Shown here: positions 1 to 64,000 of the stretch, piece by piece | Numbering within the stretch: position 1 is the stretch's first letter | Layout: the number at the start of each line of letters is the position of its first letter | Assembly: GCA_017992055.1 (NCBI GenBank) | Contig: JAGOPK010000002.1 | Location: 580,125 to 644,124, forward strand | Source: Burkholderiaceae bacterium | GTDB taxonomy: Bacteria; Pseudomonadota; Gammaproteobacteria; Burkholderiales; Burkholderiaceae_C | DNA length: 64,000 bases | Reading direction: 5' to 3' | Notes under the pieces: model-generated | The model's input: only the letters and a program-made list of their open reading frames with translations | Told to the model about the DNA's origin: nothing | Database searches by the model: none | Position numbers and translations under genes: made by a program

Positions 1-216
1 GTGCGCGTCGGCCAGGTGCACCTGTTCTACCGTGCGCGCATGCTCGACACCACGCTGGACCCCGGCCCCGAGACGCTGGAGGCGCGGCTGTTCCACGAGC
101 ACGAGATCCCCTGGGATCAGATCGCCTTTCGCACCGTGCGCGAGACGCTGCAGCACTTCTTTGCCTGCCGGCGCGCCGGCCAGGGCTATCCGCTGCACAC
201 CGGCGACATCGGCTAG
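1..216 (+). CDS. NUDIX hydrolase, C-terminal part (cut by window start)
   Basis: Open from the first base to a TAG stop, giving 71 residues that read as the C-terminal third of a NUDIX hydrolase of the ADP-ribose pyrophosphatase-like type. The segment VGQVHLFYRARML, followed by PGPETLEARLF and an acidic HEIPWDQIAF stretch, matches the strand-helix end of that fold. The NUDIX box itself lies outside the window. The GTG at base 1 is simply the first codon available and not a believable start. The stop shares the palindrome CTAG with the stop of the convergent gene on the other strand. Substrate cannot be told. Confidence 0.7.
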   Translation: MRVGQVHLFYRARMLDTTLDPGPETLEARLFHEHEIPWDQIAFRTVRETLQHFFACRRAGQGYPLHTGDIG

Positions 217-1853
217 GCCGGCAGCCGGGCCTGCACCGCCGGCCCGGTGGCCGCATCGAAGCCCAGCGACCACAGCACCTCCAGATCGGCCGGCGCGCGC
301 ACGCCCTCGGCGGTCAGGCCCAGGCCCATGCCCTGCACCAGGCGCACCAGGCCCTGCAGATGGCGGCGCGCGTCGCCGGCCTCGGGCGCGGCGATGCCGT
401 TGACGAAGCGCGCATCGATGCGCACGCAGTCCAGGCCCAGGTCCATCAGGCCCTGCAGCCGGGCCAGGCCCTCGCCGGCATGTTCCAGGCCCAGCATCAC
501 GCCCAGCGGCCGCCAGCGCCGCGACAGCGCGCGCACGCGCTCGGGGCAGTCCAGCGCCAGGCTTTCCGGCAGGTCCACCCACAGCCGGCCGGCGGCCTCG
601 GGGGCCGCGGCCAGGCGCAGCGTGGCCGACTCGACAAAGCCGGCCGACATCAGGGCCGCGCGGCCCAGGTTGATGCAGCGCGCCTGGCCGTCGGCGGCGA
701 TCGCCGCCAGCGCCAGCATCAGCGCCCGCTCGTCGACCACCGCGCCCAGCCGGTTGCGCGCCACCTGCGGCAGCCAGCGCGCCGCCGGCTCGAACTCGCC
801 GCCGGGCGCCAGCTGCACGCGCAGCGGGCAGTCCAGCAGCAGCACCCGCTCGTCGGCGGTGATGACCGGAAACTCGCCCAGCCGCACCCGTCCCTGGGCC
901 AGGGCGCGCATCACGCGCCGGTGCCAGGGATTGCGGTCAGGGTCGGGCGCGGGGTCGTCCGGGTCCTCGGCCAGCACCGGCTCGGCCTCGGACAGCGGCG
1001 GGCCGGCTTCCAGTGCCGACGCGGCCTGCACCAGGGCCACGTCGGCCGGACACGGCGGTCGCAGCTCCAGCGCCGCCACCGACACCCGGGCCAGCGGATC
1101 GACCGTGGCCAGCGACTGGCCCAGGGCCTGGCGCAGGGCCTGGGCCGTGTCCTCGGCCACGCCGCCGGCGGGCAGCAGCAGCGCAAAGTCGCCACCGTCC
1201 AGCCGGCCCAGCAGGCAATCGGCCACGTGCTGCGGATAGGACTGCAGGCTCAGCGCCAGCGCACGCAGCAAACGGTCGGCGGCCTCGCGGCCGATGCGTT
1301 GGTTGAGGCCGGCCAGGTCGTGCAGGCGCACCAGCAGCAGCGTGGCCTGGGCCGGCGCCTCGTCGGATTCCAGCACCGCGGCCAGGCTGGCCAGCAGGTG
1401 GCGGCGGTTGCTCAGGCCGGTGACGGCATCCTGGTGCACCTGGCGGCGCAGCGCCTCCACCTGGCCGGCCTGCAGCTCGGCCATGCGGCGCAGGCGCTGG
1501 TGCAGGCCACCCAGGGCCTGGGCCAGCGGCTGCAGTTCCGGCGGCACGGGCGTCGCGGCCACATCGCCGCCGTCCTGGGCCGGGTCTTCGCCGCAGCACT
1601 GCACGCGACGCTGCAACTCGGCCACGGCCTGCTGCCAGCGCCGCTGGCGGCGCTGCAGCCAGGCCAGCCAGGCCAGCGCCAGCGCCCCCGGCGCGGCCAG
1701 GCCCAGTGCCAGCCAGGCCGGCCCGGCACGCGGGCCCCAGGCCAGCGCCAGCAGCAGGCCGGCGGCCAGCGCCGCCCAGCCGGCCGCTGCCGCCCAGGGG
1801 TGGATCTGGGCAGGCGCTGGGCGTTCGCTGATTGGGGTTGGGGACGGCGGCAT
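213..1853 (-). CDS. Membrane-anchored degenerate GGDEF-EAL domain protein
   Basis: A 546-residue protein with two hydrophobic segments near the N-terminus (about residues 18-62), a short coiled segment, a GGDEF-type domain (about 135-270) and an EAL-type domain (about 310-545). The GGDEF core reads RLDGGDFALLLP, so the signature is altered. In the EAL domain the EAL triad is missing at its usual place, and the later metal-binding stretches are only partly kept (VRIDARFV, LTAEGV). Known family logic: proteins that lose both signatures often act as c-di-GMP receptors or scaffolds rather than enzymes, as in LapD or YhdA/CsrD. Inference: a c-di-GMP-binding or regulatory protein. It stands alone after the PDH operon; the ATG at 1853 is the natural start, though no strong ribosome site is seen. 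Confidence 0.8.
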   Translation of the reverse strand: MPPSPTPISERPAPAQIHPWAAAAGWAALAAGLLLALAWGPRAGPAWLALGLAAPGALALAWLAWLQRRQRRWQQAVAELQRRVQCCGEDPAQDGGDVAATPVPPELQPLAQALGGLHQRLRRMAELQAGQVEALRRQVHQDAVTGLSNRRHLLASLAAVLESDEAPAQATLLLVRLHDLAGLNQRIGREAADRLLRALALSLQSYPQHVADCLLGRLDGGDFALLLPAGGVAEDTAQALRQALGQSLATVDPLARVSVAALELRPPCPADVALVQAASALEAGPPLSEAEPVLAEDPDDPAPDPDRNPWHRRVMRALAQGRVRLGEFPVITADERVLLLDCPLRVQLAPGGEFEPAARWLPQVARNRLGAVVDERALMLALAAIAADGQARCINLGRAALMSAGFVESATLRLAAAPEAAGRLWVDLPESLALDCPERVRALSRRWRPLGVMLGLEHAGEGLARLQGLMDLGLDCVRIDARFVNGIAAPEAGDARRHLQGLVRLVQGMGLGLTAEGVRAPADLEVLWSLGFDAATGPAVQARLPA

Positions 1854-1895
1854 GGCGGCCGGCGCCGGCCCTTGATGACCGGCGTCGACACCCGG

Positions 1896-1919
1896 GTTGT
1901 CGTCCTTGCGGACGACAAC
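1896..1919 (-). terminator. Hairpin after lpdA, possible terminator
   Basis: A perfect 10-bp inverted repeat, GTTGTCGTCC and GGACGACAAC with a TTGC loop, lies 29 bp past the lpdA stop. It is a strong stem but has no T-run on either strand, so it may be a factor-dependent terminator or an mRNA-end stabiliser for the PDH transcript. Confidence 0.45.
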
Positions 1920-1947
1920 TTGAGCGCCTGGCCGCTCGCCTGCCGCG

Positions 1948-3774
<1,827 letters not shown>

Positions 3775-3788
3775 CTCGGTGCCCCCGC

Positions 3789-5486
3789 TCACAGCATGAC
3801 CCGGCGGAAGTCCGCCAGGATGGCCGCGAAATACGCGTTGAAGCGCGCCGCCGCCGCGCCGTCGATGACGCGGTGGTCCCAGCTCAGGCTCAGCGGCAGG
3901 ATCAGGCGCGGCTGGAAGGCCTTGCCGTCCCAGCGTGGCTCCATCGTGCTCTTGCACACGCCCATGATCGCCACCTCGGGCGCATTGATGATGGGCGTGA
4001 AGTACTTGCCGCCGATGCCGCCCAGCGACGAGATGCTGAAGCAGCCGCCGCTCATGTCGGCCGGGCCCAGCTTGCCGTCGCGCGCCTTCTTGGCCAGTTC
4101 GCCCATCTCGGTGCCGATCTGGAAGATACCCTTCTTGTCGGCATCCTTGATCACCGGCACCACCAGGCCGTTGGGCGTATCGGCGGCAAAGCCGATGTGG
4201 AAGTAGTTCTTGTAGACCAGGGCGTCGCCGTCCAGGCTGGCATTGAACTCGGGGAACTTCTTCAGCGCCGCCACCGCGGCCTTGATCATGAAGGCCAGCA
4301 TCGTGACCTTGATGCCGCTCTTCTCGTTCTCCTTGTTCAGCTGGACACGGAAGGCCTCCAGCTCGGTGATGTCGGCATCGTCGTGGTTGGTGACGTGCGG
4401 GATCATCACCCAGTTGCGGTGCAGGTTGGCGCCGCTGATCTTCTTGATGCGGCTCAGGTCCTTGCGCTCGATGGGGCCGAACTTGGCGAAGTCCACCTGC
4501 GGCCAGGGCAGCAGGCCGGGCAGGCTGCCACCCGCAGCAGCCGGCGCGGCGGCCGGGGCCTTGGCCTTCTGCGCCGCGGTCTGGGTGTCACCGGCCATCA
4601 CGCGCTTGACGAAGCCCTGCACGTCGTCCTGGGTGATGCGGCCCTTGGGACCGCTGCCGGCCACCTCGGCCAGCGGCACACCCAGCTCACGCGCCAGCTT
4701 GCGGATGGTGGGCGAGGCATGGGGCAGCTTGGCGCTGGGCGTGCCGGGCTGGTGCGCCGGCAGAACGGCCGCAGCGGCCGCCGGGGCGGCGACAGCCGGC
4801 GCCGCTGCGGGAGCGGCCGCGGGGACGGCTGCAGAGGCGGCCACCGGAGCCGATGCCGCAGCAGCCGGTGCCGCCATCGCGGCACCACCGGCCACCGCCA
4901 CGCGGGCGATCAGCGAGCCCTGGTTGACCTTGTCGCCGATGGCCACGGTCAGCGACTGCAGCACGCCGGCCACGCTGGACGGGATCTCCATCGAGGCCTT
5001 GTCCGACTCCACCGTCAGCAGGCTCTGCTCGGCCTGGATCGTGTCGCCGGGCTTGACCAGCAGCTCGATCACCGCCACGTCCTTGAAGTCGCCGATGTCG
5101 GGCACCAGCACGTCGACCACACCGCCGGCGGCGGCCGGCGCCGCGGCAACGGGTGCCGGCGCTGCGGCTGTGGCCGCTGCCGCGACCGGTGCGGGAGCGG
5201 GCGCCGCCGCGGCAGCGGGGGCCGGTGCCGCGGCAGCGCCGCCGGCCGCCTCCAGCACCAGCAGCAGCGAGCCTTCGGCCACGCGGTCGCCCAGCGCCAC
5301 CTTCAGCTCCTTGACCACGCCGGCGTGGCTGGACGGGATCTCCATCGAGGCCTTGTCCGATTCCACCGTGATCAGGCTCTGCTCGACACGCACCGTGTCG
5401 CCGGGCTTGACCAGCAGCTCGATCACCGCCACGTCCTTGAAGTCGCCGATGTCCGGGACCTTCACTTCCACCAATGTTCCTGCCAT
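3789..5486 (-). CDS. aceF: Dihydrolipoamide acetyltransferase (PDH E2), two lipoyl domains
   Basis: 565 residues. E2 takes acetyl groups from E1 onto lipoyl lysines and passes them to CoA. Domains in order: lipoyl 1 (K45), a long Ala/Pro linker, lipoyl 2 (K163), a second Ala/Pro linker, a peripheral-subunit-binding domain ([12 protein letters not shown]... GRITQDDV), and the acyltransferase core ending in the active-site DHRVIDG (His about 538). The two lipoyl modules are nearly identical at the DNA level, suggesting internal duplication or gene conversion. They also resemble the lipoyl domain of the following lpdA, so the complex has three lipoyl types. It lies 29 bp after aceE. Confidence 0.97.
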
Positions 5487-5515
5487 GGTTGTCGTCTCCA
5501 GTGAGGCCGCGTATT

Positions 5516-8239
5516 TCAGGCGTACAGCGGGTTGATCTTGTTCACGTCCAGGCCGTACTTGGCGATGGCCTCGGCCACGCGTGCGGCCGGCACCGCGCCT
5601 TCATCGGCCAGGCTCTTCAGCGCGGCCACGACGATGTAGTGGCGGTTGATCTCGAAGTGCTCGCGCAGCTTGCTGCGGAAGTCGCTGCGGCCGAAGCCGT
5701 CGGTGCCCAGCACCTTGTAGCCGCGGCCGCGCGGCATGAAGGCGCGGATCTGCTCGGCGTAGTTCTTGATGTAGTCGGTGGAAGCCACCACCGGGCCGGC
5801 CTGGTCGGCCAGCTGCTGGGTGACGAAGGGCACGCGCGGCGCCTCGGTGGGATGCAGCAGGTTCCAGCGCTCGCAGTCCTGGCCGTCGCGGGCCAGCTCG
5901 TTGAAGCTGGGGCAGCTCCACACCCGGGCGGCCACGCCCCAGTCGGCGGCCAGCAGGGTGCGCGCGGCCATGCTCTCGCGCAGGATCGAACCCGAGCCCA
6001 GCAGGTTGACCTGGGGCTGGCCGGCCACCGCGGTGGAGGCCTCTTCCAGCAGGTACATGCCCTTGATGATCTGTTCCTCGGTGCCGGCGCGCAGGCCGGG
6101 CATCGGGTAGTTCTCGTTCAGCAGGGTCAGGTAGAAGAACACGTTCTCCTGGCGCTCGACCATGCGCTTCAGGCCGTGGTGGATGATCACGCCGACCTCG
6201 TGCGCGAAGCTGGGGTCGTAGCTGACGCAGTTCGGGATGGTGCCGGCCAGGATGTGGCTGTGGCCGTCCTCGTGCTGCAGGCCTTCGCCGTTCAGCGTGG
6301 TGCGGCCGCTGGTGCCGCCGAGCAGGAAGCCACGCGCCTGCATGTCGCCGGCGGCCCAGGCCAGGTCGCCGATGCGCTGGAAGCCGAACATCGAGTAGTA
6401 GATGTAGAACGGCACCATGATGCGGTTGTTGGTGCTGTACGACGTCGCCGCGGCGATCCAGCTGGCCATGCCGCCGGCCTCGTTGATGCCTTCCTGCAGG
6501 ATCTGGCCGTTCTGCGCCTCGCGGTAGTACATCACCTGGTCCTTGTCGACCGGCGTGTACTTCTGGCCCTCGGGGTTGTAGATGCCGATCTGGCGGAACA
6601 GGCCTTCCATGCCGAAGGTGCGCGCCTCGTCCACCAGGATGGGCACGACGCGCGGGCCCATGGCCTGGTCGCGCAGCAGCTGGGTCAGGAAGCGCACATA
6701 GGCCTGGGTGGTGCTGATCTCGCGGCCCTCGGCGGTGGGCTCGAGCACGGCCTTGAAGGTGTCGAGCGCCGGCACGGTGAAGTGCTCGTCGGCCTTGGCA
6801 CGGCGCTTGGGCAGGTAGCCGCCCAGGGCCTTGCGGCGCTCGTGCAGGTACTTCATCTCCGGCGTGTCGTCGGCCGGCTTGTAGAACGGGATCTTCGGCA
6901 GCTCGCTGTCGGGGATGGGGATGTTGAAGCGGTCGCGCATGTAGCGGATGTCGTCGTCCGACAGCTTCTTGGTCTGGTGGGCGGTGTTCTTGCCCTCGCC
7001 GGCCTTGCCCATGCCATAACCCTTGACCGTCTTCACCAGCAGCACGGTGGGCTGGCCCTGGTGGGTGTTGGCGGCATGGAAGGCCGCATACACCTTGGCC
7101 GCATCATGGCCGCCGCGGCGCAGGTTCCAGACGTCGGCGTCGCTCATCTTGGCCACCATCTCCAGCGCGCGCGGATCGCGGCCGAAGAACTGCTTGCGCA
7201 CGAAGGCGCCGTCGTTGGCCTTCATCGCCTGGTAGTCGCCGTCCAGCGTCTCCATCATGATGCGGCGCAGCACGCCTTCCTTGTCGCGGGCCAGCAGCGG
7301 GTCCCAGTTGCTGCCCCACAGCAGCTTCAGCACGTTCCAGCCGGCGCCGCGGAACTCGCCCTCCAGTTCCTGGATGATCTTGCCGTTGCCACGCACCGGG
7401 CCGTCCAGGCGCTGCAGGTTGCAGTTGACGACAAACACCAGGTTGTCGAGGTTCTCGCGCGCGGCCAGGCCGATGGCGCCCAGGCTCTCGGGCTCGTCCA
7501 TCTCGCCGTCGCCGCAGAACACCCAGACCTTGCGCTGGCTGGTATCGGCCAGGCCACGCGCATGCAGGTACTTCAGGAAGCGCGCCTGGTAGATGGCCAT
7601 CAAGGGCCCCAGGCCCATGGACACGGTGGGGAACTGCCAGAAGCCCGGCATCAGCTTGGGATGCGGATAGCTGGAGATGCCCTTGCCGTCGACCTCCTGG
7701 CGGAAGTTGAGCAGCTGCTCCTCGGTCAGCCGGCCTTCCATGTAGGCGCGGGCATAGACGCCGGGCGCGCTGTGGCCCTGGATGTAGAGCAGGTCGCCGC
7801 CATGCTTGCCGCCGGCATCGGTGTCATCGGCATGCCAGAAGTGGTTGAAGCCGGCCGCGAACATGTGGGCCAGGCTCTGGAACGAGCTGATGTGGCCGCC
7901 CAGGTCACCGCCATCGGCCGGGTCCAGCCGATTGGCCTTGACGACCATGGCCATGGCATTCCAGCGCATGTAGGCACGCAGCCGGCCTTCCAGCTCCAGG
8001 TTGCCCGGGCTGCGCTCTTCCTGTTCGGGCTCGATGGTGTTGACGTAGCCGGTGTTGGCCGAGAACGGCATGTCCACGCCGTGCTCGCGGGCCTCTTCCA
8101 GCAGCTGCTCCAGCAGGAAATGCGCGCGCTCCGCGCCCTCGCTGTCGATGACGGCCTGCAGGGCCTGCAGCCATTCACGGGTTTCCTGCGCGTCGGTGTC
8201 CAGGGCGGAACCGGGCAGCGCGGAGGGCGATGCGGACAT
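5516..8239 (-). CDS. aceE: Pyruvate dehydrogenase E1 component, homodimeric type
   Basis: 907 residues, normal for the homodimeric AceE of gamma- and beta-proteobacteria (about 890-910). E1 decarboxylates pyruvate with thiamin diphosphate and reductively acetylates E2. The ThDP/Mg motif starts at GDGEMDEPESLGA; FMPRGRGYKVLGTDGFGRSD near the C-terminus is typical. A longer frame exists upstream, but the ATG at 8239 is preceded by AGGAGA at good spacing. First gene of the aceE-aceF-lpdA operon. Its leader contains an AT-rich stretch shared with a divergent sensor kinase. The ThDP need makes the thiamin riboswitch locus at 61 kb a metabolic partner. Confidence 0.98.
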   Translation of the reverse strand: MSASPSALPGSALDTDAQETREWLQALQAVIDSEGAERAHFLLEQLLEEAREHGVDMPFSANTGYVNTIEPEQEERSPGNLELEGRLRAYMRWNAMAMVVKANRLDPADGGDLGGHISSFQSLAHMFAAGFNHFWHADDTDAGGKHGGDLLYIQGHSAPGVYARAYMEGRLTEEQLLNFRQEVDGKGISSYPHPKLMPGFWQFPTVSMGLGPLMAIYQARFLKYLHARGLADTSQRKVWVFCGDGEMDEPESLGAIGLAARENLDNLVFVVNCNLQRLDGPVRGNGKIIQELEGEFRGAGWNVLKLLWGSNWDPLLARDKEGVLRRIMMETLDGDYQAMKANDGAFVRKQFFGRDPRALEMVAKMSDADVWNLRRGGHDAAKVYAAFHAANTHQGQPTVLLVKTVKGYGMGKAGEGKNTAHQTKKLSDDDIRYMRDRFNIPIPDSELPKIPFYKPADDTPEMKYLHERRKALGGYLPKRRAKADEHFTVPALDTFKAVLEPTAEGREISTTQAYVRFLTQLLRDQAMGPRVVPILVDEARTFGMEGLFRQIGIYNPEGQKYTPVDKDQVMYYREAQNGQILQEGINEAGGMASWIAAATSYSTNNRIMVPFYIYYSMFGFQRIGDLAWAAGDMQARGFLLGGTSGRTTLNGEGLQHEDGHSHILAGTIPNCVSYDPSFAHEVGVIIHHGLKRMVERQENVFFYLTLLNENYPMPGLRAGTEEQIIKGMYLLEEASTAVAGQPQVNLLGSGSILRESMAARTLLAADWGVAARVWSCPSFNELARDGQDCERWNLLHPTEAPRVPFVTQQLADQAGPVVASTDYIKNYAEQIRAFMPRGRGYKVLGTDGFGRSDFRSKLREHFEINRHYIVVAALKSLADEGAVPAARVAEAIAKYGLDVNKINPLYA

Positions 8240-8454
8240 GGGTTGTCTCCTCTTGGCAGAGTCTGGGTCTGGGACGTGGCGATCGGGCCGATCCGGCGAT
8301 CGGCGCGAAGTGTCGCACAAGGGTTGGCAAATTCCAAATCACAGGAACTGTTTTCGTATTATGAATTTTTAGAGAGAATGAGGCGTTGTATGCCGCCCTG
8401 CGGAATCCAATCCAGGCCGCCTGCGCAGCCGCCCCGCCCGGGATAATCCGCGCC
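8240..8454. promoter_or_regulatory. Divergent promoter region between aceE and the sensor kinase gene
   Basis: A 215-bp gap holding a conspicuous AT-rich island at about 8322-8380 in otherwise GC-rich DNA. A TATTAT at 8357-8362 could be a -10 for the rightward gene, and its other strand gives CATAAT for aceE. No convincing -35 partners are seen, so exact start sites are open. A second GATAAT at 8442-8447 lies only 7 bp before the kinase ATG. The aceE ribosome site AGGAGA lies at the left end. Confidence 0.45.
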
Positions 8455-11112
8455 ATGGCAACCCCTTCCCAAGGCTCCGGCGCCGGGCTCGGCGAACGTG
8501 CACGCCGGCCGCTGGGCCGCTGGTGGCGCCGCCAGTCGCCAGCGCGCCAGGACCGACTGGCCACCCTGGCCCCGCTGGCCTCGGTGCTGCTGTTCCTGGC
8601 GGCCATCATTGCGGCCTTCTGGTACCTGCGCAACGAGGAAATCGAGCGCGAGACCGAGGCCGTCAAGCGCGATGCCGAGATCGCCCAGCAGCAGATCCGC
8701 CTGCGCCTGATCGAGACCCAGGAGCAGCTGGTGCGGCTGGCGCGCGAGTTCGCCTCGCGCGAGCTCGAGCCCGGCGAGTTTGCGCAGCAGGCCCATGGCC
8801 TGGCCGGCGACCGCCCGGAGATCCAGCGCCTGGTGTGGCTGGGCGCCGACGAGCGTGTGCGCGCCCGCCACGAGGTGGCCGGCGAGCGCGAGGACGGGGG
8901 CAGCACCGCGCCCGGCAGCGCCCTGCCCGCACGCGGCGGCGCATCGGCGGCCAGCGGCCGCGGTCCGCTGCGCCCCGAGGTCCGCAGCGAATCTCGCGGC
9001 GAGTCGCGCGGCGAATCCCGCAGCGAGGCCGACTGGGCCTTCATCGCCGCCCGCGACCTGCGCCAGCCGATCTACTCGCGCCCGTTCAAGGACCGCCACG
9101 GTACCCTGGTGTTCCAGGTGCAGGTGCCGATGCTGTCGCGTGGCCAGTTCACCGGCGCCCTGGTGGCCGACTATGCGGTGGACGTGCTGATGCGCCACCA
9201 GGTGCCGTCCGAGGTGACGCGCCGCCATGCGGTGGCCATCCTCGACGACCGCCACAACGAGCTGGTCAACACCGGCTCGGCGGTGCCCGGCCCGGCCGGC
9301 CGCCAGGCCTCGCGCTCGGCCATCGTGCACGACATCCCGCTGGCCCCGGCGGCCAACGGCCTGCTGGTGCGCGCCACCGGCTACCGCACCTCGGCCGGCC
9401 TGGTCGGCAACACCTTGTTCTGGATGGTGGTGGCGCTGTCGGTGCTGACGGTGTGGATGCTGCTGGGCACCTGGCGCCATGTGCGCCGGCGTGGCCAGAT
9501 CCAGGGCGCCTTGGTGCAGGAGACCAATTTCCGCCGCGCGATGGAAAACTCCATGCTCACCGGCATGCGCGCGATCGACATGGAAGGCCGCGTGACCTAT
9601 GTCAACCCGGCCTTCTGCGCGATGACCGGCTTCACCGAGCACGAGCTGATCGGCCGCCTGCCGCCCTATCCCTACTGGCCGCACGACCGGGTGGACGAGA
9701 ACCACCGCCTGCTGCAGCAGCAGCTGCAGGGCCGCAGCCCGGCCGGCGGCATCGAGGTCAAGGTGATGCGCAAGAACGGCACGCTGTTCGATGCGCGCAT
9801 GTATGTGTCGCCGCTGGTCGATGCCAAGGGCCAGCAGACCGGCTGGATGACCAGCATGACCAACATCACCGAGGCCAAGCGCATCCGCGACCAGCTCTCG
9901 GCCAGCCACGAGCGCTTCACCACCGTGCTCGAAGGCCTGGAGGCCGCGGTGTCGGTGCTGTCGGTGCAGCAGGGCGAGCTGCTGTTCACCAACCGCTCCT
10001 ACCGGCTGTGGTTCGGCGCCGATCCACGCGGCCATGCGCTGCTGGCCAGCGGTTCGGCCCCGGGCACCGACGACGAAACCCATGGCGACGGCGATGTCGA
10101 CGACTACACCGGCCTGCCGGCGCAGGAGCTGGCCGGCCTGGGCGCCAACCCGCGCGAGGTGTATGCGCCGGCGCTGGACAAATGGTTCGACGTGCGCGCC
10201 CGCTACCTGCAATGGACCGACGGCCGGCTGGCGCAGATGCTGATTGCCACCGACGTGACCGCGCGCCGCCGTGCCGAGGAGCTGTCGGCCCAGCAGGCCG
10301 AGAAGGCCCAGGTGTCGAGCCGGTTGATCACCATGGGCGAGATGGCCAGCAGCGTGGCGCACGAGCTGAACCAGCCGCTGACGGCCATCAACAACTACTG
10401 CAACGGCATGGTGTCGCGGGTCAAGGCCGGCTCGATCGACAACGACGGCCTGATCGCCGCGCTGCAAAAGACCGCCAAGCAGGCCGAGCGCGCCGGCCAG
10501 ATCATCCACCGCATCCGCGCCTTCGTGAAAAAGAGCGAGCCGCAGCGCGTGCCGGCCCATGCCAAGGACATCGTCGAGGACGCGGTCGAGCTGGCGTCCA
10601 TCGAGATGCGGCGGCGCAATGTGCAGATCCACCATTACGTGGCTCAGCGCCTGCCGCAGCTCAAGTGCGACCCGATCCTGATCGAGCAGGTGCTGCTGAA
10701 CCTGCTGAAAAACGCCGCCGAGGCCATCGACAGCGGCAAGATGCCGCCGTCGCGCCGCCACATCGAGCTGCGCGTGGTGCCGCGCCACACGCCCGACGAG
10801 GGCGGCGTGATCGAGTTCAACGTCACCGACATGGGCCCGGGCCTGCCCGACGAGGTGATCGCCCGGCTGTACGAGGCATTCTTCTCCACCAAGGCCGAGG
10901 GCCTGGGCATCGGCCTGTCGCTGTGCCGCTCGATCATCGAGTCGCACCGCGGCCGGATCCGGGCGGAGAACCTCTACAATGGAACGCTTGTGTCGGGGTG
11001 CCGGTTCGCCTTCACCCTGCCCGTCGAAACCAGCGTTCGGCCCGAGGAGACACCACTGCTGCCGTCGCCCGACGATGCAGTGCCCGGCACCGGCCCACGC
11101 ACCGCCGTCTGA
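8455..11112 (+). CDS. PAS-domain sensor histidine kinase (FixL/TtrS-like)
   Basis: 885 residues. A transmembrane helix (about 37-58) leads into a roughly 255-residue periplasmic sensor region and a second helix (about 317-340). Two PAS-like modules follow (about 358-475 and 487-600), then a HisKA domain with phospho-acceptor His636 in VAHELNQPLTAINNYC, and a HATPase_c domain with the N, G1 (DMGPGLPDE) and G2 (GLGIGLS) boxes. The ELNQPL signature is that of DctB/FixL-type kinases that pair with FixJ-like regulators, and such a regulator follows after 37 bp. The periplasmic part has a short low-complexity repeat, RSESRGESRGESRSEAD, at 8985-9030. The ATG at 8455 was preferred over one 69 bp upstream because it opens the cytoplasmic N-terminus. 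Ligand unknown; the position opposite aceE suggests a carbon or redox cue. Confidence 0.9.
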   Translation: MATPSQGSGAGLGERARRPLGRWWRRQSPARQDRLATLAPLASVLLFLAAIIAAFWYLRNEEIERETEAVKRDAEIAQQQIRLRLIETQEQLVRLAREFASRELEPGEFAQQAHGLAGDRPEIQRLVWLGADERVRARHEVAGEREDGGSTAPGSALPARGGASAASGRGPLRPEVRSESRGESRGESRSEADWAFIAARDLRQPIYSRPFKDRHGTLVFQVQVPMLSRGQFTGALVADYAVDVLMRHQVPSEVTRRHAVAILDDRHNELVNTGSAVPGPAGRQASRSAIVHDIPLAPAANGLLVRATGYRTSAGLVGNTLFWMVVALSVLTVWMLLGTWRHVRRRGQIQGALVQETNFRRAMENSMLTGMRAIDMEGRVTYVNPAFCAMTGFTEHELIGRLPPYPYWPHDRVDENHRLLQQQLQGRSPAGGIEVKVMRKNGTLFDARMYVSPLVDAKGQQTGWMTSMTNITEAKRIRDQLSASHERFTTVLEGLEAAVSVLSVQQGELLFTNRSYRLWFGADPRGHALLASGSAPGTDDETHGDGDVDDYTGLPAQELAGLGANPREVYAPALDKWFDVRARYLQWTDGRLAQMLIATDVTARRRAEELSAQQAEKAQVSSRLITMGEMASSVAHELNQPLTAINNYCNGMVSRVKAGSIDNDGLIAALQKTAKQAERAGQIIHRIRAFVKKSEPQRVPAHAKDIVEDAVELASIEMRRRNVQIHHYVAQRLPQLKCDPILIEQVLLNLLKNAAEAIDSGKMPPSRRHIELRVVPRHTPDEGGVIEFNVTDMGPGLPDEVIARLYEAFFSTKAEGLGIGLSLCRSIIESHRGRIRAENLYNGTLVSGCRFAFTLPVETSVRPEETPLLPSPDDAVPGTGPRTAV

Positions 11113-11149
11113 CTGGCCACTGAGCCGCCAACGAGGAGCCCACCGCCCC

Positions 11150-11779
11150 ATGAGCCTGATCCCGAAAAAAGGCACGGTCTATGTCGTCGACGATGACGAG
11201 GCTGTTCGCGATTCGCTGCAATGGCTGCTGGAGGGCAAGGACTACCGCGTCAAGTGCTTTGATTCGGCCGAGGGCTTTCTGTCGCGCTTCGACCCGCGCG
11301 AGGTGGCCTGCCTGATCGCCGACATCCGCATGGACGGCATGAGCGGCCTCGAACTGCAAGACCGCCTGCTCGAGCGCAAGAGCCCGCTGCCCATCGTCTT
11401 CATCACCGGCCATGGCGACGTGCCGATGGCGGTGACGACGATGAAGAAGGGCGCGATGGACTTCATCGAGAAGCCCTTCAAGGAAGACGAGCTGATCGGC
11501 CTGGTCGAGCGCATGCTGGACCAGGCGCGCTCGGCCTTTGCCCAACATCAAGAGCAGGCCAGCCGCGACGCCCTGCTGTCGCGCCTGACCACGCGCGAGG
11601 CCCAGGTGCTGGAGCGCATCGTCGCCGGCCGGCTGAACAAGCAGATCGCCGACGACCTGGGCATCAGCATCAAGACGGTGGAGGCGCACCGCGCCAACAT
11701 CATGGAAAAGCTCAATGCCAACACCGTGGCCGATCTGCTGAAGATCGCACTCGGTGCCAATGCCCCGGTCAAGGCCTGA
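11150..11779 (+). CDS. FixJ-family response regulator (LuxR-type HTH)
   Basis: 209 residues. The receiver domain (about 9-125) has the acidic pocket DDD, phospho-acceptor Asp58 in IADIRMDG, and the switch threonine and lysine (FITGHGD, EKPF). A LuxR-type helix-turn-helix follows (about 143-205: LTTREAQVL, IADDLGISIKTVEAHRANIMEKL). It has the size and layout of FixJ, TtrR and TodT. GAGGAG stands 10 bp before the ATG. It is cotranscribed with the kinase and ends just before a strong hairpin. Possible targets are the divergent PDH operon or folD; this is inference from position. Confidence 0.93.
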   Translation: MSLIPKKGTVYVVDDDEAVRDSLQWLLEGKDYRVKCFDSAEGFLSRFDPREVACLIADIRMDGMSGLELQDRLLERKSPLPIVFITGHGDVPMAVTTMKKGAMDFIEKPFKEDELIGLVERMLDQARSAFAQHQEQASRDALLSRLTTREAQVLERIVAGRLNKQIADDLGISIKTVEAHRANIMEKLNANTVADLLKIALGANAPVKA

Positions 11780-11812
11780 GTCCGCGCCGGCCTGACCCGT
11801 CCTCCTTCCACC

Positions 11813-11835
11813 AAGGCCGCTGCTGAAGCGGCCTT
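11813..11835 (+). terminator. Hairpin terminator between the response regulator gene and folD
   Basis: A perfect 9-bp stem AAGGCCGCT / AGCGGCCTT with a 5-nt loop (GCTGA), followed by GTCGCTTTCT. It begins 34 bp after the regulator stop and ends 22 bp before the folD ATG, so it probably separates the two-component operon from folD. Confidence 0.6.
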
Positions 11836-11857
11836 GTCGCTTTCTGGAGTCCAGCCC

Positions 11858-12715
11858 ATGACCGCCCACAGCATCAGCGGCACCGCCCTGTCGGCACAGA
11901 TCCGCACCGAGGTGGCGCAGCGCGCCGCCGCCCTCAGCGCCCTCGGCCAGCGGCCCGGCCTGGCCGTGATCCTGGTCGGCGACGACCCGGCCTCGGCCGT
12001 CTATGTGCGCAACAAGGTCAAGGCCTGCGCCGAGGCCGGCTTCCATTCGGTGCTCGAGAAGTACGAGGCCGACCTGTCCGAAGAGGCCCTGCTGGCGCGC
12101 ATCCGCGCGCTGAACGACGATGCGGCCATCCACGGCATCCTGGTGCAGATGCCGCTGCCCCGGCACATCAACCCCCAGCGGGTGATCGAGACCATCGCCG
12201 ATGCCAAGGACGTGGACGGTTTCTCCATCCACTCCGCCGGCAGCCTGGCCAGCGGCCTGCCGGGCTTTCGCGCCTGCACGCCCTATGGCTGCATGAAGCT
12301 GATCGAGAGCACCGGCATCGACCTGCGCGGCAAGCATGCGGTGGTCATCGGCCGCAGCAACACCGTGGGCAAGCCCATGGCCCTGCTGCTGCTGCAGGCC
12401 AATGCCACGGTCACCGTCTGCCACAGCGCCACGCCCGACCTGGGCCTGCACACGCGCCAGGCCGATGTGGTGGTGGCCGCGGTGGGCCGGCGCAACACCG
12501 TCACCGCCGACATGGTCAAGCCCGGTGCCGTGGTCATCGACGTGGGCATGAACCGCAACGACGAGGGCAAGCTCTGCGGCGACGTGGACTTTGCCGGCGT
12601 CAGCCAGGTGGCCGGCTGGATCACGCCGGTGCCCGGCGGCGTGGGCCCGATGACCATCACCATGCTGCTGGTGAACACGCTGGAATCGGCCGAGCGCGCC
12701 GCCGCCGCGCAATGA
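11858..12715 (+). CDS. folD: Bifunctional methylene-THF dehydrogenase / methenyl-THF cyclohydrolase
   Basis: 285 residues, the family norm. FolD interconverts 5,10-methylene-, methenyl- and 10-formyl-tetrahydrofolate with NADP+. Visible signatures are [14 protein letters not shown] (with the catalytic lysine), ILVQMPLP, the nucleotide loop [11 protein letters not shown] and the C-terminal [14 protein letters not shown] eight codons upstream is possible, but the ATG at 11858 with GGAG upstream matches known N-termini. It is probably a single transcription unit, or reads into the peptidase gene 87 bp on. Confidence 0.97.
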
Positions 12716-12802
12716 CCGGCCGCGAGCCGGCGCTGTTCCCGGCTTGAAGCCCGGCCCGCCGCCCCCATCATTGGCGTTTTGAACCGTCTCCCGCCTGCCG
12801 CC

Positions 12803-14836
12803 ATGACCGCTCCCAATCCGCTGCTGTCCACCGCCGACCTGCCGTCGTACACCGACTTCCGGCCCGATCAGGTGACGCCGGCGCTGGACCAGCTGCTGGC
12901 CCAGGCCCAGGCCGCGCTCGACCTGGCCGTGGGCGACGGCGTGCCGGCCGACTTCGATGCCATGTCGGCCGCGCTGGACGTGCCGCTGGAGCGGCTGTCG
13001 CGCGCCTGGGGCCTGGTCGGCCACCTCAATGCCGTGGCCAATACGCCCGAGCTGCGCGAGGCCTACAACGCCAACCTCGGCCGGGTGACCGAGTTCCACA
13101 CCCGGCTGGGCGCCGACGAGCGCCTGTATGCCAAGTACAAGGCCATCCACGCCAGCTCGGCCGGCCGGCTGAGCCCGGCGCGGCGTGCCGCGCTCGATCA
13201 TGCGCTGCGCGACTTCAGGCTGTCGGGCGCCGAGCTGCAGGGCGAGGCCAAGGCGCGCTTCCAGGCCATCCAGGAGCGCATGGCCGAGATCGGCCAGGCC
13301 TACAGCGAGCATGTGCTGGACGCCACCGACGGCTTCACGCTGGACGTGGCCGCCGAGCGCCTGGCCGGCGTGCCGGCCGATGTGCTGGACGCCACCCGGC
13401 AAGAGGACGGCAGCCACCGCCTGAGCCTGCACCAGCCGGTGTACCTGCCGCTGATGATGTATGCCGACGAGCGTGCGCTGCGCGAGCAGCTCTACCGCGC
13501 CTACACCACGCGGGCCAGCGAGTTTGGCCCGGCCGAGCGCGACAACGGCCCGCTGATGGCCGAGCTGCTGCGGCTGCGCGCCGAGGAAGCCCAGCTGCTG
13601 GGCCAGCCGACCTATGGCGCGCTGTCCCTGGTGCCCAAGATGGCCGAGTCGCCGGCCCAGGTGACGGGCTTTCTGCGCGACCTGGCGGCCAAGGCCCGGC
13701 CGCATGCCGAGCGCGACCTGGCCGAGCTGCGCGAGTTCGCCGCCACCCAGCTGGGCCTCACCGACCTGCAGCCCTGGGACGTGCCCTATGCCAGCGAGAA
13801 GCTGAAGCAGGCGCGTTATGCCTTCAGCGAGCAGGAGGTCAAGCAGTACTTCACCGAGCCCAAGGTGCTGGAAGGCCTGTTCCACATCATCGAGACGCTG
13901 TTCGAGGTCAGCATCCGCGCCGACGAGGCGCCGGTGTGGGCCGAGGGCGTGCGCTTCTTCCGCATCGAGCGGCGGGGCGCGGCCGCGGGCGATGCCGCAC
14001 CGCAGCTGGTGGGCCGCTTCTACCTCGACCCCTATGCGCGCACCGGCAAGCGGCCCGGCGCCTGGATGGACGGCGAGCGTGGCCGCTGGACGCGGCCCGA
14101 CGGCGCCGGCCTGCAGACGCCGGTGGCCCATCTGGTGTGCAACTTCGCCAGCCCGCTGGGCGACCGGCCGGCGCTGCTGACGCACGACGACGTGATCACG
14201 CTGTTCCACGAGTTCGGCCATGGCCTGCACCACCTGCTGACGCGTGTGGACGAGCTGGCCGTGGCCGGCATCTCGGGCGTCGAATGGGATGCGGTGGAGC
14301 TGCCCAGCCAGTTCATGGAGAACTTCTGCTGGGAATGGGAGGTGCTGTCGCGCATGACCGCCCATGTGGACAGCGGCCAGCCGCTGCCGCGCGAGCTGTA
14401 TCAGCGCATGCTGGCGGCGAAGAACTTCCAGAGCGGCCTGCAGACGCTGCGCCAGATCGAGTTCGGCCTGTTCGACATGCGCATCCACACCGAGGCCGAC
14501 GCGCCCGGCCGCATCCAGGCCATCATGGACGAGGTGCGGCAGGAGGTGGCGGTGCTGCTGCCGCCGGACTTCAACCGCTTCCAGAACTCGTTCTCGCACA
14601 TCTTTGCCGGCGGCTACTCGGCCGGCTACTACAGCTACAAATGGGCCGAGGTGCTGTCGGCCGACGCCTTTGCCGCCTTCGAGGAAGAAGGTGTGTTCAG
14701 CCCCGCGGTGGGCAGCCGCTTCCTCCGCGAGATCCTCGAAGCCGGCGGCGCCCGCCCGGCGATGGACAGCTTCAAGGCCTTCCGCGGCCGCGAGCCCAGC
14801 ATCGAGGCCCTGCTGCGCCACCAGGGCATGTCATGA
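12803..14836 (+). CDS. prlC: M3-family oligopeptidase (oligopeptidase A-like)
   Basis: 677 residues, the size of oligopeptidase A (E. coli 680). It is a cytoplasmic zinc endopeptidase that degrades short peptides, including cleaved signal peptides. The zinc motif is HEFGH at 469-473 (FHEFGHGLHH), and the third ligand glutamate lies in the GISGVEWDAVELPSQFMEN segment. The C-terminal FAGGYSAGYYSYKWAEVLSAD is characteristic. An in-frame TTG 24 bp upstream is less likely than the ATG at 12803. Its stop overlaps the next ATG (ATGA), so the two genes are coupled. Confidence 0.95.
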   Translation: MTAPNPLLSTADLPSYTDFRPDQVTPALDQLLAQAQAALDLAVGDGVPADFDAMSAALDVPLERLSRAWGLVGHLNAVANTPELREAYNANLGRVTEFHTRLGADERLYAKYKAIHASSAGRLSPARRAALDHALRDFRLSGAELQGEAKARFQAIQERMAEIGQAYSEHVLDATDGFTLDVAAERLAGVPADVLDATRQEDGSHRLSLHQPVYLPLMMYADERALREQLYRAYTTRASEFGPAERDNGPLMAELLRLRAEEAQLLGQPTYGALSLVPKMAESPAQVTGFLRDLAAKARPHAERDLAELREFAATQLGLTDLQPWDVPYASEKLKQARYAFSEQEVKQYFTEPKVLEGLFHIIETLFEVSIRADEAPVWAEGVRFFRIERRGAAAGDAAPQLVGRFYLDPYARTGKRPGAWMDGERGRWTRPDGAGLQTPVAHLVCNFASPLGDRPALLTHDDVITLFHEFGHGLHHLLTRVDELAVAGISGVEWDAVELPSQFMENFCWEWEVLSRMTAHVDSGQPLPRELYQRMLAAKNFQSGLQTLRQIEFGLFDMRIHTEADAPGRIQAIMDEVRQEVAVLLPPDFNRFQNSFSHIFAGGYSAGYYSYKWAEVLSADAFAAFEEEGVFSPAVGSRFLREILEAGGARPAMDSFKAFRGREPSIEALLRHQGMS

Positions 14837-15468
14837 ACCTGCACCGCCCTGCCGCCGCGGCGGGCCTGCTGGCCCTGCTGCTGGCCGCCATGCCGGCGGC
14901 CCAGGCCCAGTACAAGGTCATCGGCCCCGATGGCCGCGTGACCTACACCGACCGGCCGCCCACCCAGGCAGGCCACAAGGTGCAGGCCATCCGCCGCGAC
15001 GGCCTGGTCACCGGCGAGGCCGATGCGGCGGCGGCCCTGCCGCTGGCGCTGCGCCAACCGGTGGCACGCTTTCCGGTGCTGCTGATCAGCGGCGCCGACT
15101 GCAGCCCCTGCGACCGCGGCCGCCAGCTGCTGCAGGCCCGCGGCATCCCGTACACCGAGCGCAGCGTGTCCAGCGACGAGGACGCCCAGGCCCTGCAGCG
15201 CCTGAGCGGCGCGCTGACCCTGCCCTCGCTGCAGGTCGGCGGCCAGTGGCTGCGCGGCCTGCTGGACAGCGACTGGCAGTCCACGCTGGACCTGGCCGGC
15301 TATCCCAAGGAATCGGCGCTGCCGCGCACCTGGCGGCCGGCCGCCGTGGCGCCGCTGGCACCGCGGCCCACGGCCGCCAACGCACCGGCCACGCCGGCGG
15401 CCGACAGCGCCCGGCCGGCCACGCCGGCCGAGCCCGGTGCCGGCAGCGGCCCGGCGATCCGCTTCTAG
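14833..15468 (+). CDS. Exported DUF4124/glutaredoxin-like protein
   Basis: 211 residues. A signal peptide (about 1-25, ending AAQA) is followed by a DUF4124-type segment (QYKVIGPDGRVTYTDRPP) and a thioredoxin-fold glutaredoxin-like domain with CSPC (C90, C93), the conserved cis-proline region LTLPSLQV and a following GG. The last 45 residues are a low-complexity Ala/Pro tail. It should act in the periplasm, perhaps in thiol redox. The start overlaps the peptidase stop by 4 bp. Its TAG stop shares CTAG with the convergent neighbour's stop. Confidence 0.85.
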   Translation: MNLHRPAAAAGLLALLLAAMPAAQAQYKVIGPDGRVTYTDRPPTQAGHKVQAIRRDGLVTGEADAAAALPLALRQPVARFPVLLISGADCSPCDRGRQLLQARGIPYTERSVSSDEDAQALQRLSGALTLPSLQVGGQWLRGLLDSDWQSTLDLAGYPKESALPRTWRPAAVAPLAPRPTAANAPATPAADSARPATPAEPGAGSGPAIRF

Positions 15469-16421
15469 GCCGGCCAGCGCCGTGGCCCGGCCTGCCAGGC
15501 CGTGATCGCCGGCAGCAGGGCCTGGCGCCGGCGCAGGCTGGCGGCCGGCCACAGCCGCTCACGCTCGTAGAACTCGGCCACCGCCGGTGTGTCCGGCGAC
15601 AGGCTCACCCAGGGCTGCTTGCTGGCGGTGAAGATGTGCACATCGGGCGGCAGCCGGTCGGGCTGGTCCAGCGTGCCCACGCGCACAAAGGCCACGGCCG
15701 GGCCCGAGCCGGCATAGTGGCTCCACAGCGCGATGCGGCACTGCGGGCAGCGTGCGATCCACTGGCCGGCGCCGCTGTCGGACGGCGTGACCACGCGCTC
15801 GGGCGCTCCGGCCAGCAGTTGCAACCGGTCGGCCTCGATCATCGCGTTCAGCGCAAACGAGGCACCGCTCTCACGCTGGCACCAGCGGCAATGGCAGCAG
15901 TGGGTGAACAGCGGCCGGCTCAGCAACCGGTAGCGCAGCGCGCGGCAGTCGCAGCCGCCCTCGGCCTCGAACACCTGGGGGCCGCCGTGCCAGTCCAGGC
16001 GCAGATCGCCCGAGGCCAGCGGCGGCTGGGCCGGGTCGTGCTGCCAGCCGCGGCGCAGGTAGAAGCCCAGCGCCTGCGTGCCCGCCCCGGTGCCCAGCCA
16101 GGGCCGCGGCGTGCCGGGCTGGGCCAGCAGCCAGTCCAGCATCAGCTGGTGCAGGCGGTGGCCCAGGCCCTGGCCCTGCGCGTCGGGATGCACGAACAGC
16201 GCCCAGATGTTGCTGTCCTGGGCATTGGCGATGGCAAAGCCCAGGATGCGGCCGTCGCGCTCGGCCACCCAGCCGCGGCCGGTGTCCTGCAGCGCGCGGC
16301 GCAGGTCTTCGTCGCTGATCCGGCCGGGGGCCAGCGTGTTCTCCTGCACCGCATAGCGCACGGCCCAGATGCCCGGGGCATCGGCCATCCCGGCCTGGCG
16401 CAGAACGACGTCAGCGTGCAT
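15465..16421 (-). CDS. GNAT acetyltransferase fused to GFA/CENP-V zinc domain
   Basis: 318 residues with two domains in one frame. Residues 5-135 are a GNAT N-acetyltransferase, with acetyl-CoA loop HPDAQGQGLGHRL and the later strand-helix GAGTQALGFYLRRGW. Residues 150-290 are a GFA (glutathione-dependent formaldehyde-activating-like) zinc domain with cysteines C157, C159, C175, C176, C178, C181 and C225/C228 (GGCDCRALRY, CCHCRWCQRESGA, CPQC). GFA proteins normally stand alone at about 130-140 residues, so the fusion is unusual. GGAGGG lies before the ATG at 16421, which overlaps the MFS gene upstream by 11 bp; the two are likely cotranscribed. Substrates unknown. Confidence 0.85.
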   Translation of the reverse strand: MHADVVLRQAGMADAPGIWAVRYAVQENTLAPGRISDEDLRRALQDTGRGWVAERDGRILGFAIANAQDSNIWALFVHPDAQGQGLGHRLHQLMLDWLLAQPGTPRPWLGTGAGTQALGFYLRRGWQHDPAQPPLASGDLRLDWHGGPQVFEAEGGCDCRALRYRLLSRPLFTHCCHCRWCQRESGASFALNAMIEADRLQLLAGAPERVVTPSDSGAGQWIARCPQCRIALWSHYAGSGPAVAFVRVGTLDQPDRLPPDVHIFTASKQPWVSLSPDTPAVAEFYERERLWPAASLRRRQALLPAITAWQAGPRRWPA

Positions 16422-17637
16422 GGTGAGTCCCTCCGGTGTCCGGGTCCGGTGCCGGCAGCACCAGGCGCTTGAGCGTGCCAAAGCTGGTCAGCAGCAGGGC
16501 CGCCATCAGCCACATCGGCGCCGCCGCGGTGGTGACGCCGGCCAGCAGGCCGAAGCCGCCGGGCATGGCCACGGTGGCGGCATTGGTGGCCAGCATGCGC
16601 ACGCCCAGGGCTTCGCCATGGCGTTCGGGCGGCGTGACCTGGTGCAGCAGGGCCAGCACCATGGGCTGCACCGCGCCCAGGGCCAGGCCCAGCAGGGCCG
16701 AGCCGGCCACCATGCCGGCGCTGCCCGGCAGCCAGTGGTAGCCGCCCAGCGCCAGCGTGGCCACGACCATGGCCACGCGCAGGGCCTGGCGCTCGTCCAC
16801 GCGCGCGCTGAAGGCGCTGATGCCCAGGCGAACGACGCTGGCGGCGATGGCAAAGCTGCCCAGCACCAGGCCGATCTGGCTGGCCGTCAGGCCGCGCGCA
16901 TGGCCGATCACCGGCACCGCAAACATGTGGGCATCCCAGCAGGCGGCCAGCACCACGTTCAGGCGCAGCAGGCGGCGCATGGCCGGCTGGCGCAGCAGGC
17001 TCCAGGCACTGTGCCGACCATGCCGGCCCGAGCTGGCGTCGGCCACCGCCGGCCGCGGCAGCATGCGCGGCACGCGCAGGGTCAGCACCCAGCACAGCAG
17101 CGGCATGGCCAGCGCAAAGGCGAAGGCGCTGCGAAAGCCCACATGGTCGATCAGCAGGCCGGCAACCACCGGCGACAGCGCGTTGCTCAGCGCCGGCCCC
17201 AGCGCCACCCAGGAGAACACGCGCTTGAGCTGGGCCGGATCGTCGGCCATGCGGCCGGCCTCGCGCTGGATGGCCACCGCGCCCACGCTGAGCGCGCCGC
17301 CGGTGAGCAGGCTGCCCAGGGCCAGCGCCCACAGCTGCTGGCTGGCCACCATCACGCCGGCGCCGGCCAGGGCCATCCACACCGCCGCGCCCATGGGCCG
17401 GTGCAGGCCGTGGCGGTCGGCCAGGCGGCCAGCCCACAGCGCCAGCGCCATCGGCGCCACCGCATACAGGCTCAGCAGCAGGCCCACCATCCACTCGGGC
17501 CGGCCGGCCTGCAGCAGAGCCAGGCTGGCCGCCACGCGGGCGCAGGCCATGCAGGCATGCAGGGCGATCAGCGCACCGATCAGGGCCACAAAGCCGGACG
17601 GCGGCCGTGTGCTGCCCTGGCCGGCCGATCGGTTCAT
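16411..17637 (-). CDS. MFS transporter
   Basis: 408 residues with about twelve hydrophobic helices and the MFS loop-2 signature LWAGRLADRHGLHRPM between helices 2 and 3. A second, weaker copy (ISAFSARVDERQALR) sits after helix 8. It resembles the drug/metabolite efflux branch, but the substrate cannot be read from sequence. The ATG overlaps the rmuC stop by 4 bp, and the 3' end overlaps the GNAT-GFA gene by 11 bp. This gives an apparent rmuC-MFS-GNAT/GFA operon. Confidence 0.88.
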   Translation of the reverse strand: MNRSAGQGSTRPPSGFVALIGALIALHACMACARVAASLALLQAGRPEWMVGLLLSLYAVAPMALALWAGRLADRHGLHRPMGAAVWMALAGAGVMVASQQLWALALGSLLTGGALSVGAVAIQREAGRMADDPAQLKRVFSWVALGPALSNALSPVVAGLLIDHVGFRSAFAFALAMPLLCWVLTLRVPRMLPRPAVADASSGRHGRHSAWSLLRQPAMRRLLRLNVVLAACWDAHMFAVPVIGHARGLTASQIGLVLGSFAIAASVVRLGISAFSARVDERQALRVAMVVATLALGGYHWLPGSAGMVAGSALLGLALGAVQPMVLALLHQVTPPERHGEALGVRMLATNAATVAMPGGFGLLAGVTTAAAPMWLMAALLLTSFGTLKRLVLPAPDPDTGGTHHAR

Positions 17638-19112
17638 GCAGCGCCGTCCTCGCTGCCCTCGTCACCGGCCTCCGCCGGCCCCAGCAGGCGCAGCGTCTCG
17701 GGTTCGGGCAGGGCCTCCACCGCCTTCAGCCGGCGTGTCATGGCCCGCGTGCGCACGGCCGCCTGGTCGATGGTGTTGCTGGCTTCTTCCAGCTTCTTCT
17801 TGGTCTTGGCCAGCACCTCGCCGAACTTGCCGAACTCGGTCTTCACCGCGCCCAGCACCTCCCAGACCTCGGCGCTGCGCTTTTCAAGTGCCAGCGTGCG
17901 AAAGCCCATCTGCAGGCTGGTCAGCGTGGCCAGCAGCGTGGTCGGTCCGGCCAGCGTGATGTGGTGCTCGCGCTGCAGCGATTCGACCAGGCCGGGCCGG
18001 CGCAGCGCCTCGGCATACAGGCTCTCGGTGGGCACGAACAGGATGCCGAAGTCGGTGGTGTGCGGCGCGGCGATGTACTTCTCGCGGATCGTTCGCGCCT
18101 CCAGCCGCAGGCGCTGCTCGATGGCGCGGGCCGCGGCCTCGACCGCCGGCGCATCGGCGCGCTCCTGGGCATCGAGCAGACGCTCGTAGTCCTCGCGCGG
18201 GAACTTGGCGTCGATGGGCAGCCACAGCGGGGGCCCGTCGCTGCCCGGCCCGCCGCGCCCCGGCAGGCGGATCGCAAATTCGACGCGCTCGCCGCTGCCC
18301 GGCACGGTCTCGACATTGGCCGCGTACTGCTCGGGCGTGAACACCTGCTCCAGCAGGCCGGCCAGTTGGGCCTCGCCGTAGATGCCGCGGGTCTTGACGT
18401 TGGTGAGCACGCGGTTCAGCGAGCCCACGTCGCGGGCCAGGTTCTTCATCTCGCCCAGGCCCTGGTGCACCTGCTCCAGCCGCTCGCTGACCTGCTTGAA
18501 GCTTTCGCCCAGGCGCTGCTCCAGCGTGGCATGCAGCTTCTCGTCCACCGTGGCGCGCATCTGCTCGAGCTTTTTCTCGTTGCCCTCCTGCAGCGCGGCC
18601 AGCCGGCCTTCGACGGCCTGGCGCAGCTCGGCCTGGCGGCGCTCGTTGCCCTCGGCCAGGGCCTTGAGCTGCTCGGCAATGGCCTCGGCCTGGCGGCGCA
18701 GCGCCGCATCCAGCGCATCACGCGCCACCTGGCCCTGCTGGGCCTGCTGGCTGGCGGACTGGGCCAGGGCGGTGGTCACCGCCTGCTGCATGGCCGCCAG
18801 CTGGGTGCGGAAGGAATCGATCTGCTCGTTCTGCGTGCGCGCCACGTCACCGCTCTGCGCCAGCAGGGTCTGCTGGAACAGGCTCAGCGTGCCGGACAGC
18901 TCCTGGCGCGTGGCGCGTGCGCCATCGGCCAGCTCGGCGCGCTGGGCCTGCTCGCGCAGCGGCTGCTGGGCCAGCCAGTCGGACAGCTGCTGCAGGGCCG
19001 GGTCCGGCGCCGCCGGCTGTTCGGCCGCGGCCGGCCGCAGCCCACGCAACAGCACGACCAGCAGCAGCCCGAGATTCACCGCCAGCAGCGCCGGCACCAT
19101 CCAATCACTCAT
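17634..19112 (-). CDS. rmuC: DNA recombination protein RmuC homologue
   Basis: 492 residues. An N-terminal transmembrane helix (about 4-24) is followed by a long Gln/Ala/Glu-rich coiled coil (about 45-225) and the conserved RmuC nuclease-like core (NVKTRGIYGEAQLAGLLEQ, PIDAKFPREDYERL, REKYIAAPHTTDFGILFVPTE). In E. coli RmuC limits DNA inversions at short inverted repeats; its nuclease activity is inferred from fold. Length matches the family. It is first in a possible operon with the MFS gene. Confidence 0.93.
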   Translation of the reverse strand: MSDWMVPALLAVNLGLLLVVLLRGLRPAAAEQPAAPDPALQQLSDWLAQQPLREQAQRAELADGARATRQELSGTLSLFQQTLLAQSGDVARTQNEQIDSFRTQLAAMQQAVTTALAQSASQQAQQGQVARDALDAALRRQAEAIAEQLKALAEGNERRQAELRQAVEGRLAALQEGNEKKLEQMRATVDEKLHATLEQRLGESFKQVSERLEQVHQGLGEMKNLARDVGSLNRVLTNVKTRGIYGEAQLAGLLEQVFTPEQYAANVETVPGSGERVEFAIRLPGRGGPGSDGPPLWLPIDAKFPREDYERLLDAQERADAPAVEAAARAIEQRLRLEARTIREKYIAAPHTTDFGILFVPTESLYAEALRRPGLVESLQREHHITLAGPTTLLATLTSLQMGFRTLALEKRSAEVWEVLGAVKTEFGKFGEVLAKTKKKLEEASNTIDQAAVRTRAMTRRLKAVEALPEPETLRLLGPAEAGDEGSEDGAA

Positions 19113-19157
19113 CCGGGCGATTGTGTCAGCGCGGCCCGGCGCGCCGCGGGCGAGGGT

Positions 19158-21329
19158 TCAGGCCTGCTTCAAATACTCCGGCGTGAACGGCGTGCGCCGC
19201 GCGCGCTTGCCGGTGGCGGCGAAGATGGCATTGGCCAGGGCCGGGGCGATCAGCGCGGTGGCCGGCTCGCCGATGCCGCCGGGCTTCTCGCGGCTTTCGA
19301 TCAGGGCGATGTCGATCTGCGGTGCCTCGTGGTTGCGCATCACGCGGTAGTCGCCGAAGTTGCCCTGCTGCACGCGGCCGTTCTCCAGCGTGATCTCGCC
19401 CCACAGCGCCGCCGACAGGCCGAAGATCACGCTGCTCTGGATCTGCGCCTGCACGGTGTCGGGGTTGACCATGCTGCCCAGGTCGGCGCACACGCTGACC
19501 TTGTGCACCACCGGCTCGCCGCCCTGCATGCTGATCTCCACCACCTCGGCGATGTAGGTGTCGTAGCCCTCCATCAGCGCCACGCCGCGGAAGCGCCCGG
19601 CCGGCGCCGGCTGGCCCCAGCCGGCGCGCTGGGCCACGGTCTTCAGCACCTGGGCCATGCGCGGCTGGCCCTGCAGCAGGGCCAGGCGGTAGGCCACCGG
19701 GTCCTGGCCGGCGGCAGCGGCCAGCTCGTCGATGAAGCTCTCGTTGGCGAAGGCGTTCATGTTGTGGCTGACCGCGCGCCAATAGCCCACGCGCACGCCG
19801 GCATCGTGCTTGACCACGTCGTGCCGCGTGGCCGGGATCTGATACAGCGCCACCGCAGCCTCGGTCATCAGCGCATCCGGCGCCTCGGCCGGCAGGCCGA
19901 AGACACGCCCGGTGATGGACTGCGAGGCCACGCGCCAGGTCATCGCCTGCGGCTTGCCGTCCGGCCCCAGCGCCGCCTCCAGCCGGTGCACGGCCAGCGG
20001 GCGGTAGAAGTCGTGCTGCATGTCGTCTTCGCGGGTCCAGATCAGCTTGACCGGCCGCGCCACGGCCTTGCTGATCTGCGCCGCCTGGATGATGAAGTCG
20101 ATGTCGATGCGCCGGCCGAAGCCGCCGCCCAGGAAGGTGTTCTCCACCGCCACGTTCTCGGGTGCGATGCCCAGCAGCTTGGCGATGGTGCCCTGGGCCG
20201 CATCGGGCCATTGCGTGGGCCCGATCAGGCGCATGCGCTCGCCCTGGGCGTCCTTCTGGTAGTGGGCCGTGTAGTTCATCGGCTCCATCGGCGCATGGGC
20301 CAGCATCTGCGTCATGTACTCGGCGCGGTGCACCTTGGCGGCCGAGGCAATCGCCGCATCGGCATCGCCGACCTTCTTGATCTCCAGCGGCTTGGCCGTG
20401 GTCAGCGCGGCGCGCGTGCCGGCAAACATCGCCGCCGTGCTGAGGTTGGCGTTCGGGCCGGCGTCCCATTCGACCTTCAGCGCCTGGCGCGCCTTGACGG
20501 CCTGCCAGTAGCTCTGCGCGACCACGGCCACGCCGTCGGGGATCTGCACCACGTCGATCACGCCCGGCATGCCGCGGGCCTGGCTGGCGTCGAAGCCCTT
20601 GAGCTTGCCGCCCTGCACCGGCGACTGCTCCAGCGACGCGTAGACCATGCCCGGCAGCTTGACGTCGATGCCGAAGCGCGCCGTGCCATTGACCTTGGCC
20701 GGCGTGTCCAGCCGCGTGGCCTTCTTGCCGACGATGCGGAACTGGCTGGGGTCCTTCAGCGCCACCTTCTCGGGCACCGGCAGGCGCGACGCGGCCTCGG
20801 CCAGCTGGCCGTAGCTGGCGCGCTGGCCCGGCTTGGGCCCCAGCACCATGCCGTTGTGGGCCTTCAGCGTGGAGGCGTCCACGCCCCACTTCTGCGCCGC
20901 CGCGGCGATCAGCATCTCGCGCACCTGGGCGCCGGCCAGGCGCAGCTTCTCCCAGCCCTCGCGCACCGAGGTGCTGCCGCCGGTGAGCTGCAGACCGAAG
21001 ATCATCGCGTTGCCATACACCTTGCCGGGCGGCGCGAAGGCCACGCCGACCTTCTGGATGTCGACGTTCAGCTCCTCGGCAATCAGCATCGGCATCGAGG
21101 TGTAGACGCCCTGGCCCATCTCGGCGCGCGCCGAGATGATGGTGATGCGGTTGTCGTCGGCGATGTGCACCCAGGCATTGGGCGTGTGCACCAGGCCGGC
21201 GGCCTGGGCCGGGCCGCCGGCCGGCAGGGCCACGCCGACCAGCAGGCCGCCCTGGATGCTGGCCGCGGCGGCCGCACTGCCCTGCAGCAGGCTGCGACGC
21301 GACAAGGTGGGGGTGGAGGTCTTGCTCAT
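19158..21329 (-). CDS. Molybdenum hydroxylase large subunit (isoquinoline 1-oxidoreductase beta-like)
   Basis: 723 residues. A twin-arginine signal (SRRSLLQG, residues about 11-18, then a hydrophobic stretch) points to Tat export of the folded cofactor-loaded enzyme. The body is a xanthine-dehydrogenase-family molybdopterin-binding subunit of the IorB/periplasmic aldehyde oxidase branch, with GGGFGRR and a C-terminal GGIGEPATALIAPALANAI carrying the catalytic glutamate. It pairs with the [2Fe-2S] subunit 14 bp upstream. Two ATGs are possible (21335 and 21329); GGGGAG abuts the first but is 6 nt from the second, so 21329 was chosen. Substrate (aldehyde or N-heterocycle) is not determinable. 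Confidence 0.9.
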   Translation of the reverse strand: MSKTSTPTLSRRSLLQGSAAAAASIQGGLLVGVALPAGGPAQAAGLVHTPNAWVHIADDNRITIISARAEMGQGVYTSMPMLIAEELNVDIQKVGVAFAPPGKVYGNAMIFGLQLTGGSTSVREGWEKLRLAGAQVREMLIAAAAQKWGVDASTLKAHNGMVLGPKPGQRASYGQLAEAASRLPVPEKVALKDPSQFRIVGKKATRLDTPAKVNGTARFGIDVKLPGMVYASLEQSPVQGGKLKGFDASQARGMPGVIDVVQIPDGVAVVAQSYWQAVKARQALKVEWDAGPNANLSTAAMFAGTRAALTTAKPLEIKKVGDADAAIASAAKVHRAEYMTQMLAHAPMEPMNYTAHYQKDAQGERMRLIGPTQWPDAAQGTIAKLLGIAPENVAVENTFLGGGFGRRIDIDFIIQAAQISKAVARPVKLIWTREDDMQHDFYRPLAVHRLEAALGPDGKPQAMTWRVASQSITGRVFGLPAEAPDALMTEAAVALYQIPATRHDVVKHDAGVRVGYWRAVSHNMNAFANESFIDELAAAAGQDPVAYRLALLQGQPRMAQVLKTVAQRAGWGQPAPAGRFRGVALMEGYDTYIAEVVEISMQGGEPVVHKVSVCADLGSMVNPDTVQAQIQSSVIFGLSAALWGEITLENGRVQQGNFGDYRVMRNHEAPQIDIALIESREKPGGIGEPATALIAPALANAIFAATGKRARRTPFTPEYLKQA

Positions 21330-21343
21330 GCTCATCTCCCCGT

Positions 21344-21826
21344 TCAGGCCTTGGCCGGCGTCTGGGCGCCACGCATCTCGGCGGCGGCGGTCTTGATGGC
21401 CGCCCGCACGCGCACATAGGTGCCGCAGCGGCAGATGTTGCCGGACATGGCCTGGTCGATCTGGCTCTCGCTGGGGTTCTTGTTGCCGGCCAGCAGGGCC
21501 GCCGCGCTCATCAGCTGGCCCGACTGGCAGTAGCCGCACTGCGGCACGTCGTGCGCGATCCAGGCCTTTTGCAGCGGATGGCTGTTGTTCTTGGACAGGC
21601 CCTCGACCGTGGCCACCGAGCGCCCGGCCGCGGCCTGCAGCGGCGTGGAGCACGAGCGCACCGGCTTGCCATCCAGCAGCACGGTGCAGGCACCGCAGAG
21701 CTGGGCGCCGCAGCCGAACTTGGTGCCGGTGAGGCCGATTTCGTCGCGGACCACCCACAGCAGCGGGGTCTCGGGATCGGATTGCACGGTCACGGCGCGA
21801 CCGTTGACCTTGAGGGTGGTGCTCAT
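21344..21826 (-). CDS. [2Fe-2S] subunit of molybdenum hydroxylase (isoquinoline 1-oxidoreductase alpha-like)
   Basis: 160 residues, the family length. An N-terminal plant-type [2Fe-2S] cluster ([17 protein letters not shown] plus the later RSCSTPL cysteine) and a C-terminal helical [2Fe-2S] domain ([23 protein letters not shown]) identify the electron-transfer subunit of a two-subunit Mo-hydroxylase. GGAGGAG stands 7 nt before the ATG. In this branch electrons usually leave through a cytochrome c, but no cytochrome gene is next door. Confidence 0.94.
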
Positions 21827-21920
21827 GCGGTGTCTCCTCCAACGCTGGACGCCGCGCATGGTCGCGCGCCGGCCCGGCGGCCTGCGCCGGGACAAACCCG
21901 GCTGGCCCGGCGCGCAACGT

Positions 21921-21941
21921 CGCCGGTTGCGACAACCGGCG
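21921..21941 (-). terminator. Hairpin directly after the LysR gene
   Basis: A perfect 9-bp stem CGCCGGTTG / CAACCGGCG with a 3-nt loop begins one base past the stop of the leftward LysR gene. No T-run follows. It probably ends the lysR transcript before the molybdenum hydroxylase genes, whose own leader starts beyond it. Confidence 0.5.
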
Positions 21942-21942
21942 C

Positions 21943-22863
21943 TCAGGCGCCAGTGCTGCGACGCCGCGGCGTGCGCGCGCGGCGCTGGCCCAGGTCGGGC
22001 AGCAGGTCCATCAGCGCCGCCAGCGCCGGCGACGGCGTGCCCTGCCACACCAGATGGGTGCGGTTGCGCGCGATGGCCGGCGGCAGCGCATGGCGCTGCA
22101 CATGGGCCGCGGCGGTCAGGCCGTCCAGCACCGCCGCTGGCACGATGGCGCAGCCGGTGCCGGCGGCCACGCAGGCGATGATGGCGGTGTAGCTGGACAT
22201 CTCCAGCGCCCGGGCGGGCAGCACCTGGCCGCCGCCCAGCCACTGCAGCAGGCGCTGGCGGTAGGAGCAGCCCTGGGCAAAGGCGATCAGCGTGGCGTCG
22301 GCCAGGTCGGCCGGCCGCTGCACCGGCGCCTGGCCGGCCGGCGTGATCAGCACCAGCTCCTCGTCGAACACCGGCCGCGACTGCAGGGCCTGCAGTCCCG
22401 GCCCCGGCGTGAACGGCTCGGACACCAGGGCCGCCTCCAGCTGCCAGGCCGCCAGGCGCTGCAGCAGGGCGCCGGTGGTGCCGGTCTGCAGCTCCACACG
22501 CAGCTGCGGCCGCTGCGCATGCAGCCGGGCCAGCAGCGGCGGCAGGCGCGTGGCCGCCGCGGCCTCCAGCGAGCCCAGGCGCAGCGGGCCCTGCAGCGAC
22601 GCATCGCGCAGCTCGCCCTCGGCCGCATCGGCCAGGGCCAGCAGGCGCTCGGCATGGCCCAGCAGGCGCTGGCCGTCGGCGGTGAGCGCCAGGCCACGGC
22701 CCTGGCGACGGAACAGCGCCAGGCCCAGCCGCTGCTCCAGCTGCTTGAGCCGGGTGGTGACGTTGGACGGCACGCGGTGCAGGGCCTCGGCCGCACGCAC
22801 CACGCCGCCCTGGCGCGCCACGCTGCGGAAGATCTCCAGCGAGTCCAGATCCAGGTTTCTCAT
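21943..22863 (-). CDS. LysR-family transcriptional regulator
   Basis: 306 residues, the standard LTTR length. The N-terminal winged helix-turn-helix ([38 protein letters not shown]) is followed by a substrate-binding-like effector domain (about 90-290). It is divergent from an MFS transporter gene across 66 bp, so that transporter and its companion are the likely targets. The effector domain resembles that of the PutR/YbeF type loosely; no effector can be named. Confidence 0.92.
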
Positions 22864-22882
22864 TCGGAGAATGATAGTTCTC
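22861..22882. promoter_or_regulatory. Candidate LysR operator between lysR and the MFS gene
   Basis: Two overlapping dyads occur at the lysR start: CATTC-GGA-GAATG (22861-22873) and GAGAA-TGATAG-TTCTC (22867-22882). LysR regulators commonly bind interrupted dyads of T-N11-A type near their own start, and the second dyad fits that size. The surrounding stretch 22860-22900 is AT-rich for this genome. Confidence 0.5.
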
Positions 22883-22929
22883 GACAATTCATTTGTGCAA
22901 TGTGCGGGGATGCGCTGAAATCGGTCCCG

Positions 22930-24186
22930 ATGAAAGCCTCTTCCTCCCCGGCCGCGGTGGCCTGGGCCGGCCTGCTGGCCCTGGCCCTGGCCATGGGCAT
23001 CGGCCGCTTCGCCTTCACGCCGCTGCTGCCGCTGATGCAGCGCGACGGCCTGATCGACGCGGCCCTGGGCGCCGAGCTGGCAGCGGCCAACTACGGCGGC
23101 TACCTGCTGGGCGCGCTCAGCGCCGCGGCCGTGGCCGCACGCCTGGGCGCCTCCGGCGACAGCGCACGGCGCTCGCTGCGCCTGGCCGGGCTGGCCCTGC
23201 TGGCCGTGGTGCTGCTGACCGCGGCCATGGCGCTGAGCCACGGCGCCTGGACCTGGCGGCTGCTGCGCGCCGGCGCCGGCGTGGCCAGCGCCTGGGCCCT
23301 GGTGGGCACCAGCGGCTGGGCCCTGGGCCGGCTGGCCCAGACCGGCCAGGCCGCGCTGGGTGGCCGGGTGTTTGCCGGCGTGGGCAGCGGCATCGCGCTG
23401 GCCGGCCTGGCGGCCTGGATGGCCGCGGAATGGGCCTCGCCCGGCCTGTGGGCCCTGCTGGCCGCGCTGGGCGCCGGCCTGGCCCTGGCCATGGCCCTGC
23501 TGGTGCAGCGCGCCGGTGCCGCGCCAGCGGCCGTCGCAGCCGCCATGCCCGGCCCGGCCGCCCACCGCCAGCGGCCCGGCCTGCCCGCTGGCAGCGCCGC
23601 CCTGCTGTTCTGCTATGGCGCCTTCGGCTTCGGCTACATCGTGCCGGCCACCTATCTGCCGCTGATGGCCCGGCAGCTGGTGGACGATCCGCGCTGGTTC
23701 GGCCTGGCCTGGCCGCTGTTCGGCCTGGCGGCGGCCCTGTCCACGCTGGCCTCGGCGCGCTGGGCCGCGCACTGGCCGCGCACGCGGCTGTGGGCGCTGT
23801 GCCAGGCGGCGATGGCCCTGGGCGTGGCCCTGCCGCTGGCCAGCCGCTCGGGCCTGGCCATTGCCGCAGCGGCGGTGCTGGTGGGCGGCAGCTTCATGGT
23901 CGCCACCATGGCCGGGCTGCAGCTGGCCCGGGCCTGGCTGCCGGCCGATCCCACGCCGCTGCTGGCGCGGCTGACCGCGGCCTTTGCGCTGGGCCAGATC
24001 GCCGGCCCGCTGGCCGTGCGTGGCCTGGCCGCCCTGCCCGCCCCGCCAACCCTGCCAACCCTGCCGATTGGCCTGGATGCCATTGCACTGACCAGCGCCG
24101 CCGCGGCCCTGCTGCTGGCCGCCACCGCCGCCTGGCTGTGGCTGGGCCTGAACGATCATCCCCCGGAGACACACCATGCCCCATGA
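22930..24186 (+). CDS. YbfB/YjiJ-family MFS transporter
   Basis: 418 residues with about twelve transmembrane helices. The opening ALAMGIGRFAFTPLLPLMQ is the hallmark of the YbfB/YjiJ MFS subfamily. The ATG at 22930 begins this domain; an in-frame ATG 30 bp upstream is possible. It overlaps the next gene by 11 bp and is divergent from a LysR regulator, which probably controls the pair. Substrate unknown. Confidence 0.9.
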   Translation: MKASSSPAAVAWAGLLALALAMGIGRFAFTPLLPLMQRDGLIDAALGAELAAANYGGYLLGALSAAAVAARLGASGDSARRSLRLAGLALLAVVLLTAAMALSHGAWTWRLLRAGAGVASAWALVGTSGWALGRLAQTGQAALGGRVFAGVGSGIALAGLAAWMAAEWASPGLWALLAALGAGLALAMALLVQRAGAAPAAVAAAMPGPAAHRQRPGLPAGSAALLFCYGAFGFGYIVPATYLPLMARQLVDDPRWFGLAWPLFGLAAALSTLASARWAAHWPRTRLWALCQAAMALGVALPLASRSGLAIAAAAVLVGGSFMVATMAGLQLARAWLPADPTPLLARLTAAFALGQIAGPLAVRGLAALPAPPTLPTLPIGLDAIALTSAAAALLLAATAAWLWLGLNDHPPETHHAP

Positions 24187-24799
24187 CCCCCAGCAACTGA
24201 TCCAGGGCTTCAACCCCAGCAGCCATCAGGAGCGGCTGCCGCTGCCGCCCGAGGCCGGCTGGAGCGCCGAGCAGCGCCGCGTGGCCCAGGCGCTGATCGA
24301 CGGCCCGCGGCGTGGCGTGTTCGGCCCCTTCGTGCCGCTGCTGCAGGCGCCGGCCCTGCTGGAGCGTGTGGGCGCGCTGGGTGAGCAGCTGCGCTTTGGC
24401 GGCAGCCTGCCCGACCGGCTGCGCGAGCTGCTGATCTGCGCCGTGGCCCGCCACACCGGCAACCAGTTCGAATGGCAGCTGCATGCGGCACTCGCCCGCC
24501 AGGCCGGCGTGGCCGATGCGGTGATTGCCGCGCTGCGCGATGGCGCTCGCCCCGATGCGGCGCGCGACGGACTGGCCGACGACGAGGCACTGGCGCTGGA
24601 TGCGGCGCAAGAGCTGATGCACCAGCATGGCCTGGCCGATGCCACCTGGGCGCGCCTGCAGCAGGCCCTGGGCGCACCGGCGGCGGTGGAACTGGCCACG
24701 CTGGTGGGTTATTTCACGATGGTCTGCTGGGTCATGAACCTGGCGCGCACGCCGGCCCGGCCATCCGACGAAGCGGCATTGCCGGGCCTGCCCGGCTGA
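24176..24799 (+). CDS. Carboxymuconolactone decarboxylase-family protein
   Basis: 207 residues of all-helical CMD/AhpD-like fold. The core LPDRLRELLICAVARHTGNQFEWQLHAALARQAG corresponds to the usual R-E-L-..-E-W-..-H helix pair; the cysteine pair of peroxidase-type AhpD is absent (ICAVARH has one Cys). It is therefore more likely a decarboxylase/hydrolase-like or uncharacterised member than an alkylhydroperoxidase. GGAG precedes the ATG by 6 nt. Cotranscribed with the MFS transporter. Confidence 0.85.
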   Translation: MPHDPQQLIQGFNPSSHQERLPLPPEAGWSAEQRRVAQALIDGPRRGVFGPFVPLLQAPALLERVGALGEQLRFGGSLPDRLRELLICAVARHTGNQFEWQLHAALARQAGVADAVIAALRDGARPDAARDGLADDEALALDAAQELMHQHGLADATWARLQQALGAPAAVELATLVGYFTMVCWVMNLARTPARPSDEAALPGLPG

Positions 24800-24811
24800 C
24801 CACTCCCCGGT

Positions 24812-25984
24812 TCACCAGCCGGCCAGCACCTCTTCGGCCAGCGCAAAGCCGGTGCTGGCACCGGTGCCGCTGGTGACCAGCACCACGCGCAGCGCATCGC
24901 CGGGTTGCAGCACCAGCGCATCCTCGCTGTGGCCCACCGGATAGTGGCCGATCCAGCGCTCGACCACGGTGGTGGCCGCCGGCTCGCCCAGGTCGAGCAG
25001 GGCCCGCAGCTCGCGCAGGATCAGGCCATCCACCGCCTCGCTGGCCGGCGCGGCATCGGCGGCGAACAGGCCACGCTCTTCAAATGCGCCGAAGGGCGCG
25101 GCCGCGTCGTCGGCGTGGTGGGAATCGCCGACCACCCAGCTGCCATCGGCGCTTTGCACCACGATCACATGCACGCCATGGGCCAGGCAGTCGCCGGCCT
25201 CCCGCTCCAGCGCCTGGCGCAGCGCCGCGGCGGCCGGCTGGGCGGCAAAGCCGCCATAGCGCACCAGGCTCAGATCGCCCAGCACCGGCGCCGGCAGCAC
25301 GGCGCCGGCCGGCGGGCGCAGGCGCAGCATCTGCAGCCGCGTCAGGCCCAGGCCATGGGCATCGAGCCAGGGCGCGGCCACGCCACCCAGCGCGGCCCCG
25401 GTACACAGCACCACCCGCTCGGCCTGCAGCCATCGGCGGGCGGTGCGCACGGCGGGCGGCTCGACGGCCAGCACCTCCTCGCCCCAGAAGAAGGCCACGC
25501 CATGGGCCTGCTGCAGCCAGGCGGCCAGGCGCGGCAGCGCGCTGCGCGACTCGACGCGCAGCTCGTGTGGCGAGCACAGCACGGCCTGGGTATCGGCGGC
25601 CAGCACCGGCGCCTGCCGGCGTGCGTCGGCGCCGGACAGCAGCGTGCAGCCCTGGCCCTGGGCACTGGCGGCAAACTGCTCCAGCACCGCCACCGCGGCC
25701 GGCCGCCGCGCGCTGATCCAGGCGCCCTGCTGCAGCACGGCGATGCCGGCGGCCGGCGCCAGCTCGGCCCAGACCTCGCGCGAGCGCCGTGCCCGCGGCC
25801 AGGCCTGGGCGCCCTGGCCGCTGACGGTGACAAAGCCGAAGTTGCGCACCGAGGCGCCGACGCAGCGCGCATCGCGCTCGACCACCGCCACGCGCCAGCC
25901 GCGGCGCACGCCGGCCAGCGCATGGGCCAGGCCGACGATGCCGGCGCCAACCACCAGCAGGTCGAACGGGCCCTCGGCGCTCAC
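24812..25984 (-). CDS. FAD-dependent oxidoreductase, TIGR03364 type, linked to aminophosphonate use
   Basis: 390 residues of glycine-oxidase/DAO-like flavoprotein. The N-terminal dinucleotide fold LLVVGAGIVGLAHALAG is followed by VGASVRNFGFV, and the C-terminus has VTSGTGASTGFALAEEVL. This form is the TIGR03364 family, repeatedly found in 2-aminoethylphosphonate operons and thought to oxidise an aminophosphonate or an N-substituted derivative. The start is a GTG that overlaps the HAD gene stop (GTGA). It is the last gene of the leftward phosphonate operon that begins with phnS. Exact substrate is inference. Confidence 0.85.
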   Translation of the reverse strand: MSAEGPFDLLVVGAGIVGLAHALAGVRRGWRVAVVERDARCVGASVRNFGFVTVSGQGAQAWPRARRSREVWAELAPAAGIAVLQQGAWISARRPAAVAVLEQFAASAQGQGCTLLSGADARRQAPVLAADTQAVLCSPHELRVESRSALPRLAAWLQQAHGVAFFWGEEVLAVEPPAVRTARRWLQAERVVLCTGAALGGVAAPWLDAHGLGLTRLQMLRLRPPAGAVLPAPVLGDLSLVRYGGFAAQPAAAALRQALEREAGDCLAHGVHVIVVQSADGSWVVGDSHHADDAAAPFGAFEERGLFAADAAPASEAVDGLILRELRALLDLGEPAATTVVERWIGHYPVGHSEDALVLQPGDALRVVLVTSGTGASTGFALAEEVLAGW

Positions 25985-26697
25985 GCCCCGGCCCCATGCA
26001 GGCCCAGCACCGGCCAGGCACGGGCCTGGGCCTCGGCGTGCAATCGGGCGTCGGGATCAACCACCACCGGCAGGCCCACGGCACACAGCAGCGGCAGGTC
26101 GTTGATCGAGTCGCTGTAGAAGCTGGCGCCGGCCAGGGCGGCTTCCACCGCCGCCTCGTCCAGGCCCCAACCCGAGCCGAGCGCAGCATCGGCCTGCGCC
26201 AGCCAGGCGCGCAGGCGCAGCGGCTTGCCGTCGCGCATGTTCGGCAGGCCGGCATTGCGGCCGGTGTAGCAGCCGTCCACGCACTCCAGCTCGGTGGCGA
26301 TCAGGTCGGCAAAGCCCAGGGCCTGGGCCGTGGGCTCGGTGATCAGGCGGTGGGTGGCGGTGGTCATCACCAGGCGGTGGCCGGCGCGGCGGTGGCGCTC
26401 GACCAGGGCGCGCGCGGACTCGGGGATGCGCGGCAGCACCTCCTCGACCAGGAAGCGCTGGCGCCAGGGCTGCCAGTGCGCCGGGCCATGGCCGGCCAGC
26501 AGGCCGGCATAGAAGCCGCAGAACTCGGCCACGCCGACCGCGCCGCTGCGGTAGCCGGCATCCATTTGCGCATTGCGCTGGCGCTGGCTCTCGGGCAGCA
26601 GGCCGTGGCGGATCAGGAACTCGCACCACAGCACATCGCTGTCGCCGGCCAGCAGCGTGTGGTCGAGGTCGAACAGGGCCAGCGGTGCAGGGCTCAT
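25981..26697 (-). CDS. HAD-IB (SerB-like) phosphatase in the phosphonate operon
   Basis: 238 residues. HAD motifs: I = LFDLDHTLLAGDSD, II = TTATHR, and IV = YSDSINDLPLL. This is the SerB/HAD-IB branch with a helical cap inserted after motif I, not phosphonoacetaldehyde hydrolase (PhnX), which belongs to another HAD branch with a catalytic cap lysine. It sits between eutC and the TIGR03364 gene with 4-bp overlaps on both sides. A phosphatase acting on phosphoethanolamine or a similar C2 phosphate ester would feed the neighbouring ethanolamine ammonia-lyase; that is inference. Confidence 0.85.
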   Translation of the reverse strand: MSPAPLALFDLDHTLLAGDSDVLWCEFLIRHGLLPESQRQRNAQMDAGYRSGAVGVAEFCGFYAGLLAGHGPAHWQPWRQRFLVEEVLPRIPESARALVERHRRAGHRLVMTTATHRLITEPTAQALGFADLIATELECVDGCYTGRNAGLPNMRDGKPLRLRAWLAQADAALGSGWGLDEAAVEAALAGASFYSDSINDLPLLCAVGLPVVVDPDARLHAEAQARAWPVLGLHGAGA

Positions 26698-27488
26698 CGC
26701 GCCAGCAGCTCCGTCTCGCTGTCGTCCTTCAGTGCGATGCCGGTGACGCGGCGGCGCAGCGCCTCGCGCAGCAGCCAGGCCAGGCGGCGCGCGGCCAGGT
26801 CGTAGGCCAGACCGCCGGGGCGGATGTTGCTGATGCAGTTGCGCTCGGCATCGCTGCGGCCCACGCAAGGGCTGAAGGTCAGGTAGGCGCCCAGGCTGTC
26901 GGGCGAGCTCAGGCCCGGGCGCTCGCCGATCAGCATCAGCGCGGCGCGTGCGCCCAGCAGCGCCCCCACCTCGTCGGCCAGGGCCACGCGGGCCTGGGTG
27001 GCGATGACCAGCGGCGCCAGCGTCGGTGCCGGGCCCGGGCTGCCGTCGAACACCGCACGCAGCGCCTGCAGCAGCGGCCGCACATGGCGCTGCACGGCCA
27101 CGGCCGACAGGCCATCGCCGGCCACCACCACCAGATCGGGCGGCGGTGAGGACGGCACAGGCGCCGCGGCCTGCAGCATGGCCACGCTGTCATCGTCCAG
27201 GCGGCGGCCCCAGTCGGGCCGGCGCAGATAGGCGTCGCGCGTGGTCGCGCGGCTGGCCACGGCCAGCGTGGCCCAGCCGTCCTGTTGCAGTTCGGCGGCC
27301 AGGGCGTCGCCATCCAGCGGCACATGCACCGCATCGCGGGCCTGGGCATGGGCGGCGGCAAAGCGCAGCAGCTCGTGCGTGGGCAGGCTGGTGCCGGCGC
27401 GGCCGAGCGCGATGCGCGCCGGCGTGTGGCGGCGCAGTTCGGCCCAGGGGTCGGGCGGCGGATCGACGCCCACCAGATCGTTGCTCAT
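26694..27488 (-). CDS. eutC: Ethanolamine ammonia-lyase, small subunit
   Basis: 264 residues; E. coli EutC has 295, so the N-terminal extension is short here. Recognisable segments are RIALGRAGTSLPTHELLRF, DLVVVAGDGLSAVAVQRH, LMLIGERPGLSSPDSLGAYL and RNCISNIRPGGL. With EutB it forms the adenosylcobalamin-dependent enzyme that converts ethanolamine to acetaldehyde and ammonia. It overlaps eutB by 4 bp upstream and the HAD gene by 4 bp downstream. No EutA reactivase or shell genes lie nearby. Confidence 0.95.
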   Translation of the reverse strand: MSNDLVGVDPPPDPWAELRRHTPARIALGRAGTSLPTHELLRFAAAHAQARDAVHVPLDGDALAAELQQDGWATLAVASRATTRDAYLRRPDWGRRLDDDSVAMLQAAAPVPSSPPPDLVVVAGDGLSAVAVQRHVRPLLQALRAVFDGSPGPAPTLAPLVIATQARVALADEVGALLGARAALMLIGERPGLSSPDSLGAYLTFSPCVGRSDAERNCISNIRPGGLAYDLAARRLAWLLREALRRRVTGIALKDDSETELLAR

Positions 27489-28885
27489 GCACCCGCTCCA
27501 TCGGCGGCGGCGGACAGGGCCAGCGCCAGCGGCGGCCGCGCCGCGGCCGGCAGCAGCCCGCCCTGCGCATCCGTCAGGCCCTGGCGCTGCAGCCAGGCCT
27601 CGAACTCGGGAGCGCGCTTCAGGCCCAGCAGCTGGCGCACGAACAGCGCGTCGTGGAACGAGGTGCTCTGGTAGTTCAGCATCACATCATCCGCGCCCGG
27701 CACGCCCATCATGAAGTTCAGCCCGCTGGCGGCCAGCAGCACCAGCAGGTTGTCCATGTCGTCGGAATCGGCCTCCGCATGGTTGGTGTAGCAGATGTCG
27801 CAGCCCATCGGCAGGCCCAGCAGCTTGCCGCAGAAATGGTCTTCCAGGCCGGCGCGCAGGATCTGCTTGCCGTCGTACAGGTACTCGGGGCCGATGAAGC
27901 CGACCACGGTGTTGACCAGCAGCGGCCGGTAGCGCCGCGCCGCGCCATACACCCGCGCCTCGATCGTCTGCTGGTCCACGCCATGGTGGGCATGGGCCGA
28001 CAGCGCACTGCCCTGGCCGGTCTCGAAATACATCAGGTTGTCGCCCAACGTGCCGCGCTTCAGCGCCAGCGCCGCGGCATGGGCTTCATCCAGCAGGGCC
28101 AGGCTGACACCGAAGCTCTTGTTCGCCGCTTCGGTGCCGGCAATCGATTGGAACACCAGGTCCACCGGCGCGCCCTGCTCGATGGCCTGCAGCGTATTGG
28201 TCACATGGGTCAGCACGCAGCTTTGCGTGGGCACCTGGTGGGTCTGGATCAGACCGTCGAGCTGCTTGAGCAGGCCCACCAAGGCCGGCACCGAATCCGC
28301 CGCCGGGTTGATGCCGATCACCGCATCGCCGGCGCCGTACATCAGGCCGTCCAGGATGCTGGCCAGGATGCCGGCCGGGCTGTCGGACGGGTGGTTGGGC
28401 TGCAGGCGCACGGCCAGGTGGCCGGGCAGGCCCAGGGTGTTGCGAAAGCGCGTGATCACGCGGCAGCGGCTGGCCACCAGCATCAGGTCCTGGTTGCGCA
28501 TCAGCTTGCTGACGGCGGCCACCATCTCGGGCATCAGGCCCGGCGCCAGCGCGGCCAGGGTCTCGGGCGTGGCGGCGTCGGACAGCAGCCAGTCGCGGAA
28601 AGCGCCCACCGTCAGGTGGGCCACCGGTTGAAAGGCCGCGGCATCGTGGCCGTCGATGATCAGGCGTGTGACCTCGTCGGCCTCGTAGGGCACGACCGCC
28701 TCGTTCAGAAAGCGCTGCAGCGGCACATCGGCCAGGGCCATGCGCGCGGCCACGCGCTGCTGGGCGCTGTGGGCCGCCACGCCGGCCAGTTCGTCGCCCG
28801 AGCGCGCCGGCGTGGCCTTGGCCAGCAGGTCGCGCAGGTCGGCGAAGGCGAAGGTTTCGCTGCCCAGCGTGGCGCGGTAGGCCAT
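27485..28885 (-). CDS. eutB: Ethanolamine ammonia-lyase, large subunit
   Basis: 466 residues (E. coli 453), forming the catalytic TIM barrel. Typical stretches are RLQPNHPSDSPAGILASILD, YGAGDAVIGINP, VFQSIAGTEAANKSFGV, GLPMGCDICYTNHAEAD and MMGVPGADDVMLNYQS. It starts only 10 bp after phnW, so ethanolamine ammonia-lyase is cotranscribed with the aminoethylphosphonate transaminase. This is not the usual eut-operon setting. The enzyme needs adenosylcobalamin; no cobalamin riboswitch is seen in the operon leader. Confidence 0.97.
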   Translation of the reverse strand: MAYRATLGSETFAFADLRDLLAKATPARSGDELAGVAAHSAQQRVAARMALADVPLQRFLNEAVVPYEADEVTRLIIDGHDAAAFQPVAHLTVGAFRDWLLSDAATPETLAALAPGLMPEMVAAVSKLMRNQDLMLVASRCRVITRFRNTLGLPGHLAVRLQPNHPSDSPAGILASILDGLMYGAGDAVIGINPAADSVPALVGLLKQLDGLIQTHQVPTQSCVLTHVTNTLQAIEQGAPVDLVFQSIAGTEAANKSFGVSLALLDEAHAAALALKRGTLGDNLMYFETGQGSALSAHAHHGVDQQTIEARVYGAARRYRPLLVNTVVGFIGPEYLYDGKQILRAGLEDHFCGKLLGLPMGCDICYTNHAEADSDDMDNLLVLLAASGLNFMMGVPGADDVMLNYQSTSFHDALFVRQLLGLKRAPEFEAWLQRQGLTDAQGGLLPAAARPPLALALSAAADGAGA

Positions 28886-28895
28886 GGCCCGGCTT

Positions 28896-30008
28896 TCAGC
28901 GCGGCTGGGTGGGAATGCCCATCTCGCGCAGCGTCTCGGCCACGGCGTGGACGGCTTGCTCCATCTCCAGCCGCGAGATCGCGCCGATGCAACCGACGCG
29001 GAAGGTCTCCACCGTGGTCAGCTTGCCGGGATAGAGCATGAAGCCGCGCTGCTTGGCCGCGGCATAGAAGCGCTTGAAGTCGTAGGCCGGGTGCTCGGGC
29101 GCATGGAAGGTGACGATGATCGGCGCCTGGTGCTCGGGCTTCAGGAAGGGCTTCAGGCCGATGGCCTGCATGCCGTCGATCAGCGTGCGGCAGTTGTCCT
29201 CGTAGCGCGCCAGGCGGGCGGCCTGGCCGCCTTCCTCGACGAACTGCGTGATGGCCTCGGCCAGCGCCACCACCACATGCGTGGGTGGGGTGAAGCGCCA
29301 CTGGCCGGTCTTCTCCATGTAGCTGTGCTGGTCGTGCAGGTCCATCGCCAGGCTCTGGCTGTTTCCGGCGCAGCCGTCCAGGATGGCCTTGCGGATGAAG
29401 ACGAAGCCCATGCCCGGCACGCCCTCCAGGCACTTGCCGCTGGCGGCGATCAGCGCATCGAAGCGCAGCTCGCGCGCATCGATGGGCAGGGCCCCCAGGC
29501 TGGACATGGCATCGACGATCAGGCCCTTGCCATGGCGCTCGCACACCGCGCCCACGGCATTCAGCGGGTTCAGCACGCCGGCACCGGTCTCGCAATGGAT
29601 CATCACCACATGGGTGATGCCGGGGTCCGCGCGCAGTTGTGCGTCCACGGCCTCGGCACACACCGGCGCATCCTCGGCAAAGCCCAGCACGCTGCAGCGC
29701 CGGCCCATCATCTGCGTGAGCCTGGCGGCACGCTTGCAGTAGGCGCCGTTGTCCAGCACCAGCACATGGCCGTCGCGCGGCACCACGGTGGCCACGGCCG
29801 CCTCGACGCTGAAGGTGCCGCTGCCCTGCAGCGGCACCACCACATGGCTGTGCTGGCCATGCACGATGTCCAGCAAACGGCTGCGCACGCCGGCGGTGAC
29901 AGCATTGAAGTCGGCGTCCCACGAGCCCCAGTCGTGCAGCATGGCCAGCTTGGTGCGCAGCGTGGTGGTCAGCGGTCCGGGGGTCAGCAGGATGCGGTCG
30001 CGGTCCAT
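28896..30008 (-). CDS. phnW: 2-aminoethylphosphonate:pyruvate aminotransferase
   Basis: 370 residues, the PhnW length. A class-V PLP transaminase that moves the amino group of 2-aminoethylphosphonate to pyruvate, giving phosphonoacetaldehyde and alanine. Signatures are the N-terminal [35 protein letters not shown] and the PLP-lysine region [22 protein letters not shown] lies 6 nt before the ATG. It follows the transporter genes by 17 bp and precedes eutB by 10 bp. Its product is taken on by PhnY and PhnA from the divergent arm. Confidence 0.97.
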
Positions 30009-30025
30009 CGCGGTCTCCTTGGGGT

Positions 30026-31729
30026 TCAGGCCTTCCAGCCTTGGGTGCGGCGGTCCACCCACCAGGCCAGCAGGCCGAACAGCGCCATCGCCAGCGCCGA
30101 GGCGGCGGTGATCAGCACCGCCATCGCGGCGGCGGGGCCGATCTCGCCGGCTTCGTCGAGGTTCAGGATGGCGATGGCCGCGACCTTGGTTTCGGGCGTG
30201 TAGAGGAACACCACGGCCGAGATCGTGGTCATGGCGTTGATGAAAAAATAGCGCGCGATGTCCACCAGGGCCGGCGTGCAGATCGGCAGCGTGACACGCC
30301 GGAAGGTGACCCAGAACGGCACCTTCAGCGAAGCCGACACGGCCTCGAACTCGGCGTCCAGTGCCTTCAGGGCGGTCACCGCCGTCAGGTGGCCGGTGGT
30401 GTAGAAATGGGCGATGGTGCACAGCGTCAGCAGCGCCATCGTGTGGTACAGCCCGTTCAGCGGATTGCCCGGCGCATTGAAGAAGAAGATGTAGCCCAGG
30501 CCCAGCACCAGGCCGGGCACGGCCATCGGCAGCATGGCCAGCAGGCGCACGGCGCTGCGCAGCGGGCCCGCGCCATCGGTCTTTTCCAGCAGGTAGGCGC
30601 CTGCAAACACCGCGGCCGTGCCGAACACGGCCGTGCCGGCGGCCATGCTCAGGCTGTTGACGAAGGCCGCGCCCACCTCGGCATCCACCAGGCCCATCGC
30701 ATAGTGGTTCAGCGTGGGCGCCAGGTTGTAGGGCCAGAAGCTGGCGAAGGATGCAAACACGGCCATGCCCATCATCGCCAGCACCAGGGCCGCGATCAGC
30801 GCGCAGTACAGCGTGGCCAGCGCATCGCGCCAGGGCTTGCGCGCCGGGCGGTAAGGCACGGCGCGGGCGGTGAGCAAGGCCGTCTGGCGGCCGGCCACCC
30901 AGCGGTCGACCGCAAAGGTCAGCACCGCCGGCGCCAGCAGCAGCAGGGCCACCACCGCGCCGCGCTGGAAGTCCTGCTGGCCGATGACCAGCTTGAAGAC
31001 ATCGGTGGCCAGCATGTTGAAGTTGCCGCCGATGACCTTGGGGATGCCGAAGTCGGTGACCACCAGGGTGAAGCTGACCAGGGCGGCCGAGATCAGGCCG
31101 TACTTGGCGCCCGGCAATGTGATGGTGAAGAAGCGCCGCCAGGTGCTGGTGCCCATGGCCGCGGCGGCCTCGTACAGCCGGCCGTCGGCGGTGTTCAGCG
31201 CGGTGACCAGGATCATCAGCGCATGCGGAAACACCGCAAAGCACTCGGCCACCACGATGCCCGGCGCGCCGTAGATGGACGCTATGCCCAGGCCCTGCAT
31301 CCAGGCCTTGAGCACGCCCTGGTTGCCAAACCAGTAGATCAGCGAGATCGCCGACAGCAGCGACGGCGCCAGCAGCGGCAGCAGGGTGATGCCGCGCCAC
31401 AGCGGCTTGGCCGGCAGGCGCGTGCGCCGCAGCGCATAGGCAAAGCCGAAGGCCAGCGGCACGGTGATGACGGTGACCAGGGCCGACACCCAGACGCTGT
31501 TGGCCAGCGAATCCAGCAGCGCCGGCGTTTGCGCATAGGCAATGAAGTTGGCCAGGCCGACCCAGTGGCCCTGGGCGTCCTGCAGGGCCTGGCCCAGGAT
31601 GGCCAGCAACGGCGCCGCCAGGAACACCAGCAGGGCCAGCAGCACCGCGGCCAGGGCCGCATGGGCGGCGTACTGGGTGGGATCGGTGCGCAGGCGCAGA
31701 TCGGGCGCCACCCGCAGTCCGATGCTCAT
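30026..31729 (-). CDS. phnU: 2-aminoethylphosphonate ABC transporter permease (two permease halves fused)
   Basis: 567 residues with about twelve transmembrane helices arranged as two binding-protein-dependent permease halves (about 1-290 and 300-567). Each half carries an EAA-type loop: [20 protein letters not shown] in the first, [20 protein letters not shown] in the second. Salmonella uses two proteins, PhnU and PhnV; here, as in many Burkholderiales, one chain does both jobs. GAGGGG precedes the ATG at 31729; the open frame runs 96 bp further upstream but has no homology there. Confidence 0.92.
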
Positions 31730-31761
31730 GTCGGCCCCTCGTCCGCCGGGTACGACGGCCG

Positions 31762-31776
31762 ATCCCCCAAGGGGAT
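31762..31776. repeat. Small palindrome in the phnT-phnU gap
   Basis: The 88-bp gap between phnT and the permease gene, unusually long for this operon, contains ATCCCC-CAA-GGGGAT, a 6-bp dyad with a 3-nt loop. It is flanked by further GC-rich half-palindromes (GACGGCCGAT, GGATGGCGGTC). It has the look of an extragenic palindromic (REP-like) unit that could stabilise the upstream mRNA. Only one copy is in the window. Confidence 0.4.
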
Positions 31777-31817
31777 GGCGGTCCGGCTTGGGAGCGGCCC
31801 GGCGCTCGTCCCGCCCC

Positions 31818-32909
31818 TCATGCAAACACCCTCAGCCGCTCGGGCAGCAGCTTCAGCGGCAGGCGCGAGCCGATCTGCAGCCGCTGCTCGGCCAGGAAGT
31901 TCAGCGACAGCACCACGTCCAGCCGCTGGTCGGCCAGGGCCTCGCCGCCCACGGTGACCAGGCAGTACGAGCCCAGGAACTCGATGCGCTCGATGGCGGC
32001 CTCGAAGACATTGGCGTCGCCCTCGGCGATGGGCCGGGCCAGCACGTCCTCGGGGCGCAGGTAGACGGTGACCTGCTCGCCGGCCGCGCCATGGCCGGCC
32101 AGACCGTTGCCAACGAAGGGCGTGGCGCCGATGCGCAGCCGGCCATCGGCCTGGCGCTGGGCCTGCACCGCATTGATGCGGCCGACGAAGTCGGCCACGA
32201 AGGGCGTGGCCGGCTCGCGGTAGACCTGCATCGGCGTGCCCACCTGCTCGATCGCGCCCTGGTTCATCACCACGATGCGGTCGGCCACCGACAGCGCCTC
32301 TTCCTGGTCGTGCGTGACCATGATGGTGGTCACGCCCAGCTGGCGCTGCAGGGCCTTGATCTCCTGGCGCAGGTGCACGCGCACGATGGCGTCCAGCGCC
32401 GACAGCGGCTCGTCCAGCAGCAGCAGGCCCGGCGAGGTGGCCAGTGCCCGCGCCAGGGCCACGCGCTGCTGCTGGCCGCCCGACATCTGGGCCGGGAACT
32501 TGGCCGCGCTGCCGGGCAGGCCCACCAGGGCCAGCAACTGCTCGACGCGCTGGCGCACCTGCTCGCGCGGCTGGCGCCGATTCACCAGGCCATAGGCCAC
32601 GTTGTCGGCCACGCTGAGGTTGGGGAACAGCGCATACGACTGGAACACGATGCCGTAGTCGCGTCGCGCCGGCGGCAGCGTGCTGATCTCGCGCCCGTCC
32701 TGCCACAGCCGGCCGGCGCTCTGCGCCTCCAGCCCGGCGATCACCCGCAGCAGCGTGGTCTTGCCGCAGCCCGAGGGACCGAGGAAGCAGACGAACTCGC
32801 CCTTGGCGATGCTGAGATCAATGCCCTTCAGCGCCTCGAAGCTGCCGTAGTGCTTGCGCACCCCGTCCAGCCTCAGGTAGGCCGCAGGCGGCGGCACCGG
32901 CAGGTTCAC
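31818..32909 (-). CDS. phnT: 2-aminoethylphosphonate ABC transporter ATP-binding protein
   Basis: 363 residues. ABC ATPase with Walker A GPSGCGKTT, signature MSGGQQQRVALARAL, Walker B LLLLDEPLSALD and the switch histidine THDQEE. A C-terminal TOBE/MalK-like regulatory domain follows (about 240-363). The frame is open to a GTG at 32945, but the GTG at 32909 overlaps the phnS stop as GTGA, the coupling used throughout this operon, and was chosen. It energises uptake through the fused permease. Confidence 0.92.
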   Translation of the reverse strand: MNLPVPPPAAYLRLDGVRKHYGSFEALKGIDLSIAKGEFVCFLGPSGCGKTTLLRVIAGLEAQSAGRLWQDGREISTLPPARRDYGIVFQSYALFPNLSVADNVAYGLVNRRQPREQVRQRVEQLLALVGLPGSAAKFPAQMSGGQQQRVALARALATSPGLLLLDEPLSALDAIVRVHLRQEIKALQRQLGVTTIMVTHDQEEALSVADRIVVMNQGAIEQVGTPMQVYREPATPFVADFVGRINAVQAQRQADGRLRIGATPFVGNGLAGHGAAGEQVTVYLRPEDVLARPIAEGDANVFEAAIERIEFLGSYCLVTVGGEALADQRLDVVLSLNFLAEQRLQIGSRLPLKLLPERLRVFA

Positions 32910-33958
32910 CGCTTTTCCGACTTGGCGCTGTAGCGCTTGTTCCACTCGGCCAGCACGCGCTCGCGGTTCTCGGCGGCGACGTTGAAGTCCAGCTTCACCA
33001 GGCGCGCCTCATAGTCCTTGGGCACGTTGGCCAGCGGCGCGGCCACGCCGGGCTGGGCGGTGATGGCGAAGTTCTTGCCGTACAGCAGCATCGCGTCCTT
33101 GCTGCTGGCCCAGTCGGCCAGCTTCTTGGCCGCGTCCAGCTTCTTCGTGCCCTTGTGGATGGCAAAGGCCTCCAGGTCCCAGCCCAGGCCTTCCTTCGGG
33201 AACACCAGGTCGATGGGCGCGCCCTTGGCCTTGTTGCTGTTGGCGCGGTACTCGAAGCTGATGCCGACCACGTACTCGCCGCTGGCGGCCATGTTGCAGG
33301 GCTTGCTGCCGCTGTGCGTGTACTGGGCGATGTTCTCGTGCAGGCCGTCCATGTACTTCCAGCCGCCGCCCTTGCCGTTGTCGTCGCCCCACAGCGCCAG
33401 CCAGGCCGTGACGTCGAAGTAGCCGGTGCCCGAACTGGCCGGGTTGGGCATCACGATCTGGCCCTTGTAGGCGGGCTTGAGCAGGTCCTTCCAGGTCTCG
33501 GGCTTGGGGATGCCCTTCTTCTGCGCCTCCACGGTGTTGAAGCACAGGGTGGCGCCCCACACGTCCATGCCGAACCAGGCCGGCGGATTTTTCTTGTCGC
33601 GGTACTGCGACATGATGGCATCGATGTTCAGCGGCTTGTACGGCTCGAGCATGCCGTTCTTGTCCAGCAGGGCCAGGCTGGACGCGGCCACGCCCATCAC
33701 CGCATCGGCCTGCGGATTGGCCTTCTCGGCCAGCAGCTTGGCGGTGATGACGCCGGTGGAATCACGCACCCACTTGATTTCGATGTCGGGGTGGACCTTG
33801 TTGAAGCCTTCCTGATAGGCCTTGAGCTGGTCGGTCTCGAGTGCGGTGTAGACCAGCAGCTGGGCCTTTTGCGCGGCGGCCGGGCCGGCGGCCAGGGCCA
33901 GCAGCGCCGCAGCGCAGACAAGGGTGGAAACGGTGAACGGGCGGCGCGGCAGCGTCAT
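32906..33958 (-). CDS. phnS: 2-aminoethylphosphonate ABC transporter periplasmic binding protein
   Basis: 350 residues. A signal peptide (about 1-29, AAGPAAA-QK) precedes an iron(III)/2-aminoethylphosphonate-type periplasmic binding fold (LLVYTALETDQLKAY, WVRDSTGVITAKLLAE, MPNPASSGTGYFDVTAWL). CAGGAG lies 6 nt before the ATG at 33958. It is first in the leftward operon and faces the GntR gene across a 199-bp control region. Confidence 0.93.
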   Translation of the reverse strand: MTLPRRPFTVSTLVCAAALLALAAGPAAAQKAQLLVYTALETDQLKAYQEGFNKVHPDIEIKWVRDSTGVITAKLLAEKANPQADAVMGVAASSLALLDKNGMLEPYKPLNIDAIMSQYRDKKNPPAWFGMDVWGATLCFNTVEAQKKGIPKPETWKDLLKPAYKGQIVMPNPASSGTGYFDVTAWLALWGDDNGKGGGWKYMDGLHENIAQYTHSGSKPCNMAASGEYVVGISFEYRANSNKAKGAPIDLVFPKEGLGWDLEAFAIHKGTKKLDAAKKLADWASSKDAMLLYGKNFAITAQPGVAAPLANVPKDYEARLVKLDFNVAAENRERVLAEWNKRYSAKSEKR

Positions 33959-34074
33959 GGTTTTCTCCTGGCTGGTTCCCGCTTTTGGGTGGGGGAACGG
34001 ACGTTGGGACACAAACCGCTGAGCATGGGCCGCCGATCGTGACGGCACGATGACCGGCTGCGGGCTGGGCTTCA

Positions 34075-34149
34075 TCTTCTGCGGCTCCGTATCAGTTTGT
34101 CAACGGTTTTTGGCAGATTGTTGACAATCTACGATCTGGCGCGTCCAAT
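34075..34149. promoter_or_regulatory. Divergent phosphonate promoters with a perfect-dyad operator
   Basis: Near the right end of the 199-bp gap lies a perfect 16-bp dyad AGATTG-TTGA-CAATCT (34115-34130), containing TTGTTGACAA, a likely operator for the adjacent GntR/FCD regulator. TTGACA within it (34121-34126) could be the -35 of the rightward operon with a weak TCCAAT at 34144. On the other strand TTGACA (34103-34098) can serve phnS with AGAAGA/GAAGAT near 34075-34080. The dyad overlaps the rightward -35 and lies close to the leftward one, as expected for one repressor controlling both arms. Confidence 0.6.
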
Positions 34150-34157
34150 CGATCTCC

Positions 34158-36201
<2,044 letters not shown>

Positions 36202-36214
36202 GCGGAGGCTGACG

Positions 36215-37648
36215 ATGGAACCCCGCCATGAGGGCCTGCGCATCGCCGGCGAGACCGTGGGCGCCGGCCGGCCCGAGCACATCGCCGTGCGCCATCCCTA
36301 CAGCGGCCAGCTCGTGGGCACGGTGCCCAAGGCCACGCTGGCCGAGGTGCGGCGTGCCTACGACATCGCGCGCGGCTACAAGGCCAGGCTGTCGCGCTTC
36401 GAGCGCAGCGCCATCCTCAACCGCGCCGCCGACGCGGTGCGCACGCGGCACGACGAGATCGCCACGCTGATCACCGCCGAATCGGGCCTGTGCCTGAAGG
36501 ACAGCCTGTACGAGACCGGCCGCGTGGCCGACGTGCTGATGTTCGGCGCCATCGAGGTGCTGAAGGACGACGGCCAGACCTTCAGCTGCGACATCACGCC
36601 GCATGGCCGCAAGCGCCGCGTCTACACCCAGCGCGACCCGCTGCTGGGCGTGATCACCGCCATCACGCCGTTCAACCACCCGATGAACCAGGTGGCGCAC
36701 AAGGTCGTGCCCAGCATCGCCACCAACAACCGCATGGTGCTCAAGCCCAGCGAGAAGGTGCCGCTATCGGCCCTGCTGTTTGCCGACCTCCTGTATGCCG
36801 CCGGCCTGCCACCCGAGATGCTGAGCGTGCTCACCGGCGACCCGCGCGAGATTGCCGACGAGCTGCTGACCCACCCGGCGGTGGACCTGATCACCTTCAC
36901 CGGCGGCGTGGCCATCGGCAAGCACATCGCGGCCCGCGCCGGCTACCGGCGCATGGTGCTGGAGCTGGGCGGCAACGACCCCATCATCGTGATGGACGAT
37001 GCCGACCTCGACGAAGCCAGCACGCTGGCGGTCAGCGGCAGCTACAAGAACTCGGGCCAGCGCTGCACCGCGGTCAAGCGCATGCTGGTGCATGAGAAGG
37101 TGGCGGCGGCCTTCACCGATGCGGTGGTCGAGAAGACCCGGGCCTGGAAATACGGCGATCCCTTCGATGCCGGCAATGACATGGGCACGGTCATCGACGA
37201 GGCTGCGGCGCGGCTGTTCGAGCAGCGCGTGGACCAGGCCATCGCCCAGGGCGCGCGCCTGCTCACCGGCCACCGGCGCGAAGGCGCGCTGTACGCGCCC
37301 ACGGTGATCGACCGCGTGCGCCCCGAGATGACCTTGGTGCACGAAGAGACCTTCGGCCCGGTGTCGCCGATCATCACTTTCAGCTCGGTGGACGATGCCA
37401 TCGCCATCGTCAACGGCACGGCCTACGGCCTGTCGTCGTCGCTGTGCACGCAGCGGCTGGATGTCATCACCCGCTTCGTCGACGAGTTGCACGTGGGCAC
37501 GGTGAACGTGCGCGAGGTGCCCGGCTACCGCCTGGAGCTGACACCCTTTGGCGGTATCAAGGATTCCGGCCTGGGCTACAAGGAGGGCGTGCAGGAAGCG
37601 ATGAAGAGCTTCTGCAACACCAAGACCTACTCTCTGCCGTGGAACTGA
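36215..37648 (+). CDS. phnY: Phosphonoacetaldehyde dehydrogenase
   Basis: 477 residues of the aldehyde dehydrogenase superfamily. The catalytic cysteine is in GSYKNSGQRCTAVKR, the general-base glutamate in MVLELGGNDP, and the NAD loop in FTGGVAIGK. With phnW and phnA beside it, the PhnY identity (phosphonoacetaldehyde to phosphonoacetate, NAD+) is strong. It should not be confused with the unrelated 2-oxoglutarate hydroxylase also called PhnY that partners PhnZ. GCGGAGG precedes the ATG. 13 bp after phnA. Confidence 0.95.
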   Translation: MEPRHEGLRIAGETVGAGRPEHIAVRHPYSGQLVGTVPKATLAEVRRAYDIARGYKARLSRFERSAILNRAADAVRTRHDEIATLITAESGLCLKDSLYETGRVADVLMFGAIEVLKDDGQTFSCDITPHGRKRRVYTQRDPLLGVITAITPFNHPMNQVAHKVVPSIATNNRMVLKPSEKVPLSALLFADLLYAAGLPPEMLSVLTGDPREIADELLTHPAVDLITFTGGVAIGKHIAARAGYRRMVLELGGNDPIIVMDDADLDEASTLAVSGSYKNSGQRCTAVKRMLVHEKVAAAFTDAVVEKTRAWKYGDPFDAGNDMGTVIDEAAARLFEQRVDQAIAQGARLLTGHRREGALYAPTVIDRVRPEMTLVHEETFGPVSPIITFSSVDDAIAIVNGTAYGLSSSLCTQRLDVITRFVDELHVGTVNVREVPGYRLELTPFGGIKDSGLGYKEGVQEAMKSFCNTKTYSLPWN

Positions 37649-37673
37649 CGCTGTCCGGCCACCGAGGCCCGCC

Positions 37674-39395
37674 TTGATCCACCTGCTCAACCTGCTCGCG
37701 GCGATTGCGCTGCTGGTCTGGGGCACCTACCAGGTGCGCACCGGCGTGCTGCGCGTGGCCGGCGAGAACCTGCGCCATGTGCTGGCGCGCAGCATGGGCC
37801 ACCGCGGCTCGGCTCTGCTGGCCGGCCTGGGCGTGACCAGCCTGGTGCAGAGCAGCACCGCCACCGGCCTGATCGTCGCCAGCTTCGTCGGCCAGCGCCT
37901 GGTGCCCACGGCCGCGGCGCTGGCGGTGATGCTGGGTGCCGATGTTGGCTCGGCGCTGATGGCGGTGGTGTTCTCGTTCGACCTGTCCTGGCTGTCGCCG
38001 CTGCTGATCGTGGTCGGCGTGGCGCTGTTCATCGCCGGCCAGAGCGGGCCTGGCCTGGGCGGACGCATCGGCCGCGTGCTGATCGGCCTGGGGTTGATCA
38101 CGCTGGCGCTGCAGCTGATCGTCGCCGCCACCCGGCCGCTGACCGAAAGCCCGGCCGTGCGCGCCCTGCTGGTGGCCCTGCCCAACGAGGTGCTGCTGGA
38201 CATCGTGGTCGGCGCCGCGCTGACCGTGGCCGCCTATTCCAGCCTGGCCATCGTGCTGCTGACGGCCGCGCTGGCCTCGCAGGGCCTGCTGCCGGCCGGC
38301 GTGGCCCTGGGCCTGGTGCTGGGCGCCAACCTGGGCAGCGGCCTGCTGGCCATCATCGCCACCAGCCGCGACAGCCCGGCCACGCGGCGGCTGCCGCTGG
38401 GCAATCTGCTGTTCAAGCTGATCGGCATTGCCGCGGCCATGCCGCTGCTGGGCTCGGCCCATGTGCTGCTGCAGGACCAGGCCTGGCTGCCGACGGTGCA
38501 CGAGCAGGTGGTGGCCTTCCACCTCGGCTTCAACCTGGTGCTGGCGGCGGTGTTCATCGGCTTCACCGCACCCATCGCCCGCCTGGTGGAGCGCTGGCTG
38601 CCCGAGGCCAAGGCCGATGCCGCCCAGCAGCGCACCAGCCACCTGGACCCGGTGGCCCTGGCCACGCCCAGCCTGGCCATCAGCTGCGCCGCCCGCGAGG
38701 CCCTGCACCAGGCCGACATCGTCGAGGCCATGCTGCGCGGCATGCTTTCGGTGCTGCGCGACAACGACCTGGAGCTGTCCGAGCGCCTGCGCCAGCGCGA
38801 CGACGAGGTGGACCGGCTGTACAGCGCGATCAAGTTCTACCTGACGCAGATCTCGCGCGAGGCGCTGAGCGAGCGCGAGGGCCGGCGCTGGACCGACATC
38901 GTCAGCTTCACCATCAACATGGAGCAGATCGGCGACGGCATCGAGCGTGTACTGATCGACATCGAGGACAAGAAGATCCGGCCGCAGCGGCGCTTCTCGG
39001 ATGCCGGCATGGCCGAGATCTGCCATCTGCACGAGCGCCTGTTGGCCAATCTGCGCCTGGGCATGAGCGTCTTCCTCGACGGCCATGCCCGCGACGCGCG
39101 GCGGCTGCTGGAGGAGAAGGCGCGCTTTCGCGACCTGGAGCATGCCTATGCCGCCAACCACATCGCCCGCCTGCAGGACAACACCGCGCAGAGCATCGAG
39201 ACCAGCTCGCTGCACCTGGACCTGCTGAGCGAGCTCAAGCGCATCAACTCGCACATCTGCTCCATCGCCTACCCCATCCTCGAAAGCCGCGGCGCCCTGG
39301 CCGCGACGCGGCTGCAGGCCGGCAGCAACGAACCCACCGACTGGGCCGAGCTGGCCGAGCCGGCCCCTCCCTCGCCCCCCCGCAAGCCCCGATGA
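37674..39395 (+). CDS. Na+/Pi cotransporter family protein with PhoU-like tail
   Basis: 573 residues. Eight or more transmembrane helices in two repeats carry the QSS signatures (SLVQSSTATGLIVASF and the degenerate AYSSLAIVLLTAAL). A soluble PhoU-like helical domain follows (about 340-540). The family (NptA/YjbB) moves phosphate with Na+; E. coli YjbB exports phosphate. Start is a TTG with GAGG upstream; the first ATG lies well inside helix-coding sequence. It lies 25 bp after phnY and overlaps the HD gene by 4 bp. In this operon it may vent phosphate freed by PhnA. Confidence 0.88.
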   Translation: MIHLLNLLAAIALLVWGTYQVRTGVLRVAGENLRHVLARSMGHRGSALLAGLGVTSLVQSSTATGLIVASFVGQRLVPTAAALAVMLGADVGSALMAVVFSFDLSWLSPLLIVVGVALFIAGQSGPGLGGRIGRVLIGLGLITLALQLIVAATRPLTESPAVRALLVALPNEVLLDIVVGAALTVAAYSSLAIVLLTAALASQGLLPAGVALGLVLGANLGSGLLAIIATSRDSPATRRLPLGNLLFKLIGIAAAMPLLGSAHVLLQDQAWLPTVHEQVVAFHLGFNLVLAAVFIGFTAPIARLVERWLPEAKADAAQQRTSHLDPVALATPSLAISCAAREALHQADIVEAMLRGMLSVLRDNDLELSERLRQRDDEVDRLYSAIKFYLTQISREALSEREGRRWTDIVSFTINMEQIGDGIERVLIDIEDKKIRPQRRFSDAGMAEICHLHERLLANLRLGMSVFLDGHARDARRLLEEKARFRDLEHAYAANHIARLQDNTAQSIETSSLHLDLLSELKRINSHICSIAYPILESRGALAATRLQAGSNEPTDWAELAEPAPPSPPRKPR

Positions 39396-39934
39396 TCACC
39401 GTCGACGAGATCGAGATCCTGTTCCTCACCCGCGGCCACGAGCAGTACGCCGGCGAGCCCGTGACCCAGCTGCAGCATGCGCTGCAGTCGGCGCAGCGGG
39501 CCGAGCAGGAGGGCGCCGACGACGAGCTGGTCACCGCCGCCCTGCTGCACGACCTGGGCCATCTGGTGCAGGACCTGGGCGAATCGCCCACCACCCGCGG
39601 CATCGACGACCTGCACCAGTACATCGCCCTGCCCTTTCTGCGCGGCCGCTTTTCCGACCGCGTGCTGGGTGCCATCCAGGGCCATGTGGATGCCAAGCGC
39701 TACCTCTGCGCCACGCGGCCCGGCTACCACGCCGCGCTGTCGGCCGATTCGCAGCGCAGCCTGCTGCTGCAGGGCGGTGTGTTCGACGCCGACCAGGCCG
39801 CCGCCTTCATCGCCCGGCCCGGTGCCGAAGAAGCCGTGCGCCTGCGCCTGTGGGACGACCTGGCCAAGGCGGCCGACGCCCACACGCCGCCGCTGGCGCA
39901 TTACCTGGACCGCGCGCGACGCTGCGCGCGGTGA
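39392..39934 (+). CDS. PhnZ-like HD-domain oxygenase, phosphonate-operon type
   Basis: 180 residues of the phosphonate-associated HDIG family (TIGR03276), which includes the mixed-valent di-iron oxygenase PhnZ. From memory of the PhnZ structure, its ligands H34, H58, D59, H80, H104, D161 and gate residues Y24/E27 have counterparts here: H29, H53, D54, H75, H98, D155 or D156, and Y19/E22 in QYAGEPVTQLQHALQ; K102 also matches. PhnZ cleaves 2-amino-1-hydroxyethylphosphonate to glycine and phosphate. The 2-oxoglutarate hydroxylase that makes this substrate is not in the window. The ATG overlaps the upstream stop (ATGA). Confidence 0.9.
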   Translation: MITVDEIEILFLTRGHEQYAGEPVTQLQHALQSAQRAEQEGADDELVTAALLHDLGHLVQDLGESPTTRGIDDLHQYIALPFLRGRFSDRVLGAIQGHVDAKRYLCATRPGYHAALSADSQRSLLLQGGVFDADQAAAFIARPGAEEAVRLRLWDDLAKAADAHTPPLAHYLDRARRCAR

Positions 39935-40815
39935 GCGGCCTGAGCTGGCCCATCGTCGCCGCCGTGCTCTGCGGCGCGCTGCTGCATGCCGGCTGGAACG
40001 CCCTGGTCAAGTCCGGCGGCGACAAGGCGCTGGACACGGCCCTGGTGCACTTTCTCGGCGCCGTCGTGGCCCTGCCGCTGCTGCTGTGGGCCGGCCTGCC
40101 GCAGGCCGGCAGCCTGCCCTTCATCGCCGCCTCGCTGGCCATCCACATCGGCTATTACGTGGCCCTGGCCGGCGCCTACCAGCATGGCGAGCTGGGCCTG
40201 ACCTATCCCATCATGCGCGGCTTCGCGCCGCTGCTGGTGGCGCTGGGCAGCGCCAGCCTGATCGGCGAGTCGCCCAGCGCCGCGGCCTGGCTGGGCATCG
40301 TCGGCATCACGCTGGGCGTGGCCCTGGTCGGCCTGGCCCATCCGGGCGAGGCCCTGCACCATGGCAAGGCCCTGGCCTATGCCTTCAGCAACGCGGCGAT
40401 CATCGCCGTCTACACCGTGGTCGACGGCCTGGGCGTGCGCCACGAGGTGGCCGCGGGCGGCAGCGCGCTGCGCTATGTGCTGCTGCTGTTCGTGCTCGAC
40501 GGCCTGCCCTATCCGCTGCTGCTGTTGTGGCACCGCGGCCTGCTGCGCACCCAGGGCCGGCCGCAGCTGTGGGCCTATGCGCGCCAGCGCTGGAAGCTGG
40601 CGGCGCTGGGCGGCAGCGCCTCCATCGGCTCGTATGCCATCGCGCTGTGGGCCATGACGCGCGCGCCGGTGGCCAGCGTGGCCGCGCTGCGCGAGACCTC
40701 GGTGCTGTTCGCCACGCTGCTGGGCACCTGGCTGCTGAAAGAGGCCTTCGGCTGGCAGCGTGCCATCGGCACCGTGGTCATCGTGGCCGGCGTGATGGCG
40801 CTGCGCCTGGGCTGA
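39931..40815 (+). CDS. EamA/DMT membrane protein linked to phosphonate use
   Basis: 294 residues, ten predicted transmembrane helices in two EamA halves. The setting matches the phosphonate-associated DMT family TIGR03340, found beside phn genes. It starts with GTG overlapping the HD gene stop (GTGA) and so closes the rightward operon. The last 38 bp overlap a convergent exonuclease gene. Possible role: export or uptake of a small phosphonate-derived compound; substrate unknown. Confidence 0.85.
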   Translation: MSGLSWPIVAAVLCGALLHAGWNALVKSGGDKALDTALVHFLGAVVALPLLLWAGLPQAGSLPFIAASLAIHIGYYVALAGAYQHGELGLTYPIMRGFAPLLVALGSASLIGESPSAAAWLGIVGITLGVALVGLAHPGEALHHGKALAYAFSNAAIIAVYTVVDGLGVRHEVAAGGSALRYVLLLFVLDGLPYPLLLLWHRGLLRTQGRPQLWAYARQRWKLAALGGSASIGSYAIALWAMTRAPVASVAALRETSVLFATLLGTWLLKEAFGWQRAIGTVVIVAGVMALRLG

Positions 40816-41452
40816 AGCGGCTGGCCCAGCCGGCCGCCACCCGCGCCACCGGCCAGGCCTGCAGCCGGCACAGCAGGCCATGGTCGATGTCGGCCAGCGA
40901 ATCGCTGCCCAGGCGCTGGCTCAGCTCCTGCTGCAGCAGCGCTAGCAGATGGGCGGTGGTGGTGGCATCGGCCAGCGCGCGGTGGGCGCGGCCGGCATCG
41001 GGCAGGCCATGCCAGGCCGCCAGCGTGCCCAGGCGGTGGTTGGGCGCCTGCGGAAACAGCCGTCGAGACAGCCTCACGGTGCAGGCAAACGGCGCGCCCA
41101 CGGCCTCGTCGCCGCGCCCGCAGCGCTGCGCCTCGTCCAGCCAGAAGGCGCGGTCGAAGGCCGCGTTGTGGGCCACCAGCGGGCAGCCGGCGGTGAAGTC
41201 CAGCACCTCGCGCATCACCCGATCGGACGGCGGCGCCGTGGCCAGCATCTGGTTGCTGATGCCGGTCAGCTGCTCGATGAAGGGCGGCACCCAGGCGCCG
41301 CTGCGCATCAGGCTCTGGTACTGGCCGACGATGCGGCCATCGGCCACCAGCACCGCGGCGATCTCGGTGGCCCGCGCGCCCTGGCCGGGCGAACTGCCGG
41401 TGGTCTCGAAGTCGATCACGGCAATCGGAGCGGACGGCGGCAGGGACGGCAT
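40778..41452 (-). CDS. DnaQ-like 3'-5' exonuclease (DEDDh)
   Basis: 224 residues. The three exonuclease motifs are visible: ExoI VIDFETTG, ExoII VAHNAAFDRAFW, and ExoIII HRALADATTTAHLL (DEDDh type). It resembles DNA polymerase III epsilon-like stand-alone exonucleases rather than the replicative subunit. Its 3' end overlaps the phosphonate-operon EamA gene tail to tail by 38 bp. Single gene. Confidence 0.92.
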   Translation of the reverse strand: MPSLPPSAPIAVIDFETTGSSPGQGARATEIAAVLVADGRIVGQYQSLMRSGAWVPPFIEQLTGISNQMLATAPPSDRVMREVLDFTAGCPLVAHNAAFDRAFWLDEAQRCGRGDEAVGAPFACTVRLSRRLFPQAPNHRLGTLAAWHGLPDAGRAHRALADATTTAHLLALLQQELSQRLGSDSLADIDHGLLCRLQAWPVARVAAGWASRFSPGAAPSRRPR

Positions 41453-41480
41453 GGGCCGGATTGTCGGGCCGCCATCCGGC

Positions 41481-41518
41481 CCTTTCCGGCCCTTTCCGGC
41501 GCGTTCCCACCCTTTCCT
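41481..41518. repeat. Short tandem repeat ahead of the P-type ATPase gene
   Basis: CCTTTCCGGC occurs twice in tandem (41481-41500), preceded by a partial copy and followed by the degenerate GCGTTCCCACCCTTTCC. It fills the gap between the exonuclease start and the ATPase start and may overlap their promoters. Confidence 0.5.
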
Positions 41519-41547
41519 ATGATGACTGGCGCCCTCCCCCCATCGCC

Positions 41548-44281
<2,734 letters not shown>

Positions 44282-44310
<29 letters not shown>

Positions 44311-45286
44311 GCGCCGTCGGCGGCCGGCCGACTTCGGACCCAAAGCCGAACACCGCGCACAGATTGCGCGCCGCCAGCTCGGCCATGGCGCGCCGGGTCT
44401 TCAGGCTGGCGCTGGCGATGTGCGGCGTCAGCACCACATTGGGCACGGCCAGCAGATCGGGATGCACGGCCGGCTCGCCCTCGAACACATCCAGCCCGGC
44501 CGCGGCAATGCGGCGCTCGCGCAGCGCGGCGGCCAGCGCCGCATCGTCGACCACGCCGCCGCGGGCGATGTTGGTCAGCGTGGCCGTGGGCTTCATCAGC
44601 GCCAGCTCGGCCGCGGCGATGGCATGGTGCGAGCTGGCGCTGTAGGGCACGACGATCACCAGGTGGTCGGCCTCGCGCAGCAGCGTGGCCTTGTCCACCC
44701 AGCGTGCGCCCAGCGGCGCCTCCAGCGCAGGGTCCAGGCGGCTGCGGTTGTGATAGATCACCGGCATGCCGAAGCCCAGCGCACCACGCCGCGCCACCGC
44801 CTGGCCGATGCGGCCCATGCCCAGGATGCCCAGCGTGGCGCCATGCACATCGGCGCCGGCAAACAGGTCGTAGCGCCACTGCGTCCACTGGCCGGCGCGC
44901 AGGAAATGCTCGCTCTCGGCGATGCGCCGGGCGGTGGCCATCATCAGCGCAAAGCCGAAGTCGGCGGTGGTCTCGGTCAGCACGTCGGGCGCATTGCTGA
45001 CCAGCACGCCACGCGCGGTGCAGGCCGCCAGGTCGATGTTGTTGTGGCCCACGGCCATGCTGCAGACGGCGCGGATCGACGGGCAGGCGTCCAGCAGCGC
45101 GGCATCGATGGCCGGCGTGCCGGCCACCAGCAGCGCATCGGCACCCCGGGCACGCGCCGCCAGCGCGGCGGCATCGGCGGGCGGGGCCTCGCCCACGGCA
45201 TCGACCTCGAAGTGCCGGGCCAGCTCGGCCAGCACCTCGGGAAACATCGGAATGGCAACCAGCAGACGGGGCTTGGACGAGGCCAT
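44282..45286 (-). CDS. D-2-hydroxyacid dehydrogenase (glyoxylate/hydroxypyruvate reductase-like)
   Basis: 334 residues. NAD-binding loop LGILGMGRIGQAVARR, substrate arginine in NIARGGVVDD, glutamate in GLDVFEGEP and catalytic His in LTPHIASASLKTR give the full R-E-H set. It is close to the GyaR/GhrB type that reduces glyoxylate or hydroxypyruvate. The ATG overlaps the upstream antiporter stop by one base (TGATG), so the genes are coupled. Confidence 0.92.
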
Positions 45287-46704
45287 CAGCGCATCCAGAC
45301 GAAGGTGACGACGACAAACAGCGGCACCAGGATGCCGAAGCTCCAGGCCATGTAGCCGAAGAAGCTGGGCATCTTCAGGCCGCGGTCCTCGACGATGGCC
45401 TTGACCATGAAGTTGGGCGCATTGCCGATGTAGCTGTTGGCGCCCATGAACACCGAGCCGGCCGATACCGCGGCCAGCGTGGTGGCCAGCGGGCCCATCA
45501 GCTGCTGCACGTCGCCACCGGCCAGGTTGAAGAACACCAGGTAGGTCGGCGCATTGTCGAGAAACGACGACAGCAGGCCGGTGGCCCAGAAGTAGGCCCA
45601 GGGCAGCGGCTGGCCGTCGGGCCCGGTGACCGCACGCACCACCGCGGCAAAGGCGCCGTCGTGGCCGGCTCGCAGCATCGCCAGCACCGGCAGCATGGTG
45701 ACGAAGATGCCGATGAACAGCTTGGCCACCTCGGCCATCGGCGCCCAGCCGAACTGGTTGGACTGGCGCACCAGTCGCGGCGTCAGCCACAGCGACAGGC
45801 CGGTGACGGCCAGCAGGCCGGCATCGCGCAGCAGGTTCTGCAACTCCACCGCGGCCCCCGGCAGCTGCAGCACGATGCCGGGCTTCCAGGCGCCGCTCAT
45901 CAGCACCAGGCCCACCACCGCGGCCAGCAGTGCAAAGTTGACCCGGCCCTCGATGCCGAAGCGGTGGTTGTCGGGCGTGGGATCGCGGGTCAGCTCACCC
46001 TCCTTGGCATACCAGTGGCGGTCGATGGCGTAGAACAGCGCCAGCAGCACGGCCACGCAGAACAGCGTCTCGGGCAGCAGGGTCTTCAGTGTCCAGAAGA
46101 AGCTCACGCCCTGCAAAAAGCCCAGAAACAGCGGCGGATCGCCCAGCGGCGTCAGCGAGCCACCGATGTTGCTGACGATGAAGATGAAGAACACCCACAC
46201 ATGCACCGTGTGCTTGCGGTTGTCGTTGGCGCGGATCAGCGGCCGGATCAGCAGCATCGACGCGCCGGTGGTGCCCATCAGACTGGCCAGCACGGCGCCC
46301 AGCGCCAGAAAGCCGGTGTTCAGCGCCGGGCTGCCATGCAGGTTGCCCCGCACATAGATGCCGCCCGACACCGTGAACAGCGCCGTCAGCAGCACGATGA
46401 ACGGGATGTATTCGGCCCACAGCATGTGCAGCAGGGCGCCACCGGCCGCGCCCGGGCCATGCAACGCGGCATAGGGCAGCGCAAAGGCCAGGGCCCAGCC
46501 GGCCGCCACCTTGCCGAAGTGGTGGTGCCAGAAATGCGGCGCCAGCAGCGGCAGCAGCGCGATCGACAGCAGCATGCCGGCAAACGGCAGGCCCCACCAG
46601 GCGCCGCCCTGGGCGCTGAGCAAACGGCCGTCCATGTCGGCGGCCAGCACGCTGCCGGCCGAGCTGAACAGCAGCCAGGCGGCGAGCCAACGGGAAATGC
46701 GCAT
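45286..46704 (-). CDS. NhaD/ArsB-like sodium:proton antiporter
   Basis: 472 residues. A possible signal or first helix (1-21) is followed by about eleven more transmembrane segments. The stretches IVSNIGGSLTPLGDPPLFLGFL, SSFLDNAPTYLVF and MGANSYIGNAPNFMVKAI are typical of the ion-transporter superfamily branch annotated as NhaD or UIT3 sodium:proton antiporters. AGGAGA lies before the ATG. Translationally coupled to the downstream 2-hydroxyacid dehydrogenase, a pairing whose purpose is unclear. Confidence 0.87.
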   Translation of the reverse strand: MRISRWLAAWLLFSSAGSVLAADMDGRLLSAQGGAWWGLPFAGMLLSIALLPLLAPHFWHHHFGKVAAGWALAFALPYAALHGPGAAGGALLHMLWAEYIPFIVLLTALFTVSGGIYVRGNLHGSPALNTGFLALGAVLASLMGTTGASMLLIRPLIRANDNRKHTVHVWVFFIFIVSNIGGSLTPLGDPPLFLGFLQGVSFFWTLKTLLPETLFCVAVLLALFYAIDRHWYAKEGELTRDPTPDNHRFGIEGRVNFALLAAVVGLVLMSGAWKPGIVLQLPGAAVELQNLLRDAGLLAVTGLSLWLTPRLVRQSNQFGWAPMAEVAKLFIGIFVTMLPVLAMLRAGHDGAFAAVVRAVTGPDGQPLPWAYFWATGLLSSFLDNAPTYLVFFNLAGGDVQQLMGPLATTLAAVSAGSVFMGANSYIGNAPNFMVKAIVEDRGLKMPSFFGYMAWSFGILVPLFVVVTFVWMR

Positions 46705-46770
46705 GCCTGGGGTCTCCTGGGCTGGGTTCGGGGCAACGGCGGCGGATTCTAGGAGCCGCCCCCAGGAGGC

Positions 46771-47208
46771 TCAGACGCGCAGCGGTGCCAGCACGTCCAG
46801 CAGGGCCTGCGGCAACTTCACAGGCCGGCGCGTGGCGCGATCGACATAGACGTGCACGAAGTGGCCCTGGGCGGCGGCCAGGTCCTGGCCCGGTGCGAAC
46901 AGGCCGATCTCGTAGCGCACGCTGGAGCTGCCGACATGGGCCACGCGCAGCGCCGCTTCCACATCGTCGGGAAAGGCCAGCGGCGCAAAGTAGTTGCAAT
47001 GCGTCTCGACCACCAGGCCGATGGTGGTGCCGTCGTGGATGTCCAGCGCGCCCTCGCGGATCAGGTGGCGGTTGACCACGGTGTCGAAGAAGCTGTAGTA
47101 CTGGACGTTGTTGACATGGCCGTAGACATCGTTGTCCATCCAGCGCGTGGTGATCACGGACAGGTGGCGATAGTCCTCGCGGCGGCCGGGCAGGGGTTTG
47201 GCATTCAT
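46771..47208 (-). CDS. Acyl-CoA thioesterase (4HBT hotdog fold)
   Basis: 145 residues. The 4-hydroxybenzoyl-CoA-thioesterase-type hotdog motif appears as [21 protein letters not shown], with the catalytic aspartate in the D-x-Y-G-H region. The ATG at 47208 overlaps the upstream deacetylase stop by 4 bp; a longer start at 47217 is possible. It is likely to act on short or medium acyl-CoA esters. Coupled to the HDAC-family gene. Confidence 0.9.
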
Positions 47209-48215
47209 GGCGCACATTCTGTCGCCGTGCCGCCCTGCCAGTCCCGCCAGTCCCGCCAGTCCCGCCAGGCCTGGCTGGCCAGCTGCACCGTGCGCAGCTG
47301 CACCGCCACCGTGGTGGCGATGTCGCGGCCGTAGCCGCCGGCCATGGTCACCGCCACCGGCACGCGGTGCCGGCGCAGCCGCTCGAAGACGCGCCGGTCG
47401 CGCTCGGCCAGGCCGGCGTCGCTGAGCTTGAGCCGGCCCAGCCGGTCGCCCTCGTGCGGATCGGCACCGGCCAGGTAGAAGGCCAGGCCCGGCGCGCCCT
47501 GCGGCTGCTGGCGCGCCCAGGCCTGGTCCAGCGCAGCATCCAGCGCCGCCAGGTAGTCGTCGTCGCCGCAGCCATCGGGCAGGTCCACGTCCAGGTCGCC
47601 CGGCTGCTTGCGGAACGGAAAGTTCTTGGCCCCGTGCAGCGACAGCGTGAACACGCTGGCATCGTTGGCGAAGATCGCCGCCGTGCCATTGCCCTGGTGC
47701 ACGTCCAGGTCGATGACCCAGACGCGCAGCGCCAGGCGCCGCAGCCGCCAGGCCTCGGCCTGCATCAGCCGGGCGGCCACCGCCACGTCGTTGAACACGC
47801 AGTAGCCCGAGCCCTTGTCGGCCTGGGCATGGTGGGTGCCGCCGGCCAGGTGCAGGGCCACGCCGCCGCCGGGCGCGCCCTGCAGGGCCAGCGCGGCCCG
47901 CGCCGCGGCAATCGTCGCGCCCACCGAGCGCCGGCTGCGCTCGACCATGCGCTCGCTCCATGGAAAGCCGATCTCGCGCTGCGCGGCCGCGCTCAGGCGG
48001 CCCTGCACCACCGCGGTGACGTAGTCCGGCGTGTGCACCAGGGCCAGCTCGCCATCGCTGGCCGGCCCGGCCTCGACCACCTGCAGCTCCGGGCAGTGCA
48101 GCGCCACCGCGTCGCGCAGCAGCTCGTACTTGGGGCTGGGAAAGCGGTGGCCCGGCGGCAGGCCGATGGCGAAGCGGTGGTTGCTGAAGACCGGCAGGGG
48201 CATGGCGGCCTGCAT
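47205..48215 (-). CDS. Histone-deacetylase-family protein
   Basis: 336 residues. The zinc-dependent deacetylase core is complete: [37 protein letters not shown] (zinc ligands), [12 protein letters not shown] and the final AGGYG. The bacterial family acts on acetylated small amines or proteins. The C-terminus ends in a repeat [11 protein letters not shown] from a 9-bp tandem repeat. Start at 48215 or 48203 (both ATG) with no clear ribosome site. It is divergent from the phasin gene and lies next to a PhaR-like site. Confidence 0.92.
47241..47267. repeat. 9-bp tandem repeat in the 3' end of the deacetylase gene
   Basis: Three exact copies of GTCCCGCCA in tandem encode, on the other strand, repeated WRD units near the C-terminus of the deacetylase. 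Being a multiple of three, copy-number changes would not shift the frame. Confidence 0.85.
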
Positions 48216-48256
48216 TGTCGGGTGACGGGCCGATCTGGCCGGCCATCCCTAGCTTT

Positions 48257-48272
48257 TTGCTGCACCGCAACA
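48257..48272. promoter_or_regulatory. PhaR-like site 1, upstream of the phasin promoter
   Basis: TTGCTGCACCGCAACA lies 7 bp before the -35 of the phasin promoter. It is a 15/16 match to the reverse complement of the second site at 48316. TGC/GCA-rich dyads of this form are the described type of binding site for the polyhydroxyalkanoate regulator PhaR near phasin genes. Confidence 0.65.
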
Positions 48273-48279
48273 ATTTCTC

Positions 48280-48307
48280 TTGAAATCTCGCCGCGGACCT
48301 CTATACT
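48280..48307 (+). promoter_or_regulatory. Phasin promoter
   Basis: TTGAAA (48280-48285), a 16-bp spacer and TATACT (48302-48307) form a good sigma-70 promoter. Transcription would start near 48314, inside the second PhaR-like site, leaving a leader of about 90 nt before the phasin ATG. Confidence 0.7.
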
Positions 48308-48315
48308 TCGAGTCA

Positions 48316-48331
48316 TGTTGCAGTGCAGCAA
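48316..48331. promoter_or_regulatory. PhaR-like site 2, at the phasin transcription start
   Basis: TGTTGCAGTGCAGCAA, the inverted partner of site 1, begins 9 bp after the -10 box. A protein bound here would block transcription initiation, as expected for PhaR when no polymer granules are present to titrate it. Confidence 0.65.
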
Positions 48332-48403
48332 ATGCGCCGCAGGACACCCGGGCTGCAGTCAGGGCCCATCACTTCCTCACCTCACTACCCACCGGAGTCC
48401 TCC

Positions 48404-48967
48404 ATGAGCTATCTGACCCCCGAGCAAGTCGCCGCCGCCAGCAAGGCCAACCTCGAAACCCTGTTCGGCCTGACCAACAAGGCCTTCGAAGGCGTGGAAA
48501 AGCTGGTCGAGCTGAACCTCCAAGTGGCCCGCGCCACGCTGGCCGAGTCGCAGGAAAACGCCAAGGCCGTGCTGGCCGCCAAGGACGCGCAAGAGCTGCT
48601 GACCCTGCAGGCCAGCCTGCTGCAGCCCAGCGCCGAGAAGGCCGCCGCCTACAGCCGTCACCTGTACGACATCGCCGCCGCCACCGGCGCCGAAGTCAGC
48701 AAGACCGCCGAAGCCCAATTCGCCGAGCTGCAGAAGAGCTTTGCCTCGGCCGTGGACGGCGCGCTGAAGAACGCCCCCGCCGGCACCGAAAACGCCGCCA
48801 CGCTGGTGAAGTCGGCCCTGACCGCCGCCAACAACGCCTACGAAAGCGTGCACAAGGCCGCCAAGCAGGCCGCCGACATCGTCGAAGCCAACTTCACCGC
48901 CGTGACCAACAGCGCCGTCAAGGCCTCGCAAGTCGCCGCCAAGACCGCGACCAAGCGCGCCGCCTGA
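48404..48967 (+). CDS. phaP: Phasin (PHA granule-associated protein)
   Basis: 187 residues, TIGR01841-type phasin. It opens [20 protein letters not shown] and is Ala/Lys/Glu-rich, helical and without membrane segments; a Lys/Ala-rich end ([14 protein letters not shown]) is typical of amphipathic PhaP proteins that coat polyhydroxybutyrate granules. GGAG lies before the ATG at 48404. Codon use is the cleaner, highly expressed type (many GCC, AAG, CTG). It has its own promoter, paired PhaR-like sites and a strong terminator. Predicts that the host makes PHA. Confidence 0.94.
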
Positions 48968-49112
48968 CCCACCCGTCATCGGGGCCGGCCGCGGCGGGGA
49001 ACTTCCCCGCCAGGCCCGCCTCACACCGGAGCCGCGACGGTGCTGCCGCCGCGGCCTCCCGTGGAAGGTTGTCTCCTCGGTACCCTTGAAAACTGGTTTC
49101 CAGGTACCTTTT

Positions 49113-49141
49113 GGCCCGATGGCTTGCCATCGGGCCTTTTT
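49113..49141 (+). terminator. Rho-independent terminator of the phasin gene
   Basis: A perfect 10-bp stem GGCCCGATGG / CCATCGGGCC with a CTTG loop is followed by TTTTT, 145 bp after the phasin stop. It is the most canonical terminator in the window. The 342-bp gap 48968-49309 otherwise holds a short GGTACC-containing repeat (GGTACCCTTGAAAAC / CAGGTACCTTTTGG) at about 49079-49112 and the control region of the next gene. Confidence 0.88.
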
Positions 49142-49268
49142 CATGGCCGCGTGCCGCGCCCTCGCAGGAAGCCCCCCCGGGATGCGGGCTGCTTCACGAT
49201 TCTTTGCCTTGGCGGCGGCCGGAACACCCGGTTCGCGGGGACGGTGCCGGCAGCGCGCCGGATGACAA

Positions 49269-49284
49269 TTGCTGCACTGCAGTA
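49269..49284. promoter_or_regulatory. Third PhaR-like site, upstream of the PEP-CTERM gene
   Basis: TTGCTGCACTGCAGTA agrees with the phasin sites over the first 13 bases and ends 25 bp before the PEP-CTERM ATG. If functional it would tie this exported protein to PHA status. The match could also be chance because the motif is short and GC-rich. Confidence 0.45.
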
Positions 49285-49309
49285 GACCGACCCCACACCA
49301 AGGATCACC

Positions 49310-49786
49310 ATGTCGTTGAAGTCCCGCCTCGCCCTGACCGCCGCCGCCCTGGCGCTGAGCCTGCCGGCCCTGGCCGCCGACCAATCGCTGGCCTTCGCCG
49401 GCGACAAGGCCGAGTTCGACGACCTGGCCGGCATCCTGGCCGGTGGCGACGATGTCATCACCTTCACCGGCCTGGCCGCCGGCACCTACGACTTCACGCT
49501 GAACTTCAGCGGCCAGTACATCAACCTGTCGTCGGTGACGCTGAGCGGCACGCCGGTGCTGTACGGCAGCTTCTTCAACATCACCGCCGGCGGCCTGGAA
49601 GGCCAGTTCACGGTGAGCGATGCCACGCCCTTCCAGCTGACCCTGGTGGGCACCGCCACCAATGCCAGCCGCGCCAGCTACGAAGGCACGCTGACCGTCA
49701 GCGCCGTGCCCGAGCCGCAGACCTACGCCATGCTGCTGGCCGGCCTGCTGGGCCTGGGCGCCATCGCGCGCCGCCGCCAGGCCTGA
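49310..49786 (+). CDS. PEP-CTERM sorting-domain protein (FxDxF-like)
   Basis: 158 residues. A signal peptide (1-22, ALAA-DQS) leads a small beta-rich domain with repeated Thr/Ser strands (VITFTGLAAGTYDFTLNF). The C-terminal sorting signal begins at VPEPQTYAMLLAGLLGLG (about 133) and ends in a basic ARRRQA. Such proteins are processed by exosortase (EpsH/XrtA) and exported with exopolysaccharide. AAGGA precedes the ATG. No exosortase gene is in the window. Confidence 0.92.
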   Translation: MSLKSRLALTAAALALSLPALAADQSLAFAGDKAEFDDLAGILAGGDDVITFTGLAAGTYDFTLNFSGQYINLSSVTLSGTPVLYGSFFNITAGGLEGQFTVSDATPFQLTLVGTATNASRASYEGTLTVSAVPEPQTYAMLLAGLLGLGAIARRRQA

Positions 49787-49809
49787 CCGGCCCCGCCGCC
49801 CGGCATGCC

Positions 49810-49830
49810 AGGCCGCCCACCGGGCGGCCT
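49810..49830. terminator. Bidirectional hairpin between convergent genes
   Basis: A perfect 9-bp stem AGGCCGCCC / GGGCGGCCT with a 3-nt loop lies 23 bp after the PEP-CTERM stop and 9 bp from the end of the convergent oxidoreductase gene. TTTGTCGTTT follows on the plus strand. It could serve both genes. Confidence 0.65.
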
Positions 49831-49838
49831 TTGTCGTT

Positions 49839-51302
49839 TCAGAGGTACTTGCGCCACAGCTCGTTGCCGAAGCGGCCGTCCGGATCGACGCGGCGCTTCA
49901 GCGCGCGCAGCGCCTGGGCCTCGGGATAGGCGCGGTCGAACTGGGCCCGCGTGGCATGGGGCTGGTAGGGCAGATACCAGCGGCCGCCATGCTCCAGCAC
50001 CAGGTCGATCAGCTCGCGCGTCCAGCGGCCGACCTCGGCCTGGGCCTGCGGGCTGGTGCGCTGCTTGTGGTACAGCACGAACGAGAACACCGCCTCGCGC
50101 GCCCAGGGCAGCAAGGCCACGCGGTCGGCCGGCGAATGCCGCACCGAGATGTTCAGCACCTGGGCGCGGCGCTGCTGCAGGATGCGCGACAGGCCGCGGG
50201 CAAAGGCGGCCACGGCCGGCCCGGGCACGAAGTACTCCTGCAGCGCAAAGGTCGACTGGCTGCGCGAGCGCGGCTCCAGCGAAGCCACGTCCAGGCTGGC
50301 CTCGTGGTTCAGCCAGGCCACCTCGCGGCCACGCTTGAGCAGCGGATGCAGCACGCGGCTGCCAAGTGCCGTGCCGCCGGGCAGCTCGGTGACGGCCCAG
50401 ATCGCCTGGCGCTCCAGCGCATAGCGCTGCCCACGCGGCACCAGGCGCGCGGCCTCGGTCAGCGGCTCGTCGTCGGCGACGCGGCGCCAGGTGATGGCCA
50501 CCGGCGCGTCGAAGCGTGGCGGCAGCAGGTCGGCGTTGTGCAGCACCGCCGTCGGATCGGCCAGCACCTGCTGCTCCACATGGGCCACATAGTCGTCCAG
50601 CGCCACCTCCTGCACCTGGCTGGCGATGCGGCAGTTGTCGGCCAGCTCCAGCTCGACCTCGCTGATCACGCCCACCGCGCCATAACCCCCGATGGCGGCG
50701 CGGAACAGCTCGGCCCGGCGCTGCGGCGAGGCCTCGACCACCGTGCCATCGGCCAGCACCAGCTGCAGCGCGCGCACCGTGTGGCCGATGGGCCCGTGGC
50801 CGACATAGCGCCCGTGCACATTCACCGACACCGAGCCGCCGACGGTGAAGTTGGCATAGCTCTGCATGGTCTTGACCGCCAGGCCCAGCGGGTCGAGCAG
50901 GTCCTGCAGGTCGCGCCAGACCATGCCGGCCTGCACCCGCACGCGCTTGGCCGCGGCGTCCAGCCAGACCAGGCGGTTCAGGCCGCGCAGATCGAGGTGC
51001 AGGCCGCCGACGCAGGCGATCTGGCCGCCCATGCTGTAGCGGCCGCCGCCCACGGCCACGGTGCCGGGCCAGGCCCGCACCTGGGCCGCCACCGCCTCGG
51101 TGCTGCGCGGCTGCTCGATGCGCGCCACCGGCACCGTGTACAGGCCGGTGATGTTGGCCACCAGCGGCGTGCGCTCGCCGTCGCTGGTCAGCTTGGCCGG
51201 TGCGGCCAGCAGCGGCGCCGGCAGGGTGGCCAGCAGGCCGGCCTCGGCCAGCGCGGCGGCCAGCAGGCTGCGGCGGCCGGGGTTGAAAGAGTGCTTGTCC
51301 AT
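49839..51302 (-). CDS. FAD-binding oxidoreductase (VAO/aldonolactone-oxidase-like), exported
   Basis: 487 residues. The N-terminus has GRRSLLAAALAEAGLL, a Tat-like signal. An FAD_binding_4 domain follows (VAVGGGRYSMGGQI, TVGGSVSVNVHGRYVGHGPIG), with a cap domain and the C-terminal RVDPDGRFGNELWRKYL typical of VAO-family aldonolactone or sugar oxidases. The ATG at 51302 starts the signal; the frame is open 84 bp further. Substrate uncertain. Confidence 0.86.
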   Translation of the reverse strand: MDKHSFNPGRRSLLAAALAEAGLLATLPAPLLAAPAKLTSDGERTPLVANITGLYTVPVARIEQPRSTEAVAAQVRAWPGTVAVGGGRYSMGGQIACVGGLHLDLRGLNRLVWLDAAAKRVRVQAGMVWRDLQDLLDPLGLAVKTMQSYANFTVGGSVSVNVHGRYVGHGPIGHTVRALQLVLADGTVVEASPQRRAELFRAAIGGYGAVGVISEVELELADNCRIASQVQEVALDDYVAHVEQQVLADPTAVLHNADLLPPRFDAPVAITWRRVADDEPLTEAARLVPRGQRYALERQAIWAVTELPGGTALGSRVLHPLLKRGREVAWLNHEASLDVASLEPRSRSQSTFALQEYFVPGPAVAAFARGLSRILQQRRAQVLNISVRHSPADRVALLPWAREAVFSFVLYHKQRTSPQAQAEVGRWTRELIDLVLEHGGRWYLPYQPHATRAQFDRAYPEAQALRALKRRVDPDGRFGNELWRKYL

Positions 51303-51387
51303 GGCCGGCCGATTCTGCGGGCAGGCCGGCCCGGCCCCCAATCCCCAGGCCCCCAGGCGCGCCGGGGACGCAAGCTGGGGACGCAAA

Positions 51388-52293
51388 TCAGCGCGTCAAC
51401 GCGGCGATCTTCTGCCGCAGCGCCGGCAGCATGGCCTGGGCCGCGGCGCGGCCGGCATCGATGGCGCGGCGGCGCGCGGTGAAGTCGGCGCTGCCGACGC
51501 CGTTGAGCGCCGGCCGCAGCACCACATCGGCCTCGCGCAGCTCCCACTGGTTGATGCTGCGGCCCATGATGGCAAAGGTCTGCAGCAGCATCTTGAAGGC
51601 ATCGCCGGTGGCCGCGCCATCGGGCGGGCTGGAGATGTCCACCGCCAGCACCAGCTGCGCGCCCATCTCGCGCGCGAAGCGCACCGGCACCGGCGACACC
51701 AGGCCGCCGTCCACATATTCGCGCGCACCGATCTTCACCGGCTGGAACACCGCCGGCACGGCGCTGGACGCACGCACCGCCGCACCCACGTCGCCGCGGC
51801 GGAACAGCACGGCCTCGCCGGAATCCAGGTCGGTGGCGACGATGCCCAGCGGCAGCGGCAGCTGCTCGATCAGCCGGCCGCCGGTCTGCTCGCGCACATA
51901 GCGGGCCAGGGCCTCGCCGCGGATCAGGCCGCGGCCCGGAAACGACCAGTCGGTGATCGCCGATTCGTCCATGGCCAGGGCCAGCCGTGCCAACTCGGGC
52001 CCGGGCTTGCCGGCCGCATACATCGCCGCCACCAGGCTGCCGGCCGAGGTGCCGGCCACCAGGTCGGGGCGGATGCCGGCTTCTTCGAGCACCTGGATCA
52101 CGCCGATGTGGGCAAAGCCACGCGCCGCACCACCGCCCAGGGCCAGGCCGATGCGCGGCGGCTTGGGCGGGCTGGGCGGCAGCACCGGCGTGGACGGCGG
52201 CAGGGACGGCGGCGGCGCCGGGGTCTGGCAGGCGGAAAGCACGGCGCCCAGTGCGGCGCCCAGGCCGCAGCGGGCCAACAATCGACGGTCCAT
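51388..52293 (-). CDS. Patatin-like phospholipase, lipoprotein
   Basis: 301 residues. The lipobox LSAC puts the lipid on C22. A Pro-rich linker (about 24-46) leads to the patatin core: oxyanion loop GGGAARGFAHIG, nucleophile serine in GTSAGS, and the aspartate of the dyad in YVDGGLVSPVP. It probably hydrolyses phospholipids at the membrane, like the RssA/YjjU group. Divergent from the sulfate-assimilation locus. Confidence 0.92.
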   Translation of the reverse strand: MDRRLLARCGLGAALGAVLSACQTPAPPPSLPPSTPVLPPSPPKPPRIGLALGGGAARGFAHIGVIQVLEEAGIRPDLVAGTSAGSLVAAMYAAGKPGPELARLALAMDESAITDWSFPGRGLIRGEALARYVREQTGGRLIEQLPLPLGIVATDLDSGEAVLFRRGDVGAAVRASSAVPAVFQPVKIGAREYVDGGLVSPVPVRFAREMGAQLVLAVDISSPPDGAATGDAFKMLLQTFAIMGRSINQWELREADVVLRPALNGVGSADFTARRRAIDAGRAAAQAMLPALRQKIAALTR

Positions 52294-52456
52294 GCAGCGA
52301 TTCTAGGGATCACCCGGGCCTGCGCCCTCGCCTCATATTCTCATGCGGAATGAGCAGCTAACGAATATGTAGTTCTGATCTATATAGAGCTTGATTACAG
52401 TCCGCCCCCTGGCTGGGCATGTTGCCCTGCAGCATTTCTGGATGGCTGGACCTCTG
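52294..52456. promoter_or_regulatory. Control region upstream of the sulfur-assimilation genes
   Basis: A divergent gap with an AT-rich core (52330-52395). It contains a perfect dyad CTCAT-GCGGA-ATGAG (52340-52354) and TATATA at 52381-52386 that may be a -10 box, though no matching -35 is seen. Activation by a CysB/Cbl-type regulator would be expected for cys genes; no site can be assigned with confidence. Confidence 0.4.
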
Positions 52457-53230
52457 ATGGGCTTGGACTGGATCGCGGTGGCAAGTGGCTTCGGCATCGG
52501 CGCCATCGTCGGCATGACCGGCGTGGGCGGCGGCTCGCTGATGACGCCGCTGCTGATCAGCGTGTTCAAGCTCAACCCGGCCATCGCCATCGGCACTGAC
52601 CTGTGGTTTGCCGGACTCACCAAGGTGGGCGGCTCCATCGCCCACCACCGCCATGGCCATGTGGACTACCGCATCACCGGCCTGATGCTGGCCGGCAGCA
52701 TCCCGGCCTCGCTGGCCACGGTGGCGCTGATGCACACCACCGGCATCACCAAGGGCTGGGCCAGTGCGCTGACCTTCTCGCTGGGCATCGCCCTGCTGCT
52801 GACGGCCGTGGTGGTGGCCTACCGCCAGGCCTGGCATGCGCTGGGCATCAAGCTCGAGCGCTGGCTGCCGGCGCGCCGCAAGGCCGCGCTGACCGTGGCC
52901 TCGGGCGTGCTGCTGGGCGTGCTGGTGAGCCTGAGTTCCATCGGCGCCGGGGCCATTGGCGCCACGCTGATCCTGCTGCTGTACCCTCGCCTGCCGGCGC
53001 AGCGCCTGGTGGGCACCGACATCGCCCATGCCGTGCCGCTGACGCTGGTGGCCGGCGTCGGCCATGCCACGCTGGGCCATGTCAACTGGGGCTTGCTGGT
53101 GGCGCTGCTGATCGGCTCGCTGCCGGGCATCTGGCTGGGCGCCCACCTGACCAAGTCCATGCCCGAGCGCCTGGTGCGCGGCCTGCTGTGCGTTTCGCTG
53201 GTCGCCGCCGGCCTGAAGGTCATCCATTGA
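52457..53230 (+). CDS. TauE/SafE-family sulfite/sulfur-compound exporter
   Basis: 257 residues with about eight transmembrane helices in two repeats, each with Gly-rich signatures (GFGIGAIVGMTGVGGGSLMTPLL and SLSSIGAGAIGATLILLLYP). TauE/SafE proteins move sulfite, sulfoacetate or related anions. Starts at ATG 52457 or 52442 are possible; 52457 has a weak GGA upstream. Heading the cysI operon, it may guard against sulfite build-up or import a sulfur source. Confidence 0.87.
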   Translation: MGLDWIAVASGFGIGAIVGMTGVGGGSLMTPLLISVFKLNPAIAIGTDLWFAGLTKVGGSIAHHRHGHVDYRITGLMLAGSIPASLATVALMHTTGITKGWASALTFSLGIALLLTAVVVAYRQAWHALGIKLERWLPARRKAALTVASGVLLGVLVSLSSIGAGAIGATLILLLYPRLPAQRLVGTDIAHAVPLTLVAGVGHATLGHVNWGLLVALLIGSLPGIWLGAHLTKSMPERLVRGLLCVSLVAAGLKVIH

Positions 53231-53269
53231 CGGTCCTCCACTGACGGTTTCTACGCTTCCAATCCGACG

Positions 53270-54964
53270 ATGTACGCCTACACCGATTTCGACCGCCAGT
53301 TCGTGCACGCCCGCGCCGCGCAGTTCCGCGACCAGCTGCAGCGCCACCTGGCCGGCAAGCTGCCCGACGACGACTTCCGCGCACTGCGCCTGCAGAACGG
53401 CTGGTATGTGCAGCGCCATGCGCCGATGCTGCGCGTGGCCGTGCCCTATGGCGTGCTGTCGGCACGCCAGCTGCGCCAGCTGGCCGCCATCGCCCGAGAG
53501 CACGACCGCGGCTTCGGCCACTTCACCACCCGGCAGAACCTGCAGTACAACTGGATTCCGCTGACCCAGGCCGCCGACGTGATGGACAAGCTGGCCGACG
53601 TGGACATGCACGGCATCCAGACCAGCGGCAACTGCATCCGCAACATCACCGCCGATGCGCTGGCCGGCGTGGCCGCCGACGAGCTGATCGATCCGCGGCC
53701 CTACTGCGAGCTGCTGCGCCAGTGGAGCACGCTGCACCCCGAGTTCGCCTTCCTGCCGCGCAAGTTCAAGATTGCCGTCTGCGGTGCGGTCGAGGACCGG
53801 GCCGCCATCGCCTGGCACGACGTGGGCCTGCAGCTGCTGAAGAACGCCGCCGGCGAGGTGGGTTTCCGCGTGCTGGTGGGTGGCGGCATGGGCCGCACGC
53901 CGATCACCGCCACCGAGATCAGCGCCTTCGTGCCCTGGCAGCAGATCCTGTGCTACCTCGAAGCCGTGGTGCGCGTCTACAACCGCTACGGCCGCCGCGA
54001 CAACGCCTACAAGGCGCGCATCAAGATCCTGGTCAAGGCCGAGGGGCAGAAGTACTTCGACGCGGTGGAAGCCGAGTTCCAGCGCATCCTGGCCGAGGAC
54101 GTGGGCGGTGCGCTGCAGCTGATCCCGCAGGCCGAGCTGGAGCGGGTGGCGGCCTCGTTCGCCCGCCCGGCCGCGGTGCAGCCGCTGCCGGCGGTGCCGC
54201 TGGCCGCCGATGCGCCGCAGGCCCGCCAGCGCTGGCAGCAGCGCAATGTGCATGCCCACCAGGTGCCGGGCTGGAGCGCGGTGACGCTGTCGCTGAAGCG
54301 CGCCGGCCAGGCCCCGGGCGATGCCACCGATGCGCAGATGGAGGCCGCGGCCGAACTGTCCGAGCGCTTCAGCCTGGGCGAGCTGCGTGTCAGCCACGAC
54401 CAGAACCTGGTGCTGCCCTGGGTGCGCCAGAGCGACCTGGACGCGCTGTACGAAGCCGCCCGTGCCCACGGTTTTGCCACGCCCAACATCGGCCTGGTCA
54501 CCGACATGATCAACTGCCCCGGCGGCGACTTCTGCGCGCTGGCCAATGCACGCAGCATCCCGGTGGCGGCGGCCATCAGCGAGCGCTTCGAGGACTTGGA
54601 CCGGGTGTTCGACATCGGCGACATCGACCTGCACATCAGCGGCTGCATCAACAGCTGCGGCCACCACCACAGCGGCCACATCGGCATCCTCGGCGTCGAC
54701 AAGGACGGCAAGGAGTGGTACCAGGTGTCGCTGGGCGGCTCGGATGGCAGCACGCTCAGCGGCCTGGCCGTGCCAGGCAAGGTGATCGGTCCGTCGTTCG
54801 CCGCCGACGAGGTGCCCGATGTCATCGAGGCCATCGTCGAGACCTATCTGAGCCAGCGCGAGAGCGCGGCCGAGCGTTTCATCACCACCGTGCGCCGCCT
54901 GGGGCTGGCGCCGTTCAAGACCGCCGCCGACGCACAGCGCCAGGCCACGGCAGCCGCCGCCTGA
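53270..54964 (+). CDS. cysI: Sulfite (nitrite/sulfite) reductase, siroheme-[4Fe-4S] subunit
   Basis: 564 residues. Two ferredoxin-like half-domains and siroheme-binding cores (FTTRQNLQYNWIPL, TSGNCIRNITAD); cluster cysteines in NCPGGDFCALA and GCINSCGHHHSGHIG. It reduces sulfite to sulfide with six electrons. No flavoprotein CysJ is nearby, so electrons probably come from ferredoxin or a similar donor; fdxA and a ferredoxin reductase lie 4.5 kb downstream. 39 bp after the TauE-like gene. Confidence 0.95.
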   Translation: MYAYTDFDRQFVHARAAQFRDQLQRHLAGKLPDDDFRALRLQNGWYVQRHAPMLRVAVPYGVLSARQLRQLAAIAREHDRGFGHFTTRQNLQYNWIPLTQAADVMDKLADVDMHGIQTSGNCIRNITADALAGVAADELIDPRPYCELLRQWSTLHPEFAFLPRKFKIAVCGAVEDRAAIAWHDVGLQLLKNAAGEVGFRVLVGGGMGRTPITATEISAFVPWQQILCYLEAVVRVYNRYGRRDNAYKARIKILVKAEGQKYFDAVEAEFQRILAEDVGGALQLIPQAELERVAASFARPAAVQPLPAVPLAADAPQARQRWQQRNVHAHQVPGWSAVTLSLKRAGQAPGDATDAQMEAAAELSERFSLGELRVSHDQNLVLPWVRQSDLDALYEAARAHGFATPNIGLVTDMINCPGGDFCALANARSIPVAAAISERFEDLDRVFDIGDIDLHISGCINSCGHHHSGHIGILGVDKDGKEWYQVSLGGSDGSTLSGLAVPGKVIGPSFAADEVPDVIEAIVETYLSQRESAAERFITTVRRLGLAPFKTAADAQRQATAAAA

Positions 54965-54990
54965 AGCCGGGCCGCGACGAGGAATCCGCC

Positions 54991-55536
54991 ATGAAGTTCA
55001 TCGACCTGCACAACGACCCCTGGCACACCGCCGTTGGCGAAGATGGCCCGCAGCCGCATCCGCCGGCCCGCGAGCACAGCCTGCTGACGCTGGAGCAATG
55101 GCATGCGGTGCGCGACACCTGGCCGGCTGGCCTGCCGGTGGGCGTGAGCCTGCCCAACACCGTGGACGTCGAGACCCTGGTGCCCGACCTGCCGCGCATC
55201 GCCCTGGTGGTGCTGCAGTTCCCCAAGTGGGTGGACGGCCGCGCCTACACCCAGGCGCGGCTGCTGCGCGCGCGCTGGCGCTTTGCCGGCGAGGTGCGCG
55301 CCACCGGCGACGTGCTGGTGGACATGCTGCCGCTGCTGCAGCGCACCGGCGTCGACGCCGTGCTGCTGCGCAACGACCAGAGCCTCGAAGCCGCCGAGCG
55401 TGCGCTGGGCTTTTTTGCCGGCCACTACCAGGGCGACGTGCAGCAGCCGCAGCCGGCCTTTGCCCGCGACCTGGGCCGCGAGCTGGCGCAGCGCCGCGCC
55501 GCGCTGGCCGAGCAGCATGCCGGCGAAGGCATCTGA
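54991..55536 (+). CDS. DUF934 protein of the sulfite-reduction operon
   Basis: 181 residues, family DUF934, constantly found next to cysI and cysH in proteobacteria. Visible features are PVGVSLPNTVDVETL, LVVLQFPKWVDGRAYTQARLLR (an Arg-rich surface) and DAVLLRNDQ. No cysteine cluster or cofactor motif is seen. It is thought to help sulfite reductase, perhaps as a small partner subunit; the mechanism is unknown. Confidence 0.9.
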   Translation: MKFIDLHNDPWHTAVGEDGPQPHPPAREHSLLTLEQWHAVRDTWPAGLPVGVSLPNTVDVETLVPDLPRIALVVLQFPKWVDGRAYTQARLLRARWRFAGEVRATGDVLVDMLPLLQRTGVDAVLLRNDQSLEAAERALGFFAGHYQGDVQQPQPAFARDLGRELAQRRAALAEQHAGEGI

Positions 55537-55549
55537 AGGAGCATCCGCC

Positions 55550-56329
55550 ATGAGCGCCATCGCCCTGTATGCCCGTGCCACCGCGGGCTTCGACGCCCGC
55601 GTCGCCCATGCGCTGGCCGTGCTGCAGTCGGCCGCCACCGACCATGCCGGCAGCGTGCTGCAATCCACCAGCCTGGGCGTCGAGGACATGGTGGTCACCG
55701 ACCTGATCGCCCGCCATGGCCTGGCCATCCCGCTGGCCACGCTGGAGACCGGCGCCCTGCATGCCGAGACCGTGGCCTTGATCGGCCGCATCACCGAGCA
55801 CTACGGCCTGCCGGTGGAGCAGTTCAAGCCGCGCGAAGAGGCGGTGCTGCACTTCGTGCGCAGCAATGGCGCCGACGCCATGTACAAGAGCCTGGAACTG
55901 CGCAAGGCCTGCTGCGGCGTGCGCAAGATGGAGCCGCTGTCGCGCATGCTGGCCGGCCGCTCGGCCTGGATCACCGGCCTGCGCCGCGAGCAGAGCAATG
56001 CGCGTGGCGAGGTGCCGTTCAGCGAGATCGAGACCCTGGACAACGGCCAGCAGCGCACCAAGTTCAATCCGCTGGCCGACTGGAGCTGGGCCGATGTCTG
56101 GCACTACGTGCAGCTGCACGGCGTGCCCTACAACCCGCTGCACGACCAGTTCATGCCCAGCATCGGCTGCGCGCCCTGCACCCGGGCCATCGCGGTGGGC
56201 GAGGACTTCCGCGCCGGCCGCTGGTGGTGGGAGCAGGATGGCGCCAAGGAATGCGGCCTGCATGTGAAACACGACGACGCCGAAGCCCTGCCGGTGTCCA
56301 GCCTCAGCCCGATCGGAGAGCGCGCATGA
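55550..56329 (+). CDS. cysH: Adenylyl-sulfate (APS) reductase, iron-sulfur type
   Basis: 259 residues. The C121-C122 pair (KACCGVRKMEPL) and C207-x-x-C210 (GCAPCTRA) form the [4Fe-4S] motif that separates APS reductases from the cluster-free PAPS reductases of enteric bacteria. A C-terminal Cys in KECGLHVK carries the thiosulfonate intermediate. It converts APS to sulfite with thioredoxin. AAGGAG precedes the ATG. The absence of an APS-kinase gene in this operon agrees with direct use of APS. Confidence 0.94.
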   Translation: MSAIALYARATAGFDARVAHALAVLQSAATDHAGSVLQSTSLGVEDMVVTDLIARHGLAIPLATLETGALHAETVALIGRITEHYGLPVEQFKPREEAVLHFVRSNGADAMYKSLELRKACCGVRKMEPLSRMLAGRSAWITGLRREQSNARGEVPFSEIETLDNGQQRTKFNPLADWSWADVWHYVQLHGVPYNPLHDQFMPSIGCAPCTRAIAVGEDFRAGRWWWEQDGAKECGLHVKHDDAEALPVSSLSPIGERA

Positions 56330-57297
56330 ATGCCGCCGTCAACCTCGACACCCTGCTGCCCGAACTCGACCACCGCCACCTCGACTGGCTGGAGGAAGAG
56401 GCCATCTTCATCCTGCGCGAGGTGGCTGCCTCGTTCGAGCGGCCGGGCCTGCTGTTCTCCAGCGGCAAGGACAGCTGCGTGGTGCTGCACCTGGCCGAGA
56501 AGGCCTTCAAGCGCAAGCTCAGCGGCCCCGGCGAGCGGCCGCGCTTTGCCGGCCAGCTGCCGTTTCCGCTGGTGCATGTGGACACCGGCCACAACTTCCC
56601 CGAGGTGATCGAGTTCCGCGACCAGCGCGTGGCCGAGATGGGCGAGCGCCTGGTGGTCGGCCACCTGGAAGACAGCATCAAGAAGGGCACGGTGCGCCTG
56701 GCGCATCCGCTGGAGTCGCGCAACGGCCACCAGACCGTGACCCTGCTGGAGACGATTGAAGAGCACCGCTTCGACTGCATGATCGGCGGCGCGCGGCGCG
56801 ACGAGGAAAAGGCCCGCGCCAAGGAGCGCATCTTCAGCCACCGCGACAGCTTCGGCCAGTGGCAGCCCAAGGAGCAGCGCCCCGAGCTGTGGACGCTGTT
56901 CAACACCCGCCACCGGCCGGGCGAGCATTTCCGCAGCTTCCCGATCAGCAACTGGACCGAGCTGGACGTGTGGCTGTACATCGCCCGCGAGAACATCCCG
57001 CTGCCCAGCCTGTACTACGCCCACCAGCGCCCGGTGATCCCGCGCCGCGGCCTGCTGGTGCCGCTGACCGACGTGACGCCGCCGGAAGCCGGAGAAGCCG
57101 TCGAGACCGCCACCGTGCGCTTTCGCACCGTGGGCGACATGACCTGCACCTGCCCGGTGGAGAGCGGCGCGCTGACCGCCGCCGACATCGTGGCCGAGAC
57201 GCTGACCGTCACCGTCAGCGAGCGCGGCGCCACGCGCATGGACGACCGCACCAGCGATGCCTCGATGGAGCGCCGCAAGAAGGAAGGCTATTTCTGA
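56326..57297 (+). CDS. cysD: Sulfate adenylyltransferase subunit 2
   Basis: 323 residues. PAPS-reductase-like nucleotide fold with the PP-loop FSSGKDSCVVL, HVDTGHNFPEVIEF, GGARRDEEKARAKER and FPISNWTELDVW, and the conserved C-terminal RRKKEGYF. It makes APS from sulfate and ATP, driven by the CysN GTPase. The ATG overlaps the cysH stop by 4 bp; cysN follows after 2 bp. Confidence 0.97.
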   Translation: MNAAVNLDTLLPELDHRHLDWLEEEAIFILREVAASFERPGLLFSSGKDSCVVLHLAEKAFKRKLSGPGERPRFAGQLPFPLVHVDTGHNFPEVIEFRDQRVAEMGERLVVGHLEDSIKKGTVRLAHPLESRNGHQTVTLLETIEEHRFDCMIGGARRDEEKARAKERIFSHRDSFGQWQPKEQRPELWTLFNTRHRPGEHFRSFPISNWTELDVWLYIARENIPLPSLYYAHQRPVIPRRGLLVPLTDVTPPEAGEAVETATVRFRTVGDMTCTCPVESGALTAADIVAETLTVTVSERGATRMDDRTSDASMERRKKEGYF

Positions 57298-57299
57298 TC

Positions 57300-58613
57300 A
57301 TGAGCGCCACCGCACTGAAGAACGACGACCACCGGGCCCTGCGCTTCCTCACCGCCGGCAGCGTGGACGATGGCAAGAGCACGCTGATCGGCCGCCTGCT
57401 CTACGACAGCCGCGCCATCCTGGCCGACCAGCTGGACACGCTGGAGAAGCGTGCCGCCGGCGCGCCGGTGGACCTGAGCCTGCTGACCGACGGCCTGGAG
57501 GCCGAGCGCGAGCAGGGCATCACCATCGACGTGGCCTACCGCTACTTCGCCACCAAGTCGCGCAAGTTCATCATCGCCGACGCGCCCGGCCATGAGCAGT
57601 ACACGCGCAACATGGTCACCGCCGCCGCCGGCAGCGATGCCGCGGTGGTGCTGGTCGACATCACCAAGATCGACTGGAAGGCCAGCCCGGTGCCGCTGCT
57701 GCCGCAGACGCGCCGCCATGCGCTGCTGGCCAACCTGCTGCGGGTGCCCAGCATCGTGTTCGCGGTGAACAAGCTCGACGCCGTGGGCGACGACGCGGCG
57801 GCCGCCTTTGCCGCGGTCAAGGGCTCGCTCGAGGCCTTTGCGGCCGAGGCCGGCATCACGCCGGCCGGCATCATCCCGGTCAGCGCGCTGCGGGGCGACA
57901 ACGTCACCCAGCCGCTGGACGCGCCCTGGTACGACGGCCCCAGCCTGCTGCAACTGCTGGAAAGCCTGCCGACCACGCAAGAGACAACCCAGGGCGCACT
58001 GCTGCAGCCGGTGCAGTACGTGGCCCGCGACGAGGCTGGCGAGGCCGACAGCGCCAAGGGCACGGGCCACCAGAGCCGCGTGTTCTGGGGCCGCATCGCC
58101 CATGGCAGCGTGAAGGCCGGCGATGCGGTGCAGGTCTTTCCCAGCGGCCAGGGCGCCCTGGTCGCCGAGGTGCGCCGCGCCGGCAGCAGCGTGGCCCAGG
58201 CCCAGGCCGGCGAGTCGGCCGGCATCGTGCTCGACCGCCAGCTCGACATCTCGCGCGGCGACTGGATCGCCAGCCCGGCCACGCTGCATGCGGTGCAGCG
58301 CTTCACCGCCACGCTGTGCTGGCTGGACACCGAGCCCGCCGTGCCCGGCCGCAAGTACTGGGTGCGCCATGGCAACCGCTGGGTGCAGGCGCGCATCACC
58401 GCCATCGAGCACCGGCTGGACATCCACACGCTGGCGCCCACCGACGCCCATGAGCTGGCGGTCAACGACATCGGCGAGGTCACGGTCGAGCTGCAGCAGC
58501 CGCTGCCGCTGGAGGCCTATGCCAGCAACCGCGTCGGCGGCGCGCTGATCGTCGTCGATCCCAGCAGCAACCGCACCAGCGGCGCCCTGCTGGTCAAGGC
58601 GGCGGCGCACTGA
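57300..58613 (+). CDS. cysN: Sulfate adenylyltransferase subunit 1 (GTPase)
   Basis: 437 residues, EF-Tu-like GTPase. G1 = GSVDDGKSTLIGRL, G3 = DAPGHEQYTRNM, G4 = NKLD, and beta-barrel domains follow. CysN alone, without a fused CysC APS kinase (bifunctional CysNC is over 600 residues), again points to the APS route. Cotranscribed with cysD. Confidence 0.97.
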   Translation: MSATALKNDDHRALRFLTAGSVDDGKSTLIGRLLYDSRAILADQLDTLEKRAAGAPVDLSLLTDGLEAEREQGITIDVAYRYFATKSRKFIIADAPGHEQYTRNMVTAAAGSDAAVVLVDITKIDWKASPVPLLPQTRRHALLANLLRVPSIVFAVNKLDAVGDDAAAAFAAVKGSLEAFAAEAGITPAGIIPVSALRGDNVTQPLDAPWYDGPSLLQLLESLPTTQETTQGALLQPVQYVARDEAGEADSAKGTGHQSRVFWGRIAHGSVKAGDAVQVFPSGQGALVAEVRRAGSSVAQAQAGESAGIVLDRQLDISRGDWIASPATLHAVQRFTATLCWLDTEPAVPGRKYWVRHGNRWVQARITAIEHRLDIHTLAPTDAHELAVNDIGEVTVELQQPLPLEAYASNRVGGALIVVDPSSNRTSGALLVKAAAH

Positions 58614-58630
58614 GCGCAGACGGCCCGGCG

Positions 58631-59404
58631 ATGTCCGACAGCCCGCCCCCCGACCTGCCGCAGGTGGTGTTCATCGGCGCCGGACCGGGCGCCGCCGACC
58701 TGATCACCGTGCGTGGCGCCGAGCGCCTGCGGGCGGCCCGCGTGGTGCTGTTCGACGCGCTCACCGATCCGGCGCTGCGCGAACTGGCGCCGCAGGCCCA
58801 GTGGCTGGACGTGGGCAAGCGCGGCTTCGACTATGCCGAGCTGCAAAGCCGCATCAACGCCCTGCTGGTCGAGCATGCGCCGGCCGGTGGCGTGGTGCGG
58901 CTCAAGGGCGGCGACCCCAGCGTGTTCGGCCGGCTCGAAGAAGAGATGCAGGCCCTGCAGGCCGCCGGCTACCGCTACGAGGTGGTGCCCGGCGTGACCT
59001 CGGCCCTGGCCGCCGCGGCGCAGAGCGGACGGCCGCTCACCCGCCGCGGCATCGGCCGCAGCGTCAGCCTGACCACGGCCATGACCCACCTGGGCCTGCT
59101 GCAGGCCACGCGCACCGCCGACACCGAGGTCTTCTACATGGCCGGACGGCAGCTGGCCGAGCTGGCCCGCCACCTGGCCGAAGCCGGCTGGCCCGGCGAT
59201 GCGCCGGTGGCCGTGCTGTCGCGCGCCGGCTGGCCCGATGCCCGGCTCACCGAGCACAGCGTGGCCACGCTGGCCGAAGCCGCCGCCCACCATGCCGGCC
59301 GGCCGGCGGTGGTCACCGTTGGCGCCGGTGCAGCCCCGGTGCGGCCGGCCAAGACCCCTGAACTTGAGCGGCATCAATCCGGCAGCCCGGGCGCCGACGC
59401 CTAA
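58631..59404 (+). CDS. cobA: Uroporphyrinogen-III C-methyltransferase (siroheme synthesis)
   Basis: 257 residues of SUMT type: [49 protein letters not shown] and AMTHLG. It methylates uroporphyrinogen III to precorrin-2, the first step to siroheme (for CysI) and cobalamin. The precorrin-2 oxidase/ferrochelatase part of CysG is missing and must be encoded elsewhere. 17 bp after cysN, the last gene of the cys operon. Its stop overlaps a -10-like TAAAAT. Confidence 0.94.
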
Positions 59405-59407
59405 AAT
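59402..59407 (+). promoter_or_regulatory. Possible -10 box for fdxA
   Basis: TAAAAT overlaps the SUMT stop codon, 73 bp before the fdxA ATG. No clear -35 is found at standard spacing, so only a weak call is possible. Confidence 0.3.
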
Positions 59408-59480
59408 CCGAGCTTTCCCGTCGGGTGCTGCCGCCCGCCGGCGCCAGCCCATTCCCCCCACAGCCTCAGCCAAGCCCATC

Positions 59481-59804
59481 ATGACCCACGTCGTCACCGA
59501 AGCGTGCATCCGTTGCAAGTACACCGACTGCGTCGATGTCTGCCCGGTGGACTGCTTCCGCGAAGGCCCGAACTTCCTGGCCATCGACCCGGACGAGTGC
59601 ATCGACTGCGCCGTGTGCATCCCCGAGTGCCCGGTCAACGCCATCCTGCCCGAGGAAGACGTGCCCGGCGACCAGCAGGCCTACATCGCGCTGAATGCCG
59701 AGCTGGCCAAGGGCTGGCCCAGCATCACCAAGCGCAAGGCCGCCCTGCCCGATGCCGACGACTGGAAAGACCGCAAGGGCAAGCTCGGCGAGCTGATCCG
59801 CTGA
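59481..59804 (+). CDS. fdxA: Seven-iron ferredoxin FdxA
   Basis: 107 residues. Cysteines at 9, 12, 17, 21, 25 and 40, 43, 46, 50 correspond to the [3Fe-4S]/[4Fe-4S] pattern of Azotobacter FdI-type ferredoxins, with the usual long C-terminal helix region ([17 protein letters not shown]). It carries low-potential electrons and is a natural partner of the ferredoxin-NADP reductase that follows after 13 bp, perhaps for sulfite reductase. Confidence 0.96.
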
Positions 59805-59817
59805 TCCCCGGCACACC

Positions 59818-60879
59818 ATGATCCGCACCGACGCCCTGGTCATCGGTGCCGGGCCGGTCGGCCTGTTTGCGGTGTTCGAGCTGGGCCTGCTGGAGCTGGG
59901 CGCGCAGGTCGTCGATGCCCTGCCCCATGCCGGCGGCCAGTGCACCGAGCTGTACGCCGACAAGCCCATCTACGACATCCCCGGCCTGCCGGCCAGCACC
60001 GGCGCCGATCTGGTGCAGCGCCTGCAGCAGCAGATCACCCCATTCCGGCCGGGCTGGCACCTGGGCCAGCAGGTGGCCTCGCTGGCCCCCCAGGCCGACG
60101 GACGCTTCCAGGTCAGCACCGACCAGGGCACGCAGTTCGATGCCGGCGTGGTGCTGATCGCCGCCGGTGCCGGCGCCTTCGTGCCGCGCAGCCTCAAGCT
60201 GGAGGGACTGGAGCAGCAACTGGGCCGCCAGGTGCATCACCGGATGCCAGCGCCGGCCGGGCTGGCCGGACGGCAGGTGGTGGTCTCCGGCGACGAGGAC
60301 CTGGCGCTGGGCCAGGCCGCCGATCTGGCCGAAGCCCTGCAGCGCGGCGACGCCAACGCCCCGGCGCGCGTGAGCCTGCTGCACCGGCGCGACCAGTTCC
60401 GCGCCAGCCCGGCCACGCTGGCCCGGGTGCAGGCGCTGCGCGAGGCCGGCGCGCTGCACTTCGTCGCCGGCCAGCCGCAGCAGCTGGTGCAGGACCCGCA
60501 GGGCCGGCTGCAGGCGCTGCGCCTGATCGGCAGCGACGAGCAGCTCAGCGACCTGCCCTGCGAGCAGTGGCTGCTGCTGCTGGGCCTGAGCCCGCGCCTG
60601 GGGCCGCTGGCCGACTGGGGCCTGGCCCTGCAGCGCAAGCAGCTGGTGGTGGACACGGCGCAGTTCCAGACCTCCCAACCCGGCGTGTACGCGGCCGGCG
60701 ACATCGTGCACTACCCGGGCAAGCGCAAGCTGCTGCTGTGCGGCTTCCACGAGGCCACGCTGGCCGCCTTTGCCGCCGCCGAGCGCCTGCGCGGCGGCCA
60801 TGTGCACCTGCAGTACACCACCACCAGCCCGCGGCTGCACCAGCTGCTGGGCCTGGAACCGCCGGCTGACGCCGGCTGA
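59818..60879 (+). CDS. Ferredoxin-NADP+ reductase, thioredoxin-reductase-like type
   Basis: 353 residues. N-terminal FAD motif ALVIGAGPVGLFAVFELGLL, AGGQCTELYADKPIYDIPG, and C-terminal GVYAAGDIVHYPGKRKLLLCGFHEA place it in the type-2 FNR (YumC) family, which lacks the CxxC of thioredoxin reductase. The NADP loop is somewhat altered (VVVSGDEDLALGQA), so its coenzyme preference is uncertain. Pairs with fdxA. The last codons lie in a 10-bp tandem duplication. Confidence 0.9.
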   Translation: MIRTDALVIGAGPVGLFAVFELGLLELGAQVVDALPHAGGQCTELYADKPIYDIPGLPASTGADLVQRLQQQITPFRPGWHLGQQVASLAPQADGRFQVSTDQGTQFDAGVVLIAAGAGAFVPRSLKLEGLEQQLGRQVHHRMPAPAGLAGRQVVVSGDEDLALGQAADLAEALQRGDANAPARVSLLHRRDQFRASPATLARVQALREAGALHFVAGQPQQLVQDPQGRLQALRLIGSDEQLSDLPCEQWLLLLGLSPRLGPLADWGLALQRKQLVVDTAQFQTSQPGVYAAGDIVHYPGKRKLLLCGFHEATLAAFAAAERLRGGHVHLQYTTTSPRLHQLLGLEPPADAG

Positions 60880-60880
60880 C
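60861..60880. repeat. 10-bp tandem duplication at the end of the ferredoxin reductase gene
   Basis: GCCGGCTGAC occurs twice in tandem. The TGA of the second copy is the stop, while the one in the first copy is out of frame. The 3' end also supplies most of a -35-like CTGACA for the riboswitch transcript. Confidence 0.8.
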
Positions 60881-60902
60881 ACCGCATCCGGGCGCGTATC
60901 AT
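60876..60902 (+). promoter_or_regulatory. Possible promoter of the TPP-riboswitch transcript
   Basis: CTGACA (60876-60881) and TATCAT (60897-60902) with a 15-bp spacer. The spacing is short, so confidence is moderate. Transcription would begin near 60909, just before the hairpin and riboswitch. Confidence 0.4.
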
Positions 60903-60909
60903 CGCGCCC

Positions 60910-60931
60910 GTCGCCGGCCCAGGCCGGCGAC
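60910..60931 (+). terminator. Hairpin before the TPP riboswitch
   Basis: A perfect 10-bp dyad GTCGCCGGCC-CA-GGCCGGCGAC lies 31 bp after the ferredoxin reductase stop and 3 bp before the riboswitch. No T-run. It may end the fdxA transcript or form a 5' stem on the riboswitch RNA. Confidence 0.4.
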
Positions 60932-60933
60932 AT

Positions 60934-61024
60934 CCGCTGGGGGTGCTGCCCCGGTCCACGGACCGGGCGGCTGAGAGAGTCCCCTTGAACCTGATTGAGG
61001 TAATCCTCGCGCAGGGAAGCAGCC
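60934..61024 (+). promoter_or_regulatory. TPP riboswitch (THI element)
   Basis: The conserved THI elements are all present in order: GGGGGTGCTGCC, a variable arm (CCGGTCCACGGACCGG), GGCTGAGAGAGTCC, CCTTGAACCTGAT, then the GTAATCC...GCGCAGGGAAGC half. GCTG at 60936-60939 can pair with CAGC at 61020-61023 as P1. Thiamin pyrophosphate binding would turn down the downstream TonB receptor. No terminator follows; a CCATGG-GTTCT-CCATGG hairpin (61034-61050) and the ribosome site at 61086 suggest control of translation. Confidence 0.93.
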
Positions 61025-61096
61025 TGACCCCGTCCATGGGTTCTCCATGGTGCGTTCCAGTGTCTGTGCACCTGCCATCGCCTTTGAAAGCAAACG

Positions 61097-63316
61097 ATGG
61101 CATCGATCCACGCCAACCCTCCCCTTGTTCCTGCCACCCGCTTGCGGCGCACCGCCCTGGCTGCCACGCTGGCGCTGTGCGCGTCGGCCATCCAGGCCCA
61201 ATCGAATGACCCGGCCGCCGCCAGCCAGACCGTCACCATCAGCGGCCGCCAGGCCACGGCCAACAGCGCCAGCGTGGCCGGCTTCGGTGACCTGCCGCTG
61301 TGGCGTGCGCCGTTTTCGGCCACGGTGATCCGCACCGACCAGCTGGCCGACGCCGGCATCGCCGGCCTGGGCGATCTGACGCGGCTGGATGCCGGCGTCA
61401 CCGACGACTACAACGCGCCCGGCTACTGGAGCCGCATGGCGGTGCGCGGCTTCACGCTGGACAACCGCTTCAACTACCGCCGCGACGGCCTGCCGATCAA
61501 TGCCGAGAGCGTGATCGCGCTGGGCAACAAGGCCGGGCTGGAGCTGCTCAAGGGCACCAGCGGCCTGCAGGCCGGCACCAGCGCGCCGGGCGGCCTGGTC
61601 AACCTGGTGGTCAAGCGCCCGCAGTCCGGCCTGCGCCTGGCCAGCCTGGGCTGGCAGGAGGACGGCACACGCAGCCTGGCGGTGGACATCGGCGACCGCA
61701 GCGGCGCGGCCACCCAGGCCGGCAGCTGGGGCTGGCGTGTCAACGCCGGTGCCGACCAGCTCAATCCGACCACCGAGCATGCCCGCGGCCACCGCTGGCT
61801 GTGGGCCGCCGCCGGCGACCTGCGCCTGGCCGGCGGCCTGCTGGTCGAGGCCGAGCTGGAATGGAGCCGCCAGAGCCAGCCCAGCACGCCAGGCTTCAGC
61901 CTGCTGGGCAACCGCCTGCCCGACGCCGCCACGGTCGATCCGCGGCGCAACCTCAATCACCAGGCCTGGACCCTGCCGGTGGTGATGGACGGCCGCACCG
62001 CCTCGCTGCGCATCACCCAGCCGCTGGCCGAGCAGGTGGACCTGGTGGTGCATGCGATGCGCCAGCGCCTGGACAGCGACGACCGCGTCGCCTTCCCGTT
62101 CGGCTGCAGCGCGGCCGACGACTACACCCGCTACTGCGCCGACGGCAGCTTCGACCTCTACGACTTCCGCAGCGAGAACGAGCGCCGCAGCAGCGACGCG
62201 CTGGACGCCTCGCTGCGTGGCCAGGCGCGCTGGGCCGGCCTGCAGCACCGCTTCAATGCGGGCATTCTGTTCACGCGTTATGCCACCGGCTTCGGCCGCC
62301 AGGCCTACAACTGGGTGGGCTATGGCAGCGTCGACCAGGACGTGACGCTGCCGGCCGACCCGTCGCTCACCGACGACAGCACCAACCGCCGCGAGCGCAG
62401 CAGCGAGCTGCACCTGCAGGACGCGGTGGAGCTGGGTCCGCGCCACACGCTGTGGCTGGGCCTGCGCCACAGCCGGCTGCAGCGCGACAGCCGCTACACC
62501 GCGCCCGGCGATCCGCGGGCCACGTCCTACGAGCAGTCGCTGTCCACCCCCTGGCTGGCGCTGAGCATGGCCCTGCAGCCCACGCTGACCGCCTATGCCA
62601 GCTGGGGCCAGGGCGTGGAAAGCGAGGTCGCTCCCAACCGCGCGCGCTATGCCAATGCCGGCCAGGCCCTGCCGGCACTGAAGAGCGAGCAGCTGGAGCT
62701 GGGCCTGAAGCAGCGCGAGCAGGATCTGGACTGGCGCCTGGCCGTGTTCGACATCCAGCGCCCGGTGTGGAGCGACATCGGCGTGGCCAGCGGCCTGCCG
62801 GCGGCCAGCTGCAGCAATGCCGCGCCCTGCCTGCGCCGCGCCGACGGCGAGGCCCGGCACCGCGGCCTGGAGGCCGAGGCCGAATGGCGCGCCGGTGCCT
62901 GGGCGCTGCGTGGCAGCGCGCTGTGGCTGCAGGCGCGCCGACGCGGCTCGGCCGATGCCGCGGTCAATGGCCGCGAACCCACCAATGTGCCGGCCATGAG
63001 CCTGAAGGCCCAGGCCGCCTACAACGTCGCGGCCCTGCCCGGCCTGGCCCTGCTGGCCTTCGTCAGCCACGAGGACGGCCGCCAGGTGCTGCCCGACAAC
63101 AGCCTCCAGACACCCGGCTGGACCCGGCTGGACCTGGGCGCGCGCTATGTGCAACGGCTGGATGGCACGGTCGTCCGCAGCATCACCTGGCGCGCCGGCA
63201 TCGACAACGCCACCGACCGGCGCGCCTGGAAGGAAGCCCCGTTCCAGTACGGCCATGCCTACCTCTACCCGCTGGCACCGCGCACGATTCACGCATCGGC
63301 CCAGCTCGCTTTTTGA
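61097..63316 (+). CDS. TonB-dependent outer-membrane receptor under TPP control
   Basis: 739 residues. Signal peptide (about 1-34, SAIQA-QSN), a possible TonB box (TVTISG), a plug domain (APFSATVIRTDQLADAG, GLTRLDAGVTDDYN-like strands, APGGLVNLVVKRP) and a 22-strand barrel ending in the aromatic ASAQLAF. It resembles siderophore-type receptors, but the TPP riboswitch upstream predicts thiamin or a thiamin precursor as cargo. GAAAG lies 6 nt before the ATG. Its stop overlaps the -35 of the tRNA-Asn promoter. Confidence 0.9.
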   Translation: MASIHANPPLVPATRLRRTALAATLALCASAIQAQSNDPAAASQTVTISGRQATANSASVAGFGDLPLWRAPFSATVIRTDQLADAGIAGLGDLTRLDAGVTDDYNAPGYWSRMAVRGFTLDNRFNYRRDGLPINAESVIALGNKAGLELLKGTSGLQAGTSAPGGLVNLVVKRPQSGLRLASLGWQEDGTRSLAVDIGDRSGAATQAGSWGWRVNAGADQLNPTTEHARGHRWLWAAAGDLRLAGGLLVEAELEWSRQSQPSTPGFSLLGNRLPDAATVDPRRNLNHQAWTLPVVMDGRTASLRITQPLAEQVDLVVHAMRQRLDSDDRVAFPFGCSAADDYTRYCADGSFDLYDFRSENERRSSDALDASLRGQARWAGLQHRFNAGILFTRYATGFGRQAYNWVGYGSVDQDVTLPADPSLTDDSTNRRERSSELHLQDAVELGPRHTLWLGLRHSRLQRDSRYTAPGDPRATSYEQSLSTPWLALSMALQPTLTAYASWGQGVESEVAPNRARYANAGQALPALKSEQLELGLKQREQDLDWRLAVFDIQRPVWSDIGVASGLPAASCSNAAPCLRRADGEARHRGLEAEAEWRAGAWALRGSALWLQARRRGSADAAVNGREPTNVPAMSLKAQAAYNVAALPGLALLAFVSHEDGRQVLPDNSLQTPGWTRLDLGARYVQRLDGTVVRSITWRAGIDNATDRRAWKEAPFQYGHAYLYPLAPRTIHASAQLAF

Positions 63317-63342
63317 CAGAGTCCAAAAAATGAGGCTATACT
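63313..63342 (+). promoter_or_regulatory. tRNA-Asn promoter
   Basis: TTGACA (63313-63318), an 18-bp spacer and TATACT (63337-63342) form a strong sigma-70 promoter. The -35 contains the stop codon of the TonB receptor gene. Transcription would begin about 6 bp before the mature tRNA. Confidence 0.85.
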
Positions 63343-63354
63343 GCTAGCTTCTGT

Positions 63355-63430
63355 TCCCCGATAGCTCAGTCGGTAGAGCGCCGGACTGTTAATCCGTAGG
63401 TCCCTGGTTCGAGCCCAGGTCGGGGAGCCA
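63355..63430 (+). tRNA. tRNA-Asn (anticodon GTT), CCA encoded
   Basis: A 76-nt cloverleaf: acceptor TCCCCGA pairs with TCGGGGA, D-arm GCTCAGTCGGTAGAGC, anticodon loop CTGTTAA with GTT, T-arm with GGTTCGAG, discriminator G and encoded CCA (63428-63430). The anticodon arm is the same as in E. coli tRNA-Asn. Confidence 0.98.
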
Positions 63431-63438
63431 TAAAAATC

Positions 63439-63470
63439 AAGAGGTTAGCAACGCAAGTTGCTAACCTCTT
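63439..63470 (+). terminator. Terminator after tRNA-Asn
   Basis: A perfect 14-bp stem AAGAGGTTAGCAAC / GTTGCTAACCTCTT with a GCAA tetraloop, starting 9 bp after the tRNA and followed by CGTCTTT. A strong intrinsic-type terminator. Confidence 0.85.
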
Positions 63471-63633
63471 CGTCTTTCCAGACCCACCGTGTCCGAAATT
63501 TCGGGCCCGAGCGGCTCTATGTCCTCGAAGCAACAGGCGCCAGTCTCGCGTGGTCCAGTGACGTCCCACGGAGATCACCAATTCGCTTTGGCCCGTCCCT
63601 CGCCGCATCCCCGCCCATGCGCGCAGTGCGAAC

Positions 63634-63873
63634 ATGAAGGTCATGCAAGCAGCAAGACCACTTCCAGCCTGGGCCGACCCAGAGTTGAGCAGCGAACTGC
63701 CAAGTCTGTGCGCCAAGGGCGAAGGCCAGGCGATAGAGTTCAAGCTCGGCCTCCCGCCGCAGCCCCATGACATTGCGAAATCAATCGCCGCCTTCGCTTC
63801 CTCAAACGAGGGGCTGCTGATCTATGGCGTCAACGACGATGGTCGCATCGTCGGCCTTTCAGAGGCAGATGAC
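63634..63873 (+). pseudogene. AlbA_2 (Schlafen-like) DNA-binding-domain gene, truncated by an insertion
   Basis: The reading frame shows an AlbA_2 domain beginning (EGQAIEFKLGLPPQPHDIAKSIAAFASSNEGLLIYGVNDDGRIVGLSEAD): the E-F-K and F-x-N-x-x-G-x-x-x-x-G-V-x-D signatures are intact. After about 80 residues homology stops at GACTG, where an insertion-element end begins; the frame then runs into the element and stops at 63930. AlbA_2 proteins usually have 300 or more residues and act as transcription or defence-related factors. Codon use and GC are lower than the chromosomal genes before the tRNA. Confidence 0.8.
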
Positions 63874-64000
63874 TGTTGGCGCCGACCGAAAATTGACCAG
63901 CAAAGCCGCGTAGTGCCGATTGAAAACTGACCAGGGTGAGAGACCTACCCTGCTGCAATTTGTGGCAGGGGTTCTGGACGGTGATCACCATGGCCTTGAA
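63874..64000 (+). mobile_element. IS21-family-like element, left end, running off the window
   Basis: From TGTTGGCGCC at 63874 the sequence shows the IS21-family pattern: a TGT end and spaced imperfect repeats with ATTGACC/ACTGACC cores (GACCGAAAATTGACCAG at 63884 and GATTGAAAACTGACCAGGG at about 63918). A likely istA start follows (GTGATCACCATGGCCTTGAA at the window end). The element is cut by the window, so family, other end and target duplication cannot be confirmed. Confidence 0.6.

Follow-up and report, generated by a model that had tools for sequence, protein, structure and literature searches.

A divergent phosphonate locus carrying ethanolamine ammonia-lyase genes and a putative phosphoethanolamine phosphatase

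Gene content and regulation of the locus

The window, a 64,000-nt stretch of DNA from the Burkholderiaceae genome G000, contains a locus of 14 genes at positions 24812 to 40815, identified from open reading frames and NCBIfam/Pfam profile scores and arranged in two divergent arms (Table 1). The leftward arm has the order phnS-phnT-phnU-phnW-eutB-eutC-HAD-TIGR03364 and the rightward arm phnR-phnA-phnY-Na/Pi symporter-HD oxygenase-EamA. This order and the gene identities had been proposed in a first-pass annotation and were confirmed with profile scores above cut-off, save for TIGR03340 in the EamA-type protein. The tight packing described there was also found: phnW and eutB are 10 bp apart, and eutB/eutC, eutC/HAD, HAD/TIGR03364, symporter/HD and HD/EamA each share a 4-bp overlap. 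Two junctions depart from this pattern: phnU and phnT are 88 bp apart, and the phnS/phnT overlap hinges on an uncertain start codon. Each arm is probably co-transcribed.

Table 1. Genes and candidate operator of the locus, with positions in the window and profile scores
Feature	Position	Strand	Evidence
TIGR03364 FAD-dependent amine oxidase, PbfD-type (N-methyl-AEP/AEP to phosphonoacetaldehyde)	24812..25984	-	TIGR03364 359.6 bits, cut-off 285.1
HAD-IB phosphatase; putative phosphoethanolamine phosphatase	25981..26697	-	TIGR01490 113.6 bits, cut-off 98.3
eutC, ethanolamine ammonia-lyase small subunit	26694..27488	-	NF003971 314.2, cut-off 230; PF05985 297.1 bits
eutB, ethanolamine ammonia-lyase large subunit	27485..28885	-	NF011649 716 bits, cut-off 554; PF06751
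phnW, 2-aminoethylphosphonate:pyruvate transaminase	28896..30008	-	NF010006 571.9, cut-off 296; TIGR03301 482.8, above cut-off
phnU, permease of 2-AEP ABC transporter	30026..31729	-	TIGR03262 796.4 bits, cut-off 593.25
phnT, ATP-binding subunit; start codon uncertain, overlaps phnS	31818..32945	-	TIGR03265 506.8, cut-off 457.7
phnS, substrate-binding protein	32906..34075	-	TIGR03261 499 bits, cut-off 392.75
Inverted repeat, 31 bp; candidate PhnR operator	34097..34127		perfect arms, between divergent arms of locus
phnR, GntR/FCD regulator	34158..34994	+	TIGR03338 286.4 bits, cut-off 271.5
phnA, phosphonoacetate hydrolase	34987..36201	+	TIGR02335 602.3 bits, cut-off 407.55
phnY, phosphonoacetaldehyde dehydrogenase	36215..37648	+	TIGR03250 853.8 bits, cut-off 635.65
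Na/Pi symporter with PhoU domain	37674..39395	+	NF037997 109.1, cut-off 50; PF02690, PF01895
PhnZ-like HD oxygenase (putative substrate, from family)	39392..39934	+	TIGR03276 232.2 bits, cut-off 214.6
EamA-type membrane protein	39931..40815	+	PF00892 above cut-off; TIGR03340 223.4, below cut-off 288.15

The presence of phnW, phnY and phnA together, each above its cut-off, identifies a phnWAY cluster for 2-aminoethylphosphonate (AEP). The first-pass annotation had treated eutBC, the HAD phosphatase, the TIGR03364 protein and the HD oxygenase alike as extras to the PhnW-PhnY-PhnA route. Two of these, both above their family cut-offs here, are known accessories: PbfD1 of A. baumannii, which oxidises N-methyl-AEP, is annotated as TIGR03364 according to PMC10590968, and phnZ was present in 24 of 75 phnWAY clusters in a published survey (PMC8154272 Table 1). 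The same source gives PhnZ as the known consumer of (R)-1-hydroxy-AEP, and its Table 1 records no cluster shared by PbfA and PhnZ. The TIGR03364 oxidase is found in two of the four loci with eutB behind phnW (the window and L246). It is eutBC and HAD that are new members of such clusters; neither PMC10590968 nor PMC12366243 uses the term EutB in its main text.

The inverted repeat between the arms of the locus consists of two perfect 8-bp arms, 15 bp apart. Sequences with at most three mismatches to these repeat arms occur in 29 of the 38 intergenic regions between phnS and phnR, that of the window among them, and in 0 of 1564 background stretches. Among the intergenic regions compared, the repeat is missing from G011, where a poor version has six mismatches, and from the three type B loci described below. 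PhnR may bind this candidate operator, and would probably control both arms.

An exchangeable slot behind phnW

A survey of 299 genomes of the family yielded 58 phnW loci, 57 of them above the PhnW cut-off and one (G226) just below. EutB is also encoded in 15 of the 58 PhnW-bearing genomes, and in six of these (G000, G011, G171, G258, G180 and G075) phnW and eutB adjoin or lie approximately 6 kb apart in one cluster; by an arithmetic estimate, far fewer than one such linkage would be expected if the genes were placed at random in a genome of 5 Mb. Recurrence of the eutBC-phnW pairing in related genomes had been set beforehand as a test, and it was found in two layouts. In type A, eutB-eutC-HAD follows phnW (the window, G011, G171, which shares a contig with L062, and L064). 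In type B, three loci of a second genus, eutBC was captured on the opposite arm, behind EamA, and HAD is absent. Within the genomes sampled the pairing occurs in this family only: linkage was seen in 0 of 12 genomes with both genes in the order outside the family and in 0 of 13 in a phylum sample, where contig breaks may hide some in either set. Among the 80 nearest EutB loci of the contig database, several of which are on short contigs, two are phn-linked (L062 and L064).

More often, the position behind phnW is taken by other genes. A glutamine-synthetase-like (GS-like) ligase gene lies downstream of phnW, on the same strand and within 9.5 kb, in 34 of the 58 family loci (22 genera), together with an Fe-alcohol dehydrogenase in 30, an aldehyde dehydrogenase in 29, a PuuD-like hydrolase in 28 and HAD in 21. 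Judged by sequence, the ligase, the two dehydrogenases and the hydrolase are the gamma-glutamylethanolamide enzyme set. The same set is raised on phosphorylethanolamine in Phaeobacter, according to PMC10132767, and was proposed downstream of GlnA4 (PMC6529630). Three loci have a permease between phnW and GS for which the best NCBIfam model is ethanolamine permease; the two scanned fell slightly short of the 381.75-bit cut-off, at 360 and 372.8 bits. Four loci, those of the window and three relatives, have eutBC in place of the GS module and keep the orthologous HAD. Both types occur in the window's genus (GS type in G143 and G227, eut type in G000 and G011), of which a further member, G296, has eutB and lacks PhnW. 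In the PhnW tree the eut-type clade (98/91) sits inside a 33-row clade (97/94) that otherwise holds 27 GS-type loci and two cut by contig ends. In this slot eutBC is probably a late replacement of the gamma-glutamylethanolamide module.

The two modules also exclude each other. No eutB was found anywhere in the 34 GS-type genomes, versus 15 of 24 other PhnW genomes (Fisher test, 4e-8; GS was sought only near phnW, and four of the 24 other loci are shortened by contig ends) and 89 of 265 of all other family genomes (4e-6); the genus-level value is 3e-4, and these counts are not phylogenetically independent, with only two to three independent contrasts on the PhnW tree, which run in the expected direction where they differ and are too few for sign-test significance. 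In the order outside the family, GS at 65% identity or more occurred in 10 of 48 PhnW genomes, with eutB in 0 of these 10 versus 12 of the 38 others. The frequency of the GS-like ligase behind phnW and its separation from eutB support the initial proposal of an operon for several C2 amino compounds. An unrelated ethanolamine pathway occupies the same slot in relatives, and therefore the operon probably salvages phosphorus-bearing C2 amines generally.

EutB, the HAD phosphatase and alternative readings

Both ammonia-lyase subunits are encoded, with the EutB and EutC models above their curated cut-offs, and this eutB is the only copy found in G000 (single PF06751 match). The substrate residues of E. 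coli EutB (Arg160, Gln162, Asn193, Glu287, Phe329 and Asp362) correspond to R160, Q162, N193, E288, F330 and D363 in the window (alignment to 3abo), and all six are identical in 7/7 phn-linked and 113/113 unlinked copies. EutB is not wholly unchanged, because conserved columns 229 and 351 differ in 3/3 type B copies and columns 118 and 387 in two type A copies. Overall, the window EutB has the appearance of an ethanolamine ammonia-lyase of the ordinary kind that was recruited recently. The first-pass annotation had also suggested that EutBC deaminates a hydroxylated aminophosphonate, for example 1-hydroxy-2-aminoethylphosphonate (HAEP), as a B12-dependent counterpart of the HAEP ammonia-lyase PbfA. 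The position of eutB straight after phnW fits this suggestion, and HAEP is a vicinal amino alcohol, as is ethanolamine; the residue check covered six pocket residues. Those residues are nevertheless unaltered, none of the columns with at least 95% conservation is changed in all four phnW-eutB copies, and the single position peculiar to that type carries the same residue in 4/113 unlinked copies. Among unlinked copies, the closest shares 85% identity with the EutB of the window. A PhnZ-like gene, of a kind that shares no cluster with PbfA in the survey table cited above, is already present in the cluster, and the other occupants of the slot resemble ethanolamine enzymes. Such an altered lyase is very unlikely.

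The operon HAD belongs to the same subfamily as the HAD histidinol phosphatases (HolPases) and shares their HAD motifs. It differs from them in scoring 213.7 bits against NF052360 (HolPasePseu; cut-off 280), and G000 encodes its own HolPase elsewhere (G000:C16:290300, 288.9 bits), as do all five genus members tested, G000 included, above cut-off. In a 40-row tree a single clade of 25 rows (100/99) unites the operon HADs and is separate from the HolPases; within it, the four eut-type HADs (97/97) are nested among GS-type sequences (87/98, bootstrap below 95). Operon HADs (at least 22/24) and HolPases (at least 11/12) are distinguished by ten positions, which are common to both operon types, except for S in place of T in one eut-type copy. 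From its context, we propose that the operon HAD is a phosphoethanolamine phosphatase. A distant HAD accompanies phnW and phnX in G126/L266, where there is no ethanolamine module.

Alternatively, eutBC could serve only free ethanolamine, as one of several co-occurring C2 amines, with HAD acting on another substrate and no phosphoethanolamine step. The type B loci, which carry eutBC and lack HAD, are consistent with this, as are GS-type loci L247 and L249, in which an Eat-like permease is present and no HAD lies within reach. No HAD was found in reach in 13 of 34 GS-type loci, and HAD and the ethanolamine module are not strictly coupled because it is missing from 10 of the 29 in which the sequence continues for over 9 kb downstream. 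Against this reading, HAD overlaps eutC, is kept in 4/4 phnW-eutB loci and has orthologs in 21 of the 34 GS-type loci. No Eat permease scored above cut-off in five phn-linked genomes tested, including G000 and G011 (best TIGR00908 match in G000, on another contig, 39.5 bits; cut-off 381.75), although this is weak evidence because Eat is likewise absent from four of nine unlinked eutB genomes tested. We consider a role restricted to free ethanolamine unlikely. Chance arrival of eutBC behind phnW in one ancestor, with no functional tie, would match the limitation of the pairing to one family, the grouping of type A as one clade in both the PhnW and the HAD tree, and the lack of linkage in all 25 genomes from beyond the family that carry both genes. 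It is very unlikely given that eutBC was captured twice, at different positions and from different regions of the EutB tree, that analogous enzymes fill this slot in other loci, that the genes overlap tightly, and that four loci with EutBs at 86-87% identity to that of the window have kept eutBC.

Proposed pathway and comparison with known systems

The locus is probably a single operon pair for AEP and, via HAD, phosphoethanolamine, with exchangeable ethanolamine modules. PhnSTU would take up AEP and may also take up phosphoethanolamine, a term that PMC8316502, a paper on the AEP transporter, does not use in its main text. AEP would be converted by PhnW, PhnY and PhnA to acetate and phosphate; N-methyl-AEP would enter via the TIGR03364 oxidase and hydroxy-AEP via the PhnZ-like HD oxygenase. 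The HAD would dephosphorylate phosphoethanolamine to ethanolamine, which B12-dependent EutBC would deaminate to acetaldehyde and ammonia; in relatives, the gamma-glutamylethanolamide pathway would convert the same ethanolamine to glycine. A chain from phosphoethanolamine through ethanolamine and acetaldehyde to acid had been anticipated, and the slot contents and HAD orthology favor its placement of EutBC after the putative HAD step. Its final step was corrected: PhnY need not oxidise acetaldehyde because an ExaC-type dehydrogenase is encoded elsewhere in the genome (above cut-off in G000, outside the locus, and in G011), and acetaldehyde would be oxidised in trans.

AEP (C-P) and phosphoethanolamine (C-O-P) are head-group amines of lipids and polysaccharides. 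Literature searches found no description of such a combined AEP/ethanolamine-module operon. There is perhaps an even chance that a widespread undescribed regulon joins the catabolism of both compounds through a single transporter, a single PhnR operator, a new family of HAD enzymes that are dedicated phosphoethanolamine phosphatases and, behind phnW, an exchangeable ethanolamine cassette that yields either glycine by the gamma-glutamyl route or acetaldehyde by B12-dependent EutBC. If so, certain "phosphonate" operons, together with their PhnSTU transporter, would in part be phospholipid-salvage systems, HAD genes resembling histidinol phosphatases would have another function, and the choice between B12-dependent and B12-free ethanolamine routes would be made within one operon slot.

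The window shares phnW, phnY, phnA, the TIGR03364 oxidase and the PhnZ-like HD protein with phnWAY clusters that carry phnZ or pbfD, but differs from them by the eutBC and HAD genes set between phnW and the oxidase. Ordinary-type EutB and EutC are common to the window and the Eat-eutBC ethanolamine operons of proteobacteria, whereas the window's pair lies inside a phosphonate operon, close behind phnW, in a genome with no Eat permease above cut-off. The sister operons share a GS-like ligase, alcohol and aldehyde dehydrogenases and an amide hydrolase with the gamma-glutamylethanolamide pathway (GlnA4 of Streptomyces; the Phaeobacter MED193 ethanolamine operon); they differ in their place behind phnW, the PuuD-like hydrolase and the Fe-alcohol dehydrogenase, and the window has eutBC instead.

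Composition of the divergent cluster

Profile searches recovered every gene that the first-pass annotation had named in the divergent phosphonate cluster. All passed curated family cut-offs except the EamA protein, which scored below the TIGR03340 cut-off, and the HAD-IB phosphatase (hereafter HAD), which exceeded the cut-off of a subfamily model only. The end of phnW lies 10 bp from eutB, and 4-bp overlaps join eutB to eutC, eutC to HAD, and HAD to the TIGR03364 gene; with phnW so close, a promoter of eutB's own would have little space, and the genes are probably cotranscribed. A genome-wide profile search found no second eutB in the window's genome. No cobalamin riboswitch reached the gathering threshold in the window, where the RNA matches were a TPP riboswitch and tRNA only. 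The TPP riboswitch (61 bits, above its gathering score) lies upstream of an open reading frame whose start resembles that of an exported protein, perhaps one for thiamin uptake.

The same annotation regarded eutBC, HAD, TIGR03364, and the HD oxygenase as extras unneeded by the core pathway. Two of these are already known accessories, because passages of PMC10590968 include among TIGR03364 proteins PbfD1, which converts N-methyl-2-aminoethylphosphonate and, less well, 2-aminoethylphosphonate (AEP) to phosphonoacetaldehyde, and Table 1 of PMC8154272 reports PhnZ in 24 of 75 phnWAY clusters. It is eutBC and HAD that are still unaccounted for.

Coordinates of features in the window and in fetched loci (L) or surveyed genomes (G)
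Feature	Location	Coordinates	Strand
Divergent cluster	window	24812-40815	
Leftward arm: phnS-phnT-phnU-phnW-eutB-eutC-HAD-TIGR03364	window		-
Rightward arm: phnR-phnA-phnY-NaPi-HD-EamA	window		+
Inverted repeat between phnS and phnR	window	34097-34127	
TPP riboswitch	window	60929-61034	+
Open reading frame behind the riboswitch	window	61097-63316	
Unlinked eutB locus	L063	3028-6009	
Ethanolamine permease	G227:C55	418140-419486	
phnW-HAD-phnX	L266 (G126)	9345-12116	
Operon HAD	L225	9208-9876	
AstE/AspA-type deacylase	L225	9955-10920	
AstE/AspA-type deacylase	L224		
AstE/AspA-type deacylase	L142	5077-6033	

Two probable ethanolamine modules behind phnW

Among 299 genomes of the family, EutB was detected in 89 and PhnW in 58 (57 over the cut-off), with both in 15. 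The pairing of eutBC with phnW does recur, as a neighborhood survey placed them together in 6 of these 15. In the window's own genome, G011, and G171, eutB lies directly behind phnW and is followed by eutC and HAD (type A), as it does in a fourth locus, L064, from genome_contigs. In G258, G180, and G075, all of one genus, eutBC lies behind EamA on the other arm, approximately 6 kb from phnW (type B); within the fetched stretches these loci carry phnX, and phnY, phnA, and HAD were not seen. The two types fall in different clades of the EutB tree and type B groups with phnX loci in the PhnW tree; the simplest reading is therefore that eutBC was captured twice. The pairing was not seen as a general bacterial feature, with phnW-eutB linkage in 0 of 12 genomes of the order and 0 of 13 of the phylum that carry both genes outside the family.

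The neighborhoods of the 57 other family phnW genes, the window, and L064 were searched with 22 reference proteins. A glutamine-synthetase-like ligase gene (GS), at least 76% identical to that of genome G227, lies downstream of phnW on the same strand in 34 of 58 family loci (22 genera), a count in which L261, L271, L275, and L252, whose contigs end soon behind phnW and leave the slot wholly or partly unseen, are scored as not GS. These 34 GS-type loci also encode an iron-containing alcohol dehydrogenase (30 loci), an aldehyde dehydrogenase (29), a PuuD-like hydrolase (28), and HAD (21); among the 29 whose sequence continues for over 9 kb downstream, 26 have the full set of ligase, two dehydrogenases, and hydrolase, and 19 have HAD. 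HMM assignment, made for G227 only, placed the four-enzyme set in PF00120, PF00465, Peptidase_C26, and PF00171, and none of the four exceeded a curated NCBIfam cut-off among the matches listed. Two solved proteins lead the relatives of the GS-like protein, with scores of 262 and 233 bits against 169 for the third, and one of the two, 5dm3, is presumably the product of a Chromohalobacter gene beside the ethanolamine-binding Csal_0678. The four predicted activities would fit the gamma-glutamylethanolamide route, which, in passages of PMC6529630 and PMC10132767, runs from a ligase through alcohol and aldehyde oxidation to the release of glycine and glutamate.

A permease gene separates phnW from GS in three loci, and the best model for the two of these permeases that were scanned was ethanolamine permease, at 360 and 372.8 bits, just below the cut-off of 381.75. 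Genome G227, which lacks eutB, encodes a complete ethanolamine permease (627 bits with TIGR00908), and this would fit consumption of ethanolamine by the GS route. The GS-type operons of L263, L254, and L245 (genus g98) carry a tandem pair of PuuD-like hydrolase genes.

Type A loci, four in all, have eutB-eutC in the space between phnW and HAD, and no GS block was seen in them. The eut-type clade of the PhnW tree (98/91) sits inside a 33-row clade (97/94) whose other members are 27 GS-type and 2 contig-cut loci, and the window's genus includes two genomes of GS type, two of eut type, and one with eutB but without PhnW. Judged by gene order and phylogeny, eutBC stands in place of the GS module, and on this replacement the PhnW and HAD trees agree.

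The two modules also exclude each other across genomes. With GS sought near phnW only, eutB was present anywhere in 0 of 34 GS-type genomes versus 15 of 24 other PhnW genomes (Fisher 4e-8) and 89 of 265 other family genomes (Fisher 4e-6; by genus, 3e-4). On the PhnW tree, counted without L261, L271, L275, and the short L278, this exclusion corresponds to only two to three independent contrasts, too few for a test. Outside the family, 48 PhnW genomes of the order were searched for GS and eutB: eutB was found in none of the 10 with GS at 65% identity or more versus 12 of the 38 others, and weaker matches from order and phylum genomes (46-50% identity; G311, G541, G413, and G693) were kept out of the operon type. 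Because GS lies within 10 kb of phnW in 5 of these 10 genomes (on the same strand in 3), the GS-phnW pairing extends outside the family.

Between phnS and phnR, the inverted repeat has perfect 8-bp arms. At three mismatches or fewer it was found in 29 of 38 phnS-phnR intergenic regions (window included) versus 0 of 1564 background stretches, and both eut-type (window, L064, and L246) and GS-type loci carry it. In the other nine regions the match is poor or absent; they include G011 as well as the three type B loci, which carry a different short repeat. The repeat is a plausible candidate operator for both arms, to which PhnR would bind.

EutB and the operon HAD

The bolder model of the first-pass annotation, in which EutBC deaminates a hydroxylated aminophosphonate, found no support as a 1-hydroxy-AEP lyase in an alignment of 120 EutB sequences, 7 linked to phn genes and 113 unlinked. 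Six active-site positions that bind the substrate in E. coli EutB are invariant across the 120 sequences. Of 205 columns conserved in at least 95% of unlinked sequences, none deviates in all four type A copies; columns 118 and 387 deviate in the window and in L062 (the G171 contig), columns 229 and 351 in all three type B copies, and others in one or two copies each. A196 is fixed in the type A proteins and occurs elsewhere in 4 of 113 copies. The nearest unlinked EutB to the window's is 85% identical (linked relatives, 86-87%), and all of these share a 14-row clade (98 SH-aLRT in a quick tree), with Sphaerotilaceae and Comamonadaceae making up most of its named members. The window's EutB has the appearance of an ordinary enzyme whose recruitment was local and recent. 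The gene for that nearest unlinked relative (L063, MAG RIFCSPHIGHO2_12_FULL_69_20) is preceded not by phnW but by a gene that, judged by eye, resembles acyl-CoA synthetases.

The operon HADs of the window's genome, G011, G143, and G227 score 212-241 bits against the histidinol phosphatase model and could easily be misannotated as such. HAD was rejected as the organism's histidinol phosphatase, as the true enzyme is encoded elsewhere in the genome and the two fall in separate clades of the HAD tree. There the operon HADs are orthologous, forming one clade (100/99), and the eut-type HADs (97/97) lie within a set that contains GS-type HADs (87/98). Two rows labeled GS in this tree are not GS-type operon HADs (L266 has no GS gene, and the gene matched in L255 is unlinked, lies on the opposite strand, and is placed among the histidinol phosphatases), and L268 was too short and was dropped. 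Ten positions distinguish operon HADs from histidinol phosphatases and are common to both operon types, with one exception in one sequence, in a count that left out L214, L215, L255, L266, and L268. As HAD often accompanies one or the other of two unrelated ethanolamine modules and is not a histidinol phosphatase, it would most simply be a phosphoethanolamine phosphatase, and its release of phosphate would fit the Na/Pi symporter encoded in the rightward arm.

In L266, phnW, a distant HAD, and phnX occur without an ethanolamine module, and this HAD may serve phosphorus supply alone. AstE/AspA-type deacylase genes lie behind HAD in G227 and G143 (PF24827), and another does so in G011.

Proposed route and relation to known systems

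In the proposed route, AEP would be degraded by PhnW, PhnY, and PhnA in turn, N-methyl-AEP would enter through the TIGR03364 oxidase, and hydroxy-AEP through the HD enzyme. HAD would free ethanolamine from phosphoethanolamine, which would itself be taken up from outside, and acetaldehyde formed by EutBC would be oxidized by an ExaC homologue encoded outside the cluster; such a homologue is present elsewhere in the window's genome (923.4 bits; cut-off, 900). No Eat permease exceeded the cut-off in the five phn-linked genomes tested, which would require ethanolamine to arise inside the cell or enter otherwise; this hint is weakened by the absence of Eat from 4 of 9 unlinked eutB genomes as well.

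A full-text search, with most subscription papers outside its reach, found no paper joining phosphonate, phnW, and ethanolamine ammonia-lyase. Neither operon type, eut or GS behind phnW, was described in the listed titles and abstract openings on phosphonate or AEP together with ethanolamine, phosphoethanolamine, gamma-glutamyl, or glutamine synthetase. Every enzyme is of a known kind; it is their combination and the exchangeable cassette that appear to be new.
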